NCBI GenBank assembly: GCA_001788015.1
Contig: MFZO01000002.1
Coordinates: forward strand, 6,976 to 46,887
Length of the DNA: 39,912 bases
From: Candidatus Roizmanbacteria bacterium RIFCSPHIGHO2_02_FULL_38_11
GTDB taxonomy: Bacteria > Patescibacteriota > Microgenomatia > UBA1406 > GWC2-37-13
Direction: 5' to 3'
Positions 1 to 39,912 of this stretch are shown piece after piece; the stretch's first letter is position 1, and every line of letters begins with the position of its first letter. Under the pieces are notes generated by a model. The model saw nothing but the letters and a program-made list of their open reading frames with translations, was not told the origin of the DNA and searched no databases. The translations under genes and the position numbers were made by a program.

Positions 1-1
1 A

Positions 2-70
2 CCCGGCCGCAACGATCCTTGCTGGTGCGGCAGCGGTAAGAAATACAAGAAATGTCACTATCCGAATTAA
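2..70 (+). CDS. secA: Preprotein translocase SecA, C-terminal end (partial)
   Basis: Only the last 22 codons are in the window. They read PGRNDPCWCGSGKKYKKCHY plus two residues and a TAA stop. This is the SEC-C zinc-binding tail of SecA (C-x-C-x8-C-H), which binds Zn2+ and helps contact SecB or the ribosome in characterised bacteria. SecA is the ATPase motor of Sec protein export at the inner face of the membrane. The same tail also occurs on unrelated proteins, so the identity as SecA rests on the typical terminal position and the exact GRNDPCWCGSGKKYKKC pattern. Confidence 0.8.
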   Translation, partial: PGRNDPCWCGSGKKYKKCHYPN

Positions 71-175
71 AAAATATTTTTATTTAGACGATCCTATCAA
101 TGAGTTCAACTCCCGGTATTGTTTTTAGTTGATTTTAGTTACCTAAATCAAATACAGAAATGGTTAGACTACTGT

Positions 176-188
176 TATTATATTGAAT
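176..188 (+). promoter_or_regulatory. -10 element and leaderless start of the EamA transporter
   Basis: TATTAT at 176-181 is followed by 7 nt and then ATG at 189. Transcription would start at or next to the start codon, and no Shine-Dalgarno sequence is visible. The same -10/6-9 nt/start layout recurs at many other genes in the window. A clear -35 is not seen. Confidence 0.4.
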
Positions 189-1040
189 ATGCTTTTACCG
201 TTAATTTTATCCGTAATTCCCATGTTTAGCTGGGGATTAATTGCTATTTTAGCTGCCAAACTTAGTAGAAAAGTTGGCGGTTTTAATAGTGGGTTTCTAA
301 TTCAACTATTTGCTTTTTTAGGGACCTTGTTAATTTCTCCGTTATTTTTTTCTATTCCGGGAAAAATTAATTGGCTCGGTTTGATAATTCAAGGTTTATT
401 AGGTGCCGGGACATACATTATTTATTGTAAGGCGCTTGAGAAAGGTAAAGTACCAATCATTGTTCCGATTGTTTCTGCCTGGGCGTTAATTTCTGCTGTT
501 TTGGGCATTGTCTTTTTGGGTGAACCTATTTACTTATTAAAAGCTGTAAGCATATTCATAATTACTCTAGGAATAATTATATTAACGATTAATTGGAATC
601 AGATAAAGCGTAATCAGCTTAATCTTTTTAATCCGGGAGTTGTTTTTGCTTTAATGGTTGCAGTTGGGTGGGGATTCTCTTTCTTTTATCTAGGATCTTT
701 ATCCAGACAGATGGGTTGGTTTTTTACAACGGTTGGAACCAGAATGTTTGTCATGATCAGCTTTTTTTTAGGTTATATTTCAATTACGAATCGCACTAAT
801 ATGTTTCAAAATGTACCTTGGAAAGTTCTGTTTCCTATTGCGGCATTAGATGTTGTGGCATTTACTACCTATAATTTGGCCGTCAGCCGATACGATGTTT
901 CCTATGTTTCGGTTATCTCTTCGGCTTCACCTTTAGTTGCGGTAATATTAGGTGAATTCTTGTTAAAAGAAAAAACATCTCTGTTGCAAAAATTAGGGAT
1001 TGTAATCATAATTGTTGGAATTATAGGACTGCAATTTTAA
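189..1040 (+). CDS. EamA/DMT-family permease
   Basis: A hydrophobic protein of about 283 residues with roughly ten predicted membrane segments arranged as two EamA repeats, the usual build of the drug/metabolite transporter superfamily (about 280-300 aa, 10 TM). The second repeat begins near the GWGFSFFYLGSLSRQMGW stretch and ends in the typical GEFLLKEKTSLLQKLGIVII motif. It probably exports or imports a small metabolite across the cytoplasmic membrane; the substrate cannot be read from sequence. A TTG six bases upstream at 183 would extend it by two residues, but the ATG at 189 sits at leaderless distance from a TATTAT box and is preferred. Confidence 0.85.
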   Translation: MLLPLILSVIPMFSWGLIAILAAKLSRKVGGFNSGFLIQLFAFLGTLLISPLFFSIPGKINWLGLIIQGLLGAGTYIIYCKALEKGKVPIIVPIVSAWALISAVLGIVFLGEPIYLLKAVSIFIITLGIIILTINWNQIKRNQLNLFNPGVVFALMVAVGWGFSFFYLGSLSRQMGWFFTTVGTRMFVMISFFLGYISITNRTNMFQNVPWKVLFPIAALDVVAFTTYNLAVSRYDVSYVSVISSASPLVAVILGEFLLKEKTSLLQKLGIVIIIVGIIGLQF

Positions 1041-1075
1041 AATTCAAACAGGTAGATTACACAAAGGGTGTGCAT

Positions 1076-1234
1076 ATGAAAAACATTAATGAAAAGTGGC
1101 ACAGGGCAAATAAAATGCCTAAAAATGCTACTTTTGAACAGAGAATTAAATGGCATAAGGGTCATGCAAAATTTTGTGCCTGCCGACCAATACCGAATAA
1201 ACTTCTAGTAAACCTGTCAAAAGTAAAAAACTAA
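1076..1234 (+). CDS. 52-aa Cys-containing mini-protein
   Basis: ATG at 1076 with a GGGTG purine-rich element about 7 nt upstream opens a 52-codon frame ending in TAA. The protein is basic. Its centre reads KMPKNATFEQRIKWHKGHAK, followed by FCACRPIP. The His/Cys arrangement (W-H-x3-H-x4-C-x-C) could bind a metal such as zinc. From memory, very similar short proteins (MPKNAT-x-EQRIKWH-x-HAK-x-C-x-CRPIP) are common in CPR genomes and carry no assigned function; that recollection was not checked by a search. It lies 35 nt after the DMT permease, facing the MFS gene. No function is proposed. Confidence 0.65.
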   Translation: MKNINEKWHRANKMPKNATFEQRIKWHKGHAKFCACRPIPNKLLVNLSKVKN

Positions 1235-1242
1235 ACTCTCTA

Positions 1243-2415
1243 TTATTTGCTTTCTTTTACAAACTTCAACATGACTCCTGAGATTATTGTAAGAGCTAGA
1301 GAGAAGTAGAAGGGTGTAACAGGTGAGAAATTATCCCACAAAAATCCAGCTAAAAAAGAGGCGGGAAGCGCCATGAGTCCGATCAGCATCTGGAAAGCGC
1401 CGATTGTTGATGCTACATAATCTGATGGCGCGAGTTCTGCAACGAGCGTTTTTTGTACAGGTTCCATTGCCCCTTTATGTAAGCCATAGAATATAAAAGC
1501 TAAAACCGCGCTGATGGAATTTGAATAAAAAATAAAAAGTATTAACACTACAGCCCAAAAGAAGTAAGACAGATAAAGAATATTTTTTCTGCCAAATTGA
1601 TCAGATAATTTTCCAAACGGAATCGAGCAGATAGCGGCAACCAAAGTAAATAAAAGATACAAAATTGGAATCTGGTAGGTAGTAAATCCATATCTGTTGG
1701 CAAATAAGAGAAGGAAAGAATAGCTAAAAGAACCTAAAGCAAAAAGTCCGCTTAATATTGTAAGTAGACGTAAGTTATTATTAAAGTTCTTAAAACTGAC
1801 TCCTTTAAAAAGTGTTTTATGATTTGGTTTTACTTCATGGATAAAAAAGACTATTAAAAGCACTGCTACTACTGAAGGTATTGCAGCAAGTATAAAAAGA
1901 TTTGTAAATCCTAAAGTTTTAAGAAAAAATATGGCAATGAGTATGCCAACCACCGCACCGAGATTATCCATGGCTCTTAAGACGCCAAATCTTACCCCTC
2001 TGTTTTGATGTGTTGAGATATCGGAAATTATGGCATCCCGCGGCGCACCTCGAATCTTGCCCGATCTGTCAAGAAGTCTGAAAGGAATAAGCCATTGCCA
2101 GGTTGATGATAGGGCATAACCAATCCGTGAAATCCCGCCAAAGAGATAACCGGTCCAGACAAATATTTTTCTTTTTCTGATCTTGTCGGAAAAATATCCT
2201 CCAACCGCCCCCGAGATAGAAACCACAGCGTCTCCGATTCCGTCTATGAGTCCCAAGGTCATCATGTTGGTCTTCAATACTTGGGTGACGAAAAGAGGCC
2301 AGACAGAAAAAACCATATCCGATCCTACATCGTGCAAAAATGATGCTAAAGATAAAATAACGACAATCACTCTATCGGTCTGTTTTTTCATAAGCGAGTA
2401 ATTTAATTGTAGCAT
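1243..2415 (-). CDS. MFS transporter
   Basis: 390 residues with about 12 hydrophobic segments, the length and topology of a Major Facilitator Superfamily permease. The loop between TM2 and TM3 carries the MFS motif A-like sequence GGYFSDKIRKRK, and a second copy GKLSDQFGRKN sits at the start of the second half, as expected from the internal duplication. Arg/Asp-rich motifs in TM4-5 (RSGKIRGAPRDAIISD) recall transporters annotated as multidrug or nickel/cobalt-resistance exporters. The substrate is unknown. Start at 2415 lies 4 nt after the glmS stop; an ATG at 2391 (MKKQTDR) is equally plausible. Likely co-transcribed with glmS. Confidence 0.85.
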   Translation of the reverse strand: MLQLNYSLMKKQTDRVIVVILSLASFLHDVGSDMVFSVWPLFVTQVLKTNMMTLGLIDGIGDAVVSISGAVGGYFSDKIRKRKIFVWTGYLFGGISRIGYALSSTWQWLIPFRLLDRSGKIRGAPRDAIISDISTHQNRGVRFGVLRAMDNLGAVVGILIAIFFLKTLGFTNLFILAAIPSVVAVLLIVFFIHEVKPNHKTLFKGVSFKNFNNNLRLLTILSGLFALGSFSYSFLLLFANRYGFTTYQIPILYLLFTLVAAICSIPFGKLSDQFGRKNILYLSYFFWAVVLILFIFYSNSISAVLAFIFYGLHKGAMEPVQKTLVAELAPSDYVASTIGAFQMLIGLMALPASFLAGFLWDNFSPVTPFYFSLALTIISGVMLKFVKESK

Positions 2416-2419
2416 CAGA

Positions 2420-4189
2420 TTATTTCACTGTCACGCTTTTGGCGAGGTTGCGGGGTTTATCAGGGTCGGCGCCGCGGCCCAGTCCTAAATAGTATCCCAG
2501 GAGTTGTCCCACAATAATATTAGGAAAGATCGTTAACTCTCCAAGTTCTGGCGTTTTTATTACTTCATCAAATTCCTGGGAAACGAAGGGGGCAATACCG
2601 ATTATTCTCCCTCCGCGTGCTTTTAACTGTGCGGCACTGGATAACACTTCGTCTTTCGCTTCATCTGCGGAGGCCAAAACAAAACAAGGGGTACCTTTCT
2701 GGATTAAAGTTATAACTCCATGTTTAAGCTCGCCTGCGGCAAATGGTTCTGCATGAAGATAAGAAGTTTCTTTTATCTTAAGTGCAAACTCCAGGCTGGC
2801 AGGATAATTCAAGTGCTTACCTATGAGATAAATATGTTCTCGATCGATAAGAGATTTAGCCACTTTAATTAAATGTTTAATTAAAGTAGGTTTTAACCAG
2901 TTTTTCAGTTCTACGGCCAATTTTTTTATCTTTTGTTCCCCTTCGTCTAATTTTTCTTCTGCTGCTTTGGTTAATAAATATAGCGTTGCCAGTTGAGCGG
3001 TAAATGCTTTAGTTGAGACGACAGCTATTTCCGGACCTGCACCAACTTGTAAAACAATATCCGCCATTCTTTCAAGAGTTGATCCTCTTGCATTGACGAC
3101 TGCAACTATTATTGCACCATTTCTTTTTGCTGCTTTGGCTGCAATAAGCGTATCGGCTGTCTCACCTGATTGTGAGATGGTAATAAAAAGTGTTTTTTCG
3201 TCAATAAAATTTAGAAAAGGCATTATTTCATTCGCAGGATAGACTTGAGATTCAATTCCGCTTTGCGCAAAAAAATATTTTCCGGCTAGAGCGCAGTAAG
3301 AAGCACTCCCGCAACCTGTTAACACGACTTTATTTTTTTTCCTTATCAGTTGGGAAATTTTTATAATTTCAAACGAGTTTAGGGAGGCAATTTTTGCTAT
3401 TGTGTCTTTTTGTTCATAAATTTCTTTCAAGAGAAAATGCGGATATCCGCCTTTTTCCGCGTCTTCCATCTCCCAATCAAGCGATTGAATATCAAGCTTT
3501 TTTTCTTTTCCTGAATCAACGTCATAAAGCTTGACGCCGTTTTTATTTAAGACCACTGCCTCACCATCATGGAGAAAATGAACCTTATTGGTCGAATTTA
3601 AGAATGCAGGGACGTCAGAACCAAGAAAAAATTGATTATCTCCTACACCGACAACTAAGGGAGATCCGTTTCTGCAGGCAATAATAGACTCTGTTTTGCT
3701 GTCTAGAATACCTATTGCATTTGAACCGATGAGTGAATTAAACGTCTCAAATACAGCCTGGGTAATCGGTTTAGTTTTTGATTTTTCCTCGATTAGATGA
3801 GCGATTACTTCGGTATCCGTTTCGGATTTAAATACGTGACCTCTTCGTTTGAGATAACTTTTTATTTCCTGATAGTTTTCAACAATGCCGTTGTGAATGA
3901 CAGCGATTTGTTTTTTACAGTCAAGGTGAGGGTGAGCGTTTTTATCGGTTACGCCGCCGTGTGTCGCCCAACGAGTATGGCCTATTGCAATACTGCCTTT
4001 TGGAAGTCGAGTGACCGCCTGGCCAATTTTGCCGACGTGTTTTTCTAGCTTTACGGTTTTTGAGCCAAGGGGTATGAGTGCAATTCCCCACGAATCATAA
4101 CCCCTGTATTCCAATTTTTTTAATCCTGCAAGGGTTGTTTGAGCCGCTTGGTTGGTTGTATCGTTTACGACAGCAAATATGCCACACAT
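2420..4189 (-). CDS. glmS: Glutamine-fructose-6-phosphate aminotransferase (isomerizing)
   Basis: GlmS converts fructose-6-P and glutamine to glucosamine-6-P, the first committed step toward UDP-GlcNAc for peptidoglycan and surface glycans. The protein begins MCGIFAVV, so Cys2 is the N-terminal nucleophile of the class II glutaminase domain (about residues 1-215, including GHTRWATHG and HNGIVENY). Two SIS sugar-isomerase domains follow (TGCGSASYCALAGKYF and SQSGETADT in the first; LIGKHLNYPASLEFALKIKE in the second), and it ends in the typical NLAKSVTVK. The length of 589 is close to the usual ~600. An AGGA element lies 4-7 nt before the ATG. It supplies the precursor used by the glycan cluster at 22-30 kb and by peptidoglycan. 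Confidence 0.95.
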   Translation of the reverse strand: MCGIFAVVNDTTNQAAQTTLAGLKKLEYRGYDSWGIALIPLGSKTVKLEKHVGKIGQAVTRLPKGSIAIGHTRWATHGGVTDKNAHPHLDCKKQIAVIHNGIVENYQEIKSYLKRRGHVFKSETDTEVIAHLIEEKSKTKPITQAVFETFNSLIGSNAIGILDSKTESIIACRNGSPLVVGVGDNQFFLGSDVPAFLNSTNKVHFLHDGEAVVLNKNGVKLYDVDSGKEKKLDIQSLDWEMEDAEKGGYPHFLLKEIYEQKDTIAKIASLNSFEIIKISQLIRKKNKVVLTGCGSASYCALAGKYFFAQSGIESQVYPANEIMPFLNFIDEKTLFITISQSGETADTLIAAKAAKRNGAIIVAVVNARGSTLERMADIVLQVGAGPEIAVVSTKAFTAQLATLYLLTKAAEEKLDEGEQKIKKLAVELKNWLKPTLIKHLIKVAKSLIDREHIYLIGKHLNYPASLEFALKIKETSYLHAEPFAAGELKHGVITLIQKGTPCFVLASADEAKDEVLSSAAQLKARGGRIIGIAPFVSQEFDEVIKTPELGELTIFPNIIVGQLLGYYLGLGRGADPDKPRNLAKSVTVK

Positions 4190-4547
4190 ATTTTCCTATT
4201 TCGTCATCCTGAATTCATTTCAGGATCCGATTTTAGTAAAAAACAGATGCTGAATCTAGTTCAGCATGACAGATATTTTTACTCTTTGAAGACTTTTAAT
4301 TTTATTAAGGAGTAGTTGTTCGATTTTCTTTTTGTTTCTCAAATTACTTTGAGCTTTTAAGAAAATCTTGAGGTTGACAATTGCAACCTGAGGGTGCCCG
4401 CAGATCCTTCGGTTCGCTTCGCTCACTCAGGACAAGTTTACGCAAACCAAAGTTCGAATTACCCTCTCCTCGTCTCCCCGCCAAAGGCGGGGTCACACGC
4501 TTTTACCTATACTGAACTCCTTATTTCCAAAGAGCTATAAAATCTTA
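4190..4547. other. Gene-free spacer filled with repeat fragments
   Basis: 358 nt without a convincing gene between glmS and the small membrane protein. It holds a two-hairpin repeat (4203-4270), a repeat fragment with GATCCTTCGG...CTCACTCAGGAC (about 4403-4433), and a perfect 7-bp hairpin CCCCGCC-AAA-GGCGGGG (4476-4492). The glmS promoter should lie in the left part, but no clear -35/-10 pair was identified. Confidence 0.6.
4203..4270 (+). repeat. Two-hairpin dispersed repeat, family A copy 1
   Basis: Starts GTCATCCTGAA and ends TTCAGCATGAC. Internal arms CCTGAA...TTCAGG and GCTGAA...TTCAGC form two adjacent hairpins separated by an A/T-rich spacer. The same unit recurs at 22483-22548 (opposite orientation, inside a gene) and 39109-39174. 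Confidence 0.85.
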
Positions 4548-4931
4548 TCATTTTTTATGACTCTTTTCAAGTTTTATAGCGCCGTAGGTAATTCCAATAA
4601 AAATCAATATCCAACCAGTCATGTAGAATAAAATAGGGAATATTTCCGTAATCATTACGTTTATGATCCTTTGCAGTCGGAAGTGAGGTGTTATTGTAAT
4701 TAAAGAGTTTAATGTTTGCTGGCGGAATCCTTCTATTATGTGTTTATCATATTCAAATGAAAACAATAGAACTAAAAAACCTAGAAGCATTAAAGTTGTA
4801 AATCGCGACGGTTTTGTCAGAGATAAGAAAGCGGATAAGATAACACCAGTAAGATAGACGAAGGCTATATAGTTGTGGGAGAAGAGCAAATAGAGAGTGA
4901 CTGCAAAATTTTGCTTTAAATCTGGACTCAT
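4548..4931 (-). CDS. Small membrane protein, unknown
   Basis: 127 residues, not recognised. Hydrophobic stretches near residues 12-40 (two segments interrupted by a short polar turn), 45-60 and 92-117 suggest three to four membrane helices; the tail KLEKSHKK is basic and probably cytoplasmic. The start at 4931 is supported by TAGAAT ending 6 nt upstream, matching the leaderless layout seen elsewhere. An overlapping alternative frame on the same strand (4753-5001) is less protein-like. The gene stands alone between a repeat-filled spacer and a long AT-rich imperfect palindrome. No function is assigned. Confidence 0.5.
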   Translation of the reverse strand: MSPDLKQNFAVTLYLLFSHNYIAFVYLTGVILSAFLSLTKPSRFTTLMLLGFLVLLFSFEYDKHIIEGFRQQTLNSLITITPHFRLQRIINVMITEIFPILFYMTGWILIFIGITYGAIKLEKSHKK

Positions 4932-4941
4932 TACAATATTC

Positions 4942-5092
4942 TAACAAATTCCAAGCTCCAATCCACAAGTAATCCAAATAAATCTTAATTCTCAAATTCA
5001 AAAAAAATTAAACATGATTATTTGAAATTTGATTATTTAATATTTGGATATTTTTTGTTTCTTGGAAGTTGTGATTTGGTTTTTTGGAAGAA
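4942..5092. repeat. Long AT-rich imperfect inverted repeat
   Basis: The left part (AAATTCCAAGCTCCAATCC) and the right part (TTCTTGGAAGTTGTGATTTGG) are partly complementary, with further AT-rich arms (CAAATTC / GAAATTTG) between. It would fold into a long imperfect hairpin between divergent genes. Similar AT-rich palindromes occupy 7505-7632, 10678-10790 and 12647-12755. Confidence 0.5.
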
Positions 5093-5102
5093 AATAAAAT
5101 GA

Positions 5103-5115
5103 TAAAATATATAGT
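5103..5115 (+). promoter_or_regulatory. -10 element for the CvpA-CAP gene (leaderless)
   Basis: TAAAAT at 5103-5108, then 7 nt, then ATG at 5116. No Shine-Dalgarno sequence precedes the start. Confidence 0.45.
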
Positions 5116-6111
5116 ATGGTTAGGCAGTTTTTGGAAAAATATTCGTTGCGGGGAAATTGGATAGATCTAGCTTTTATCATCCTAATTTTATATTTTATTT
5201 TGACTCAAAAAGGATTTATAAATACTTTTCTTGAGGCTGTCGCTTTTATTTTCTCTCTCATCTTTTCCTACAGATTTTATGCTTTTTTTGGAAGTTTACT
5301 GGTATTAAATTTTTCTTTCCCAAAGGGGATTGCACAGGCAAGCGGGTTTTTTATAGCCTGGTTTTTAGCGGAGATAATCTTTTCTGTTATAGCATTGCCC
5401 TTTTCGGCAAGATTATTTGCCAGATTTCAAAAACATCCGCTGAATATTTCCTTAGGATTTATAGCGGCTATAATCCAAGCCGCGACAATTTTTTTGTTTT
5501 TTGTAAGTCTTGTCTTTGCTTTTCCGGTCCGCGGGCAGATCAAGCAGGCGCTTTTGGACTCTCGAAGCGGGCCATTCTTTGTAAATATTTCTCGGTCTAC
5601 AGAGAAATATATAAAAAATATTTTTGGTGAGGCGGTCAATGAAACTCTAAACTTCCTGACAATAAAACCACAGTCAAACGAGAGAGTTGATCTTGGGATA
5701 AAACCGCAAGAAAAACAGTTATCATATGATACGGAGTCTGAAGTCACCATGTTTAGCTCAGTCAATAAGGAGCGCGAGAAGCGTGGGGTAAAAGCTTTAA
5801 CTTTTGATTATCAAATTAGGGATGTTGCAAGAGATTATGCGCTGGAGATGTTTAAAAATGGATTTTTTTCGCATGTTTCAGCAGTAGACGGATCATCTCC
5901 GGCCGATAGGGCTGACAGAGCAGGAATCTCATATTTGGTAATAGGTGAAAATCTGGCGTTTGCACCCGATGTCTATGTAGCTCAAGAGGGTCTGATGAAC
6001 TCCGAAGGTCACAGGAGAAATATTCTATCGGAAGAATTTGGCAAAGTCGGAATTGGAGTTGTTGATGGGGGAGTGTATGGCAAGATGTTTGTCCAGGAGT
6101 TTACCAATTAG
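5116..6111 (+). CDS. CvpA-like membrane domain fused to a CAP/SCP domain
   Basis: 331 residues in two parts. Residues about 15-145 contain four hydrophobic helices in a CvpA (colicin V production) arrangement: FIILILYFILTQKGFINTFL, then segments near 40-60, 65-95 and 105-135. Residues about 210-331 form a CAP (SCP/PR-1) domain: VNKEREKRGVKALTFD, FFSHVS, GENLA, NSEGHRRNIL and GIGVVDGGVYGKMFVQEF, including the His and Glu residues of the CAP cavity. The CAP domain should face outward. CvpA-CAP fusions occur in CPR and Gram-positive-like bacteria; a role in envelope adhesion or remodelling is plausible but unproven. It ends in TAG, which shows that TAG is an ordinary stop here. Confidence 0.85.
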   Translation: MVRQFLEKYSLRGNWIDLAFIILILYFILTQKGFINTFLEAVAFIFSLIFSYRFYAFFGSLLVLNFSFPKGIAQASGFFIAWFLAEIIFSVIALPFSARLFARFQKHPLNISLGFIAAIIQAATIFLFFVSLVFAFPVRGQIKQALLDSRSGPFFVNISRSTEKYIKNIFGEAVNETLNFLTIKPQSNERVDLGIKPQEKQLSYDTESEVTMFSSVNKEREKRGVKALTFDYQIRDVARDYALEMFKNGFFSHVSAVDGSSPADRADRAGISYLVIGENLAFAPDVYVAQEGLMNSEGHRRNILSEEFGKVGIGVVDGGVYGKMFVQEFTN

Positions 6112-6123
6112 GAAAAATGCCTG

Positions 6124-6152
6124 CCCTGAACAGAACTTGTTCTAGTTCAGGG
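6124..6152. terminator. Palindrome between converging genes, possible bidirectional terminator
   Basis: CCCTGAAC (6124-6131) pairs perfectly with GTTCAGGG (6145-6152), and an inner GAAC/GTTC pair extends the stem. It lies just past the CvpA-CAP stop and near the end of the converging GIY-YIG gene. There is no strong T tract, so it may only be a repeat. Confidence 0.35.
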
Positions 6153-6183
6153 TTCGTCCAGGAATTCACTAATTAAAATATAT

Positions 6184-6217
6184 GTCATTGCGAGGAGCGT
6201 AGCGACGAAGCAATCTC
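6184..6217 (+). repeat. Left arm of family B repeat flanking the GIY-YIG gene
   Basis: GTCATTGCGAGG at the outer end and GAAGCAATCTC at the inner end. It is inverted relative to the arm at 6526-6562. The gene-free version at 11504-11581 carries the same left arm followed directly by a complementary right half. Confidence 0.85.
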
Positions 6218-6218
6218 G

Positions 6219-6512
6219 TTAAAGAATAGTTTTATACAAGTCTTCAAAATATGGATTCATTTTTTTGACAAGTTCTAATTTTTTCTTTCTTGAGCCTGCT
6301 TTAATTTGTTTTTCTCGTTTGATTGTATCATTCACATCTTGGAAAACTTCATAATAAACGAGTTTATTAATATTATATTTCGAGGAAAAACTTGAAACAA
6401 TTTTATTCTTGTGTTGATATATTCTTTTGACTAAATTATTTGTTATACCGGTGTACAAAACAGTGTTTGTTTTGTTTGTGGCAATATAAATAAAGTAATT
6501 TTTAGTGTTCAC
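6219..6512 (-). CDS. GIY-YIG nuclease-family protein
   Basis: 97 residues. The N-terminus has the family signature as FIYIATNKTNTVLYTGITNN (Y-I...Y-T-G), followed by LVKRIYQHK with the conserved Arg, then the YYEVF-x-D, KREKQIKAGSRKKKLELV and MNPYFEDLY blocks typical of the short UPF0213/YhbQ-like group. The Tyr, Arg and Glu expected for catalysis are visible. Start is GTG at 6512, 6 nt after a TATAAT. The gene is almost exactly enclosed by two inverted copies of a repeat arm (6184-6217 and 6526-6562), so it may be the cargo or nuclease of a small mobile unit. Cellular function of this group is unsettled. Confidence 0.85.
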   Translation of the reverse strand: MNTKNYFIYIATNKTNTVLYTGITNNLVKRIYQHKNKIVSSFSSKYNINKLVYYEVFQDVNDTIKREKQIKAGSRKKKLELVKKMNPYFEDLYKTIL

Positions 6513-6518
6513 AATTTA

Positions 6519-6524
6519 ATTATA
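6519..6524 (-). promoter_or_regulatory. -10 element of the GIY-YIG gene
   Basis: TATAAT on the minus strand, 6 nt before the GTG start at 6512 and immediately inside the right repeat arm, so the promoter lies within the presumed element. Confidence 0.5.
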
Positions 6525-6525
6525 G

Positions 6526-6562
6526 GAGATTGCTTCGGCCGAGTCCTCGGCCTCGCAATGAC
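6526..6562 (-). repeat. Right arm of family B repeat flanking the GIY-YIG gene
   Basis: Read on the minus strand it begins GTCATTGCGAGG and ends GAAGCAATCTC, identical at both ends to the left arm at 6184-6217. The middle differs and forms its own small palindrome (GGCCGAG / CTCGGCC). Confidence 0.85.
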
Positions 6563-6575
6563 AGTGAGTAAGATT

Positions 6576-7502
6576 TTAAAATAACCCCATCTGATTTTCG
6601 TTTTTATTTTCGACTTTATTATGTCGTGATTTTTCCTTTTTAGGAGTTAGGGAAAAAAACCTGCTTGCCAAGGACTTCATTCCATATTTCAATAAATAAA
6701 TTTTGAGTTCATCGTTAAATTTTTCAAACTTGGTTTTTTCAATGTTGAATTCGATGGGTACTTTTGTATCTATGGTTGCCAGTTTGTATGACAAAAAAAC
6801 ATTCTCTTTATTTTCTTCCAACGACTTTCTTATTTTCTCATCGACTTCGTTTAAATGAGAATAAATGCCCTTAACTGATTTATACTGTTGCAACAGTTTT
6901 GCAGCTGTTTTGGGACCAATACCTTTGGCTCCGGTATAATTATCGGAAGGGTCTCCCATCAAAGCTTTTAAATCCGGAATTTTATCAGGGTCAAGCCCAA
7001 ATTTTTTTTGCACTTCATCCTTATCATACATTTTGATATCTGAAAGACCAAGCTTGGGAGTGATGACATAAACATTTTTAGCAACAAGCTGTTGGATATC
7101 CCTATCACCAGACAAAATTAAAACTCTAATTCCGTTATCTTTAAATTTTTGTGCAATAGTTCCTATGAGATCGTCAGCTTCAAAGCCGTCTTTTTCTAGA
7201 TGTGTAATTCCAGATTTATCCAAGGCCTCTTTTACCAGAGGTATTTGGGTGATAAAGTCATCTGAAATTTTGGGCCTTTGTGCTTGATATTCTTTAAATA
7301 GTTTATTTCGAAATGTTGGTTTGGGAGTGTCAAAGCAAACTACGATATAATTGGGACGAAAATCGGCTATCGATTTATGAAGCATGGAAAAAAATCCATA
7401 AATAACGTTTGTGGGAATGCCGTCTTTAGTTTTAAAAGGAGGAAGAGCATGAAAGGCACGGTGCATAATAGCGTTGCCGTCTATAAGTAATAGAGTATTC
7501 AT
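6576..7502 (-). CDS. 5'-3' exonuclease, stand-alone PolA N-terminal-type
   Basis: 308 residues beginning LLIDGNAIMHRAFHALPPF, the metal-binding start of the flap-nuclease/Pol I 5'-3' exonuclease fold. Further conserved blocks are VCFDTPKPTFRNKLFKEYQA, EADDLIGTIA, LSGDRDIQQLV and a helix-hairpin-helix region KALMGDPSDNYTGAKGIGPKTAAKLL, which together carry the acidic residues that bind two metals. The protein ends after a basic tail, so the polymerase domain of Pol I is absent. It would remove RNA primers and 5' flaps during lagging-strand maturation and repair. It lies downstream of ftsH on the same strand, separated by a 131-nt AT-rich palindromic spacer, so co-transcription is uncertain. 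Confidence 0.9.
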   Translation of the reverse strand: MNTLLLIDGNAIMHRAFHALPPFKTKDGIPTNVIYGFFSMLHKSIADFRPNYIVVCFDTPKPTFRNKLFKEYQAQRPKISDDFITQIPLVKEALDKSGITHLEKDGFEADDLIGTIAQKFKDNGIRVLILSGDRDIQQLVAKNVYVITPKLGLSDIKMYDKDEVQKKFGLDPDKIPDLKALMGDPSDNYTGAKGIGPKTAAKLLQQYKSVKGIYSHLNEVDEKIRKSLEENKENVFLSYKLATIDTKVPIEFNIEKTKFEKFNDELKIYLLKYGMKSLASRFFSLTPKKEKSRHNKVENKNENQMGLF

Positions 7503-7504
7503 AA

Positions 7505-7632
7505 AACTCTAAACTCTAAATACTAATTTCTAAACAAATACAAAATTATAAAATCTAAAGTTATAAACAATAGAGAAAGTTTTGAATTTAGTATTTAAAA
7601 TTTATTTAGGATTTAGAATTTCGGATTTAGGA
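7505..7632. repeat. AT-rich palindromic spacer
   Basis: The spacer between ftsH and the exonuclease gene consists of low-complexity runs such as CTAAATACTAATTTC on one side and GAATTTAGTATTTAAAAT on the other, which are partly complementary. It resembles the hairpin spacers at 10678-10790 and 12647-12755. No gene is seen. Confidence 0.45.
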
Positions 7633-7633
7633 T

Positions 7634-9508
7634 TTAATTAACTTTAGGCTTTACTCCGACGATTTTTTGAAACTCGTCCCCGTCCAAGCTTTCGGTTTTC
7701 ATCAGGGCTGCTGCTACTTTGTCTAGCATTTCTTTCTTTTCTTTTATTGTCTGGATGGCAACTTGGTATCTTGAAGTAATAATTTTTTTCACTTCCGAAT
7801 CAATTTTAGCCAGCATATCCTGCGAAACGGTATTCTGTTCCCAATATGTTTTACCCCACTCTGTGATATCCATGGTAGGCCCAAAATTGATTGGACCAAG
7901 CTGACTCATTCCATACTCGACGACCATGGCTTTGGCAATTTGAGTAGCTTGATCAAAATCATTTGCCGCTCCGGTTGTGATTTCGTTAAAGATTGCTTCT
8001 TCTGCGGCTCTTCCTCCCATCATCACTGTGATTCGCTCCAAGAGGTTGGTTTTTGTCTCGTGCAGTTTATCCTTTACGGGAGGAATCAAGGTAAAACCAA
8101 GAGCCATTCCCCGAGAAACAATAGAAATTCGATGCACCGGATCTGTATGAGGTAAAAAGTGGGATACGATTGCGTGTCCGGCTTCGTGATAGGCGGTCAA
8201 CTTTTTGTCAAGATCTGACTGCAAACGCTTTTTTTCCGGTCCGAGTTTAACTTTGGTCGCAGCTTCTTCGATATCATCCATAGTAATCTTATCTTTCCCT
8301 TGTCGTGCAGCATAAATTGCCGCTTCATTGAGCATGTTTTCAAGATCTGCTCCCGAGAAACCAACGGTGCGCTTTGCGACTTTTTCCCAGTCCACCTCTG
8401 GGGTGAACGGTTTTCCGTTTGCATGAATTTTTATGATTGCTTTTCTTCCTTCGAGATCGGGAAAGTCGACGATGATTCTTCGATCAAATCGTCCAGGTCG
8501 AAGCAGGGCAGTATCTAAAAGATCGCCTCGGTTGGTGGCCGCCACTACAACCACTTGTTCGTTTGGATTAAACCCGTCCATCTCAACCAAGATTTGGTTC
8601 AAGGTTTGTTCCCGCTCGTCGTGCGATGGCATGACTCCAACAGAGCGCGCCCGGCCAATGGCATCGACTTCGTCTATAAAAATAATCGAAGGCGCACTTT
8701 TTTTGGCCGTGGCGAAAAGATCCCGTACTCGAGCGGCGCCAATGCCAACGAGCATTTCCATGAACTCGCTACCTGCAATTGAGAAAAAAGGTACGCCGGC
8801 TTCGCCGGCTACCGCCTTGGCAAGGAGGGTTTTACCACAACCCGAAGGCCCAATAAGGATTACGCCTTTAGGGGTTCTGGCGCCTAATTTTTTATATTTT
8901 TCCGGATGCTTCAGAAAGTCAACGATTTCTTCCAGTTCTTTTTTCGCTTCATCGACCCCGGCCACGTTGTTAAAAGTTATTTTGGGGAGATCTTTACTAA
9001 AGCGTTTTGCCCTTGATTGGCCAAAAGAAAAGACAGATTCTTGCGCTCCTTTTGCTTGGCGAAAGAGAAAAATAAAAAAGGCAACCATCAAAATAGTAGG
9101 AATAATATTGCTTAAAAAATTGATGATGCCTACAGATCCTTGGGTATCTTTTATGACGACATTTAAAGATGAAGAGTCTATGTTTGCGTCTCTCAGCGTC
9201 TTTAAGAAACTGTCGCCCTGTTCTTTATAGGTTAGAGCGAGTTTATCATTTTTGTAGTAAGCGATGATTTTATTATCTATGATTTCAACCTTCTTAATTT
9301 TTCCTTCTTTTATTTCTTTGATAATCGTCGTAAAAGACTTTTCCGGAAGAGTCTGCTTGATTTCCTTTGAGAGCGAGTTAAAGATGTAATAGACAAAAAG
9401 CCCGACGAAGGCGATAATAAAAACTGTTTTAAGATCGAAGTTAAATTTAAACTCGGCTATTTTTTTAATCGGGCTGCCATTTTTTTTTAGGTTCCTGGAG
9501 TTGGCCAT
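7634..9508 (-). CDS. ftsH: ATP-dependent zinc metalloprotease FtsH
   Basis: A membrane-anchored AAA+ protease that degrades unassembled membrane proteins and regulators. Order of parts in 624 residues: TM1 about 28-45, external FtsH_ext domain about 50-125, TM2 about 129-150, AAA domain with Walker A GPSGCGKT (220-227) and Walker B IIFIDE (275-280), second region of homology ATNRGDLLDTALLRPGRFDRR, then the M41 domain with zinc motif HEAGH (441-445) and the third-ligand region TTGAANDFDQATQ. Two departures from the usual pattern: Walker A is normally GPPGTGKT, and the pore loop reads EMLVGIG where most FtsH have MFVGVG. Start at MANSRN; a poor TATCAA box lies 6 nt upstream. Confidence 0.95.
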   Translation of the reverse strand: MANSRNLKKNGSPIKKIAEFKFNFDLKTVFIIAFVGLFVYYIFNSLSKEIKQTLPEKSFTTIIKEIKEGKIKKVEIIDNKIIAYYKNDKLALTYKEQGDSFLKTLRDANIDSSSLNVVIKDTQGSVGIINFLSNIIPTILMVAFFIFLFRQAKGAQESVFSFGQSRAKRFSKDLPKITFNNVAGVDEAKKELEEIVDFLKHPEKYKKLGARTPKGVILIGPSGCGKTLLAKAVAGEAGVPFFSIAGSEFMEMLVGIGAARVRDLFATAKKSAPSIIFIDEVDAIGRARSVGVMPSHDEREQTLNQILVEMDGFNPNEQVVVVAATNRGDLLDTALLRPGRFDRRIIVDFPDLEGRKAIIKIHANGKPFTPEVDWEKVAKRTVGFSGADLENMLNEAAIYAARQGKDKITMDDIEEAATKVKLGPEKKRLQSDLDKKLTAYHEAGHAIVSHFLPHTDPVHRISIVSRGMALGFTLIPPVKDKLHETKTNLLERITVMMGGRAAEEAIFNEITTGAANDFDQATQIAKAMVVEYGMSQLGPINFGPTMDITEWGKTYWEQNTVSQDMLAKIDSEVKKIITSRYQVAIQTIKEKKEMLDKVAAALMKTESLDGDEFQKIVGVKPKVN

Positions 9509-9520
9509 AATGATTTGATA

Positions 9521-9566
9521 GATCCTTCGACTCCCCCGACGTTTCGTCGGGGTCGCTCAGGATGAA
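9521..9566. repeat. Hairpin repeat between divergent ftsH and tsaC-tsaE
   Basis: GATCCTTCGAC...GTCGCTCAGGATGA frames a perfect 8-bp hairpin CCCCGACG-TTT-CGTCGGGG (9534-9552). It lies between the two divergent genes; a related GATCCTTCGG...CTCAGGAC fragment is at about 4403-4433. Confidence 0.7.
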
Positions 9567-9606
9567 TTGGTCAAATTTCCACCAATTCATTTTAGCAGAT
9601 TTTTGT

Positions 9607-9620
9607 TACAATTGTTAACT
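9607..9620 (+). promoter_or_regulatory. -10 element for the t6A genes
   Basis: TACAAT at 9607-9612, 8 nt before the GTG start at 9621. It fits the leaderless layout and decides the start in favour of GTG 9621 rather than the TTG at 9567 or the ATG at 9651. Confidence 0.4.
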
Positions 9621-10727
9621 GTGAAAATAATACCGTTGGAAAAAGCTAAAATGAGAGAAATTTTAACAGTTTTGAACGCGGGTGGACTGATTGTTTCCCC
9701 ATCTGATACAGTTTATGGATTATTGGCTGATGCAACAAGTGAAAACGCTGTGCAAAAGCTGACGCAATTTAAGAACAGGCCTCCCGGAAAGCCAATCTCC
9801 GTTTTTGTTTCGGACTTTTCGATGCTTAAGGAACAGGTTGAGATTGAAAAAAAACAGCTACGTCTTCTTCAGGAACTATTGCCAGGACCGTTCACAGTAA
9901 TTTTACCCTCAGAGCATAAGGTTTCGCCGCTTCTTGAGTCTGAAAAGCGAACAATAGGACTTAGAATTCCTGACTACCGGTTTATTAAAACATTGGTGAG
10001 AAATTTTGGAAAACCAGTTACTGCAACATCTGCAAATTTAGCTGGACGCTCACCACATTATTCAGTTCAATCGCTACTTAATGAACTTCCAGAAAATAAA
10101 AAAAAATTGATAGATCTTATTGTCGATGCTGGAATGTTGCCAAGAAACAAACCGTCGACGATTGTTGATTTAACCGCTCCACAAATCAAAATCTTGAGAC
10201 AAGGCGACATTGTTTTTAAAGATAAAAAGACTTACATCTCAAAGTCTCCAGCGCAAACAATAAAAATAGCCGCCTTTATTTTGCAGAAAATTTTAAGGGA
10301 AAAAAGTAAAAAACCGTTGATTTTTATTTTAGAAGGAGAGCTAGGGGTTGGTAAAACAGTTTTTGTCAAAGGAATTGGAGAATTTTTAGGCATTAAAAAT
10401 ATTATTTCTCCAACCTACGTTGTTTATTATGAATATGTTTCGATTAATCAATTAATTGAAACATTCGTGCATGTAGATTTATACAATATTCAAGAGGCCG
10501 ATGAATTTAAATATTTAGGTTTGGAAAAGTATCTCAAGAAGGGAAACTTACTGTGTTTTGAATGGGGAGAAAAAGCAGGAGAGATAATAGATTTACTTAA
10601 GCAAAAGGGCAAAATAGCATATGTGAGGATAAGATATATAAGTGAGAAAAAAAGGGAGATTACGATTAGATTTGGTCAATCTCAAATGTCAAAACTGAAA
10701 TCTCAAAACCAAAACTCAAAACTTTAA
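9621..10727 (+). CDS. TsaC (Sua5/YrdC) fused to TsaE
   Basis: A 368-residue fusion of two enzymes of tRNA N6-threonylcarbamoyladenosine (t6A) synthesis. The N-terminal ~205 residues are a YrdC/Sua5 domain (IVSPSDTVYGLLADAT, KFKNRPPGKPISVFV, ATSANLAGRSPHYS), which makes threonylcarbamoyl-AMP from Thr, CO2 and ATP. The C-terminal ~150 residues are TsaE, a P-loop ATPase with Walker A EGELGVGKT, the SPTYVVYYEY and HVDLYNI motifs and CFEWGEKAG. The GTG at 9621 is chosen because the domain begins at VKIIPLEKAKM. The last residues (QMSKLKSQNQNSKL) are encoded by an AT-rich repeat. tsaD follows; tsaB is not in the window. Confidence 0.9.
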   Translation: MKIIPLEKAKMREILTVLNAGGLIVSPSDTVYGLLADATSENAVQKLTQFKNRPPGKPISVFVSDFSMLKEQVEIEKKQLRLLQELLPGPFTVILPSEHKVSPLLESEKRTIGLRIPDYRFIKTLVRNFGKPVTATSANLAGRSPHYSVQSLLNELPENKKKLIDLIVDAGMLPRNKPSTIVDLTAPQIKILRQGDIVFKDKKTYISKSPAQTIKIAAFILQKILREKSKKPLIFILEGELGVGKTVFVKGIGEFLGIKNIISPTYVVYYEYVSINQLIETFVHVDLYNIQEADEFKYLGLEKYLKKGNLLCFEWGEKAGEIIDLLKQKGKIAYVRIRYISEKKREITIRFGQSQMSKLKSQNQNSKL

Positions 10728-10790
10728 ATCTAAAAAAGATTTAAGGATTTAGGATTTGGATTTGACATTAAACATTTGAGTTTTGAGATT
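10678..10790. repeat. Long imperfect inverted repeat, family D copy 1
   Basis: Left arm elements AATCTCAAATGTCAAAAC and CTCAAAACTTTAAATC face right arm elements GATTTAAGGATTT and CATTTGAGTTTTGAGATT. The centre AAATCTAAAAAAGATTT forms the tip. It spans the end of tsaC-tsaE and the gap to tsaD. A sister copy is at 12647-12755 between sufC and sufB. Confidence 0.7.
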
Positions 10791-10795
10791 ATTTT

Positions 10796-11911
10796 ATGTT
10801 GATTCTTGCAATTGATACTTCTGCAGATGAGACTGCTGCAGCAGTAACATCTGAGAGAAAAGTTTTATCAAATGTAAGATATTCCCAAATATTACTTCAC
10901 AAAAAGTGGGGTGGAATTTATCCATCTGTTGCTAAAAGAGCACATGAGGAGAGGATTGATTGGGTGGTTGATGAGACCTTTAAAAAGTTAAAAGTTAAAA
11001 GTGAAAAGTTAAAAGTTGAAGACGTTGATTATATTGCGGTTACGCAAGGACCTGGATTGGCGGTGGCTTTGGAGGTTGGAATCAAGAAAGCTGTTGAATT
11101 AGCCAAAAAATATAAAAAAAAATTAATTTCTGTAAATCATCTTGAAGGACATATCTATTCATGTTTTGTCCAAAACAGCAATGGCAATCCAAAAAGAGAT
11201 TTTAGATTTCCCTATCTCGCACTTATCGTATCGGGTGGTCATACAGAGATAGTTTTATTTAAGGACCAGGTTGATTATAAAGTATTAGGTGAGACAAGAG
11301 ATGATGCCGCAGGTGAAGCTTTGGATAAGGCAGCAAGAATGTTGGGATTTGGATATCCTGGAGGATCGGTAATAGAGAGATTGGCATCGGAAGTCGATAA
11401 CAAGGATTTTTTTAATTTTCCACGCCCGATGATCAAATCAAACAATCTAGACTTTTCTTTTTCCGGTCTAAAGACGTCTTTTTATTATTTTCTTCATTCT
11501 CGTGTCATTGCGAGGAGCAAAGCGACGAAGCAATCTCATTTGAGATCGCCACGTCCCGCCTTTGGCGGGACTCGCGATGACAATAATATTGCGTTGGATA
11601 TACGTCAACTAGCAAGTTCCTTTCAAGAAGCAGTATTTGAAACTTTGTTGATTAAAACAGACCTAGCGATTAAACAGACAACCATTAACAGGATTGTTGT
11701 CGGAGGGGGAGTAATTGCGAATCTATATCTAAGAAAACTGTTGAGAATATTAGTTAAAAAATATAGAGGCGAGGTTTTATTTCCGCCTTTTAAATATTTG
11801 ACTGGAGACAATGCGGCGATGATCGGAGTTGCCGCCAATTATAAAGCAAAAAAAAGATTATTCGTCAAAGACTTTAAGTTGGAAAGAATTCCTCGGTTAC
11901 GGCTTTCGTAG
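10796..11911 (+). CDS. tsaD: tRNA N6-adenosine threonylcarbamoyltransferase TsaD
   Basis: TsaD transfers the threonylcarbamoyl group to A37 of ANN-decoding tRNAs. Visible family blocks are LAIDTSADETAAAV (the usual Cys of TSCDET is Ala here), the metal-binding HLEGH (His115, His119), LIVSGGHTEIV, DDAAGEALDKAARMLGFGYPGG, FSFSGLKTSFYYFL, VVGGGVIANLYLR and TGDNAAMIGVAA. Residues about 237-262 (RVIARSKATKQSH through GTRDD) do not belong to the family: they are encoded by a 78-bp family B repeat at 11504-11581, inserted in frame in a loop after FSGLKT. A second low-complexity insert (KKLKVKSEKLKVED) lies near residue 62. The fold seems intact. It follows the TsaC-TsaE fusion. Confidence 0.95.
   Translation: MLILAIDTSADETAAAVTSERKVLSNVRYSQILLHKKWGGIYPSVAKRAHEERIDWVVDETFKKLKVKSEKLKVEDVDYIAVTQGPGLAVALEVGIKKAVELAKKYKKKLISVNHLEGHIYSCFVQNSNGNPKRDFRFPYLALIVSGGHTEIVLFKDQVDYKVLGETRDDAAGEALDKAARMLGFGYPGGSVIERLASEVDNKDFFNFPRPMIKSNNLDFSFSGLKTSFYYFLHSRVIARSKATKQSHLRSPRPAFGGTRDDNNIALDIRQLASSFQEAVFETLLIKTDLAIKQTTINRIVVGGGVIANLYLRKLLRILVKKYRGEVLFPPFKYLTGDNAAMIGVAANYKAKKRLFVKDFKLERIPRLRLS
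11504..11581 (+). repeat. Family B palindromic repeat inside tsaD
   Basis: Begins GTCATTGCGAGGAGC, has GAAGCAATCTCATTTGAGAT at the centre, and ends CTCGCGATGAC. Exactly 78 bp (26 codons) with no stop in the tsaD frame. The second half contains a secondary GTCCCGCC-TTT-GGCGGGAC hairpin, a substitution inside the right arm. Confidence 0.9.
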
Positions 11912-11926
11912 AGTGAAGAATTGAGG

Positions 11927-11939
11927 TATAATTTATAGC
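11927..11939 (+). promoter_or_regulatory. -10 element for the suf operon
   Basis: A consensus TATAAT at 11927-11932 is followed by 7 nt and the ATG of sufC at 11940. No Shine-Dalgarno sequence and no strong -35. This is the clearest leaderless start on the + strand. Confidence 0.55.
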
Positions 11940-12665
11940 ATGCTAGTATTAAAAAACTTGAGGGTAAAGGTTGGAAAAATGACTATAATTAAGGACATCA
12001 ATTTTAATTTCGAAAAGGGAAAAATGTATGCAATCATGGGGCCAAACGGATCTGGGAAATCAACATTGGCTTTTGCAATTGCCGGACACCCGGCATATAA
12101 GTTAGAGTCCGGAAGTATGAGGTTTGAAGGAAGGAATATTTCAGAGTTGAGTCCAGACAAAAGAGCCAAACTTGGAATGTTCCTTTCATTCCAAACTCCG
12201 CTAGCTCTGTCAGGCATCAACGTTTTTCAACTTCTTCGGATCGCTCTAGCCAATAAAAAAGATCCATTGGCTTTAAAAAAAAAGATTGAGACAATTGCAA
12301 AAAAACTTGGTATTAAGAGTCAACTTGCTGAGAGATCATTAAATGAAGGAGCTTCGGGAGGGGAAAAGAAAAAACTCGAGATGCTTCAAGCTGCGATCCT
12401 GGATCCAAAGCTTCTCATATTCGACGAAATAGATACGGGCGTCGATGTAGACGCGCTCAGGACGATTGCAAAATTCATGAATGAGAATAAAGATGGAAAA
12501 ACTTATATTTTGATTACCCACTACAACAGAATATTACATTACATAAGACCAGATAAAGTGCTGATATTAATGAACGGAAGGCTTATGAAAGTTGGAAGCG
12601 CGAAGTTAGCTGAAGAGATCGAAAAAAGCGGATATGAGAAAATTATGTCAAATGTCAAAAGTTAA
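11940..12665 (+). CDS. sufC: Fe-S cluster assembly ATPase SufC
   Basis: An ABC-type ATPase of the SUF scaffold complex SufBC(D). In 241 residues: Walker A GPNGSGKST (near residue 34), Q-loop FLSFQTP, signature motif EGASGGEKKKLEM (consensus FSGGEKKR), Walker B LLIFDEIDTGVD and the switch His in LITHYNR. The long signature spacing and DEIDTGVD are SufC hallmarks that separate it from transport ATPases. First gene of the suf run (sufC-sufB-sufD-like-sufS-sufU) and served by its own TATAAT box. Its last residues (MSNVKS) and the gap to sufB lie in an AT-rich inverted repeat. Confidence 0.95.
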   Translation: MLVLKNLRVKVGKMTIIKDINFNFEKGKMYAIMGPNGSGKSTLAFAIAGHPAYKLESGSMRFEGRNISELSPDKRAKLGMFLSFQTPLALSGINVFQLLRIALANKKDPLALKKKIETIAKKLGIKSQLAERSLNEGASGGEKKKLEMLQAAILDPKLLIFDEIDTGVDVDALRTIAKFMNENKDGKTYILITHYNRILHYIRPDKVLILMNGRLMKVGSAKLAEEIEKSGYEKIMSNVKS

Positions 12666-12755
12666 ATATCAAAACCAAAACTCAAATCTTAAAATCTAAA
12701 AAGATTTAGGATTTTACATTTGGATTTGACATCTAACATTTGAGCTTTGAATTTA
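12647..12755. repeat. Long imperfect inverted repeat, family D copy 2
   Basis: Same order of elements as 10678-10790: ATGTCAAATGTCAAAAG, ATCAAAACCAAAACTC, AAATCTAAAAAGATTTAGG, TTTGGATTTGACAT, AACATTTGAG. It covers the end of sufC and the gap before sufB and would fold as a long hairpin in the mRNA. Confidence 0.7.
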
Positions 12756-12759
12756 AATT

Positions 12760-14163
12760 ATGCAAGATCCAACAGTTTCTAATTTAGATTTTGAGTATCG
12801 CTACGGATTCTCGATGCCGCAGAAATACACCTTTAAATCAAAAAAAGGGTTGGATCAAGATGTGGTAAAAAGCATATCTGATATTAAGCGTGAACCTGCC
12901 TGGATGAGGGATTTTAGATTAAATTCCTATCGTATCTTTAAGCAAAAGCCTATGCCCTCCTGGGGGGCAGACTTAACTGATATAAATTTTGACGATATAT
13001 ACTATTACATTAAACCTACTGATAAACAAGTAAATTCTTGGGGAGATCTTCCCAAAGAAATCAAAGAAACATACGATAGGATCGGAGTACCGGAGGCTGA
13101 AAAGAAATTTTTAGCAGGGGTTTCTGCACAATATGAATCTGAAGTCGTTTATGAAAGTATTAATAGAGAATTGAAAAAGATCGGAGTTATTTTCTGTGAT
13201 ATGGATACCGGTTTGAGAAAATATCCCGATATAGTTAAAAAATATTTTGGGAAGCTCATTCCTCCTCACGATAACAAATTTGCAGCTCTAAATTCAGCGG
13301 TTTGGTCGGGCGGGTCTTTTGTCTACGTTCCAAAGGGAGTTAAGGTAAAGTTGCCACTGCAGGCTTATTTTCGTATCAATGCTGAAAGATTTGGTCAGTT
13401 TGAACGAACATTAATTATAGCGGAAGAAGGAAGTTATATTCACTACATAGAAGGTTGTACTGCCCCTATATATACAACAAATTCTATCCACGCAGCAGTA
13501 GTCGAGATTTTTGTCCACAAAAATGCCAGAGTCCGCTACACAACTGTTCAAAACTGGAGCAATAATGTCTATAACCTAGTTACCAAAAGGGCGCGGGCTG
13601 ATGAAAATGCAGTGATGGAATGGGTTGATTGCAACATTGGAAGCAAGGTGACAATGAAGTATCCCAGCGTCTATCTTTTTGGTGAGGGAGCAAAAGGTGA
13701 GGTTTTATCTATCGCCTTTGCGGGTAACGGTCAACATCAAGACGCCGGAGCTAAAATGTTACACTTTGCTCCTAACACCTCCTCACGCATAATTTCAAAA
13801 TCTATCTCCAAAAATGGAGGTAGAACTTCGTATAGGGGTTTAGTACAGGTTATGCCAGGAGCTAAAAAATCTTCGGTATTCGTCAGCTGCGATGCTCTCA
13901 TCCTTGACGAGCAGTCCAGATCGGACACTTATCCTTATATGAAAATAAAAGAAAACGATGTAACAGTGCAGCACGAGGCAACTGTAGAAAAAATCGGGGA
14001 AGAAAAACTTTTTTATCTAACCTCAAAAGGTATCTCAAGATCGGATGCGGAGGGACTTTTAGTAAACGGGTTTATTGAGCCGGTAGTCAAAGAAATACCG
14101 TTAGAATATTCAATAGAGCTAAATCGACTTATTAATTTAGAGATGTCTGGTAGTGTCGGATAA
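12760..14163 (+). CDS. sufB: Fe-S cluster scaffold protein SufB
   Basis: 467 residues, the usual SufB length. Recognisable blocks: [20 protein letters not shown] near the N-terminus, [114 protein letters not shown] and [20 protein letters not shown] with the C-terminal [20 protein letters not shown]. SufB builds the nascent cluster with SufC and SufD in the cytosol. A family D hairpin precedes it, so it may be translated at a level different from sufC. Confidence 0.95.
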
Positions 14164-14181
14164 CTTCATGGAACATATAAC

Positions 14182-14748
14182 ATGAAACATGTAACATTTT
14201 TAAATATCAATGAAGAAAAACGAGAGAAATTTATTTTTAATAAATCGGGAAAATACATTGTTTTTTTTCATAATTTATCGGGAAAATTTTTCTTTGATTT
14301 AAAAGCAAAGGGAATAGATTTGGACATATACGGTTTATTCGTGGGAAGAAACAAAAATCAGTTTAAAGTGGAGACTATACAAAGACACATTGCTCCGGAG
14401 TCAACTTCAAACTTGCTAATAAAAGGTGTTTTTTACGACGAATCAAAGTTTATTTATCAGGGGTTGATCCGAATCGAAAAAGAAGCTCAGAAATCGCACG
14501 CTTACCAAAAAAACCAAAATATCATCATGTCTGATAAGTGTTTTATTGACTCCAGACCCTTCCTGGAAATTTTAGCCAACGATGTATTCTGTACACACGG
14601 TTCTACAACTGGAAAATTGAACCAGAATAAAATTTACTATTTGCAAACTAGGATGCTGGATAAAAGCGCGGCAGAAAAGCTTCTTATTGATGGATTTATT
14701 CGTGAGATTACTGCTAAAATAGGAGAATATGGACATAAAATCTCTTAA
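14182..14748 (+). CDS. Short SufD-like (SufBD-domain) protein
   Basis: 188 residues, less than half of a canonical SufD. The C-terminal part keeps the SufBD pattern: SHAYQKNQNIIMSDKCFIDSRPFLEILANDVFCTHGSTTGKLNQ, followed by YYLQTRMLDKSAAEKLLIDGFI. The HGSTTG His corresponds to the functionally important SufD histidine region. The N-terminal half of SufD is missing and replaced by a brief beta-rich region. Its position between sufB and sufS supports a SufD role, presumably pairing with SufB in a slimmed SufBCD complex. It begins 18 nt after sufB and overlaps sufS by 20 nt, so translational coupling is likely. Confidence 0.8.
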   Translation: MKHVTFLNINEEKREKFIFNKSGKYIVFFHNLSGKFFFDLKAKGIDLDIYGLFVGRNKNQFKVETIQRHIAPESTSNLLIKGVFYDESKFIYQGLIRIEKEAQKSHAYQKNQNIIMSDKCFIDSRPFLEILANDVFCTHGSTTGKLNQNKIYYLQTRMLDKSAAEKLLIDGFIREITAKIGEYGHKIS

Positions 14749-15958
14749 GTCTGACTTCCCAATTTTTAAAAATATTCCCTCATTAGTATATTTGGATTCG
14801 ACAGCCACGTCTCTCAAGCCAAAATCTGTAATTGATAAGGAAATCGAATACTACGAAAAATATAGTGCAAATGTTTTTCGTGGCGTCTATAAAATATCGG
14901 AAAAAGCAACCGAAGAATATGAGGAAACGCGGAAAATAATTGCTGATTTTATCAACGCGGAAAAAACCGACGAAATAATTTTTACCAGAAGTACAACCGA
15001 ATCTATCAATTTAGTTGCCTACTCGTTGGGTAGAAAGATTATCAACCAAGGTGACGATATCGTTACCTCGATTATGGAACATCATTCTAACTTTGTCCCT
15101 TGGCAGCAATTAGCTTTAGAGAACGGGGCAACTTTTAAGGTAATCGATATTACAGACGACGGTTTCTTGGATTTAGACTTCGCTATGTTAGACAAAATCA
15201 TTACAAAGAAAACTAAAATCCTGGCTTTGACATATATTTCAAATGTTCTGGGAACTATTAATCCAATAAAAAAAATTGCAAAAGCTGTAAAGTCTATTAA
15301 TCCCAAAGTAATAGTAGTTGTTGACGCAGCGCAAGCAGTGCCGCACATGAATGTTAATGTTCAGGATTTGGGTTGTGATTTTCTGACATTTTCATCTCAT
15401 AAAATGCTAGGGCCTACAGGAGTCGGAGTTTTGTGGGGGAGATACGAACTTCTGGCTGAAATGTTCCCTTTCAATTATGGCGGAGAAATGATTCAAGAGG
15501 TATACATTGATAAAACAATCTTTAAAAGTCCCCCGCATAAATTTGAAGCGGGTACTCCGCATATTTCCGGCGTCATAGCTCTTAAAGAGGCGATAAATTA
15601 CTTAAAACGCATTGGAATGGATCATGTGCGGGCGCATGAGAAAAAGATTCTGCATTATGCAATCGATAGTCTTGAGACAGAATATGGCAAGAAAATTAAA
15701 ATTATTGGGCCAAGGACGCTCGAAAATCGAGCCGGAATCGTTGCTTTTACTTTTGCTGGCTACCACTCTCATGACATTGCTCAAGTCCTTGACGAGGAAG
15801 GTGTCTGTATCCGAGCCGGTCATCACTGCGCAATGCCGCTTCATAACAGGCTAGGAGTTAACGCATCGGCTAGAGCAAGTTTTTATATTTACAATACGAA
15901 CTACGATGTTGATATGATAGTCAATGGTTTAAAAAAAGTAATAAAGATTTTAGGATAA
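14729..15958 (+). CDS. sufS: Cysteine desulfurase SufS
   Basis: A PLP enzyme that takes sulfur from cysteine as an enzyme persulfide for Fe-S assembly. 409 residues. The PLP lysine is Lys225 in FSSHKMLGPTGVG, the DAAQAVPHM and ESINLVAYS blocks bind the cofactor, and the persulfide-carrying Cys367 is in RAGHHCAMPLHNRLG, the short-loop type of group II (SufS/CsdA) desulfurases. The start has an AGGAG element 5 nt before the ATG, in contrast to the leaderless first genes. sufU follows after 3 nt, consistent with the SufS-SufU pairing of Gram-positive-type systems. Confidence 0.95.
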   Translation: MDIKSLKSDFPIFKNIPSLVYLDSTATSLKPKSVIDKEIEYYEKYSANVFRGVYKISEKATEEYEETRKIIADFINAEKTDEIIFTRSTTESINLVAYSLGRKIINQGDDIVTSIMEHHSNFVPWQQLALENGATFKVIDITDDGFLDLDFAMLDKIITKKTKILALTYISNVLGTINPIKKIAKAVKSINPKVIVVVDAAQAVPHMNVNVQDLGCDFLTFSSHKMLGPTGVGVLWGRYELLAEMFPFNYGGEMIQEVYIDKTIFKSPPHKFEAGTPHISGVIALKEAINYLKRIGMDHVRAHEKKILHYAIDSLETEYGKKIKIIGPRTLENRAGIVAFTFAGYHSHDIAQVLDEEGVCIRAGHHCAMPLHNRLGVNASARASFYIYNTNYDVDMIVNGLKKVIKILG

Positions 15959-15961
15959 GAT

Positions 15962-16318
15962 ATGAATATTTACAGTGAAGTTATTTTGGATCATTACCGC
16001 TATCCTAGAAATTTTGGTAGCATCAAAGACCCTTCAAAAAGGTCCGTTCTTTTTAATCCTTCATGCGGAGACAAGATTGAGCTTGATGTAATCTTTAAAA
16101 AAGATAAGGTAGAAGAAATCAAATTCAGAGGACAAGGATGTGCTATATCACAGGCTTCAGCTTCTATCTTGACGGATCATGTATTGGGAAAAGCAAAAGA
16201 TGAATTGAAAAAGATCGACAAAGAATTTATGATTAAACTATTGGGGATAGAATTAGGGCCGAATAGAATTAAATGCGCACTTTTGCCGTTAGAGGCTTTA
16301 CACAAACTTATAAGTTAA
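15962..16318 (+). CDS. sufU: SufU-type sulfur-transfer/scaffold protein
   Basis: 118 residues of the IscU/SufU fold. The three cysteines and the Asp that bind zinc or a cluster are in place: NPSCGDKIELDV, RGQGCAISQASASILTDHVLG and RIKCALLPLEALHKL. The SufU-specific region between the second and third Cys is shorter than in Bacillus (~147 aa total). In Firmicutes SufU is a zinc protein that accepts sulfur from SufS; that role is inferred here from its adjacency to sufS. It ends the suf run and is separated from the ferredoxin gene by a family C repeat. Confidence 0.9.
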   Translation: MNIYSEVILDHYRYPRNFGSIKDPSKRSVLFNPSCGDKIELDVIFKKDKVEEIKFRGQGCAISQASASILTDHVLGKAKDELKKIDKEFMIKLLGIELGPNRIKCALLPLEALHKLIS

Positions 16319-16324
16319 CATCCT

Positions 16325-16409
16325 GTCATTCCGAGCGATGATTTTTGAAGTCGAGGAATCTAACACAAGAGTCGTTTATGAGAGATCCCTCCACTTCGGT
16401 CGGGATGAC
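16325..16409 (+). repeat. Family C palindromic repeat
   Basis: Starts GTCATTCCGAGCGATG and ends CACTTCGGTCGGGATGAC; internal AGTCGAGGAATCT and AGAGATCCCTCCACTTCGG resemble a widely dispersed bacterial repeat type. It lies between sufU and the ferredoxin gene. An open frame through it adds a spurious N-terminal extension to the ferredoxin. Confidence 0.8.
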
Positions 16410-16419
16410 AATAAAAATT

Positions 16420-16695
16420 ATGGATAATCAACAACTCAAGGATCCTCAAAATCCTTCGGGACCAGTCACCGTTCGTAACCTAAAAATTCATGTGGATAGA
16501 GATTTGTGTATTGGCGCAGCAACATGTGTCGCAATAGCCCCTAAGACATTTGTTTTAGACTCTGAGGCAAAAGCTATCATCTTAGCAACCGTCGATCAAG
16601 ATCCGGACAATGTTATCATTGATGCGGCAAAGGGTTGCCCTGTTGCGGCAATTATCATTGAAGATGACAAAGGTCAAAGAATATTTCCCCAATAA
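16420..16695 (+). CDS. Single-cluster ferredoxin with three cluster cysteines
   Basis: 91 residues from ATG 16420; an upstream start at 16345 would only translate the repeat. Cluster ligands are Cys30 and Cys36 in DLCIGAATCVAIAP plus Cys73 in KGCPVAAI. The second Cys of the usual CxxCxxC is missing, so a [3Fe-4S] cluster, or a [4Fe-4S] cluster with a non-Cys ligand, is expected; this fits the monocluster ferredoxins of Streptomyces/Thermotoga type in overall form. It lies 3 nt before the 2-oxoacid oxidoreductase alpha gene and is its likely electron acceptor, while the upstream suf genes would supply the cluster. Confidence 0.85.
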   Translation: MDNQQLKDPQNPSGPVTVRNLKIHVDRDLCIGAATCVAIAPKTFVLDSEAKAIILATVDQDPDNVIIDAAKGCPVAAIIIEDDKGQRIFPQ

Positions 16696-16698
16696 ATT

Positions 16699-18423
16699 AT
16701 GAAATTTACTTGGAAGATTGGCGGTGAGGCAGGATTTGGAATACTAACTTCTGGCTTGGTTTTTTCGAAGATTGCCAACAGGCTCGGATATTACACGTTT
16801 GACTATATCGAGTATCCGTCGCTAATTCGTGGTGGACACAATGCTCTGGAAGTTGTAGTTTCAGATGAGGAAGCACATGCTCTAAAAAAAGACATTGATT
16901 TTCTAGTCTGTCTGAATGAAGATACTTATAAACATCACAAGCATAGGCTTACTTCTCAATCTCATGTTTTATACGACCCTGATGAATTTGTTTTACAAGA
17001 AGAAAACTTTATAAAAATTTCCGTTCCTTTCAAAAAATTTCTTTCCGACTTAAAAGGGCTTCCTGTCATGAAAAATACGATTGCGATGGGTGCCACCCTG
17101 GCAATCTTAGGCTCCGATCTTCTTTTAATAAGCGAAATACTTGAAAAGCAATTTATTAGAAAAGGACAAGAGGTTGTCGACTTCAACAAAAAATTTGCGC
17201 AGCTTGGATATGATCATGTTAAACAAAATTTCCCCCAACAGATAATAAAAGATCTAACTAAAAAAGAATCCGAACAGAAATTGGTGATGAGTGGAAACGA
17301 CGCGTTTTGCTTTGGTTCGATTATTGCAGACTGTAGAGTTTACTGTGCTTATCCGATGACACCTTCTTCTACTGTTTTAACAACAATGGCTGCATGGCAA
17401 GAAAAAACTGGAATAATAGTGAGACACGCAGAGGATGAGATTTCGGTAATTAATACTGCTTTGGGATCATCTTTTGCTGGTGTTAGGTCTGCCGTTGGAA
17501 CTTCGGGTGGAGGTTTTGCCCTGATGGTTGAGTCAATTTCTTTTGCCGGGATTGCCGAAATGCCAATCGTCATATTCCTGGCTCAAAGGGCTGGTCCCGC
17601 GACTGGTATGCCAACCTGGACAGAACAAGGAGATCTCCTTTTTGCGGTTCACGCCGGCCATGGAGAGTTTCCCAAGATTGTTCTTGCCCCAGGGGATATT
17701 GAGGAGATGGTAAATTTAACCGCTAGAGCGTTCAATCTTGCAGATATCTACCAGACGCCGGTAATCGTGATGTCTGATATGTTTCTCTCGGAATCACATA
17801 AAAGTATGGCTAAAAAATTTATTGAGGAGTTATCTACTACCTTCAAGATCGAACGCGGCAAAACCGTTAATGTCCCTACAGAGCAAAAATATTTGCGTTA
17901 CAGAGTCAGCGGAGATGGAATTTCAGAAAGGCTGATACCTGGAGCAAAGGGACATTTTTATCAGGTCAATTCGTATGAACATGTGGAGGATGGCCATACT
18001 ACAGAAGATGCTCAAGCCAGACGTCAACAAGTTGAAAAAAGAAATAGGAAATGGGAAACTTATCTAGCAAAAGATTTCGAAGCGCCAAAAATATTTGGAG
18101 ATATGAATTCAGCAGAAATTGTCTTTGTATCGTGGGGTTCGACAAAAGGACCAATTCTGGAGGCACAAAAAATGCTTGCGTCTCAAAGGAAGAATACAGC
18201 CTATATCCACTTTACTCATTTATATCCCATGGATAAAGGTGTCGTTGTTCCACTTTTCCCAAGTGGAAAGCGATATGTGTTGGTAGAAAATAATTCTCAT
18301 GGCCAGTTTGGAAAATTGCTACTTATGGAAACAGGTATAGAAATAAAAGAAAAATTGTTAAAATATGATGGCAGGCCATTTTGGCCGGAAGAAATCGTAG
18401 AATACACGAATCAACACGTATGA
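16699..18423 (+). CDS. 2-oxoacid:ferredoxin oxidoreductase, gamma-alpha fused subunit
   Basis: 574 residues. The first ~190 form the gamma domain (WKIGGEAGFGILTSGLVFSK, EYPSLIRGGHNALEVVVSD), followed by the alpha (pyrimidine-binding) domain beginning NDAFCFGSIIADCRVYCAYPMTPSS, with HAEDEISVINTALGSSFAGVRSAVGTSGGGFALM and the C-terminal transketolase-C-like part VFVSWGSTKGPILEAQ. This layout matches KorA/PorA enzymes that oxidatively decarboxylate 2-oxoacids (2-oxoglutarate or pyruvate) to acyl-CoA and reduce ferredoxin. The exact substrate is not decided by sequence alone. The stop overlaps the start of the beta-subunit gene (ATGA). Confidence 0.93.
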   Translation: MKFTWKIGGEAGFGILTSGLVFSKIANRLGYYTFDYIEYPSLIRGGHNALEVVVSDEEAHALKKDIDFLVCLNEDTYKHHKHRLTSQSHVLYDPDEFVLQEENFIKISVPFKKFLSDLKGLPVMKNTIAMGATLAILGSDLLLISEILEKQFIRKGQEVVDFNKKFAQLGYDHVKQNFPQQIIKDLTKKESEQKLVMSGNDAFCFGSIIADCRVYCAYPMTPSSTVLTTMAAWQEKTGIIVRHAEDEISVINTALGSSFAGVRSAVGTSGGGFALMVESISFAGIAEMPIVIFLAQRAGPATGMPTWTEQGDLLFAVHAGHGEFPKIVLAPGDIEEMVNLTARAFNLADIYQTPVIVMSDMFLSESHKSMAKKFIEELSTTFKIERGKTVNVPTEQKYLRYRVSGDGISERLIPGAKGHFYQVNSYEHVEDGHTTEDAQARRQQVEKRNRKWETYLAKDFEAPKIFGDMNSAEIVFVSWGSTKGPILEAQKMLASQRKNTAYIHFTHLYPMDKGVVVPLFPSGKRYVLVENNSHGQFGKLLLMETGIEIKEKLLKYDGRPFWPEEIVEYTNQHV

Positions 18424-19274
18424 GTACAATTCAAGATTTCAGCGGTTACGCTCCAACCTGGTGTCCAGGTTGTGGAGACTGGGGTATTGGCATTGCGATA
18501 AAAACAGCATTAGTACAGATGGGTTTAGATCCGTCTTCGGTGATGGTAATTTTTGGCATAGGTTGTTCGGGAAATATGAACGATTTTTTAAACGCCTATG
18601 CTATCCATTCGCTTCATGGAAGAGCTTTGCCCAATGCGATAGGGGCAAAACTCGCCAATCACAAGATGCCGGTTGTAGCAGTCGTCGGTGACGGAGATTG
18701 TTACGGTGAGGGAGGAAACCATTTTATTCATGCCTGCCGCGGAAATCACGATATCACAGTCATTGTCCACGATAATGGAGTCTATGGACTTACCACCGGT
18801 CAAGTCGCTCCAACCTCACAAAAAGGATTCAAATCAAAATCCACGCCGTCAGGAATAATCGAAACTCCAATAAATCCGTTGACACTAGCTTTAACCCAAG
18901 GAGCCACATATGTTGCTCAAACATTTGCGGGCAACGTAAACCATGTGGTCGAAATGATAAAGGAAGGCATAAAACACAAAGGATTTTCCCTGATTAATGT
19001 TCTCCAGCCTTGTGTGACGTTTAATAAAATAAATACCTATAAGTATTATCTGCAGCATTCTTATAAATTGCCAGATGAATACAAAAAAGATAATTTGGAA
19101 GAGGCCATGAGAAAGGGTAATGAGATGACCACGGCTGAAAAATTTCCTCTTGGAATTTTATACCAATCACACCGTCAAGCTTTTAGCGATGAATTGCCAC
19201 AGTTGGCGCAGGCAGCTTTAACTGAAAAACAAAGATTTGTTAACTTTGAAAACTTATATTCCGATTTTCTTTAA
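18420..19274 (+). CDS. 2-oxoacid:ferredoxin oxidoreductase, beta (TPP-binding) subunit
   Basis: 284 residues from the ATG at 18420, which overlaps the alpha stop. WCPGCGDWGIG opens the protein; its Cys residues, with later ones, can hold the [4Fe-4S] cluster of this subunit. The thiamine-diphosphate motif runs GDGDCYGEGGNHFIHACRGN...DNGVYGLTTGQVAPTS. FGIGCSGNMNDFLN is also typical. The C-terminus (EAMRKGNEMTTAEKFPLGILY) fits KorB/PorB. Together with the alpha subunit and the adjacent ferredoxin this makes a complete two-subunit OFOR cassette, probably a central carbon or electron source in an otherwise reduced metabolism. A separate delta ferredoxin subunit is not seen. Confidence 0.93.
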   Translation: MSTIQDFSGYAPTWCPGCGDWGIGIAIKTALVQMGLDPSSVMVIFGIGCSGNMNDFLNAYAIHSLHGRALPNAIGAKLANHKMPVVAVVGDGDCYGEGGNHFIHACRGNHDITVIVHDNGVYGLTTGQVAPTSQKGFKSKSTPSGIIETPINPLTLALTQGATYVAQTFAGNVNHVVEMIKEGIKHKGFSLINVLQPCVTFNKINTYKYYLQHSYKLPDEYKKDNLEEAMRKGNEMTTAEKFPLGILYQSHRQAFSDELPQLAQAALTEKQRFVNFENLYSDFL

Positions 19275-19332
19275 ACATTTTTGATCAATTATAACTATTT
19301 GGTTTATAGAGGCAGTCTAAAATTAATACCGG

Positions 19333-19371
19333 TTGACAATTAGCAATTAGTTTGTTAGACTGCTAATTACA
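19333..19371 (+). promoter_or_regulatory. lon promoter
   Basis: TTGACA (19333-19338), a 17-nt spacer, and TAGACT (19356-19361), then 10 nt to the ATG at 19372. Good sigma70 geometry with a leader of only a few nucleotides. A CIRCE-like operator overlaps the spacer and the -10. Confidence 0.7.
19340..19366 (+). promoter_or_regulatory. CIRCE-like operator (HrcA site) on the lon promoter
   Basis: TTAGCAATT (19340-19348), 9 nt, GACTGCTAA (19358-19366). The CIRCE consensus is TTAGCACTC-N9-GAGTGCTAA; 15 of 18 defined positions match and the 9-nt spacing is exact. It covers the -10 box, so repressor binding would block transcription until heat or misfolded proteins titrate HrcA's chaperone. Confidence 0.7.
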
Positions 19372-21816
19372 ATGACAATATTATCCAGCCAGTCAGAACA
19401 GTCAGTTTATCCTATTGTAGCAGTGAGAGACGCTATAGTTTTTCCGGGTACGGAAAACGTTCTTGTTTTTGGAAGGCCTAAAAGTCTGACGGGAATAGAA
19501 GAGGGGATTAAAAGAGGAAACAGAGTCGTTCTAGTCATGCAAAAGAGTTCTTCGATAGACGATCCTAAAAAGGAGGATCTTTATAATACTGCCGTTCTTG
19601 CAATAATTGAAAAAACTGTTCCGGGAGAAAAAGGAGAGATGAATGTTTTAGTGAAAGGGCAAGAAAAAGTAAAGATTATCCAATATACAAAAGAGATTCC
19701 TTATTTGGAAGCAAGAGTTTCAAAGCTTGAAGATAAAGTCACCACCGACGAAGAGGCGCAAGCGATGGCAAAATATCTTGTCTCACAAGTAAAAAGGGCA
19801 ATCAATCTTGGAAAGACTGTCGATTTAGTCTTCCTTATGAATATCCTTAATATCAAGGATCCTCAAGATTTTTCTTACCAGATAGCCGTAGTTTTAGATA
19901 TTAAAACCGAAGAGCGGCAAAAACTTCTTGAGGAAACTGATCTTAAGCTACGGTTAAGGCAGGAAGTTGACTACATCAATCGTGAAATTAAAATACTGGA
20001 AATCGAAAAAAACATTTCTTCTAAAACCCAGCAAAAATTTGAACAGGGAATGAGAGAGAGTTTCCTCAGAGAGAAAATGAAAACCATCGAAGAAGAGTTG
20101 GGGGGCAAGGGCGAAGATAGGGACATCATGGAATACAGGGAAAAAATAAGGAAAGCAAAGATGCCAAAAAATGTTGAAGAAAAAACACTCAAGGAATTAA
20201 AACGGTTATCACAGATGTCTCAATTTAATCCGGAGGCATCCTATATTCGAACGTATCTGGACTGGTTGGTAGAGTTGCCTTGGTCTGTAGAGTCGGCCAA
20301 CAACGTCGATATCAAGCTTGCAGAGAAAATTTTGAATGAGGATCATTATGGACTGAAAAAAATAAAAGAGAGGATTCTAGAATATTTGGCCGTTATGGAA
20401 CTTAGCAAAAGGAAAGAAGTTAAGCAGCAGTCTCAAAAGAAAGAGCATCAGCCCACAATTCTTTGTTTTGTCGGTCCTCCGGGTGTGGGAAAGACGTCGC
20501 TTGGTAGGTCGATAGCGCGAGCGCTCAGTAGGAAATTTATAAAGATTTCCCTTGGTGGAATTCGTGACGAAGCGGAAATTCGGGGTCATAGAAGAACCTA
20601 TGTTGGTTCAATGCCTGGTAGAATGATCCAAGGGATAAAACAATCCGGAACAAAAAATCCTGTATTTATGCTTGATGAGATAGATAAAGTTGGAAGAGAC
20701 TATCGTGGAGATCCGTCAGCGGCATTGCTTGAGGCACTAGATCCAGAACAAAATCATTCTTTTTCGGACCATTACCTTGAAGTTTCATTTGATCTTTCAG
20801 ACGTTTTCTTTATAACAACAGCCAATATTCTTGATACTATACCGGACGCTCTTCTTGACAGACTTGAGGTTATCCATTTCCCGGGGTATACAGAGGATGA
20901 AAAATTTAGCATAGCCAAAGGCCATCTTATTAAAAAACAGCTTGACGCACATAGTTTATCTCAAGAGGAAACTAAAATTACCGATAATGCCCTACGGAAT
21001 ATCATTCGTCGCTATACCCGAGAAGCGGGGGTTAGAGAACTTGAGAGGCAAATAGCTGCAATCTTTCGCAAGGTTGGCCGGGAAATAGTTGAAAAAAAGG
21101 TTGAGACAAAAACTGTGGGAATCACCGATGTCTCGAAGTATCTCGGACCGTATAAATATTCTTCTCAGATGATTGAGGAAAAGGATACCGTAGGAATCTC
21201 AACGGGTTTAGCCTGGACGCAGGCCGGAGGAGACGTTCTTTTTATCGAAGTCGCAGTGATGCCTGGAAAAGGAGGGCTGACCTTGACGGGACACTTGGGA
21301 GAAGTGATGAAGGAATCTTGTCAGGCCGCTCTTTCATACATCAGAGCCCGCTGGGATCTTTTTGGCTTGACAAAGGAATTTTTCCAGAAGATCGATATTC
21401 ACGTTCATGTACCGGAAGGAGCCGTACCAAAAGACGGACCTTCTGCCGGGACAGCTATTACCACCGCCATGGTTTCGGCTCTGGCTAGGATTCCGGTTAG
21501 AAGGAATGTCGGTATGACCGGAGAAATAACATTGCGAGGTAGAGTTCTTGAGATAGGCGGAGTAAAAGAAAAAGTTATTGCAGCCCATAGGGCGAACATA
21601 AAAACCGTTATTATGCCGAAAGACAATAAAAAAGATTTGGTTGATATACCTTCCTACGTTCTTAAAGATTTAGATTTTGAATTTGTAAACCATATGGATG
21701 AAGTGTTGAAAGTAGCGTTAGCCTATCCTAAGAATCATCAAGGATTTCCAATTATCCCAAAAAAATCCTTTGCCCAACTTCATAAACATTCGCACGATGA
21801 GGAAAAGTTAAATTAA
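19372..21816 (+). CDS. lon: ATP-dependent protease Lon (LonA)
   Basis: 814 residues in the full LonA order: N-terminal substrate-binding LAN domain (about 10-205, beginning [14 protein letters not shown]), a coiled-coil region (about 205-290), an AAA+ domain with Walker A GPPGVGKT (368-375) and the Lon-specific [19 protein letters not shown], and the protease domain with catalytic Ser691 in PKDGPSAG and Lys734 in GGVKEK. It degrades misfolded and regulatory proteins in the cytosol. The start is fixed by the promoter only 10 nt upstream. The CIRCE-like operator suggests heat-shock control. Its 3' end overlaps the convergent FemAB-like gene by 9 nt. Confidence 0.96.
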
Positions 21817-22872
21817 ACGTTTTAAATAAAGAAAACCGTCCCTTATTTTTTTTAGCAAATTGTAGATTTTGTAATCAACAGGTTTGATAACTAAGTCAAA
21901 ACTTCCGACAAGCTCCATAAATCTTCCTCCATAACCTTCTTTAAATCGCGTAAAGCCCGCCCAAAGGTTATGAGGATCGTAATTAGGAGGCAATGATCCC
22001 CACATGTCAAGTTTTTTGGCTCCTAGTTTTTTACCTAGAAGTATTGCTTCCCACATTAGTAAGTTTGATGCCATCAAATTTCGCAGTTTGTCGGAGGTTC
22101 CTCCATAGACATAATAAATCGTATCTTTGAAATAGAATAGTTGATATGCCGCTAAGGGCATATCTTGATAAAAAGCAATAATGATGTGTGAGATGTTATT
22201 TTTCAGATTTTCCCAGACTATTTTGTGATATTGATAGTTGTGGCCAAAATACTTTTGCCTTTTGCAGGTTTCAAAGTAAAGCTTTGCAAAAATATTAAAT
22301 CCTTGAGAATCTGACATTTCTTTAACAGTCACTCCTTTTTTTTGAGCCAAGCGAATATTATAACGGGTCTTCTGGTGCATATTTTTTAAAATATCATCTT
22401 CAGATTTAGTAAGATCAATGAGTTGAGTCCACGCCGGGAATAATGGATGAGGTGATTGAACAATTTTTAGATTCCTGTTTTTGTCATGCTGAGCTTGGTT
22501 CAGCATCTGTTTTTTTAAATCCAGATCCTGAAATGAATTCAGGATGACATTATCACCCTTTTGAACGTAGGGCTCAATTTTTATAAAAATAACATTATTT
22601 TTTTTACCGTAATCATAAAGATACTCAAGAAAAGCTTTAGATGGAAATTTGGAGCGCGGTAGATAGCCAATTTTAAATAGGGTATAGGGTATAGGGTGTA
22701 GGGTTAACTGAAACACATTTGCAATTTGTTTATTTGTATATTCTGCAACTCTTAGCAGTTCAATTCCCATTTTTTTCCTTGCCTGACCCCACTCCCACGA
22801 TTGCAAAGGATGAATTGCTACGTTATTATAGTAATTTTTGCCGAAAGACTCATCAATTATTTTGATTTTCAT
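21808..22872 (-). CDS. FemA/FemB-family peptidyl/lipid II aminoacyltransferase-like protein
   Basis: About 354 residues from the ATG at 22872, which overlaps the TGA of the upstream glycosyltransferase (ATGA). Family blocks: [71 protein letters not shown] and [14 protein letters not shown]. FemABX enzymes use aminoacyl-tRNA to add amino acids to the peptidoglycan stem peptide; related GNAT-like proteins act on other substrates, so specificity is uncertain. A 66-bp family A repeat (22483-22548) inserts 22 residues ([14 protein letters not shown]...) in frame between the two GNAT-like halves, and a short tandem repeat encodes [11 protein letters not shown]. It ends the surface-glycan operon. 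Confidence 0.85.
22483..22548 (-). repeat. Family A two-hairpin repeat inside the FemAB-like gene
   Basis: Forward strand starts GTCATGCTGAG and ends TTCAGGATGAC, the reverse complement of the copies at 4203 and 39109. 66 bp equals 22 codons, and the frame stays open. Confidence 0.9.
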
Positions 22873-23996
22873 GCCGAAGTGAGAATTTTTAAGGTGTCTT
22901 CGGCGCATTTTTTCCAAGAAAATAATTTTATCCGTTCTCTTCCTTTTTTTATTAGCTTACTTCTTAGTTTGCGATTTTCAGTTAATTTTTTCAGTTTTTT
23001 GGCGAGTTCTTGAGGACTTCTTGGATCAAAATATAAACAGGCGTCACCGCCAACTTCAGGTAAGCTGGAGGTAAACTAGGATATCACAGGAGAGCCAAAA
23101 CTCATTGCTTCAAGAAGTGGTATGCCAAATCCCTCGTAGAGTGATGGCAAAACAAAACAAAAAGCATTTTGATATAAAGAAGAAAGTTCGGCGTCTGTAA
23201 CGTAGCCTTTAACGACGACATATTTTTTCAAATTTAAGTCCTCAACTTTCTTGAAAATATGATCATAAAGCCAGCCTTTTTTACCTACCAAAACGAGGTT
23301 GAATTCGGGATGATTCTTTTTAAATAAATAGAAAGCATCTATTAAAGTTATTATGTTTTTCCTAGGTTGAAGAGTTCCTACATAGAGAATATATTTGCCT
23401 TTATCTAATTTAACCTCCGAGGTTTTCCCGTCGCTTCGCTCCTCCTCAACCTCGGAGGTTCTGTCGCTTACTTTTTCGTAACCGTTGTATATGACTTTTA
23501 TTTTTTCTTCCGGAATTTTATAAAACCTAACAATGTCCTTTTTGGTAGTATTTGAAACCGCGATTATTTTTTTAGACTTTTCGACAGAGTATTTAGTCCA
23601 GTTTTTAAGTTGATAAAGGTCCTTTTTTAAAAATTCGTCGGGATAGTAAAAATAAGAAAGATCGTGAATCGTGACAACGGTCGGTATAGGACAAAATCTG
23701 GGTATGTAGTGGGCCGGAGAGAAAAAGACTTGAATTTTTTGCCCAAGCGCCTTTCTTTTATACAATTCAAGCGGTAAGAATGTCTGCGACCAAAGTAAAT
23801 TTCCTCGGATTACCGCATATTTATAAAATTCATTTTCTGGTGGAAGGTCAATATTGGGTTTATTTTTAAGAAAAACAACAAATTGTTGATTTATAGTTGC
23901 TTTTTTTTGAAAATATTCGAGCAATTTCAGAGTGTAGATAGATACTCCTACTTTTTCAGAAACGTTTGCTTCGTTACCGTCAATTCCTATGATCAT
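22869..23996 (-). pseudogene. GT4 glycosyltransferase interrupted by an in-frame TAG
   Basis: From MIIGIDGNEANVSEKVG the frame encodes a GT-B glycosyltransferase: HIPRFCPIPTVVTIHDLSYF, a YVGTLQPRKN hinge, and the nucleotide-sugar motif PSLYEGFGIPLLEAMSFGSPVIS. It then meets TAG at 23076-23078. Beyond it the same frame continues with FTSSLPEVGGDACLYFDPRS and ends at TGA 22869-22871, exactly overlapping the next start. Family members read GSPVISSNTSSLPEVGGDA, so only two codons differ and no frameshift is needed. TAG is a normal stop in neighbouring genes. Either this is a recent nonsense allele, an assembly error, or read-through. A truncated 306-aa product would lack the last C-terminal helices. 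A repeat at 23412-23460 adds SEVEEERSDGK in frame. Confidence 0.8.
23412..23460. repeat. Palindromic repeat inside the interrupted GT4 gene
   Basis: AACCTCCGAGGTT (23412-23424) and its exact complement AACCTCGGAGGTT (23448-23460) flank a CGCTTCGCTCCTCC core. In frame, it encodes the extra TSEVEEERSDGKTSEV residues before the YVGTLQPRKN hinge. Confidence 0.85.
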
Positions 23997-24026
23997 AAGA
24001 GAATGTTATTTATTGTTTAACTCGTT

Positions 24027-24050
24027 AACCCGTTAACGCGTTAACGGGTT
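24027..24050. repeat. Perfect 24-bp palindrome at the end of a GT4 gene
   Basis: AACCCGTTAACG followed directly by CGTTAACGGGTT. It overlaps the last codons (NPLTR) and stop of the glycosyltransferase at 24033. A T run follows on the + strand, so only the + direction would resemble a terminator, which is the antisense direction here. Confidence 0.8.
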
Positions 24051-25178
24051 TTTTAAAACAGAAATGAATTTGTCATAATAGTTCAACCACGTAAACATTT
24101 TACTTCTTTCCACTGCTTTTTTGCTAAGCTCGATTCTCAAGCTATCATCATGTATCAATGTATCGATACATTGATACATTTCGTTCACACTAAGTGGATT
24201 AAAAAGTAGGGCACTGTCGTCAACGACTTCTTTTAACGAAGAAGTATTGGACGTGGCAATCGGTGCTCCCAACCTCATAGCTTCCACAACTGGATATCCG
24301 AAACCTTCCCAAATAGAAGGAAAAACAAAAATTAAACAAGCTGAATAGAGTGCGAATAAATCAATATCGGGAATAAGTCCTAAAAAGTGAATATTATTTA
24401 ATATATCGTTATATCGACCTACCCGTCCGGCAGGCGGGTATAACGATATATCCCAACCCTTAGGTCCAACAATTACTAAATCTATACTCTTCTTATTATT
24501 TTTTTTAAAAGCTTCTACTAATCTTGGGATATTTTTTCTTGGTTCGATTTTTCCTACTGTTAGGATGAATGGTTTTTTTAGATTATATTTTTTTAACGCT
24601 AAGTTGACTTGTTCTTTTGAGGGCTTTTTTACTTCCACGCCTGGATAGTTGACGTGGATTTTTTTGGAATCTATTTGAAGTAAATCAATGAGATCTTGTT
24701 TTGTTGCATTTGAATCGGCAAAAATGATCTTAGACTCATGTTTTACTAAAGACAATCTTTTTTTTTGGGTAGTTAAAATTTTAGAATCAACTGTTTCCGG
24801 GTAACGAAGATAAACAAGATCGTGAACGATAGTTGCTTTATTCACCGGCAATGGCGGCTCGGTCCAGTCAGAAGTGATAAACCAGTCGAAAGATGTCAGA
24901 TGTAAGATGTTAGATGTAAGATGTTTCGAGATAAAATGCAAATCGTTCCAGAAAAAGGAGAGAAGTGTTGGTGGAATTTTCCATTTTATTAAACTATGAC
25001 CTTTTTCGCTGATTTTTTTTCCGAGCTCTGGATCAATATTTCTGCGTAGAGAGGAGAAGAAAAATATCCATTTATTTTTTTTATCAAAATTCAAAATTGC
25101 ATCAGTTAAACCCTGAGTGAAACGAGCTACGCCGGTTCCTTTGTAAACGATCTGTGATATGTCAATTCCTAATTTCAT
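24033..25178 (-). CDS. GT4-family glycosyltransferase
   Basis: About 381 residues starting MKLGIDISQIVYKGTGVARF at 25178; a longer start at 25202 is possible but this is the canonical GT4 opening. Blocks: TIVHDLVYLRYPE, FADSNATKQDLI, ILTVGKIEPRKNIPRLVEAF and the donor-binding IFVFPSIWEGFGYPVVEAMRLGAPIATSNTSSLKEVV with the E-x7-E type motif. It should add a nucleotide-activated sugar to a lipid-linked glycan in the cytoplasm. Two repeats affect it: a palindrome at 24401-24451 adds YPPAGRVGRYND in frame, and another forms the C-terminus. It overlaps the upstream GT4 gene by 17 nt. Confidence 0.9.
   Translation of the reverse strand: MKLGIDISQIVYKGTGVARFTQGLTDAILNFDKKNKWIFFFSSLRRNIDPELGKKISEKGHSLIKWKIPPTLLSFFWNDLHFISKHLTSNILHLTSFDWFITSDWTEPPLPVNKATIVHDLVYLRYPETVDSKILTTQKKRLSLVKHESKIIFADSNATKQDLIDLLQIDSKKIHVNYPGVEVKKPSKEQVNLALKKYNLKKPFILTVGKIEPRKNIPRLVEAFKKNNKKSIDLVIVGPKGWDISLYPPAGRVGRYNDILNNIHFLGLIPDIDLFALYSACLIFVFPSIWEGFGYPVVEAMRLGAPIATSNTSSLKEVVDDSALLFNPLSVNEMYQCIDTLIHDDSLRIELSKKAVERSKMFTWLNYYDKFISVLKNPLTR
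24401..24451. repeat. Nested palindromic repeat inside a GT4 gene
   Basis: ATATATCGTTATA (24401-24413) and its exact complement TATAACGATATAT (24439-24451) enclose ACCCG-TCCGGCAGG-CGGGT. The outer arms look target-specific and the inner core belongs to a CCCGCCTGCC-type repeat also seen at 30041 and around the nested tRNA. Confidence 0.85.
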
Positions 25179-26373
25179 GTTTTTTGATTCCTTCATAGAC
25201 AACTTCCAACTTTTGTGAGATTTTTTTCCAGTTATAGATTTCGTTCACCAACTTATAGGCGTTGGTTCTTAATTTTTCGTAAAGTTGTTTGTCCGAAATC
25301 AGAATTTGAACTTTGTTTAGAAAATCGTCGAGCGTGTCGGCGATTAAAACATTATAACCATCCTTAACCAGGAGACCAGTAACCCCGGTTTTGGTAGAAA
25401 TGACGGGAAGACCTGTTGCCATCGCTGCTAATATTTTGAGTCGAGTCCCGCCCGGACCAAATATTGGAGCAATAAAAATAGTTGATCTTTCATAAATTTT
25501 TTTAACTAGACCTACGTTATCCGTGTCGATATTCACAATTTCCACGTTTCTGCTTGGCAGCAGGTTTAATTTATCTTTAGCCCGTTGCCCAGCAATGATT
25601 ACCTTGATATTGTGGATTGCTTTTATTAGTTTTGGAAAAATGAGTTGATATAAATAATAAGCTGCTTCTGTATTTTGCAACCAGGCAAAATTGCCAACAA
25701 ATAAAGCGGTAGGAAAACTTAAGTCCTTTTTTGTAAGTTTGTAAGCTATGAGTTCATCACCGGCGCCATTGGGAATAACAACAGGATGTATCTGCGGTTC
25801 AATCTTGTTTATGAGCTTCCTATCTGTTTCAGAGACAGTTCCAACAAGGAAGGCCCTTTTCCAGTAATAGTGTTCCCAATGTTTTAACTTTAGGATATCG
25901 AAATAAAAAAAATATCTGAGAAAGATTGGCAGCGATTTAACAAAATGTTGATAGACTTCGTATTCAATTGTCTGTTCTAGAAGGAAAACAGGTATATTGG
26001 TTTTTGGAATGTGAGGCATTATATAAAAAGTTTCGGCGTGAATAACGTCAAAGTAGTCATTTCTCAAGAGGTATTCCACGGTTTTTTTGGCTTCCGAGGA
26101 AAAATTTCTGACGATTAAAAAGGGGAGCGGCGAAAAAATAGATTTTAAAATATTTCCTATCTGCCACGGTTTTTCAGCTCGCTTACATAGATATATTTTT
26201 TTGCAGTAGGACTCTAGACGTTTTGCATAGGGTCTTTCTTGCTCGTTCTTGTAAAGGGCAATGAGAGTAATTTCATTATGTTTGCTTAGGTACTTAAGTA
26301 AATTGAGAGTCCTAATTTGTCCACCTGAAGCTGGGGGATAGGGAAGATAAGGAGTTAACATCAGTATCTTCAT
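25162..26373 (-). CDS. GT4-family glycosyltransferase
   Basis: 403 residues, full-length GT-B. The N-terminus MKILMLTPYLPYPPASGGQIRTLNLLKYLSKHNE is the typical acceptor-side opening; ETFYIMPHIPKTNIPVFLLEQTIEYE and VGTVSETDRKLINK follow; the C-terminal donor domain has FVGNFAWLQNTEAAYYLYQLIFP and IFIAPIFGPGGTRLKILAAMATGLPVISTKTGVTGL, with GG-T-R-L-K as in glycan-cluster mannosyl/glucosyltransferases. The donor and acceptor sugars cannot be told from sequence. The start overlaps the stop of the upstream membrane glycosyltransferase by 4 nt. Confidence 0.9.
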   Translation of the reverse strand: MKILMLTPYLPYPPASGGQIRTLNLLKYLSKHNEITLIALYKNEQERPYAKRLESYCKKIYLCKRAEKPWQIGNILKSIFSPLPFLIVRNFSSEAKKTVEYLLRNDYFDVIHAETFYIMPHIPKTNIPVFLLEQTIEYEVYQHFVKSLPIFLRYFFYFDILKLKHWEHYYWKRAFLVGTVSETDRKLINKIEPQIHPVVIPNGAGDELIAYKLTKKDLSFPTALFVGNFAWLQNTEAAYYLYQLIFPKLIKAIHNIKVIIAGQRAKDKLNLLPSRNVEIVNIDTDNVGLVKKIYERSTIFIAPIFGPGGTRLKILAAMATGLPVISTKTGVTGLLVKDGYNVLIADTLDDFLNKVQILISDKQLYEKLRTNAYKLVNEIYNWKKISQKLEVVYEGIKKHEIRN

Positions 26374-27824
26374 AGTTTGAACATCAAGAATTTATCGTTC
26401 TCAAAGACTGTGCTGAAATCTTTCTTAAGTTCTTCTGCGTAGTCTTTATTAAAAATTATCATGTAGTTATAACCAAGTTTTTGAAGGGTGGGAGGATCTT
26501 TATAAAGGGAAGGCGCCCCTTTTCTATCGGAGAGATAAAGCAGTGTTGAATCTCCGGTGGTATCGGTTACTATTTTATCGTCATTTCGCGATAGAGTTTT
26601 AATTATTTTTGCTATTTGAGCGAGGTCTTGCGGATAGTTATAATAGTCCCTTACCCGGTAAAAAGAAAAATAAAATGAGAAAATAAAAATAAGAGCGATA
26701 ATTAAGTATAAGATAAGTGGGGGCAACAAATCTTTTTTTATAGTAAGAAGAAACTGTATTCCTAATCCAGTAAAGATTGCAAGCGTTGGAAGAATGAGTA
26801 TTTGATAGTATTCGTGTTGAACATTTCCTCCCTGGAATGTAAATAGGTAAAGCAGGTTCGCTAAAAGAAAAGTATGAAAGAAAATTTTTTTATTCTTTCT
26901 TAGCAGACCTAATAGAAAAAAAATTGTTAGATATCCGCCAAAAATTATATTGTTAATTCTTTCAAAAAATATCCAGCGAAAGAAAGCCGGACGGAAAAAA
27001 ATACTTTTTAACCCTTCATATGTATTGACACTTGTGATAAGCCAATCGCTCACCGGAACCCCTTCGGGAAAATTTCTAATGTACAATCTCCATAAAACAA
27101 ATGGCAGAAAAGCAGCAGCGAAGTAAATATAAAAATTAATTTTTTTAAAAAAATTAAAATTGTATTTCTGAAAAAGCAAATAAAAAAGTACGACAGAATA
27201 AAAAATCACGGTGGGTTTGATGAGAATAGCAAAGGTAAAAGAAACAAATGAAATTATAAAAAAGACAGTTTCTTTAGTCGGGGCAATTTTTTTTTCGTTA
27301 GAAAGATATAGGAATAAAATAGATGTTAAAGTAAAAGCCAACGCAGTGGTTTCGGGAAGCACAACTCTTGAAAAGAAGACAAAGAAAGGGAAAATGGCAT
27401 ATGTTAAACTGGCTATGACCGCCGGCAACCTCCCGTTTTCTTTAAATACAAGGTAGTAAATAATTCCGATTATGATGAGTGAAGATAAAACTGTTGTCAG
27501 TCTTCCATGAACTTCGACTGGCATAAAAGGAAAGAGTTTATATGTGGTAGAAAAAATCCCGTTATAGAGAGGAAATTCTACCATTCGATAGCCTTGGGGG
27601 TTTTCTTTTCCTGACTCGCGTCCCGAAAGGTCGTCGTAACGAGGATGGAGTAAGTCTATGCCATTGCGAACAAAATTTCTTGCAACGGCAGCCGTATCGG
27701 CTTGGCGCCAGGAATGGAGATCGGCCAGCGGTGTGTTGATCCTGTAAAGTCGAAAAACAAGCGTTAGTAAAAGTATAAAAGAGAGGAGGAGAACATCGTA
27801 AAGTTGAAAGTTTTGTTTTTTCAT
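26370..27824 (-). CDS. GT39/PMT-like integral membrane glycosyltransferase
   Basis: 484 residues with about 11-12 hydrophobic segments. The first external loop carries LADLHSWRQADTAAVARNFV, where the acidic D and the HxWRxADT motif correspond to the catalytic loop of GT-C enzymes (PMT/ArnT family). Such proteins move sugars from polyprenyl-phosphate donors to acceptors on the outer face of the membrane. The C-terminal soluble tail (DKIVTDTTGDSTLLYLSDRKGAPSLYKDPPT...) is short. The neighbouring O-antigen-ligase-like and GT4 genes place it in cell-surface glycan or glycoprotein assembly. No convincing Shine-Dalgarno sequence was seen before the ATG. Confidence 0.85.
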   Translation of the reverse strand: MKKQNFQLYDVLLLSFILLLTLVFRLYRINTPLADLHSWRQADTAAVARNFVRNGIDLLHPRYDDLSGRESGKENPQGYRMVEFPLYNGIFSTTYKLFPFMPVEVHGRLTTVLSSLIIIGIIYYLVFKENGRLPAVIASLTYAIFPFFVFFSRVVLPETTALAFTLTSILFLYLSNEKKIAPTKETVFFIISFVSFTFAILIKPTVIFYSVVLFYLLFQKYNFNFFKKINFYIYFAAAFLPFVLWRLYIRNFPEGVPVSDWLITSVNTYEGLKSIFFRPAFFRWIFFERINNIIFGGYLTIFFLLGLLRKNKKIFFHTFLLANLLYLFTFQGGNVQHEYYQILILPTLAIFTGLGIQFLLTIKKDLLPPLILYLIIALIFIFSFYFSFYRVRDYYNYPQDLAQIAKIIKTLSRNDDKIVTDTTGDSTLLYLSDRKGAPSLYKDPPTLQKLGYNYMIIFNKDYAEELKKDFSTVFENDKFLMFKL

Positions 27825-27834
27825 TTTGATAAGT

Positions 27835-27881
27835 CACACCCTCAGGGTGTGCTTTGTATCATTTCACACCCTGAGGGTGTG
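27835..27881. repeat. Pair of CACACCCTNAGGGTGTG palindromes
   Basis: CACACCCTCAGGGTGTG at 27835-27851 and CACACCCTGAGGGTGTG at 27865-27881 are each palindromic and differ only at the central base. The first is intergenic; the second encodes the end (THPQGVK) of the O-antigen-ligase-like protein. Confidence 0.85.
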
Positions 27882-29370
27882 TAGTTTCAAGCGATCCAAT
27901 AATGATAGCGTTTACAGTCCAGAATGTGTAGGCAACTTTGGAAGCTTCAAATACGTCTATATAGGAGGCGTTAATAAGAAGACCGAATAATCCGAAGAGA
28001 TAACCGTAGTAGATATATTTATCGAGATTGGGGAAAGATTTTATCTTTTGCCAGATAAATTTTACGATTGATAAAATAAAAAAAGAAAAGATTGAGGTAC
28101 CGAGTAATCCAAATTCACCCAGCCATCTGAAATAATCGCCGTCTGTCGCTTCAGTGATGCTGGATGGACCCGAACCAAGGATTGGATTTTTCAAAAAGGC
28201 ATTGATAGCGCGCGGCCACTCAACCTGGATACGTGTGGAAAATGAAATATCCGAAACTACCGTACTGATTGGTTTAAGTCCGGCGGAAATTGTGGCAAGC
28301 ATCTGGGCTTCCTGAGAGGCGGTCAATACTTTACCTGATTTTCTCGCTTCGTCTCGTATATCGTCCAAAATACGCTCCCTTACCAGTTTTTCAGTTTTAG
28401 CGTTTGTTTTTTCTTCACCTTCCCTGTTTATTTCTAGATAAAGTGTACCGGCTGGAAGTTCTTTGGTGGTAATTTTTTGCGGTATTACTACTTGTCCGGT
28501 TTTTTCATTGACGTAGATTTGCTTTACGCGTAAAAACTGCGCCCAGCGAGAAGCCAAACTGTTTGTCAGAAAGCTCAATCCAACAGAAAGAGTAATGACA
28601 ATGAAGAGGGTTTTAAATTTTCTGATAAAAATGAGAAAAGTTGTAATTGAGATTAAGTAGGCAAGAGACGAGCTTCTTGATGCAGTTAATGTGAGTATTA
28701 AAAGGCCAAAAGTAAAAATTAAAAAATATAATAGATTTCTTCGCCAAAAAAAAGCTCCTAACGCAATTGGCAGCAAGAAAACGAGATAAGCTGCTAGATC
28801 ATAATGACCTGAGAATGTGGATGATACTCTAGCTTCAGGAGTTAGATATAGTATGTATCCTTTTGCAAATTCGGGATTCATGGTTTGAACAGCCGGCCAA
28901 CCCAAAAACTTCTGGCCGAGCGCATAGACGCTGACGATTACAAGAGTGACAATTAGACAAGAAAAATAGAAGAGAAAGTCTTTCCTTGATTTAATAGTTG
29001 ACGTAATGATAAAAAAAATAAGCGAATACTCAATCCTTCTAATAGCATGAAGAAAACCTAAATGTTTATAAATTATGGTTTTTTGGATAAATGCACCCCA
29101 AAAAAAAGAAAGCATTACCGCTCCCCAGAAGGCAAGCATAAGCAATAAAAACTGCTTATTTAGCAAGATTTTCCTTCTCAAAAGCTGGACCACAAAGATC
29201 AAGGTTAAAAAAGCAACGTAAAGATCTTCAAGGCGGATTGCAATATAAGTATAATCTATGAATTTGAGGGGGAATTTCGGATAGAGAGGAATTAAAAAAA
29301 TAAATCCGACTGCAAGAATTTTTACCAGGTTATCGTCAAACCAACTTAACCATTTGATAAGCTTTTGCAT
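27859..29370 (-). CDS. O-antigen ligase/polymerase-like membrane protein (Wzy/WaaL type)
   Basis: About 503 residues from MQKLIKWLSWFDDN; an upstream start at 29421 is also possible. There are ten or more membrane helices and a large periplasmic-type loop of about 120 residues in the C-terminal half (from about LRVKQIYVNEKTGQ to ...NPILGSGPSSITEATDGDYFRW). The motif ARVSSTFSGHYDLAAYLVFLLPIALGAF and the NPILGSGPSS loop end resemble the Wzy_C/O-antigen ligase family, which joins or polymerises lipid-linked glycans. The start overlaps the 3' end of the GT2 gene by about 35 nt. The C-terminus is formed by a palindromic repeat. Confidence 0.82.
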   Translation of the reverse strand: MQKLIKWLSWFDDNLVKILAVGFIFLIPLYPKFPLKFIDYTYIAIRLEDLYVAFLTLIFVVQLLRRKILLNKQFLLLMLAFWGAVMLSFFWGAFIQKTIIYKHLGFLHAIRRIEYSLIFFIITSTIKSRKDFLFYFSCLIVTLVIVSVYALGQKFLGWPAVQTMNPEFAKGYILYLTPEARVSSTFSGHYDLAAYLVFLLPIALGAFFWRRNLLYFLIFTFGLLILTLTASRSSSLAYLISITTFLIFIRKFKTLFIVITLSVGLSFLTNSLASRWAQFLRVKQIYVNEKTGQVVIPQKITTKELPAGTLYLEINREGEEKTNAKTEKLVRERILDDIRDEARKSGKVLTASQEAQMLATISAGLKPISTVVSDISFSTRIQVEWPRAINAFLKNPILGSGPSSITEATDGDYFRWLGEFGLLGTSIFSFFILSIVKFIWQKIKSFPNLDKYIYYGYLFGLFGLLINASYIDVFEASKVAYTFWTVNAIIIGSLETTHPQGVK

Positions 29371-30271
29371 AAGTTTCTTTAAGATATTTGTTATTGAATA
29401 TTTGTCCGATTGCCAGGCCAATCAATGCTTTTAATTTTAACATAAATTTAAGTAAAATTTGATCTTGTTTGGGATAATGTTTATTATAAAAGTACATAAG
29501 TCCGTTAAAAACTTGAATAATCGGATAGGTTCTTCCGCTGCTTGAGGCTGAGCCGAAGTGAATGAATTCAGCCTCCGGATAAAAAAATACTTTGTAGTCG
29601 TGTTTTTTAGCTCGAAATAAAAGATCGATTTCATCCATATACATAAATATATTTTCGTCAAAGCCTTCGATTGATTTTAGATATTGTTTTTTGGTTAAGA
29701 TACAGGCTCCTGATATCCAATCTACTTCTTTCACTTTATTTGGAGAATAGCGCGTTATACCTATATAATCTCCACGCAAGAATAGTGCAGTGAATATAAC
29801 TGGAAGGGTATAAAACGGCCCACAAGACGGTTGTTCCGTCATGTTTTCGTTCAAAAGTTTTCCACCTAAAAAATTGATCGAATTTTCTTTCTGTCTATAA
29901 AAGTTATACAATATTTCTATTGCATCTTCTAAAATCAATGTGTCTGAATTGAGAAAGAGAATATAATCAGATCGAGCGATTTTCACTCCTTGATTGTTTG
30001 CTTTACCAAACCCCAAATTTTCTTTATTTTCAACTATTCGAACCTGCCCGCTTAAGCCTGAGCCTAGCGATGGCAGGCGGGTATTTGAATAATTGGATGA
30101 GTATTTTCTTAAAACTTCAACAGAGCCGTCAGTTGAATGATTGTCGACAATAATAATTTCATAATTCCAAGAAGAATTTTTTAAAGATTTTAGAATTGAT
30201 TCCAGGCAGTTTTTAGTAATATCTTTAGTGTTGTAGGAAACAACGATTATAGAAAGGTCCGGCTTTGACAT
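29336..30271 (-). CDS. GT2-family glycosyltransferase (rhamnosyltransferase-like)
   Basis: 311 residues of GT-A type: LSIIVVSYNTKDITKNCLESIL, IIIVDNHSTDGSVEVL, ENLGFGKANNQGVKIARSDYILFLNSDT (with the DxD-like SDT), VDWISGACILTKKQYLKSIEGFDENIFMYMDEIDLLFRAKKHDY. This is the pattern of WbbL-like rhamnosyltransferases, although the transferred sugar is not certain. It is probably the first gene of the glycan operon, served by a TATAAT at 30280-30285, 8 nt before the ATG. A repeat at 30041-30084 inserts NTRLPSLGSGLSGQV in frame before the RIVENKENLG block. Confidence 0.9.
   Translation of the reverse strand: MSKPDLSIIVVSYNTKDITKNCLESILKSLKNSSWNYEIIIVDNHSTDGSVEVLRKYSSNYSNTRLPSLGSGLSGQVRIVENKENLGFGKANNQGVKIARSDYILFLNSDTLILEDAIEILYNFYRQKENSINFLGGKLLNENMTEQPSCGPFYTLPVIFTALFLRGDYIGITRYSPNKVKEVDWISGACILTKKQYLKSIEGFDENIFMYMDEIDLLFRAKKHDYKVFFYPEAEFIHFGSASSSGRTYPIIQVFNGLMYFYNKHYPKQDQILLKFMLKLKALIGLAIGQIFNNKYLKETYAKAYQMVKLV
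30041..30084. repeat. CCCGCCTGCC-type palindromic repeat inside the GT2 gene
   Basis: ACCTGCCCGC (30042-30051) pairs imperfectly with GGCAGGCGGGTA (30072-30083) around CTTAAGCCTGAGCCTAGCG. It adds about 14 residues in frame. A similar GC-rich core occurs at 24419-24440 and in the flanks of the nested tRNA. Confidence 0.75.
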
Positions 30272-30275
30272 ATAG

Positions 30276-30285
30276 TATAATTATA
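30276..30285. promoter_or_regulatory. Overlapping divergent -10 elements (tRNA locus + strand, GT2 operon - strand)
   Basis: TATAAT on the + strand at 30276-30281 lies 10 nt before the outer tRNA (30292). TATAAT on the - strand at 30280-30285 lies 8 nt before the GT2 ATG (30271). The two hexamers share two bases, so polymerases could not occupy both at once. Confidence 0.55.
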
Positions 30286-30291
30286 TCATTA

Positions 30292-30477
30292 GCTAGGGTA
30301 GCTCAGCGGTAGAGCAGTCGTTTCACCCGCCTGCCGAAGTACGTTAGGCTGGATAGCTCAGAGGTAGAGCACACGTTTCATAAGCGTTAGGTCGGGAGTT
30401 CGAATCTCCCTCCAGCCACTTCGTACGGCGAGCAGGTAAGCGACGGGTCGTGGGTTCGATTCCCGCCCCTAGCACCA
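30292..30477 (+). tRNA. Split/interrupted tRNA, probably tRNA-Thr, with a tRNA-Met nested in its anticodon loop
   Basis: 5' part 30292-30323: acceptor GCTAGGG, TA, D-arm GCTC-AGCGGTA-GAGC, anticodon-stem GTCGT and TT. 3' part 30435-30474: loop remainder, anticodon-stem GCGAC (30440-30444), variable GGGTC, T-arm GTGGG-TTCGATT-CCCGC, acceptor CCCTAGC and A73, then an encoded CCA (30475-30477). Acceptor pairing is perfect across the 111-nt interruption. If joined with a 7-nt loop, the options are TTGGTAA (anticodon GGT, Thr) or TTCGTAA (CGT, Thr); CAT or CAC are less likely. The interruption contains a complete tRNA and GC-rich flanks that can pair. Whether the outer tRNA is functional is unknown. 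Confidence 0.7.
30347..30418 (+). tRNA. tRNA-Met(CAT)
   Basis: A full cloverleaf: acceptor GGCTGGA/TCCAGCC, D-arm GCTC-AGAGGTA-GAGC, anticodon arm CACGT-TTCATAA-GCGTT (one C-T mismatch at 27-43), variable AGGTC, T-arm GGGAG-TTCGAAT-CTCCC, and discriminator A at 30418. CCA is not encoded. Anticodon CAT; position 1-72 is a G-C pair, so it is not an initiator tRNA. Elongator Met is most likely, though a lysidine-modified Ile2 cannot be excluded by eye. Confidence 0.9.
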
Positions 30478-30495
30478 AGGGGGGAAAACTATTTT

Positions 30496-30684
30496 ATGTT
30501 TGAAGCTAAAGTCATAAGACTACCAGGTAAAGTATCTCCTTATGATCCAACAGAAATAGAAAAACTATTAAAGCAAGCGGAAAAACGTGAAATGGTTTAT
30601 TATGATCATACAACAGCAGCATTATTGTATCAGGAAGTAGCGAGAAGAAGAACGGTATTAAAGGCTAGAAGTCAGATAAAATAA
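30496..30684 (+). CDS. 62-aa protein, unknown
   Basis: Not recognised. It is a mostly helical, charged small protein (YDPTEIEKLLKQAEKREMV...ALLYQEVARRRTVLKARSQIK) without cysteines or a membrane segment. It starts 19 nt after the encoded CCA of the split tRNA, with a G-run about 12 nt before the ATG, so it is probably transcribed from the tRNA promoter. Length and composition are compatible with a small nucleic-acid-binding or regulatory protein, but nothing proves this. Confidence 0.55.
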   Translation: MFEAKVIRLPGKVSPYDPTEIEKLLKQAEKREMVYYDHTTAALLYQEVARRRTVLKARSQIK

Positions 30685-30691
30685 TTAATAT

Positions 30692-31135
30692 TTAGCCACG
30701 AACTTTCTTAAGATATTCTCCGCTGTCGAGTTCTTCTTGCGTAAAGTCAACTTGTTCGCCTTTGAGGTCAGGATCATAGGGAGGGTCAGGATAATTAATT
30801 AGCCATCCATCTTCGTCACCCACATTTTGTAGTGCTGTAGGAATCATGGGAGGAATATACAAGCGATTTAAATTATCCTGCGTAAGGATATGTTCTTCCC
30901 GCTTTCCGTTAACATATAAAATAATCTTCATTTTTCCCTTAAGGCAGATATAACGAGCCGCCCTAACTCTGTGGAGATGATAGCCTTTAAACGCGCCGGG
31001 TTTAGCGCAAGATAAGTAAGCAACAGTTTTATTACCGTCTTTAAAAAGCTCAATCAGAAATCCATTCTCTTCTTTTGTTTTTAAGTCGTAGGTAGTTGCT
31101 TTTTTGGCCGTTTCTGAGTTTACCTTGGTGATCAT
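30692..31135 (-). CDS. RmlC-like cupin protein
   Basis: 147 residues with a cupin core: GAFKGYHLHRVRAARYICLKGKMKIILYVNGKR, then RLYIPPMIPTALQNVGDEDGWLINYPDPPYDPDLKGEQVDFTQEEL. The arrangement (HLH, beta strands, and a conserved PDPPYDP tail) resembles dTDP-4-dehydrorhamnose 3,5-epimerase and WxcM/FdtA-like sugar isomerases. Sugar-nucleotide modification for the nearby glycan cluster is plausible, but the catalytic His/Tyr pair was not verified. A TATAAT at 31145-31150 lies 9 nt before the ATG. Confidence 0.65.
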   Translation of the reverse strand: MITKVNSETAKKATTYDLKTKEENGFLIELFKDGNKTVAYLSCAKPGAFKGYHLHRVRAARYICLKGKMKIILYVNGKREEHILTQDNLNRLYIPPMIPTALQNVGDEDGWLINYPDPPYDPDLKGEQVDFTQEELDSGEYLKKVRG

Positions 31136-31144
31136 TATTTTGAA

Positions 31145-31159
31145 ATTATACTATAAAAT
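31145..31159. promoter_or_regulatory. Back-to-back divergent -10 elements (cupin and PepE-like genes)
   Basis: Minus-strand TATAAT (31145-31150) serves the cupin ATG at 31135. Plus-strand TAAAAT (31154-31159) lies 7 nt before the PepE-like ATG at 31167. Only 31 bp separate the two start codons, so each -35 must lie inside the other gene. Confidence 0.5.
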
Positions 31160-31166
31160 AGGATTT

Positions 31167-31823
31167 ATGAAGCAAAAATTATTTCTTACTTCCGCCGGTA
31201 TTGTTCGAGAATTAAGAAATGAGTTTGTACAACTACTTGGAAAAGATCCAAAAAATAGCATAGTTTGTTTTATAGCGACCGCAGCCGATCCAGAAAAAGA
31301 TAAAGGGTTTGTCGAGGCTGATAGAAAAAAACTCAGAGAAGCGGGGTTAAAAATAAGAGAACTGGACTTAAAAAGTGAAAATAAAAACTCCTTGTATAAA
31401 AAATTATCCGACTATGATGTTATTTATGTAGGAGGTGGAAATACATTTTATCTATTAAATTGGGTAAGAAAGAGCGGTTTTAAGGAAATAATTAATGATT
31501 TACTCGAGCAAGGTAAAATTTATGTCGGTGCAAGCGCAGGAAGTTATATTGTTTGTCCAACCATCGAGCAAGGATTATGGAAACAGGAGTATCCTGATAA
31601 AGAAACTTTCGGAGTAACTGATTATAAGTCACTAAATTTAGTCCCGTTTTGGATAATTGCCCATTTTACAGAAAAATGGCGGCCTGATATAGAAAAAGCC
31701 GCAAAAACTACAAAAGATCCAATAGTTGCGTTAAACGACAAGCAAGCAGTTTTGGTTAAAGGAGAAAATTGTAAGATTGTGGGGAAGGGAGAAAAATTAA
31801 CTTTTAACATTAATCAATTTTGA
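31167..31823 (+). CDS. Peptidase E-like (S51) serine peptidase
   Basis: About 218 residues from the ATG at 31167; the longer frame from 31104 crosses the promoter. The PepE fold is a class I glutamine-amidotransferase-like sandwich with a Ser nucleophile. Here the nucleophile elbow is GASAGSYIV (Ser123), preceded by VIYVGGGNTFYLLNWV and followed by the His-containing FWIIAHFTEKW and IVALNDKQAVLVKG. PepE enzymes cleave N-terminal Asp dipeptides, while relatives degrade cyanophycin-type or other isopeptides. Its 3' end overlaps the convergent metallopeptidase gene by 14 nt; a shared role in peptide breakdown is possible but only inferred. Confidence 0.8.
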   Translation: MKQKLFLTSAGIVRELRNEFVQLLGKDPKNSIVCFIATAADPEKDKGFVEADRKKLREAGLKIRELDLKSENKNSLYKKLSDYDVIYVGGGNTFYLLNWVRKSGFKEIINDLLEQGKIYVGASAGSYIVCPTIEQGLWKQEYPDKETFGVTDYKSLNLVPFWIIAHFTEKWRPDIEKAAKTTKDPIVALNDKQAVLVKGENCKIVGKGEKLTFNINQF

Positions 31824-33078
31824 CAAAACTCCGTGATCGCGTAAAAATGTCAATCATTTTCCAATATTTCGAAAATTTAGAAAACTTATTAACAGGAATT
31901 TTTCCTAAAAATAACAACAGTGTAAGAAATTCGTTATTTGTGATTTTGACTCTATCCTTTAGTCGCTCAATTTCCTCGTTTGCAAATAAATACATTCCTT
32001 GATATCCATCAATAAAAATGGAAGTCATGATTGCTTCGTCGAATGCAAAATCGCCTAATCCCACTGATTGGTATATCTTCATTACATCAAAAATAGTCTT
32101 TCCTTTTATATGGTACAAATAGTCAGCCATAGCTCTGCACATTAGCCATACATTTCTTCGATATTCTACAAATTTCTCTTCTTCTTTACTAATAAACGGT
32201 TCTACCATTAAATCAGCAAAAACTTCTGCTTTTACATCAAAAATATTTGGTGATGATACGCCTGCGTAGCCAAAAATTTTAGGTAATTTATATTTCTTAA
32301 TTAATGTTCCGTCAAAAATAGCCATTTCAAGGGCGTGACCACAGAATTCGTGAAGAAATGCGATTTTTAATAAAGATTTACTATATTTTCTATTTTTATT
32401 TAAGAGTATCTTAGTCGCTAGTGTTTTAGGATCTGTTATACAGCGCATAGAAAAAGAAGGATCATCGATTATTTCGACTTTTGCAGTAAATTCATGCAGG
32501 ATGTCTTTTTTAAATTTATTAGGGAATAATATTACTTTATCTATCTTTTTTTTAATATTTTGCATTGACGTTTGGATAATTTTAGTTGCCTCGCTTGGAA
32601 GTAATTCCTGTCTTCCTAACTCTTTTCCTATTTTTCCTATTTTCGGATTACTGAATAGATTCTTATATCTTTTTTCAACATTAGAATAATCGTAATTAAG
32701 GTTAAAAAAATCCTCTCTCAATTTTATTGTCGATTTAAAATTCTTAGATTTTAATTGTTGAAGTATCTGTATTTTGATTACTGCCGTTTTTATTGTGGCG
32801 TTAACTACATCGAGTAAAAATTTGGAATAGATAGAATGATTAAATGACACTTTTTTTGTTTGTAACTGCTTATTTAGGTGTTTTAATTGTTCTAAACTTT
32901 TTTCTAAGTTACTTGGAACATCATACTTCCACAAAGTCCGACTTTTGTTATTCTCTAATAGTCTCTTTCTTTCTAACTTCCAGTTTATAGGCGTTCTTAC
33001 AACCTGATTGTAGATTTTATATACATCCAGGCTTAAATTATTTATCTTATTAATAAGTTCCAAATGTAATTTGTTCAT
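31810..33078 (-). CDS. HExxxH metallopeptidase-like protein (DUF885/MATCAP-like, distant)
   Basis: 422 residues, mostly helical, no signal peptide. The likely zinc motif is FLHEFCGHALEM (His243, Glu244, His248). The 3-residue gap between HE and H (HExxxH rather than HExxH) is known from the DUF1704/MATCAP group, which includes the tubulin tyrosine carboxypeptidases. A candidate third ligand is Glu285 in DVKAEVFADLMVEP. The C-terminal order (...RAMADYLYHIKGKTIFDVMKIYQ...GDFAFDEAIMTSIFIDGYQGMYLF) also recalls DUF885/M32 carboxypeptidases. Last of a three-gene operon with a GCS2-like ligase 6 nt upstream. The family assignment is by motif and is distant; a carboxypeptidase acting on a ligase product is inference. 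Confidence 0.6.
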   Translation of the reverse strand: MNKLHLELINKINNLSLDVYKIYNQVVRTPINWKLERKRLLENNKSRTLWKYDVPSNLEKSLEQLKHLNKQLQTKKVSFNHSIYSKFLLDVVNATIKTAVIKIQILQQLKSKNFKSTIKLREDFFNLNYDYSNVEKRYKNLFSNPKIGKIGKELGRQELLPSEATKIIQTSMQNIKKKIDKVILFPNKFKKDILHEFTAKVEIIDDPSFSMRCITDPKTLATKILLNKNRKYSKSLLKIAFLHEFCGHALEMAIFDGTLIKKYKLPKIFGYAGVSSPNIFDVKAEVFADLMVEPFISKEEEKFVEYRRNVWLMCRAMADYLYHIKGKTIFDVMKIYQSVGLGDFAFDEAIMTSIFIDGYQGMYLFANEEIERLKDRVKITNNEFLTLLLFLGKIPVNKFSKFSKYWKMIDIFTRSRSFVKID

Positions 33079-33084
33079 AAGAGA

Positions 33085-34449
33085 TTAAGCTTGTAAAGCT
33101 TGTCGATTTAGTTTATTTAGTACCACAATTATAGCTTCTTGCCTACTGTAACCTTCCTTTATCAATTTTCTAACAATCTTTCTGATTGAATTTCCTTGAG
33201 ATATTCCAATGAGAATATCACTTTCAAGTGGGTCTAAAAAGTCTTTAGATAAAAGTTTCATGCCCCTCTTCTTTAGAGATTCTCGAGCAAGCTGAATTAA
33301 ACTAACAGCCGCATCTTGTATAGTAGTAGTGCGCTTACCCCACTGCAAAGGAGCATATAGACCGAATACCGCCTTTTGAAAATTAGTTTTAGATTGCTCA
33401 AAACTTGGTAAGACATGATTCCTTAATCCTTCTATAGCTCCAAATGTCAAAACTAATGCCTGTATGGTTGTGAAAGGTGATTGCGAGTCTATTTGTCTAA
33501 TTTCATTACGCACAGTTCCATTTTCGATATCAACTCGGATGCGTGATGTTGTGTGAATTGCGCTGTGAGCCAAATCCAATGCTAGCGCTGGATTGTGCAA
33601 TTCTATAAATGGCGGCAAAGTATTTCTAAGTTGATTTTGGTAGTATTCCAATAAAGAAAAAGCAGGAAGAGGTAAACCAGCTCTCAGCTGTTCGGCTTGC
33701 CTCAAAAGTTCTATTCTTGTATTAACTCTTCCTGTGTCCATTCCTCCGGCAAATATAGAATTACCAAACAAAGCAACCATAATAGGCGTTACAGCAATTA
33801 AAATATTATGTGTTTGTAAGGCGTCTTTTATCGTACAATCAGATATGTGAATTTGCGTTCCTGAACATCTTGTCATTGCGGTTAAGTTTGATGCTGGTTC
33901 GATCAATTCTTTGCCTGTTTTTGGATTAACAACCCGAATTATTTTAATCGGATTTTCCTCTAATGTTCTTTTTTCCATCAAATCATATCGTTTTCGTTTG
34001 ATTTCATCTTTTACTATCAAATCTCTTGCTTCCTCTGAAGTTGAAAATGGTTGCAAACCTATAGGAACTATAATCGTGTCAGGTTTTAATCCTCTTAATC
34101 CTGCCTGTATTTGTTGTGTTCTACGTGTCATTGATTTATAGAGGGATAAAATTCCATCCGCAGTTAGAGAGGTAATTCCATTTGCGTCGAATTCGATATT
34201 GAATACGGTAGTGTCTGGTCTAGCGCCTATTGAGTTGGTTGAGAAATAATCTTGCACATCAATTGGCCTACCGGTATTACTATCTAAGGCTTGGACTTCC
34301 TGTTCGATATCACAAGTACGGCCTGGCTTATTAAAATATCTTTTATCTGCAAGTACTTGCCGCTTTACAGCTTCTTTAAGAGCTAGTTTTTTTGTTTCCA
34401 ATGCTGAAGATTCAGTCCATCGACTTTGTTGTTTTATTTCTGTCGCCAT
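33085..34449 (-). CDS. GCS2-like carboxylate-amine ligase
   Basis: 454 residues. Motifs of the glutamate-cysteine ligase type 2 (YbdK/COG2170) fold in order: TCDIEQEVQALDSNTGRPID (48-64, an acidic metal-binding start), VFNIEFDANGITSLTADG, IIVPIGLQPF, KRYDLMEKR, CSGTQIHIS (195-203), and PIMVALFGNSIFAGGMDTGRVNTRIEL (222-248), which in true GCS2 reads NSP-x-x-G-x-DTG-x-x-S-R. Such enzymes form amide bonds with ATP. The substrate need not be glutamate plus cysteine. An ideal AGGAGGT lies 7 nt before the ATG, unlike the leaderless genes around it. It sits 5 nt after the 1070-aa gene and 6 nt before the metallopeptidase gene. Confidence 0.75.
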   Translation of the reverse strand: MATEIKQQSRWTESSALETKKLALKEAVKRQVLADKRYFNKPGRTCDIEQEVQALDSNTGRPIDVQDYFSTNSIGARPDTTVFNIEFDANGITSLTADGILSLYKSMTRRTQQIQAGLRGLKPDTIIVPIGLQPFSTSEEARDLIVKDEIKRKRYDLMEKRTLEENPIKIIRVVNPKTGKELIEPASNLTAMTRCSGTQIHISDCTIKDALQTHNILIAVTPIMVALFGNSIFAGGMDTGRVNTRIELLRQAEQLRAGLPLPAFSLLEYYQNQLRNTLPPFIELHNPALALDLAHSAIHTTSRIRVDIENGTVRNEIRQIDSQSPFTTIQALVLTFGAIEGLRNHVLPSFEQSKTNFQKAVFGLYAPLQWGKRTTTIQDAAVSLIQLARESLKKRGMKLLSKDFLDPLESDILIGISQGNSIRKIVRKLIKEGYSRQEAIIVVLNKLNRQALQA

Positions 34450-34454
34450 AGAAT

Positions 34455-37400
34455 TTACCTCCTTGGCCTTGCAAAAGCCATCATTTTAACTTCAAATTTA
34501 GGCGCAATAGTGCCGTTGTTATCGGCTACAAGAGACAGTATATTTGGCTGAACTATTACTCCCGATACTCCTCTCAAATAAAGCTCTCTTAATTTTTTAA
34601 CAATGAAAGCCCTGCGCATTTCTTCACTATGTAGAACACTAGCTGGAATTGGGTAAGCTGAAATTACCTCGCCCGCAATTCTTTCACGCCCTGGTATTTT
34701 ATCTCCTGTTTTTACAACTACTCCAAAAAAATCAATTTCTGGATATGCTGCTCTATTGGTAACCATAAATTCAGTTATTTCATCGCTAAGGGTATCAAAA
34801 TTACCTTTTCTAAGATCTATATCCAAAAAGGGGATTGGATCAATTCCAAATTGCGCTAACTCATCTCTCATCATTTCCACAATGCGCAAATTAACTCTTT
34901 TATCAGAAGCAACTATTCTAGAGCTATTTAATGGTGTCATTACAACGCCGTCTGGTAATCTTAGGAATAAATCACCTCGATAACCTGCCCCCCTACCTTC
35001 ATTTGGAAATGTGAATCTTTTTAGTATAGTGTCAGGTTGTATAACCGTTCCTTTTAATGTTGGTACGCCTAGTTGAGAAGCGCCTGACTCCAGCGATGTT
35101 TGGAGTAATTCTAGGGTTGAAATGCCAACATCAGACATATCTCTTTGCCTCAAAGCTTGTTCTGCCGGAAGATACTCAAAATTCATAAGTGTTAAGTCAG
35201 CTGATCGAGGCGCAATCACTGCTCTTCTTGGCGGTTTTCCTAATCTTGCTTCTGCTGCGCCTAATACCGCATCTAAATATGACTCCATGTGGCCTGAAGG
35301 TTTGCCTAAAAATCTTCTTGCTAAAAATTCAGTTATGCCTACTCCCCCAGCTCCTCCAGAAATATCAAATACTGAAGCTCTCATAATTCCTTCCCTTGTG
35401 AGTTCACTTAGTTCATCTCTCATTCCTTCCAGACTGCCCGTTTCGATAAATGTCTCGATCATTCTTCGTCTTACATCAGGCGGGTAAAGCAAGAAAAAAT
35501 CCATCTGTAATACTTCCCTTCCTGGGTTGCTTACAGCTGTAGGCCTCATTAAACTCGGTAAATTATCTTTAATAAAATCTGTTGCTTCCTCTACTGCTAT
35601 ACGTTTTCTACCTGTTGCAATTAATGTTTCTTCAAGATTTGCTGATACAGTATCAATAGCTTCGGTAATGACTCGGGTTGCTTTAGGTAAATTTGCACTA
35701 AACGGTCTGCCGATTACTCCCATTAAAGGGGATATACGAACAGAATTTTTAAAAACTCTTTCGCCATATCTTTCCTGCGTAGAGATATCTTCACCCTTTG
35801 AGGCACCCATACTTGTTTCTAAACCATCCACATCATCTCTTAATACAAATAGGGGAGAACCTGCTAATTTGCTTCCTGCGCCTCTACCAACAATGGAAAA
35901 AATCATTTCCAATTTTCTTTCTGGCGGGTATAGTCTAAAAGTAGAATCGTCAAAATAAGGAGCGAATTCTGATGTTTGTATGGCTGCTTCCAAGTCTTCT
36001 AATCTTTGTAATGGGGCAAGGGCGATGCCAAATCGTAATAAACTTTCTGCTGAAACAAGTTGACATTTTCCTGTAGTTATAGAGGGTATAGTGAACTCAT
36101 ACTCTTTAGCCTTTGTTTCTAGATCCACAGAATCAGCCCTTACAATCTTTGTTGGAGTGTTTTTTTTGTTTTCTCCAACTGATTCTAAAATTTCGTCAGC
36201 AACATCAAATAATGAATATGGATCATTAATTAAACGTCGAAAATCTAAACCCAATGATTGAATTGCTCGATCTACAACTTCTTGACTAAATTCTCGTAAA
36301 ATGGAGCGAAAAAGTTTTTCGGCAAATAGTTCTAAAATTTCCTCGTCTGTGATTCCAGCCCCTAATTTTTTTTGCAATTCTTCCTTGGCTAGAGCAAAAA
36401 GAGCTTTATTTTCTGCGCTCATTCTTCTTCGGAAAAAATTAGGAATTCTCGTTCTAATTAATTCAAATTCTCCTACGCTTAATTGAGCCATAAAAAGAAA
36501 TGGGTCGCCTGATTCTAATGCTTGGATTAATTTTTGTCTTTTTTCTTCAAATATTTTTTTAAAATTTGGAAAAGTAGTAAATCCAAGTCTCATCAATTTT
36601 CGGCTCGAAGTATCAATGAGTTGACTCGCTATTCGTGACCTTACTTTTACACCCTCATCGTCTTTCAATGCAAGAATTTCCTCTTCAGTTAAGCCACTAA
36701 TTTTTGTCGCCATTCCTCGCAACTCATGATCTGATAACATAAGTCCAGCTATTTTTCTGATGGCCCTTCTTTTTACAATTGCATCTATAACTTCGGCTTT
36801 TCTTTGTTCGATATTTTGTCTTAATTGTTCTCTGGCGTCGGGTAGTCTATCTGCAAGTCCGCTTTCTTCAATAATTCTGTACAATTTGCTATCTAACTCT
36901 GAAAATTCTCTTTCTTCTCCTTCGATAACTTCAATGACCTTTGTTTCTTTAAGCTTGGCCATTTTTCTTTGGATAATTTCATTTTTTAATCCGTCTATTT
37001 GGTCTGCGTTACGTCTACGGCTTGCCTCGAAAAGCTGCACTTGAGCTTCAGATCTTGCTAAATCTAATAGTCCAGCAACAGTTTGCGGATCTTCCAAAAA
37101 CTTGCTGATTAATTCATCCTCTAATAGCCTTAACACTTGCTCTAATAAGATAAAATTTTCTGCCAGTTTTTCACTATTTTTTTTTGCTGGTATTTGTTCT
37201 CTGACTTTTGCTGAGATTTCTTTTAAGACCGTTAAACCTTGTCTTGTATCTGGCAATGTAATTTGCAAGTACGGTTTTAACCTTTGAGCACAAGGAAATG
37301 AAATTGCTAGGGCAATATCTATCAATTCATCTAATTTCGCTTGACCTGATTGAACTTGTCCTACAGGAAGAATGTCGATTCTTGTAGAAACTTTAGACCC

Positions 37401-37667
37401 GTTAAGTTTACTAGCTTGTAATTCTAATCCGGCATTTTTTTTCCTTTTCAATCTTGGAACTAAAGCTAAGTCACCGTCGGTGACAAAGTCCAGCACAGGA
37501 ACGCTCTTCAGAATAGAATTAGTGATAACTGGAAATGTTCCAGGGTTGTCATCTAATGCGATCTGACCTAACTGTTGAGATAAAGTTACAACAGTATTCG
37601 TAAATAGCTGTCGTTGTTGTTTATCATTTACTTGTGATTCTGATGATTGCCCTTGTTTTTCTGTCAT
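34455..37667 (-). CDS. 1070-aa protein of unknown family, first gene of an attenuated operon
   Basis: Not recognised. There is no signal peptide or membrane segment. Residues about 150-560 are rich in charged helices (e.g. EQVLRLLEDELISKFLEDP, REQLRQNIEQRKAEVIDAIV). A Gly-rich stretch DISGGAGGVGITEFLARRF lies near residue 770. The last ~230 residues have a mixed alpha/beta pattern (FFGVVVKTGDKIPGRERIAG ... GVSGVIVQPNILSLV ... KFEVKMMAFARPRR) that faintly recalls the core of ATP-grasp ligases (Lys-containing strand, a VxQ-like strand, basic strand), but no decisive motif is visible. Being first in an operon with a GCS2-like ligase and a metallopeptidase, it may be a second ligase or the modified substrate. 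Its expression is gated by the terminator 25 nt upstream. Confidence 0.75.
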   Translation of the reverse strand: MTEKQGQSSESQVNDKQQRQLFTNTVVTLSQQLGQIALDDNPGTFPVITNSILKSVPVLDFVTDGDLALVPRLKRKKNAGLELQASKLNGSKVSTRIDILPVGQVQSGQAKLDELIDIALAISFPCAQRLKPYLQITLPDTRQGLTVLKEISAKVREQIPAKKNSEKLAENFILLEQVLRLLEDELISKFLEDPQTVAGLLDLARSEAQVQLFEASRRRNADQIDGLKNEIIQRKMAKLKETKVIEVIEGEEREFSELDSKLYRIIEESGLADRLPDAREQLRQNIEQRKAEVIDAIVKRRAIRKIAGLMLSDHELRGMATKISGLTEEEILALKDDEGVKVRSRIASQLIDTSSRKLMRLGFTTFPNFKKIFEEKRQKLIQALESGDPFLFMAQLSVGEFELIRTRIPNFFRRRMSAENKALFALAKEELQKKLGAGITDEEILELFAEKLFRSILREFSQEVVDRAIQSLGLDFRRLINDPYSLFDVADEILESVGENKKNTPTKIVRADSVDLETKAKEYEFTIPSITTGKCQLVSAESLLRFGIALAPLQRLEDLEAAIQTSEFAPYFDDSTFRLYPPERKLEMIFSIVGRGAGSKLAGSPLFVLRDDVDGLETSMGASKGEDISTQERYGERVFKNSVRISPLMGVIGRPFSANLPKATRVITEAIDTVSANLEETLIATGRKRIAVEEATDFIKDNLPSLMRPTAVSNPGREVLQMDFFLLYPPDVRRRMIETFIETGSLEGMRDELSELTREGIMRASVFDISGGAGGVGITEFLARRFLGKPSGHMESYLDAVLGAAEARLGKPPRRAVIAPRSADLTLMNFEYLPAEQALRQRDMSDVGISTLELLQTSLESGASQLGVPTLKGTVIQPDTILKRFTFPNEGRGAGYRGDLFLRLPDGVVMTPLNSSRIVASDKRVNLRIVEMMRDELAQFGIDPIPFLDIDLRKGNFDTLSDEITEFMVTNRAAYPEIDFFGVVVKTGDKIPGRERIAGEVISAYPIPASVLHSEEMRRAFIVKKLRELYLRGVSGVIVQPNILSLVADNNGTIAPKFEVKMMAFARPRR

Positions 37668-37691
37668 ATTTTTTAGTCAATTTTTAAACCA

Positions 37692-37717
37692 TAAAAAAAC
37701 CTCCCTTGCGGGAGGTT
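37692..37717 (-). terminator. Intrinsic terminator of the attenuator
   Basis: On the minus strand AACCTCCC-GCAA-GGGAGGTT, a perfect 8-bp stem with a GNRA tetraloop, is followed by a run of T. It stands 25 nt before the ATG of the 1070-aa gene, downstream of the leader-peptide stop, so it would cut off transcription of the operon unless the left arm is sequestered. Confidence 0.9.
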
Positions 37718-37743
37718 AGTATTAATAAATCTAAATTGTCTTT

Positions 37744-37833
37744 TTATCTCATAATTAGGTCAACAAAAATACCAACCTCCCCAGAGAGGTGATGATAATG
37801 ATACCAATTGGTTCGGTTGGTAAGTGATTTCAT
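37744..37833 (-). CDS. 29-aa leader peptide with a Trp-Tyr-His-Tyr-His-His run
   Basis: ATG at 37833 lies 7 nt after a consensus TATAAT, so the transcript begins at or near the start codon. The peptide reads MKSLTNRTN, then WYHYHH (codons 10-15), then LSGEVGIFVDLIMR and TAA at 37744-37746. The codon run for Trp, Tyr and His lies just 3' of RNA segment 1 (codons 5-7) and just 5' of segment 2 (codons 18-21), the geometry used by trp/his-type attenuators. The expected role is in cis: stalling at scarce charged tRNA (or by another ribosome signal) shifts RNA pairing and lets transcription pass the terminator. Confidence 0.75.
   Translation of the reverse strand: MKSLTNRTNWYHYHHLSGEVGIFVDLIMR
37771..37821 (-). 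promoter_or_regulatory. Attenuator pairing segments 1 and 2 (antiterminator switch)
   Basis: Minus strand: segment 1 ACCAACC (37815-37821) pairs with GGTTGGT inside segment 2 GGGGAGGTTGGT (37771-37782). The GGGAGGTT of segment 2 can instead pair over 8 bp with AACCTCCC, the left arm of the terminator. The two pairings exclude each other. Stalling at codons 10-15 would cover segment 1 and free segment 2 to disrupt the terminator. Confidence 0.8.
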
Positions 37834-37840
37834 TGTTTTT

Positions 37841-37868
37841 ATTATAACAGGATTTTTCTTGCTGTCAA
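37841..37868 (-). promoter_or_regulatory. Consensus promoter of the attenuated operon
   Basis: TTGACA (37863-37868 on the minus strand), a 16-nt spacer, and TATAAT (37841-37846), both perfect hexamers. This is the best promoter in the window. It begins 9 nt after the rarA stop. Confidence 0.9.
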
Positions 37869-37877
37869 ATATTAAGC

Positions 37878-39083
37878 TTATTTCCAGTCGGGGATATAAT
37901 ATTTTCTACCTTTTAAATTTTTTGGTAAATAGTCTTGGATTATTTTCTGGCCTGTTTGTTTTTCGACGAGCCAGGGATAGCGGGTATGCCCTTTTCCGTA
38001 ACCGAAAGACTTCATGACTTTGTTTGCTGGATTGCGAAGATGTAGAGGAATCGGATCGAGATTTTCTTCGTCAATATCTTGAATGGCTTTTGAAATTCCT
38101 TCGGTCGAAGCTATAGATTTTTTAGCAGTTGCAAGATAGGTTGCCGTTTGAGCCATTATTAAAGATGCTTCCGGCATTCCGATCATGTGGACAGCCTGCA
38201 TACAGGAAGTTGCAAGAACAAGGGCTGTGGGTTGGGCGTTACCGACATCTTCAGCCGCAAATATTACCATTCTTCTGGCAATAAAAACTGGATCTTCTCC
38301 GGCTTTAATCATTCTAGCCAGATAATGAAGTGTAGCGTCGGGATCGCTTCCGCGCATGCTTTTTATGAAGGCAGAAATAGTATCGTAATGCCAGTCGCCT
38401 TTTTTATCGTAAAAAATTGCTTTTCTTTGGATAGCTTCTTCAGCTATTTTTAAAGATATATTTTTACTTATTGATGCAGCTAATTCGATTGCATTTATCA
38501 GGGTCCTTGCATCGCCGTTTGACATTTCGATTAAGTGTTTAATCGAAGTAGTTTGCCATTTATGGTTTGGGAAAAAACTTATTGTTCGTTTGGCAATTTG
38601 TTCTAGTTCGCTTTCACTTAGCGAGTTTAGGACATAAACTTGGCTGCGGGAAATGAGGGGGGCGTTGACTTCAAAACCTGGATTTTCGGTCGTCGCGCCG
38701 ATTAAAACTATAGTTCCGTCTTCCACGTGGGGGAGAAAAGCATCTTGTTGAGCCTTGTTAAACCGATGAATTTCGTCGATAAAAAGGACAGCGTCTTGTT
38801 TAAACATTTTCTTTCGTTCTTTTGCCTGTTTGATTATTTCTCTTACTTCTTTTACGCCGCTTGTTACAGCAGAAAAAGCAATGAAGTCAGCGTTAACATA
38901 TTTTGCAATCAATTTTGCCAAAGTAGTTTTACCGCAGCCAGGAGGTCCCCACAATATCATCGAAGTTACTTTTCCACCTTCAAGCATTTTTCGAATTGGC
39001 CCATGAATGCCTACCAGATGTTCCTGTCCGACAAATTCTTCCAAAGTTTTTGGTCGGAGTTGATCCGCAAGTGGAGCTGACAT
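37878..39083 (-). CDS. rarA: Replication-associated recombination protein A (RarA/MgsA), AAA+ ATPase
   Basis: 401 residues, close to the usual ~420-450. It opens with [22 protein letters not shown], has Walker [16 protein letters not shown], Walker [16 protein letters not shown], sensor 1 [14 protein letters not shown] and ARTLINAIE of the lid. The C-terminal part ([27 protein letters not shown]...PPEASL-type...[23 protein letters not shown]) is diagnostic for RarA/MgsA/WRNIP1. It acts at stalled forks together with SSB. The start is supported by TAAAAT ending 6 nt upstream. A family A repeat lies between it and trpS. Confidence 0.95.
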
Positions 39084-39089
39084 GAAGAC

Positions 39090-39095
39090 ATTTTA
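39090..39095 (-). promoter_or_regulatory. -10 element of rarA
   Basis: Minus-strand TAAAAT, 6 nt before the ATG at 39083. Its -35 region would fall in the family A repeat at 39109-39174. Confidence 0.4.
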
Positions 39096-39108
39096 TCACA
39101 TCATCTTC

Positions 39109-39174
39109 GTCATCCTGAATTTATTTCAGGATCTGATTCTAAAAAAAAAGATGCTGAACCAAGTTCAGCATGAC
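39109..39174 (+). repeat. Family A two-hairpin repeat, copy 3
   Basis: GTCATCCTGAATTTATTTCAGGATC, read as a hairpin, is followed by GATGCTGAACC / AGTTCAGCATGAC. It is nearly identical in plan to 4203-4270 and ends immediately before the trpS stop codon region. Confidence 0.9.
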
Positions 39175-39175
39175 A

Positions 39176-39912
39176 TTATAATAAACCCATTTTTTCTCTT
39201 ACTTCCTTCACCGTTTGGGAGGCAATTGTACGAGCCTTTTCAGCGCCTTCTTTGATTACTCTGTCGACATATGATTGATCAGATTCAATTTTTTTTCTTC
39301 TTGTCTGAAAAGGTTGGAGATCTTTATAAATTGATTCAGCTATAGAATCTTTTAATTTAACAAATTGAAGTGTTCCGTCATTGAATTCTTTTTTATATTT
39401 TTCAACTTCGTTTGGAATATAAAGTTCGGCAAATTTATAAAGAGTTTTTACGCCTTCGTTCATCTCTCCACCGGCCTGAGTTGCGGTTGGAACTGAGCGA
39501 ACCTTTTTCTTTATTTCGTCAAGTGAGTCGGTTAGATTAATATAGCTTCCTTCAACAGATTTGCTCATTTTACCTTCACCTTTTAAGGAAGGAATATATT
39601 CGCCTTTTGTTGCGAATCTTTTTGGTTCTGGGAAGTCAGTTGCGTAAAGCTGATTCATCTTGCGGGCAATTTCTCGAGCAACCTCAAGGTGTGGTTCTTG
39701 GTCTATGCCAACTGGTACCAGCCCGGCTTTATAAACCAAAATATCAGCGGCCATGAGAATAGGATAATTTAATAAAGCCATAGTATTGTGGGTTGGGTAC
39801 TGTTTAACTTTCTCTTTATATGTGGGTAGGTGCTGCATGCGGGCAATAGTTGTAACCGACGAAAAGTAAAAAGCCAACTCAAAATGCTGGCTGACTTCTG
39901 ACTGCTGAAAGA
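39176..39912 (-). CDS. trpS: Tryptophanyl-tRNA synthetase (5' partial)
   Basis: About 245 C-terminal residues; the frame runs off the window edge. Codons before the first in-window Met read FQQSEVSQHFELAFYFSSVT, matching the TrpRS block QS-x-V-x-x-H-x-ELA, so the true start lies outside. Class I features: NYPILMAADILVYKAGLVPVGIDQEPHLEVAREIARKMN (tryptophan and adenylate pocket) and the KMSKS loop in GEGKMSKSVEGSYI. It charges tRNA-Trp. It lies upstream of rarA on the same strand and thus not far from the Trp-containing leader peptide, though a regulatory link is only speculative. Confidence 0.95.
   Translation of the reverse strand, partial: FQQSEVSQHFELAFYFSSVTTIARMQHLPTYKEKVKQYPTHNTMALLNYPILMAADILVYKAGLVPVGIDQEPHLEVAREIARKMNQLYATDFPEPKRFATKGEYIPSLKGEGKMSKSVEGSYINLTDSLDEIKKKVRSVPTATQAGGEMNEGVKTLYKFAELYIPNEVEKYKKEFNDGTLQFVKLKDSIAESIYKDLQPFQTRRKKIESDQSYVDRVIKEGAEKARTIASQTVKEVREKMGLL

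Follow-up and report, generated by a model that had tools for sequence, protein, structure and literature searches.

The window analysed here, a stretch of 39,912 nucleotides from a Roizmanbacteria-type genome, carries an operon that we interpret, with a probability of about 0.5, as an ATP-dependent amide ligase/amidohydrolase module, which would be switched on under aromatic amino-acid shortage through ribosome-mediated attenuation. The host is a tiny groundwater bacterium from the Microgenomatia (CPR), and its genome of 1.24 Mb is 98% complete. The strongest evidence for the module is regulatory. In the direction of transcription, the operon and its leader comprise the following elements:

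37841..37868, minus strand: sigma-70 promoter TTGACA-16-TATAAT (12/12 matches), conserved in the closest copy (L001)
37744..37833, minus strand: leader peptide ORF MKSLTNRTNWYHYHHLSGEVGIFVDLIMR with a W/Y/H cluster
37768..37782, minus strand: antiterminator 5' arm GGGAGGTTGGTATT, 14-bp pairing with 37723-37710
37710..37723, minus strand: antiterminator 3' arm AATACTAACCTCCC, overlapping the terminator 5' arm
37698..37717, minus strand: intrinsic terminator stem AACCTCCC-GCAA-GGGAGGTT, followed by a T run; dG -13.7
34455..37667, minus strand: gene of a 1070-aa protein, whose N-terminal ~500-580 aa are common to proteins of three other genomes (G331, G369 and G388)
33085..34449, minus strand: gene of a 454-aa GCS2-like carboxylate-amine ligase with E49/E51, E86, H201, R245, R303 and R305
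31810..33078, minus strand: gene of a 422-aa putative zinc hydrolase with an HExxxH motif (HEFCGH) and a weak C-terminal match to DUF885

An aromatic leader upstream of the operon

The original prediction also mentioned a Trp/Tyr/His-sensing attenuator, and this view was borne out by a leader ORF (37833-37744) and a terminator (37717-37698) that are conserved far beyond this genome. The congener L001 retains NWYHYH in its leader, and its differences in the first hairpin preserve pairing. Leaders occupy the equivalent position at the three distant 1070-type loci (MNINYSNNYWFFFHPLQREAVL in G331, MKRFSNNFWYHYHPLNRGVVTVALKKV in G369 and MNTFVLNSFFWHRYFRSNAAVFGALRMK in G388), and at all three a TTGACA promoter lies before the leader and a terminator is present; the GCS2 gene of a GCS2-M20 pair in G432 is preceded by leader MENNISQNNLFFDFWFYNRLSPA and a terminator, and the GCS2 genes of G508 by leader MEQQKYTFTYWFSFRLLSGKGTFVATRG. 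The combination of a Trp/Phe/Tyr/His-rich leader, a terminator and an antiterminator was found at 4/4 independent 1070-type loci and at two GCS2 loci of other CPR groups.

Screening 355 genes from 30 loci for a leader plus a terminator returned five 1070-type copies, the G432 GCS2 gene and one unrelated gene, while dinucleotide shuffles never passed (0/500 for each of six regions). Since the criterion of this screen was chosen after the first leaders had been seen, the recovery of 5/5 1070-type copies is partly by design; the G432 match is independent of that choice.

In predicted folding, a ribosome positioned on the Trp codon frees RNA to form an antiterminator that takes the terminator 5' arm in 7/7 copies (dG -22 to -31, z -2.7 to -7.2); the leader ORF, with its cluster of putatively sensed codons, is accompanied by mutually exclusive antiterminator and terminator structures. 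The aromatic composition of the leaders is conserved, whereas the order of residues varies, from which we infer that they sense tRNA charging rather than act as a fixed arrest peptide. No Rfam family matched the attenuator, no T-box or other known riboswitch was detected at the related loci, and our search of the open-access literature found no conserved amino-acid-sensing attenuator in CPR bacteria; the leader would be such an element. No aromatic leader was found at the other, canonical Microgenomatia GCS2-M20 modules checked, which weighs against our main reading and means that the substrate may differ between modules.

Three proteins of the operon and their relatives

As had been predicted, the three minus-strand ORFs are tightly packed, with intergenic gaps of 5 and 6 nt, and GCS2 motifs and HEFCGH are present in two of them. 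The nearest copy of the operon, identical in gene order, belongs to the congener Candidatus Roizmanbacteria MAG L001, the only other genome where the exact trio was found (96-97% identity; 95.8, 97.1 and 97.3% for the three proteins), and its third protein ends at residue 413 instead of 422. Against this copy, dN/dS values of about 0.34, 0.34 and 0.10 for the 1070-, 454- and 422-aa ORFs, respectively, indicate purifying selection, and thus the three genes have been kept as proteins. A scan of genome contigs with a single-protein query returned the congener alone, and relatives were absent from the viral contigs, plasmids and phages scanned. The host genome also contains a second operon, encoding two paralogous uncharacterised proteins, an M20 peptidase, a CP_ATPgrasp_2-like protein and an AlaDH-like protein.

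Judged from its sequence, the GCS2 assignment of the 454-aa protein is borderline but real, in line with the original prediction: PF04107 matched with E=3.3e-4 and 20.5 bits in hmmscan (cut-off 21), and with 21.4 bits in the genome search, neighbouring stretches included. All of its best NCBIfam and PDB neighbours are glutamate-cysteine or carboxylate-amine ligases, and a mixed CPR GCS2 profile matches structures of plant GCL and of YbdK from E. coli (1e-8 to 3e-5). Counterparts of the active-site ExE, second Glu, conserved His and Arg are all present. E49 and E51 are kept in IEQEVQALD, and we read IEQEVQALDSNTG (E49, E51) as the counterpart of the ExE motif and NIEFD (E86) as that of the second Glu motif; later GCS2 motifs correspond to QIHIS (H201) and RIRVD (R303, R305). 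The assignment of E49/E51/E86 rests on manual comparison with GGEFEM, GIEAEF, SNEVEF and similar motifs at other loci, because automatic methods differ in how they align the N-terminal motif. R245, R303 and R305 align with other CPR GCS2 proteins, R245 and R303 being invariant among 11 CPR proteins. Within the order, the congener alone has this protein.

The 422-aa protein carries HEFCGH at residues 243-248, with D281/E285 downstream as candidate third ligands. No family matched it above the cut-off: PF01546 (M20) gave no match, and DUF885 (PF05960) aligned to the C-terminal part alone (E=0.18, 11.8 bits vs 32.4), with no DUF885 genes in 137 class genomes. Its putative enzymatic role rests on the motif, since no relative beyond the congener was found in 350 class genomes. 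This narrow distribution counts against our main reading, as do the low-confidence AlphaFold2 models of the 422-aa protein (pLDDT 38, from 2 sequences) and the 454-aa protein (pLDDT 36, from 11 divergent sequences).

No Pfam or NCBIfam family matched the 1070-aa protein. Residues 1 to ~500-580 are homologous to proteins encoded by three genomes of a different Microgenomatia family (best E 3e-35), and no relative of the C-terminal half was detected. Class-wide, window-type copies aside, the N-terminal domain was detected in G331, G369 and G388 (family f5) alone, and a sample of 380 genomes from the phylum gave no further case. An M20 peptidase gene lies adjacent or one gene off in 3/3 of these distant relatives, all within about 3.3 kb. 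In G369 it directly follows the 1070-type gene; in G388 an S-Me-THD (DUF917) gene, M20 and trpS follow; and in G331 the 1070-type gene crosses a contig end, while contig C20 opens with 16 aa that overlap its product exactly, followed by M20 and, a few small ORFs further on, by trpS. Altogether, trpS is found in the neighbourhood of 3/4 1070-type loci. The M20s of G331 and G369 share 46-53% identity with M20s adjoining GCS2 in G210, G329, G069 and G334, a link between the 1070-type protein and the GCS2 modules.

An ATP-grasp reading of the 1070-aa C-terminus looked suggestive by eye, but it is not claimed here, as hhalign did no better than on shuffles (10.9 vs 11.3+-1.9), and Pfam gave no match; this, too, weakens the main reading. 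Profile comparison of this C-terminus with CP_ATPgrasp or with the G369/G331 tails revealed no similarity. The C-terminal end of the G331 ligase-like protein weakly resembles a circularly permuted ATP-grasp (E=0.15). Homology among the 1070-aa protein, the 548/559-aa upstream proteins and GCS2 was likewise considered and found no hhalign support.

Pairing of GCS2-like and M20 genes

Searching 329 class genomes for the GCS2 family yielded nine loci besides the window, and an M20 gene lies less than 3 kb away at all of them. Co-location was then taken as a prediction before three further loci from a search of the order (G031, G044 and the second GCS2 gene of the congener, G005:C23) were examined; M20 was within 3.3 kb in 3/3. 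For the Microgenomatia searched, window-type copies excluded, 12/12 GCS2-like loci thus have an M20 amidohydrolase gene at a distance of 0 to about 3.3 kb. Genomes with GCS2 loci have 1-5 M20 genes each, and we estimate chance co-location at about 2% per locus; a joint figure over the loci is not a probability, because they are related by descent. The pairing recurs with no fewer than three M20 clades and with several GCS2 subfamilies. Beyond the class, M20 was found at just 3/8 GCS2 loci (G525, G432 and G518), which speaks against our main reading; at G437 the hydrolase is of the GATase-type C26, and in G508 the GCS2 genes stand in tandem.

The window operon is the sole type seen that brings both ligase-side proteins (1070-type and GCS2-like) together, and it does so without M20. 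Since the 422-aa HExxxH protein sits where M20 usually does, it may be its functional replacement. The predicted ligase/peptidase operon with conserved co-occurrence therefore stands as a ligase-hydrolase pairing, GCS2-like with M20 across Microgenomatia; the exact trio is confined to two near-identical genomes, and a peptidase of the DUF1704/MATCAP type found no support (see below).

Putative function and comparison with known systems

The gene set, the GCS2 motifs, the co-localisation across genomes and the attenuator architecture are read from sequence; what we say below about the substrate, about zinc chemistry, about the direction in which the cycle runs and about physiology is inferred. 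When Trp tRNAs (with Tyr/His; Phe in the relatives) are poorly charged, the ribosome would stall in the aromatic cluster of the leader, the antiterminator would form, and the three genes would be transcribed; otherwise the terminator would halt transcription. GCS2 enzymes form a phosphorylated carboxylate, which is then transferred to an amine. The 454-aa enzyme would likewise use ATP to activate a carboxylate (probably, by analogy with characterised GCS2 enzymes, the glutamate gamma-carboxyl) and join it to an amine, plausibly that of an aromatic amino acid, with the 1070-aa protein as a putative partner in the ligation step. In the place of M20, the 422-aa protein might hydrolyse such an amide. 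By conjugation and deconjugation of ring amino acids, available forms could be captured or converted, and free L-amino acids released; the likely benefit would be the capture, holding, conversion or release of amino acids that the host is probably unable to make. Against this reading, a ligase and a hydrolase in one operon might run a futile cycle.

GCS2-like and other amidoligases also serve small-peptide synthesis, and the operon might instead make a small aromatic peptide or an amino acid-derived metabolite (a dipeptide or short polymer), with the hydrolase trimming it or protecting the producer and attenuation matching precursor supply. The second operon of the host fits this idea, and so do the variable genes beside GCS2-M20 pairs (enolase superfamily, decarboxylase, aminotransferase, GNAT). 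However, under attenuation the genes would be expressed while aromatic/His tRNAs are uncharged, whereas a consumer of these amino acids would need the reverse, and no transporter or export gene lies within the operon, so we find such a role rather unlikely.

An enolase-superfamily gene lies between or beside GCS2 and M20 in five Microgenomatia modules (G210, G329, G214, G031 and G044), and the one protein scored, from G210, has a TIGR01928 (o-succinylbenzoate synthase/NSAR) match of 8e-105. Such neighbours suggest that the conjugate is racemised in some modules. It is tempting to draw an analogy with the N-succinylamino-acid racemase pathway: the ligase would acylate, a racemase would act on the conjugate, converting D- to L-forms or racemising it, and an M20-type hydrolase would free the L-form, the window type being reduced and without the racemase. 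The M20s of GCS2 modules are indeed ArgE/DapE-like, but most modules lack the racemase, and none was found in the window genome, where a weak match fits enolase itself; we regard this salvage route as unlikely for the window.

QEGLA is a third-ligand motif of DUF1704/MATCAP proteins. EEG is given for it as well, and TMCP/MATCAP carries HExxxH (PMC10499314); GCS2 and the Pup ligase PafA belong to one carboxylate-amine ligase superfamily (PMC2588565). By analogy with pupylation/depupylation and tubulin detyrosination, the ligase might add an amino acid or a short tag to proteins and the HExxxH enzyme remove it. The 422-aa protein, however, has no PF08014 (DUF1704) match at E<=1 and neither EEG nor QEGLA, so a DUF1704/MATCAP identity lacks support (a genome-wide DUF1704 search found nothing, its controls being silent too). 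The operon contains no small conserved tag gene, and M20, the usual partner, is a small-substrate hydrolase family, making protein tagging quite improbable.

Leader-peptide attenuators govern resistance genes too, and the operon is patchily distributed, but a leader sensing a translation inhibitor, with the operon inactivating this amine-containing compound through amide formation, is a far-fetched explanation, as the conserved composition and variable order of the leaders fit tRNA-charging sensing better than drug-dependent arrest, and PADLOC and PHROGs gave no match.

Returning to conjugation and deconjugation of ring amino acids, we may speculate, quite tentatively, that CPR bacteria harbour a family, so far undescribed, of amide ligase/hydrolase modules that respond to aromatic amino acids. 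These would combine interchangeable ligases (GCS2, 1070-type, possibly ATP-grasp-like) with interchangeable hydrolases (three M20 clades, GATase-type C26, HExxxH), and organisms unable to make ring amino acids would manage their supply of these through conjugation. The subject bears on how ultra-small CPR bacteria acquire and ration amino acids: the attenuator points to uncharged Trp/Tyr/Phe/His tRNAs as the probable trigger, and the operon to the making and breaking of amides as the probable chemistry, in a module that could be reconstituted in vitro.

Among known systems, the 454-aa protein is linked to the GCS2 ligases (PF04107; YbdK, plant GCL, EgtA) by its borderline Pfam match and by the motifs of the active site (ExE, the second Glu, His and Arg). 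However, it is only ~17-22% identical even to other CPR GCS2 proteins, has an N-terminal extension and a C-terminal tail, and its partners are not glutathione genes. With DUF1704/TMCP-MATCAP proteins the 422-aa protein has HExxxH in common, but not the profile or the EEG and QEGLA motifs. The PafA/GCS2-superfamily neighbourhoods (PMC2588565) also place an ATP-dependent ligase gene beside a hydrolase gene, and the G437 pair of GCS2 and GATase-type genes resembles pairs described there; our loci differ in the hydrolase (M20 in relatives, the HExxxH protein in the window), in their CPR hosts and in the aromatic attenuator. Pathways with LysW or N-succinylamino acid racemase similarly couple ligation or acylation to release by an ArgE/DapE-type M20, and some modules have a racemase, whereas the window operon has a GCS2-like ligase and lacks a carrier protein, a succinyltransferase and M20. 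Finally, like the attenuators of the trp, phe and his operons, the leader is rich in the putatively sensed residues, and its antiterminator competes with a terminator; unlike them, the leaders described here mix Trp with Tyr/Phe and His, match no Rfam family and would control an amide-ligase operon in CPR bacteria.

Genes around the 1070-type loci

A tryptophan--tRNA ligase gene lies near three of the four 1070-type loci, that is, the window operon and the relatives of its 1070-aa protein in three other genomes (G331, G369 and G388). The 422-aa gene of the window overlaps at its end, by 14 nt, with a convergent gene for an S51 peptidase; in L001, a stretch from a congener with a near-identical copy of the operon, an ORF of matching position and orientation adjoins the operon. 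The window also contains a glmS ribozyme.

Window 39176-39910: tryptophan--tRNA ligase gene, upstream, with RarA
L039 2534-3541 and L011 4233-5258: tryptophan--tRNA ligase genes, downstream in G331 and G388
Window 31164-31823, plus strand: S51 peptidase gene (PepE/cyanophycinase-like)
Window 4312-4512, minus strand: glmS ribozyme (RF00234, 71.7 bits), preceding a 589-aa ORF
L012 1348-5089 and L009 3583-6865: ATP-citrate-lyase-like ATP-grasp, CoA-ligase-like and citrate-synthase-like genes (the latter two labels assigned by eye), found in G331 and G388 on the 5' side of the 1070-type gene
L011 2087-3139: S-Me-THD gene (DUF917, thiohydantoin desulfurase-like) of G388, flanked by the 1070-type gene and M20

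By BLAST (E=6e-4), part of the N-terminal half of the G388 S-Me-THD protein is similar to the C-terminus of the protein encoded before it.

Neighbours of the GCS2-M20 modules

In three different families of other Microgenomatia (L032, L033 and L034), genes for trigger factor and a DUF5660 protein, recognised by Pfam in L032 and as homologues by BLAST, lie upstream of the module pairing a GCS2-like ligase with an M20 amidohydrolase. Modules containing an enolase-superfamily gene encode, immediately 5' of GCS2, a family of 500-560-aa proteins without a Pfam match.

L048 6210-7715, L030 4348-5994 and L034 8739-10418: members of this family

A second operon in the host genome

The window's own genome harbours another ligase/peptidase operon, in which the 483-aa and 477-aa proteins are paralogues (49% identical).

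L040 (G000:C31:28000-42000) 5111-11997: genes for a 477-aa protein, M20, a 493-aa CP_ATPgrasp_2-like protein (E=1.8e-5), a 383-aa AlaDH/PNT-like protein and a 483-aa protein
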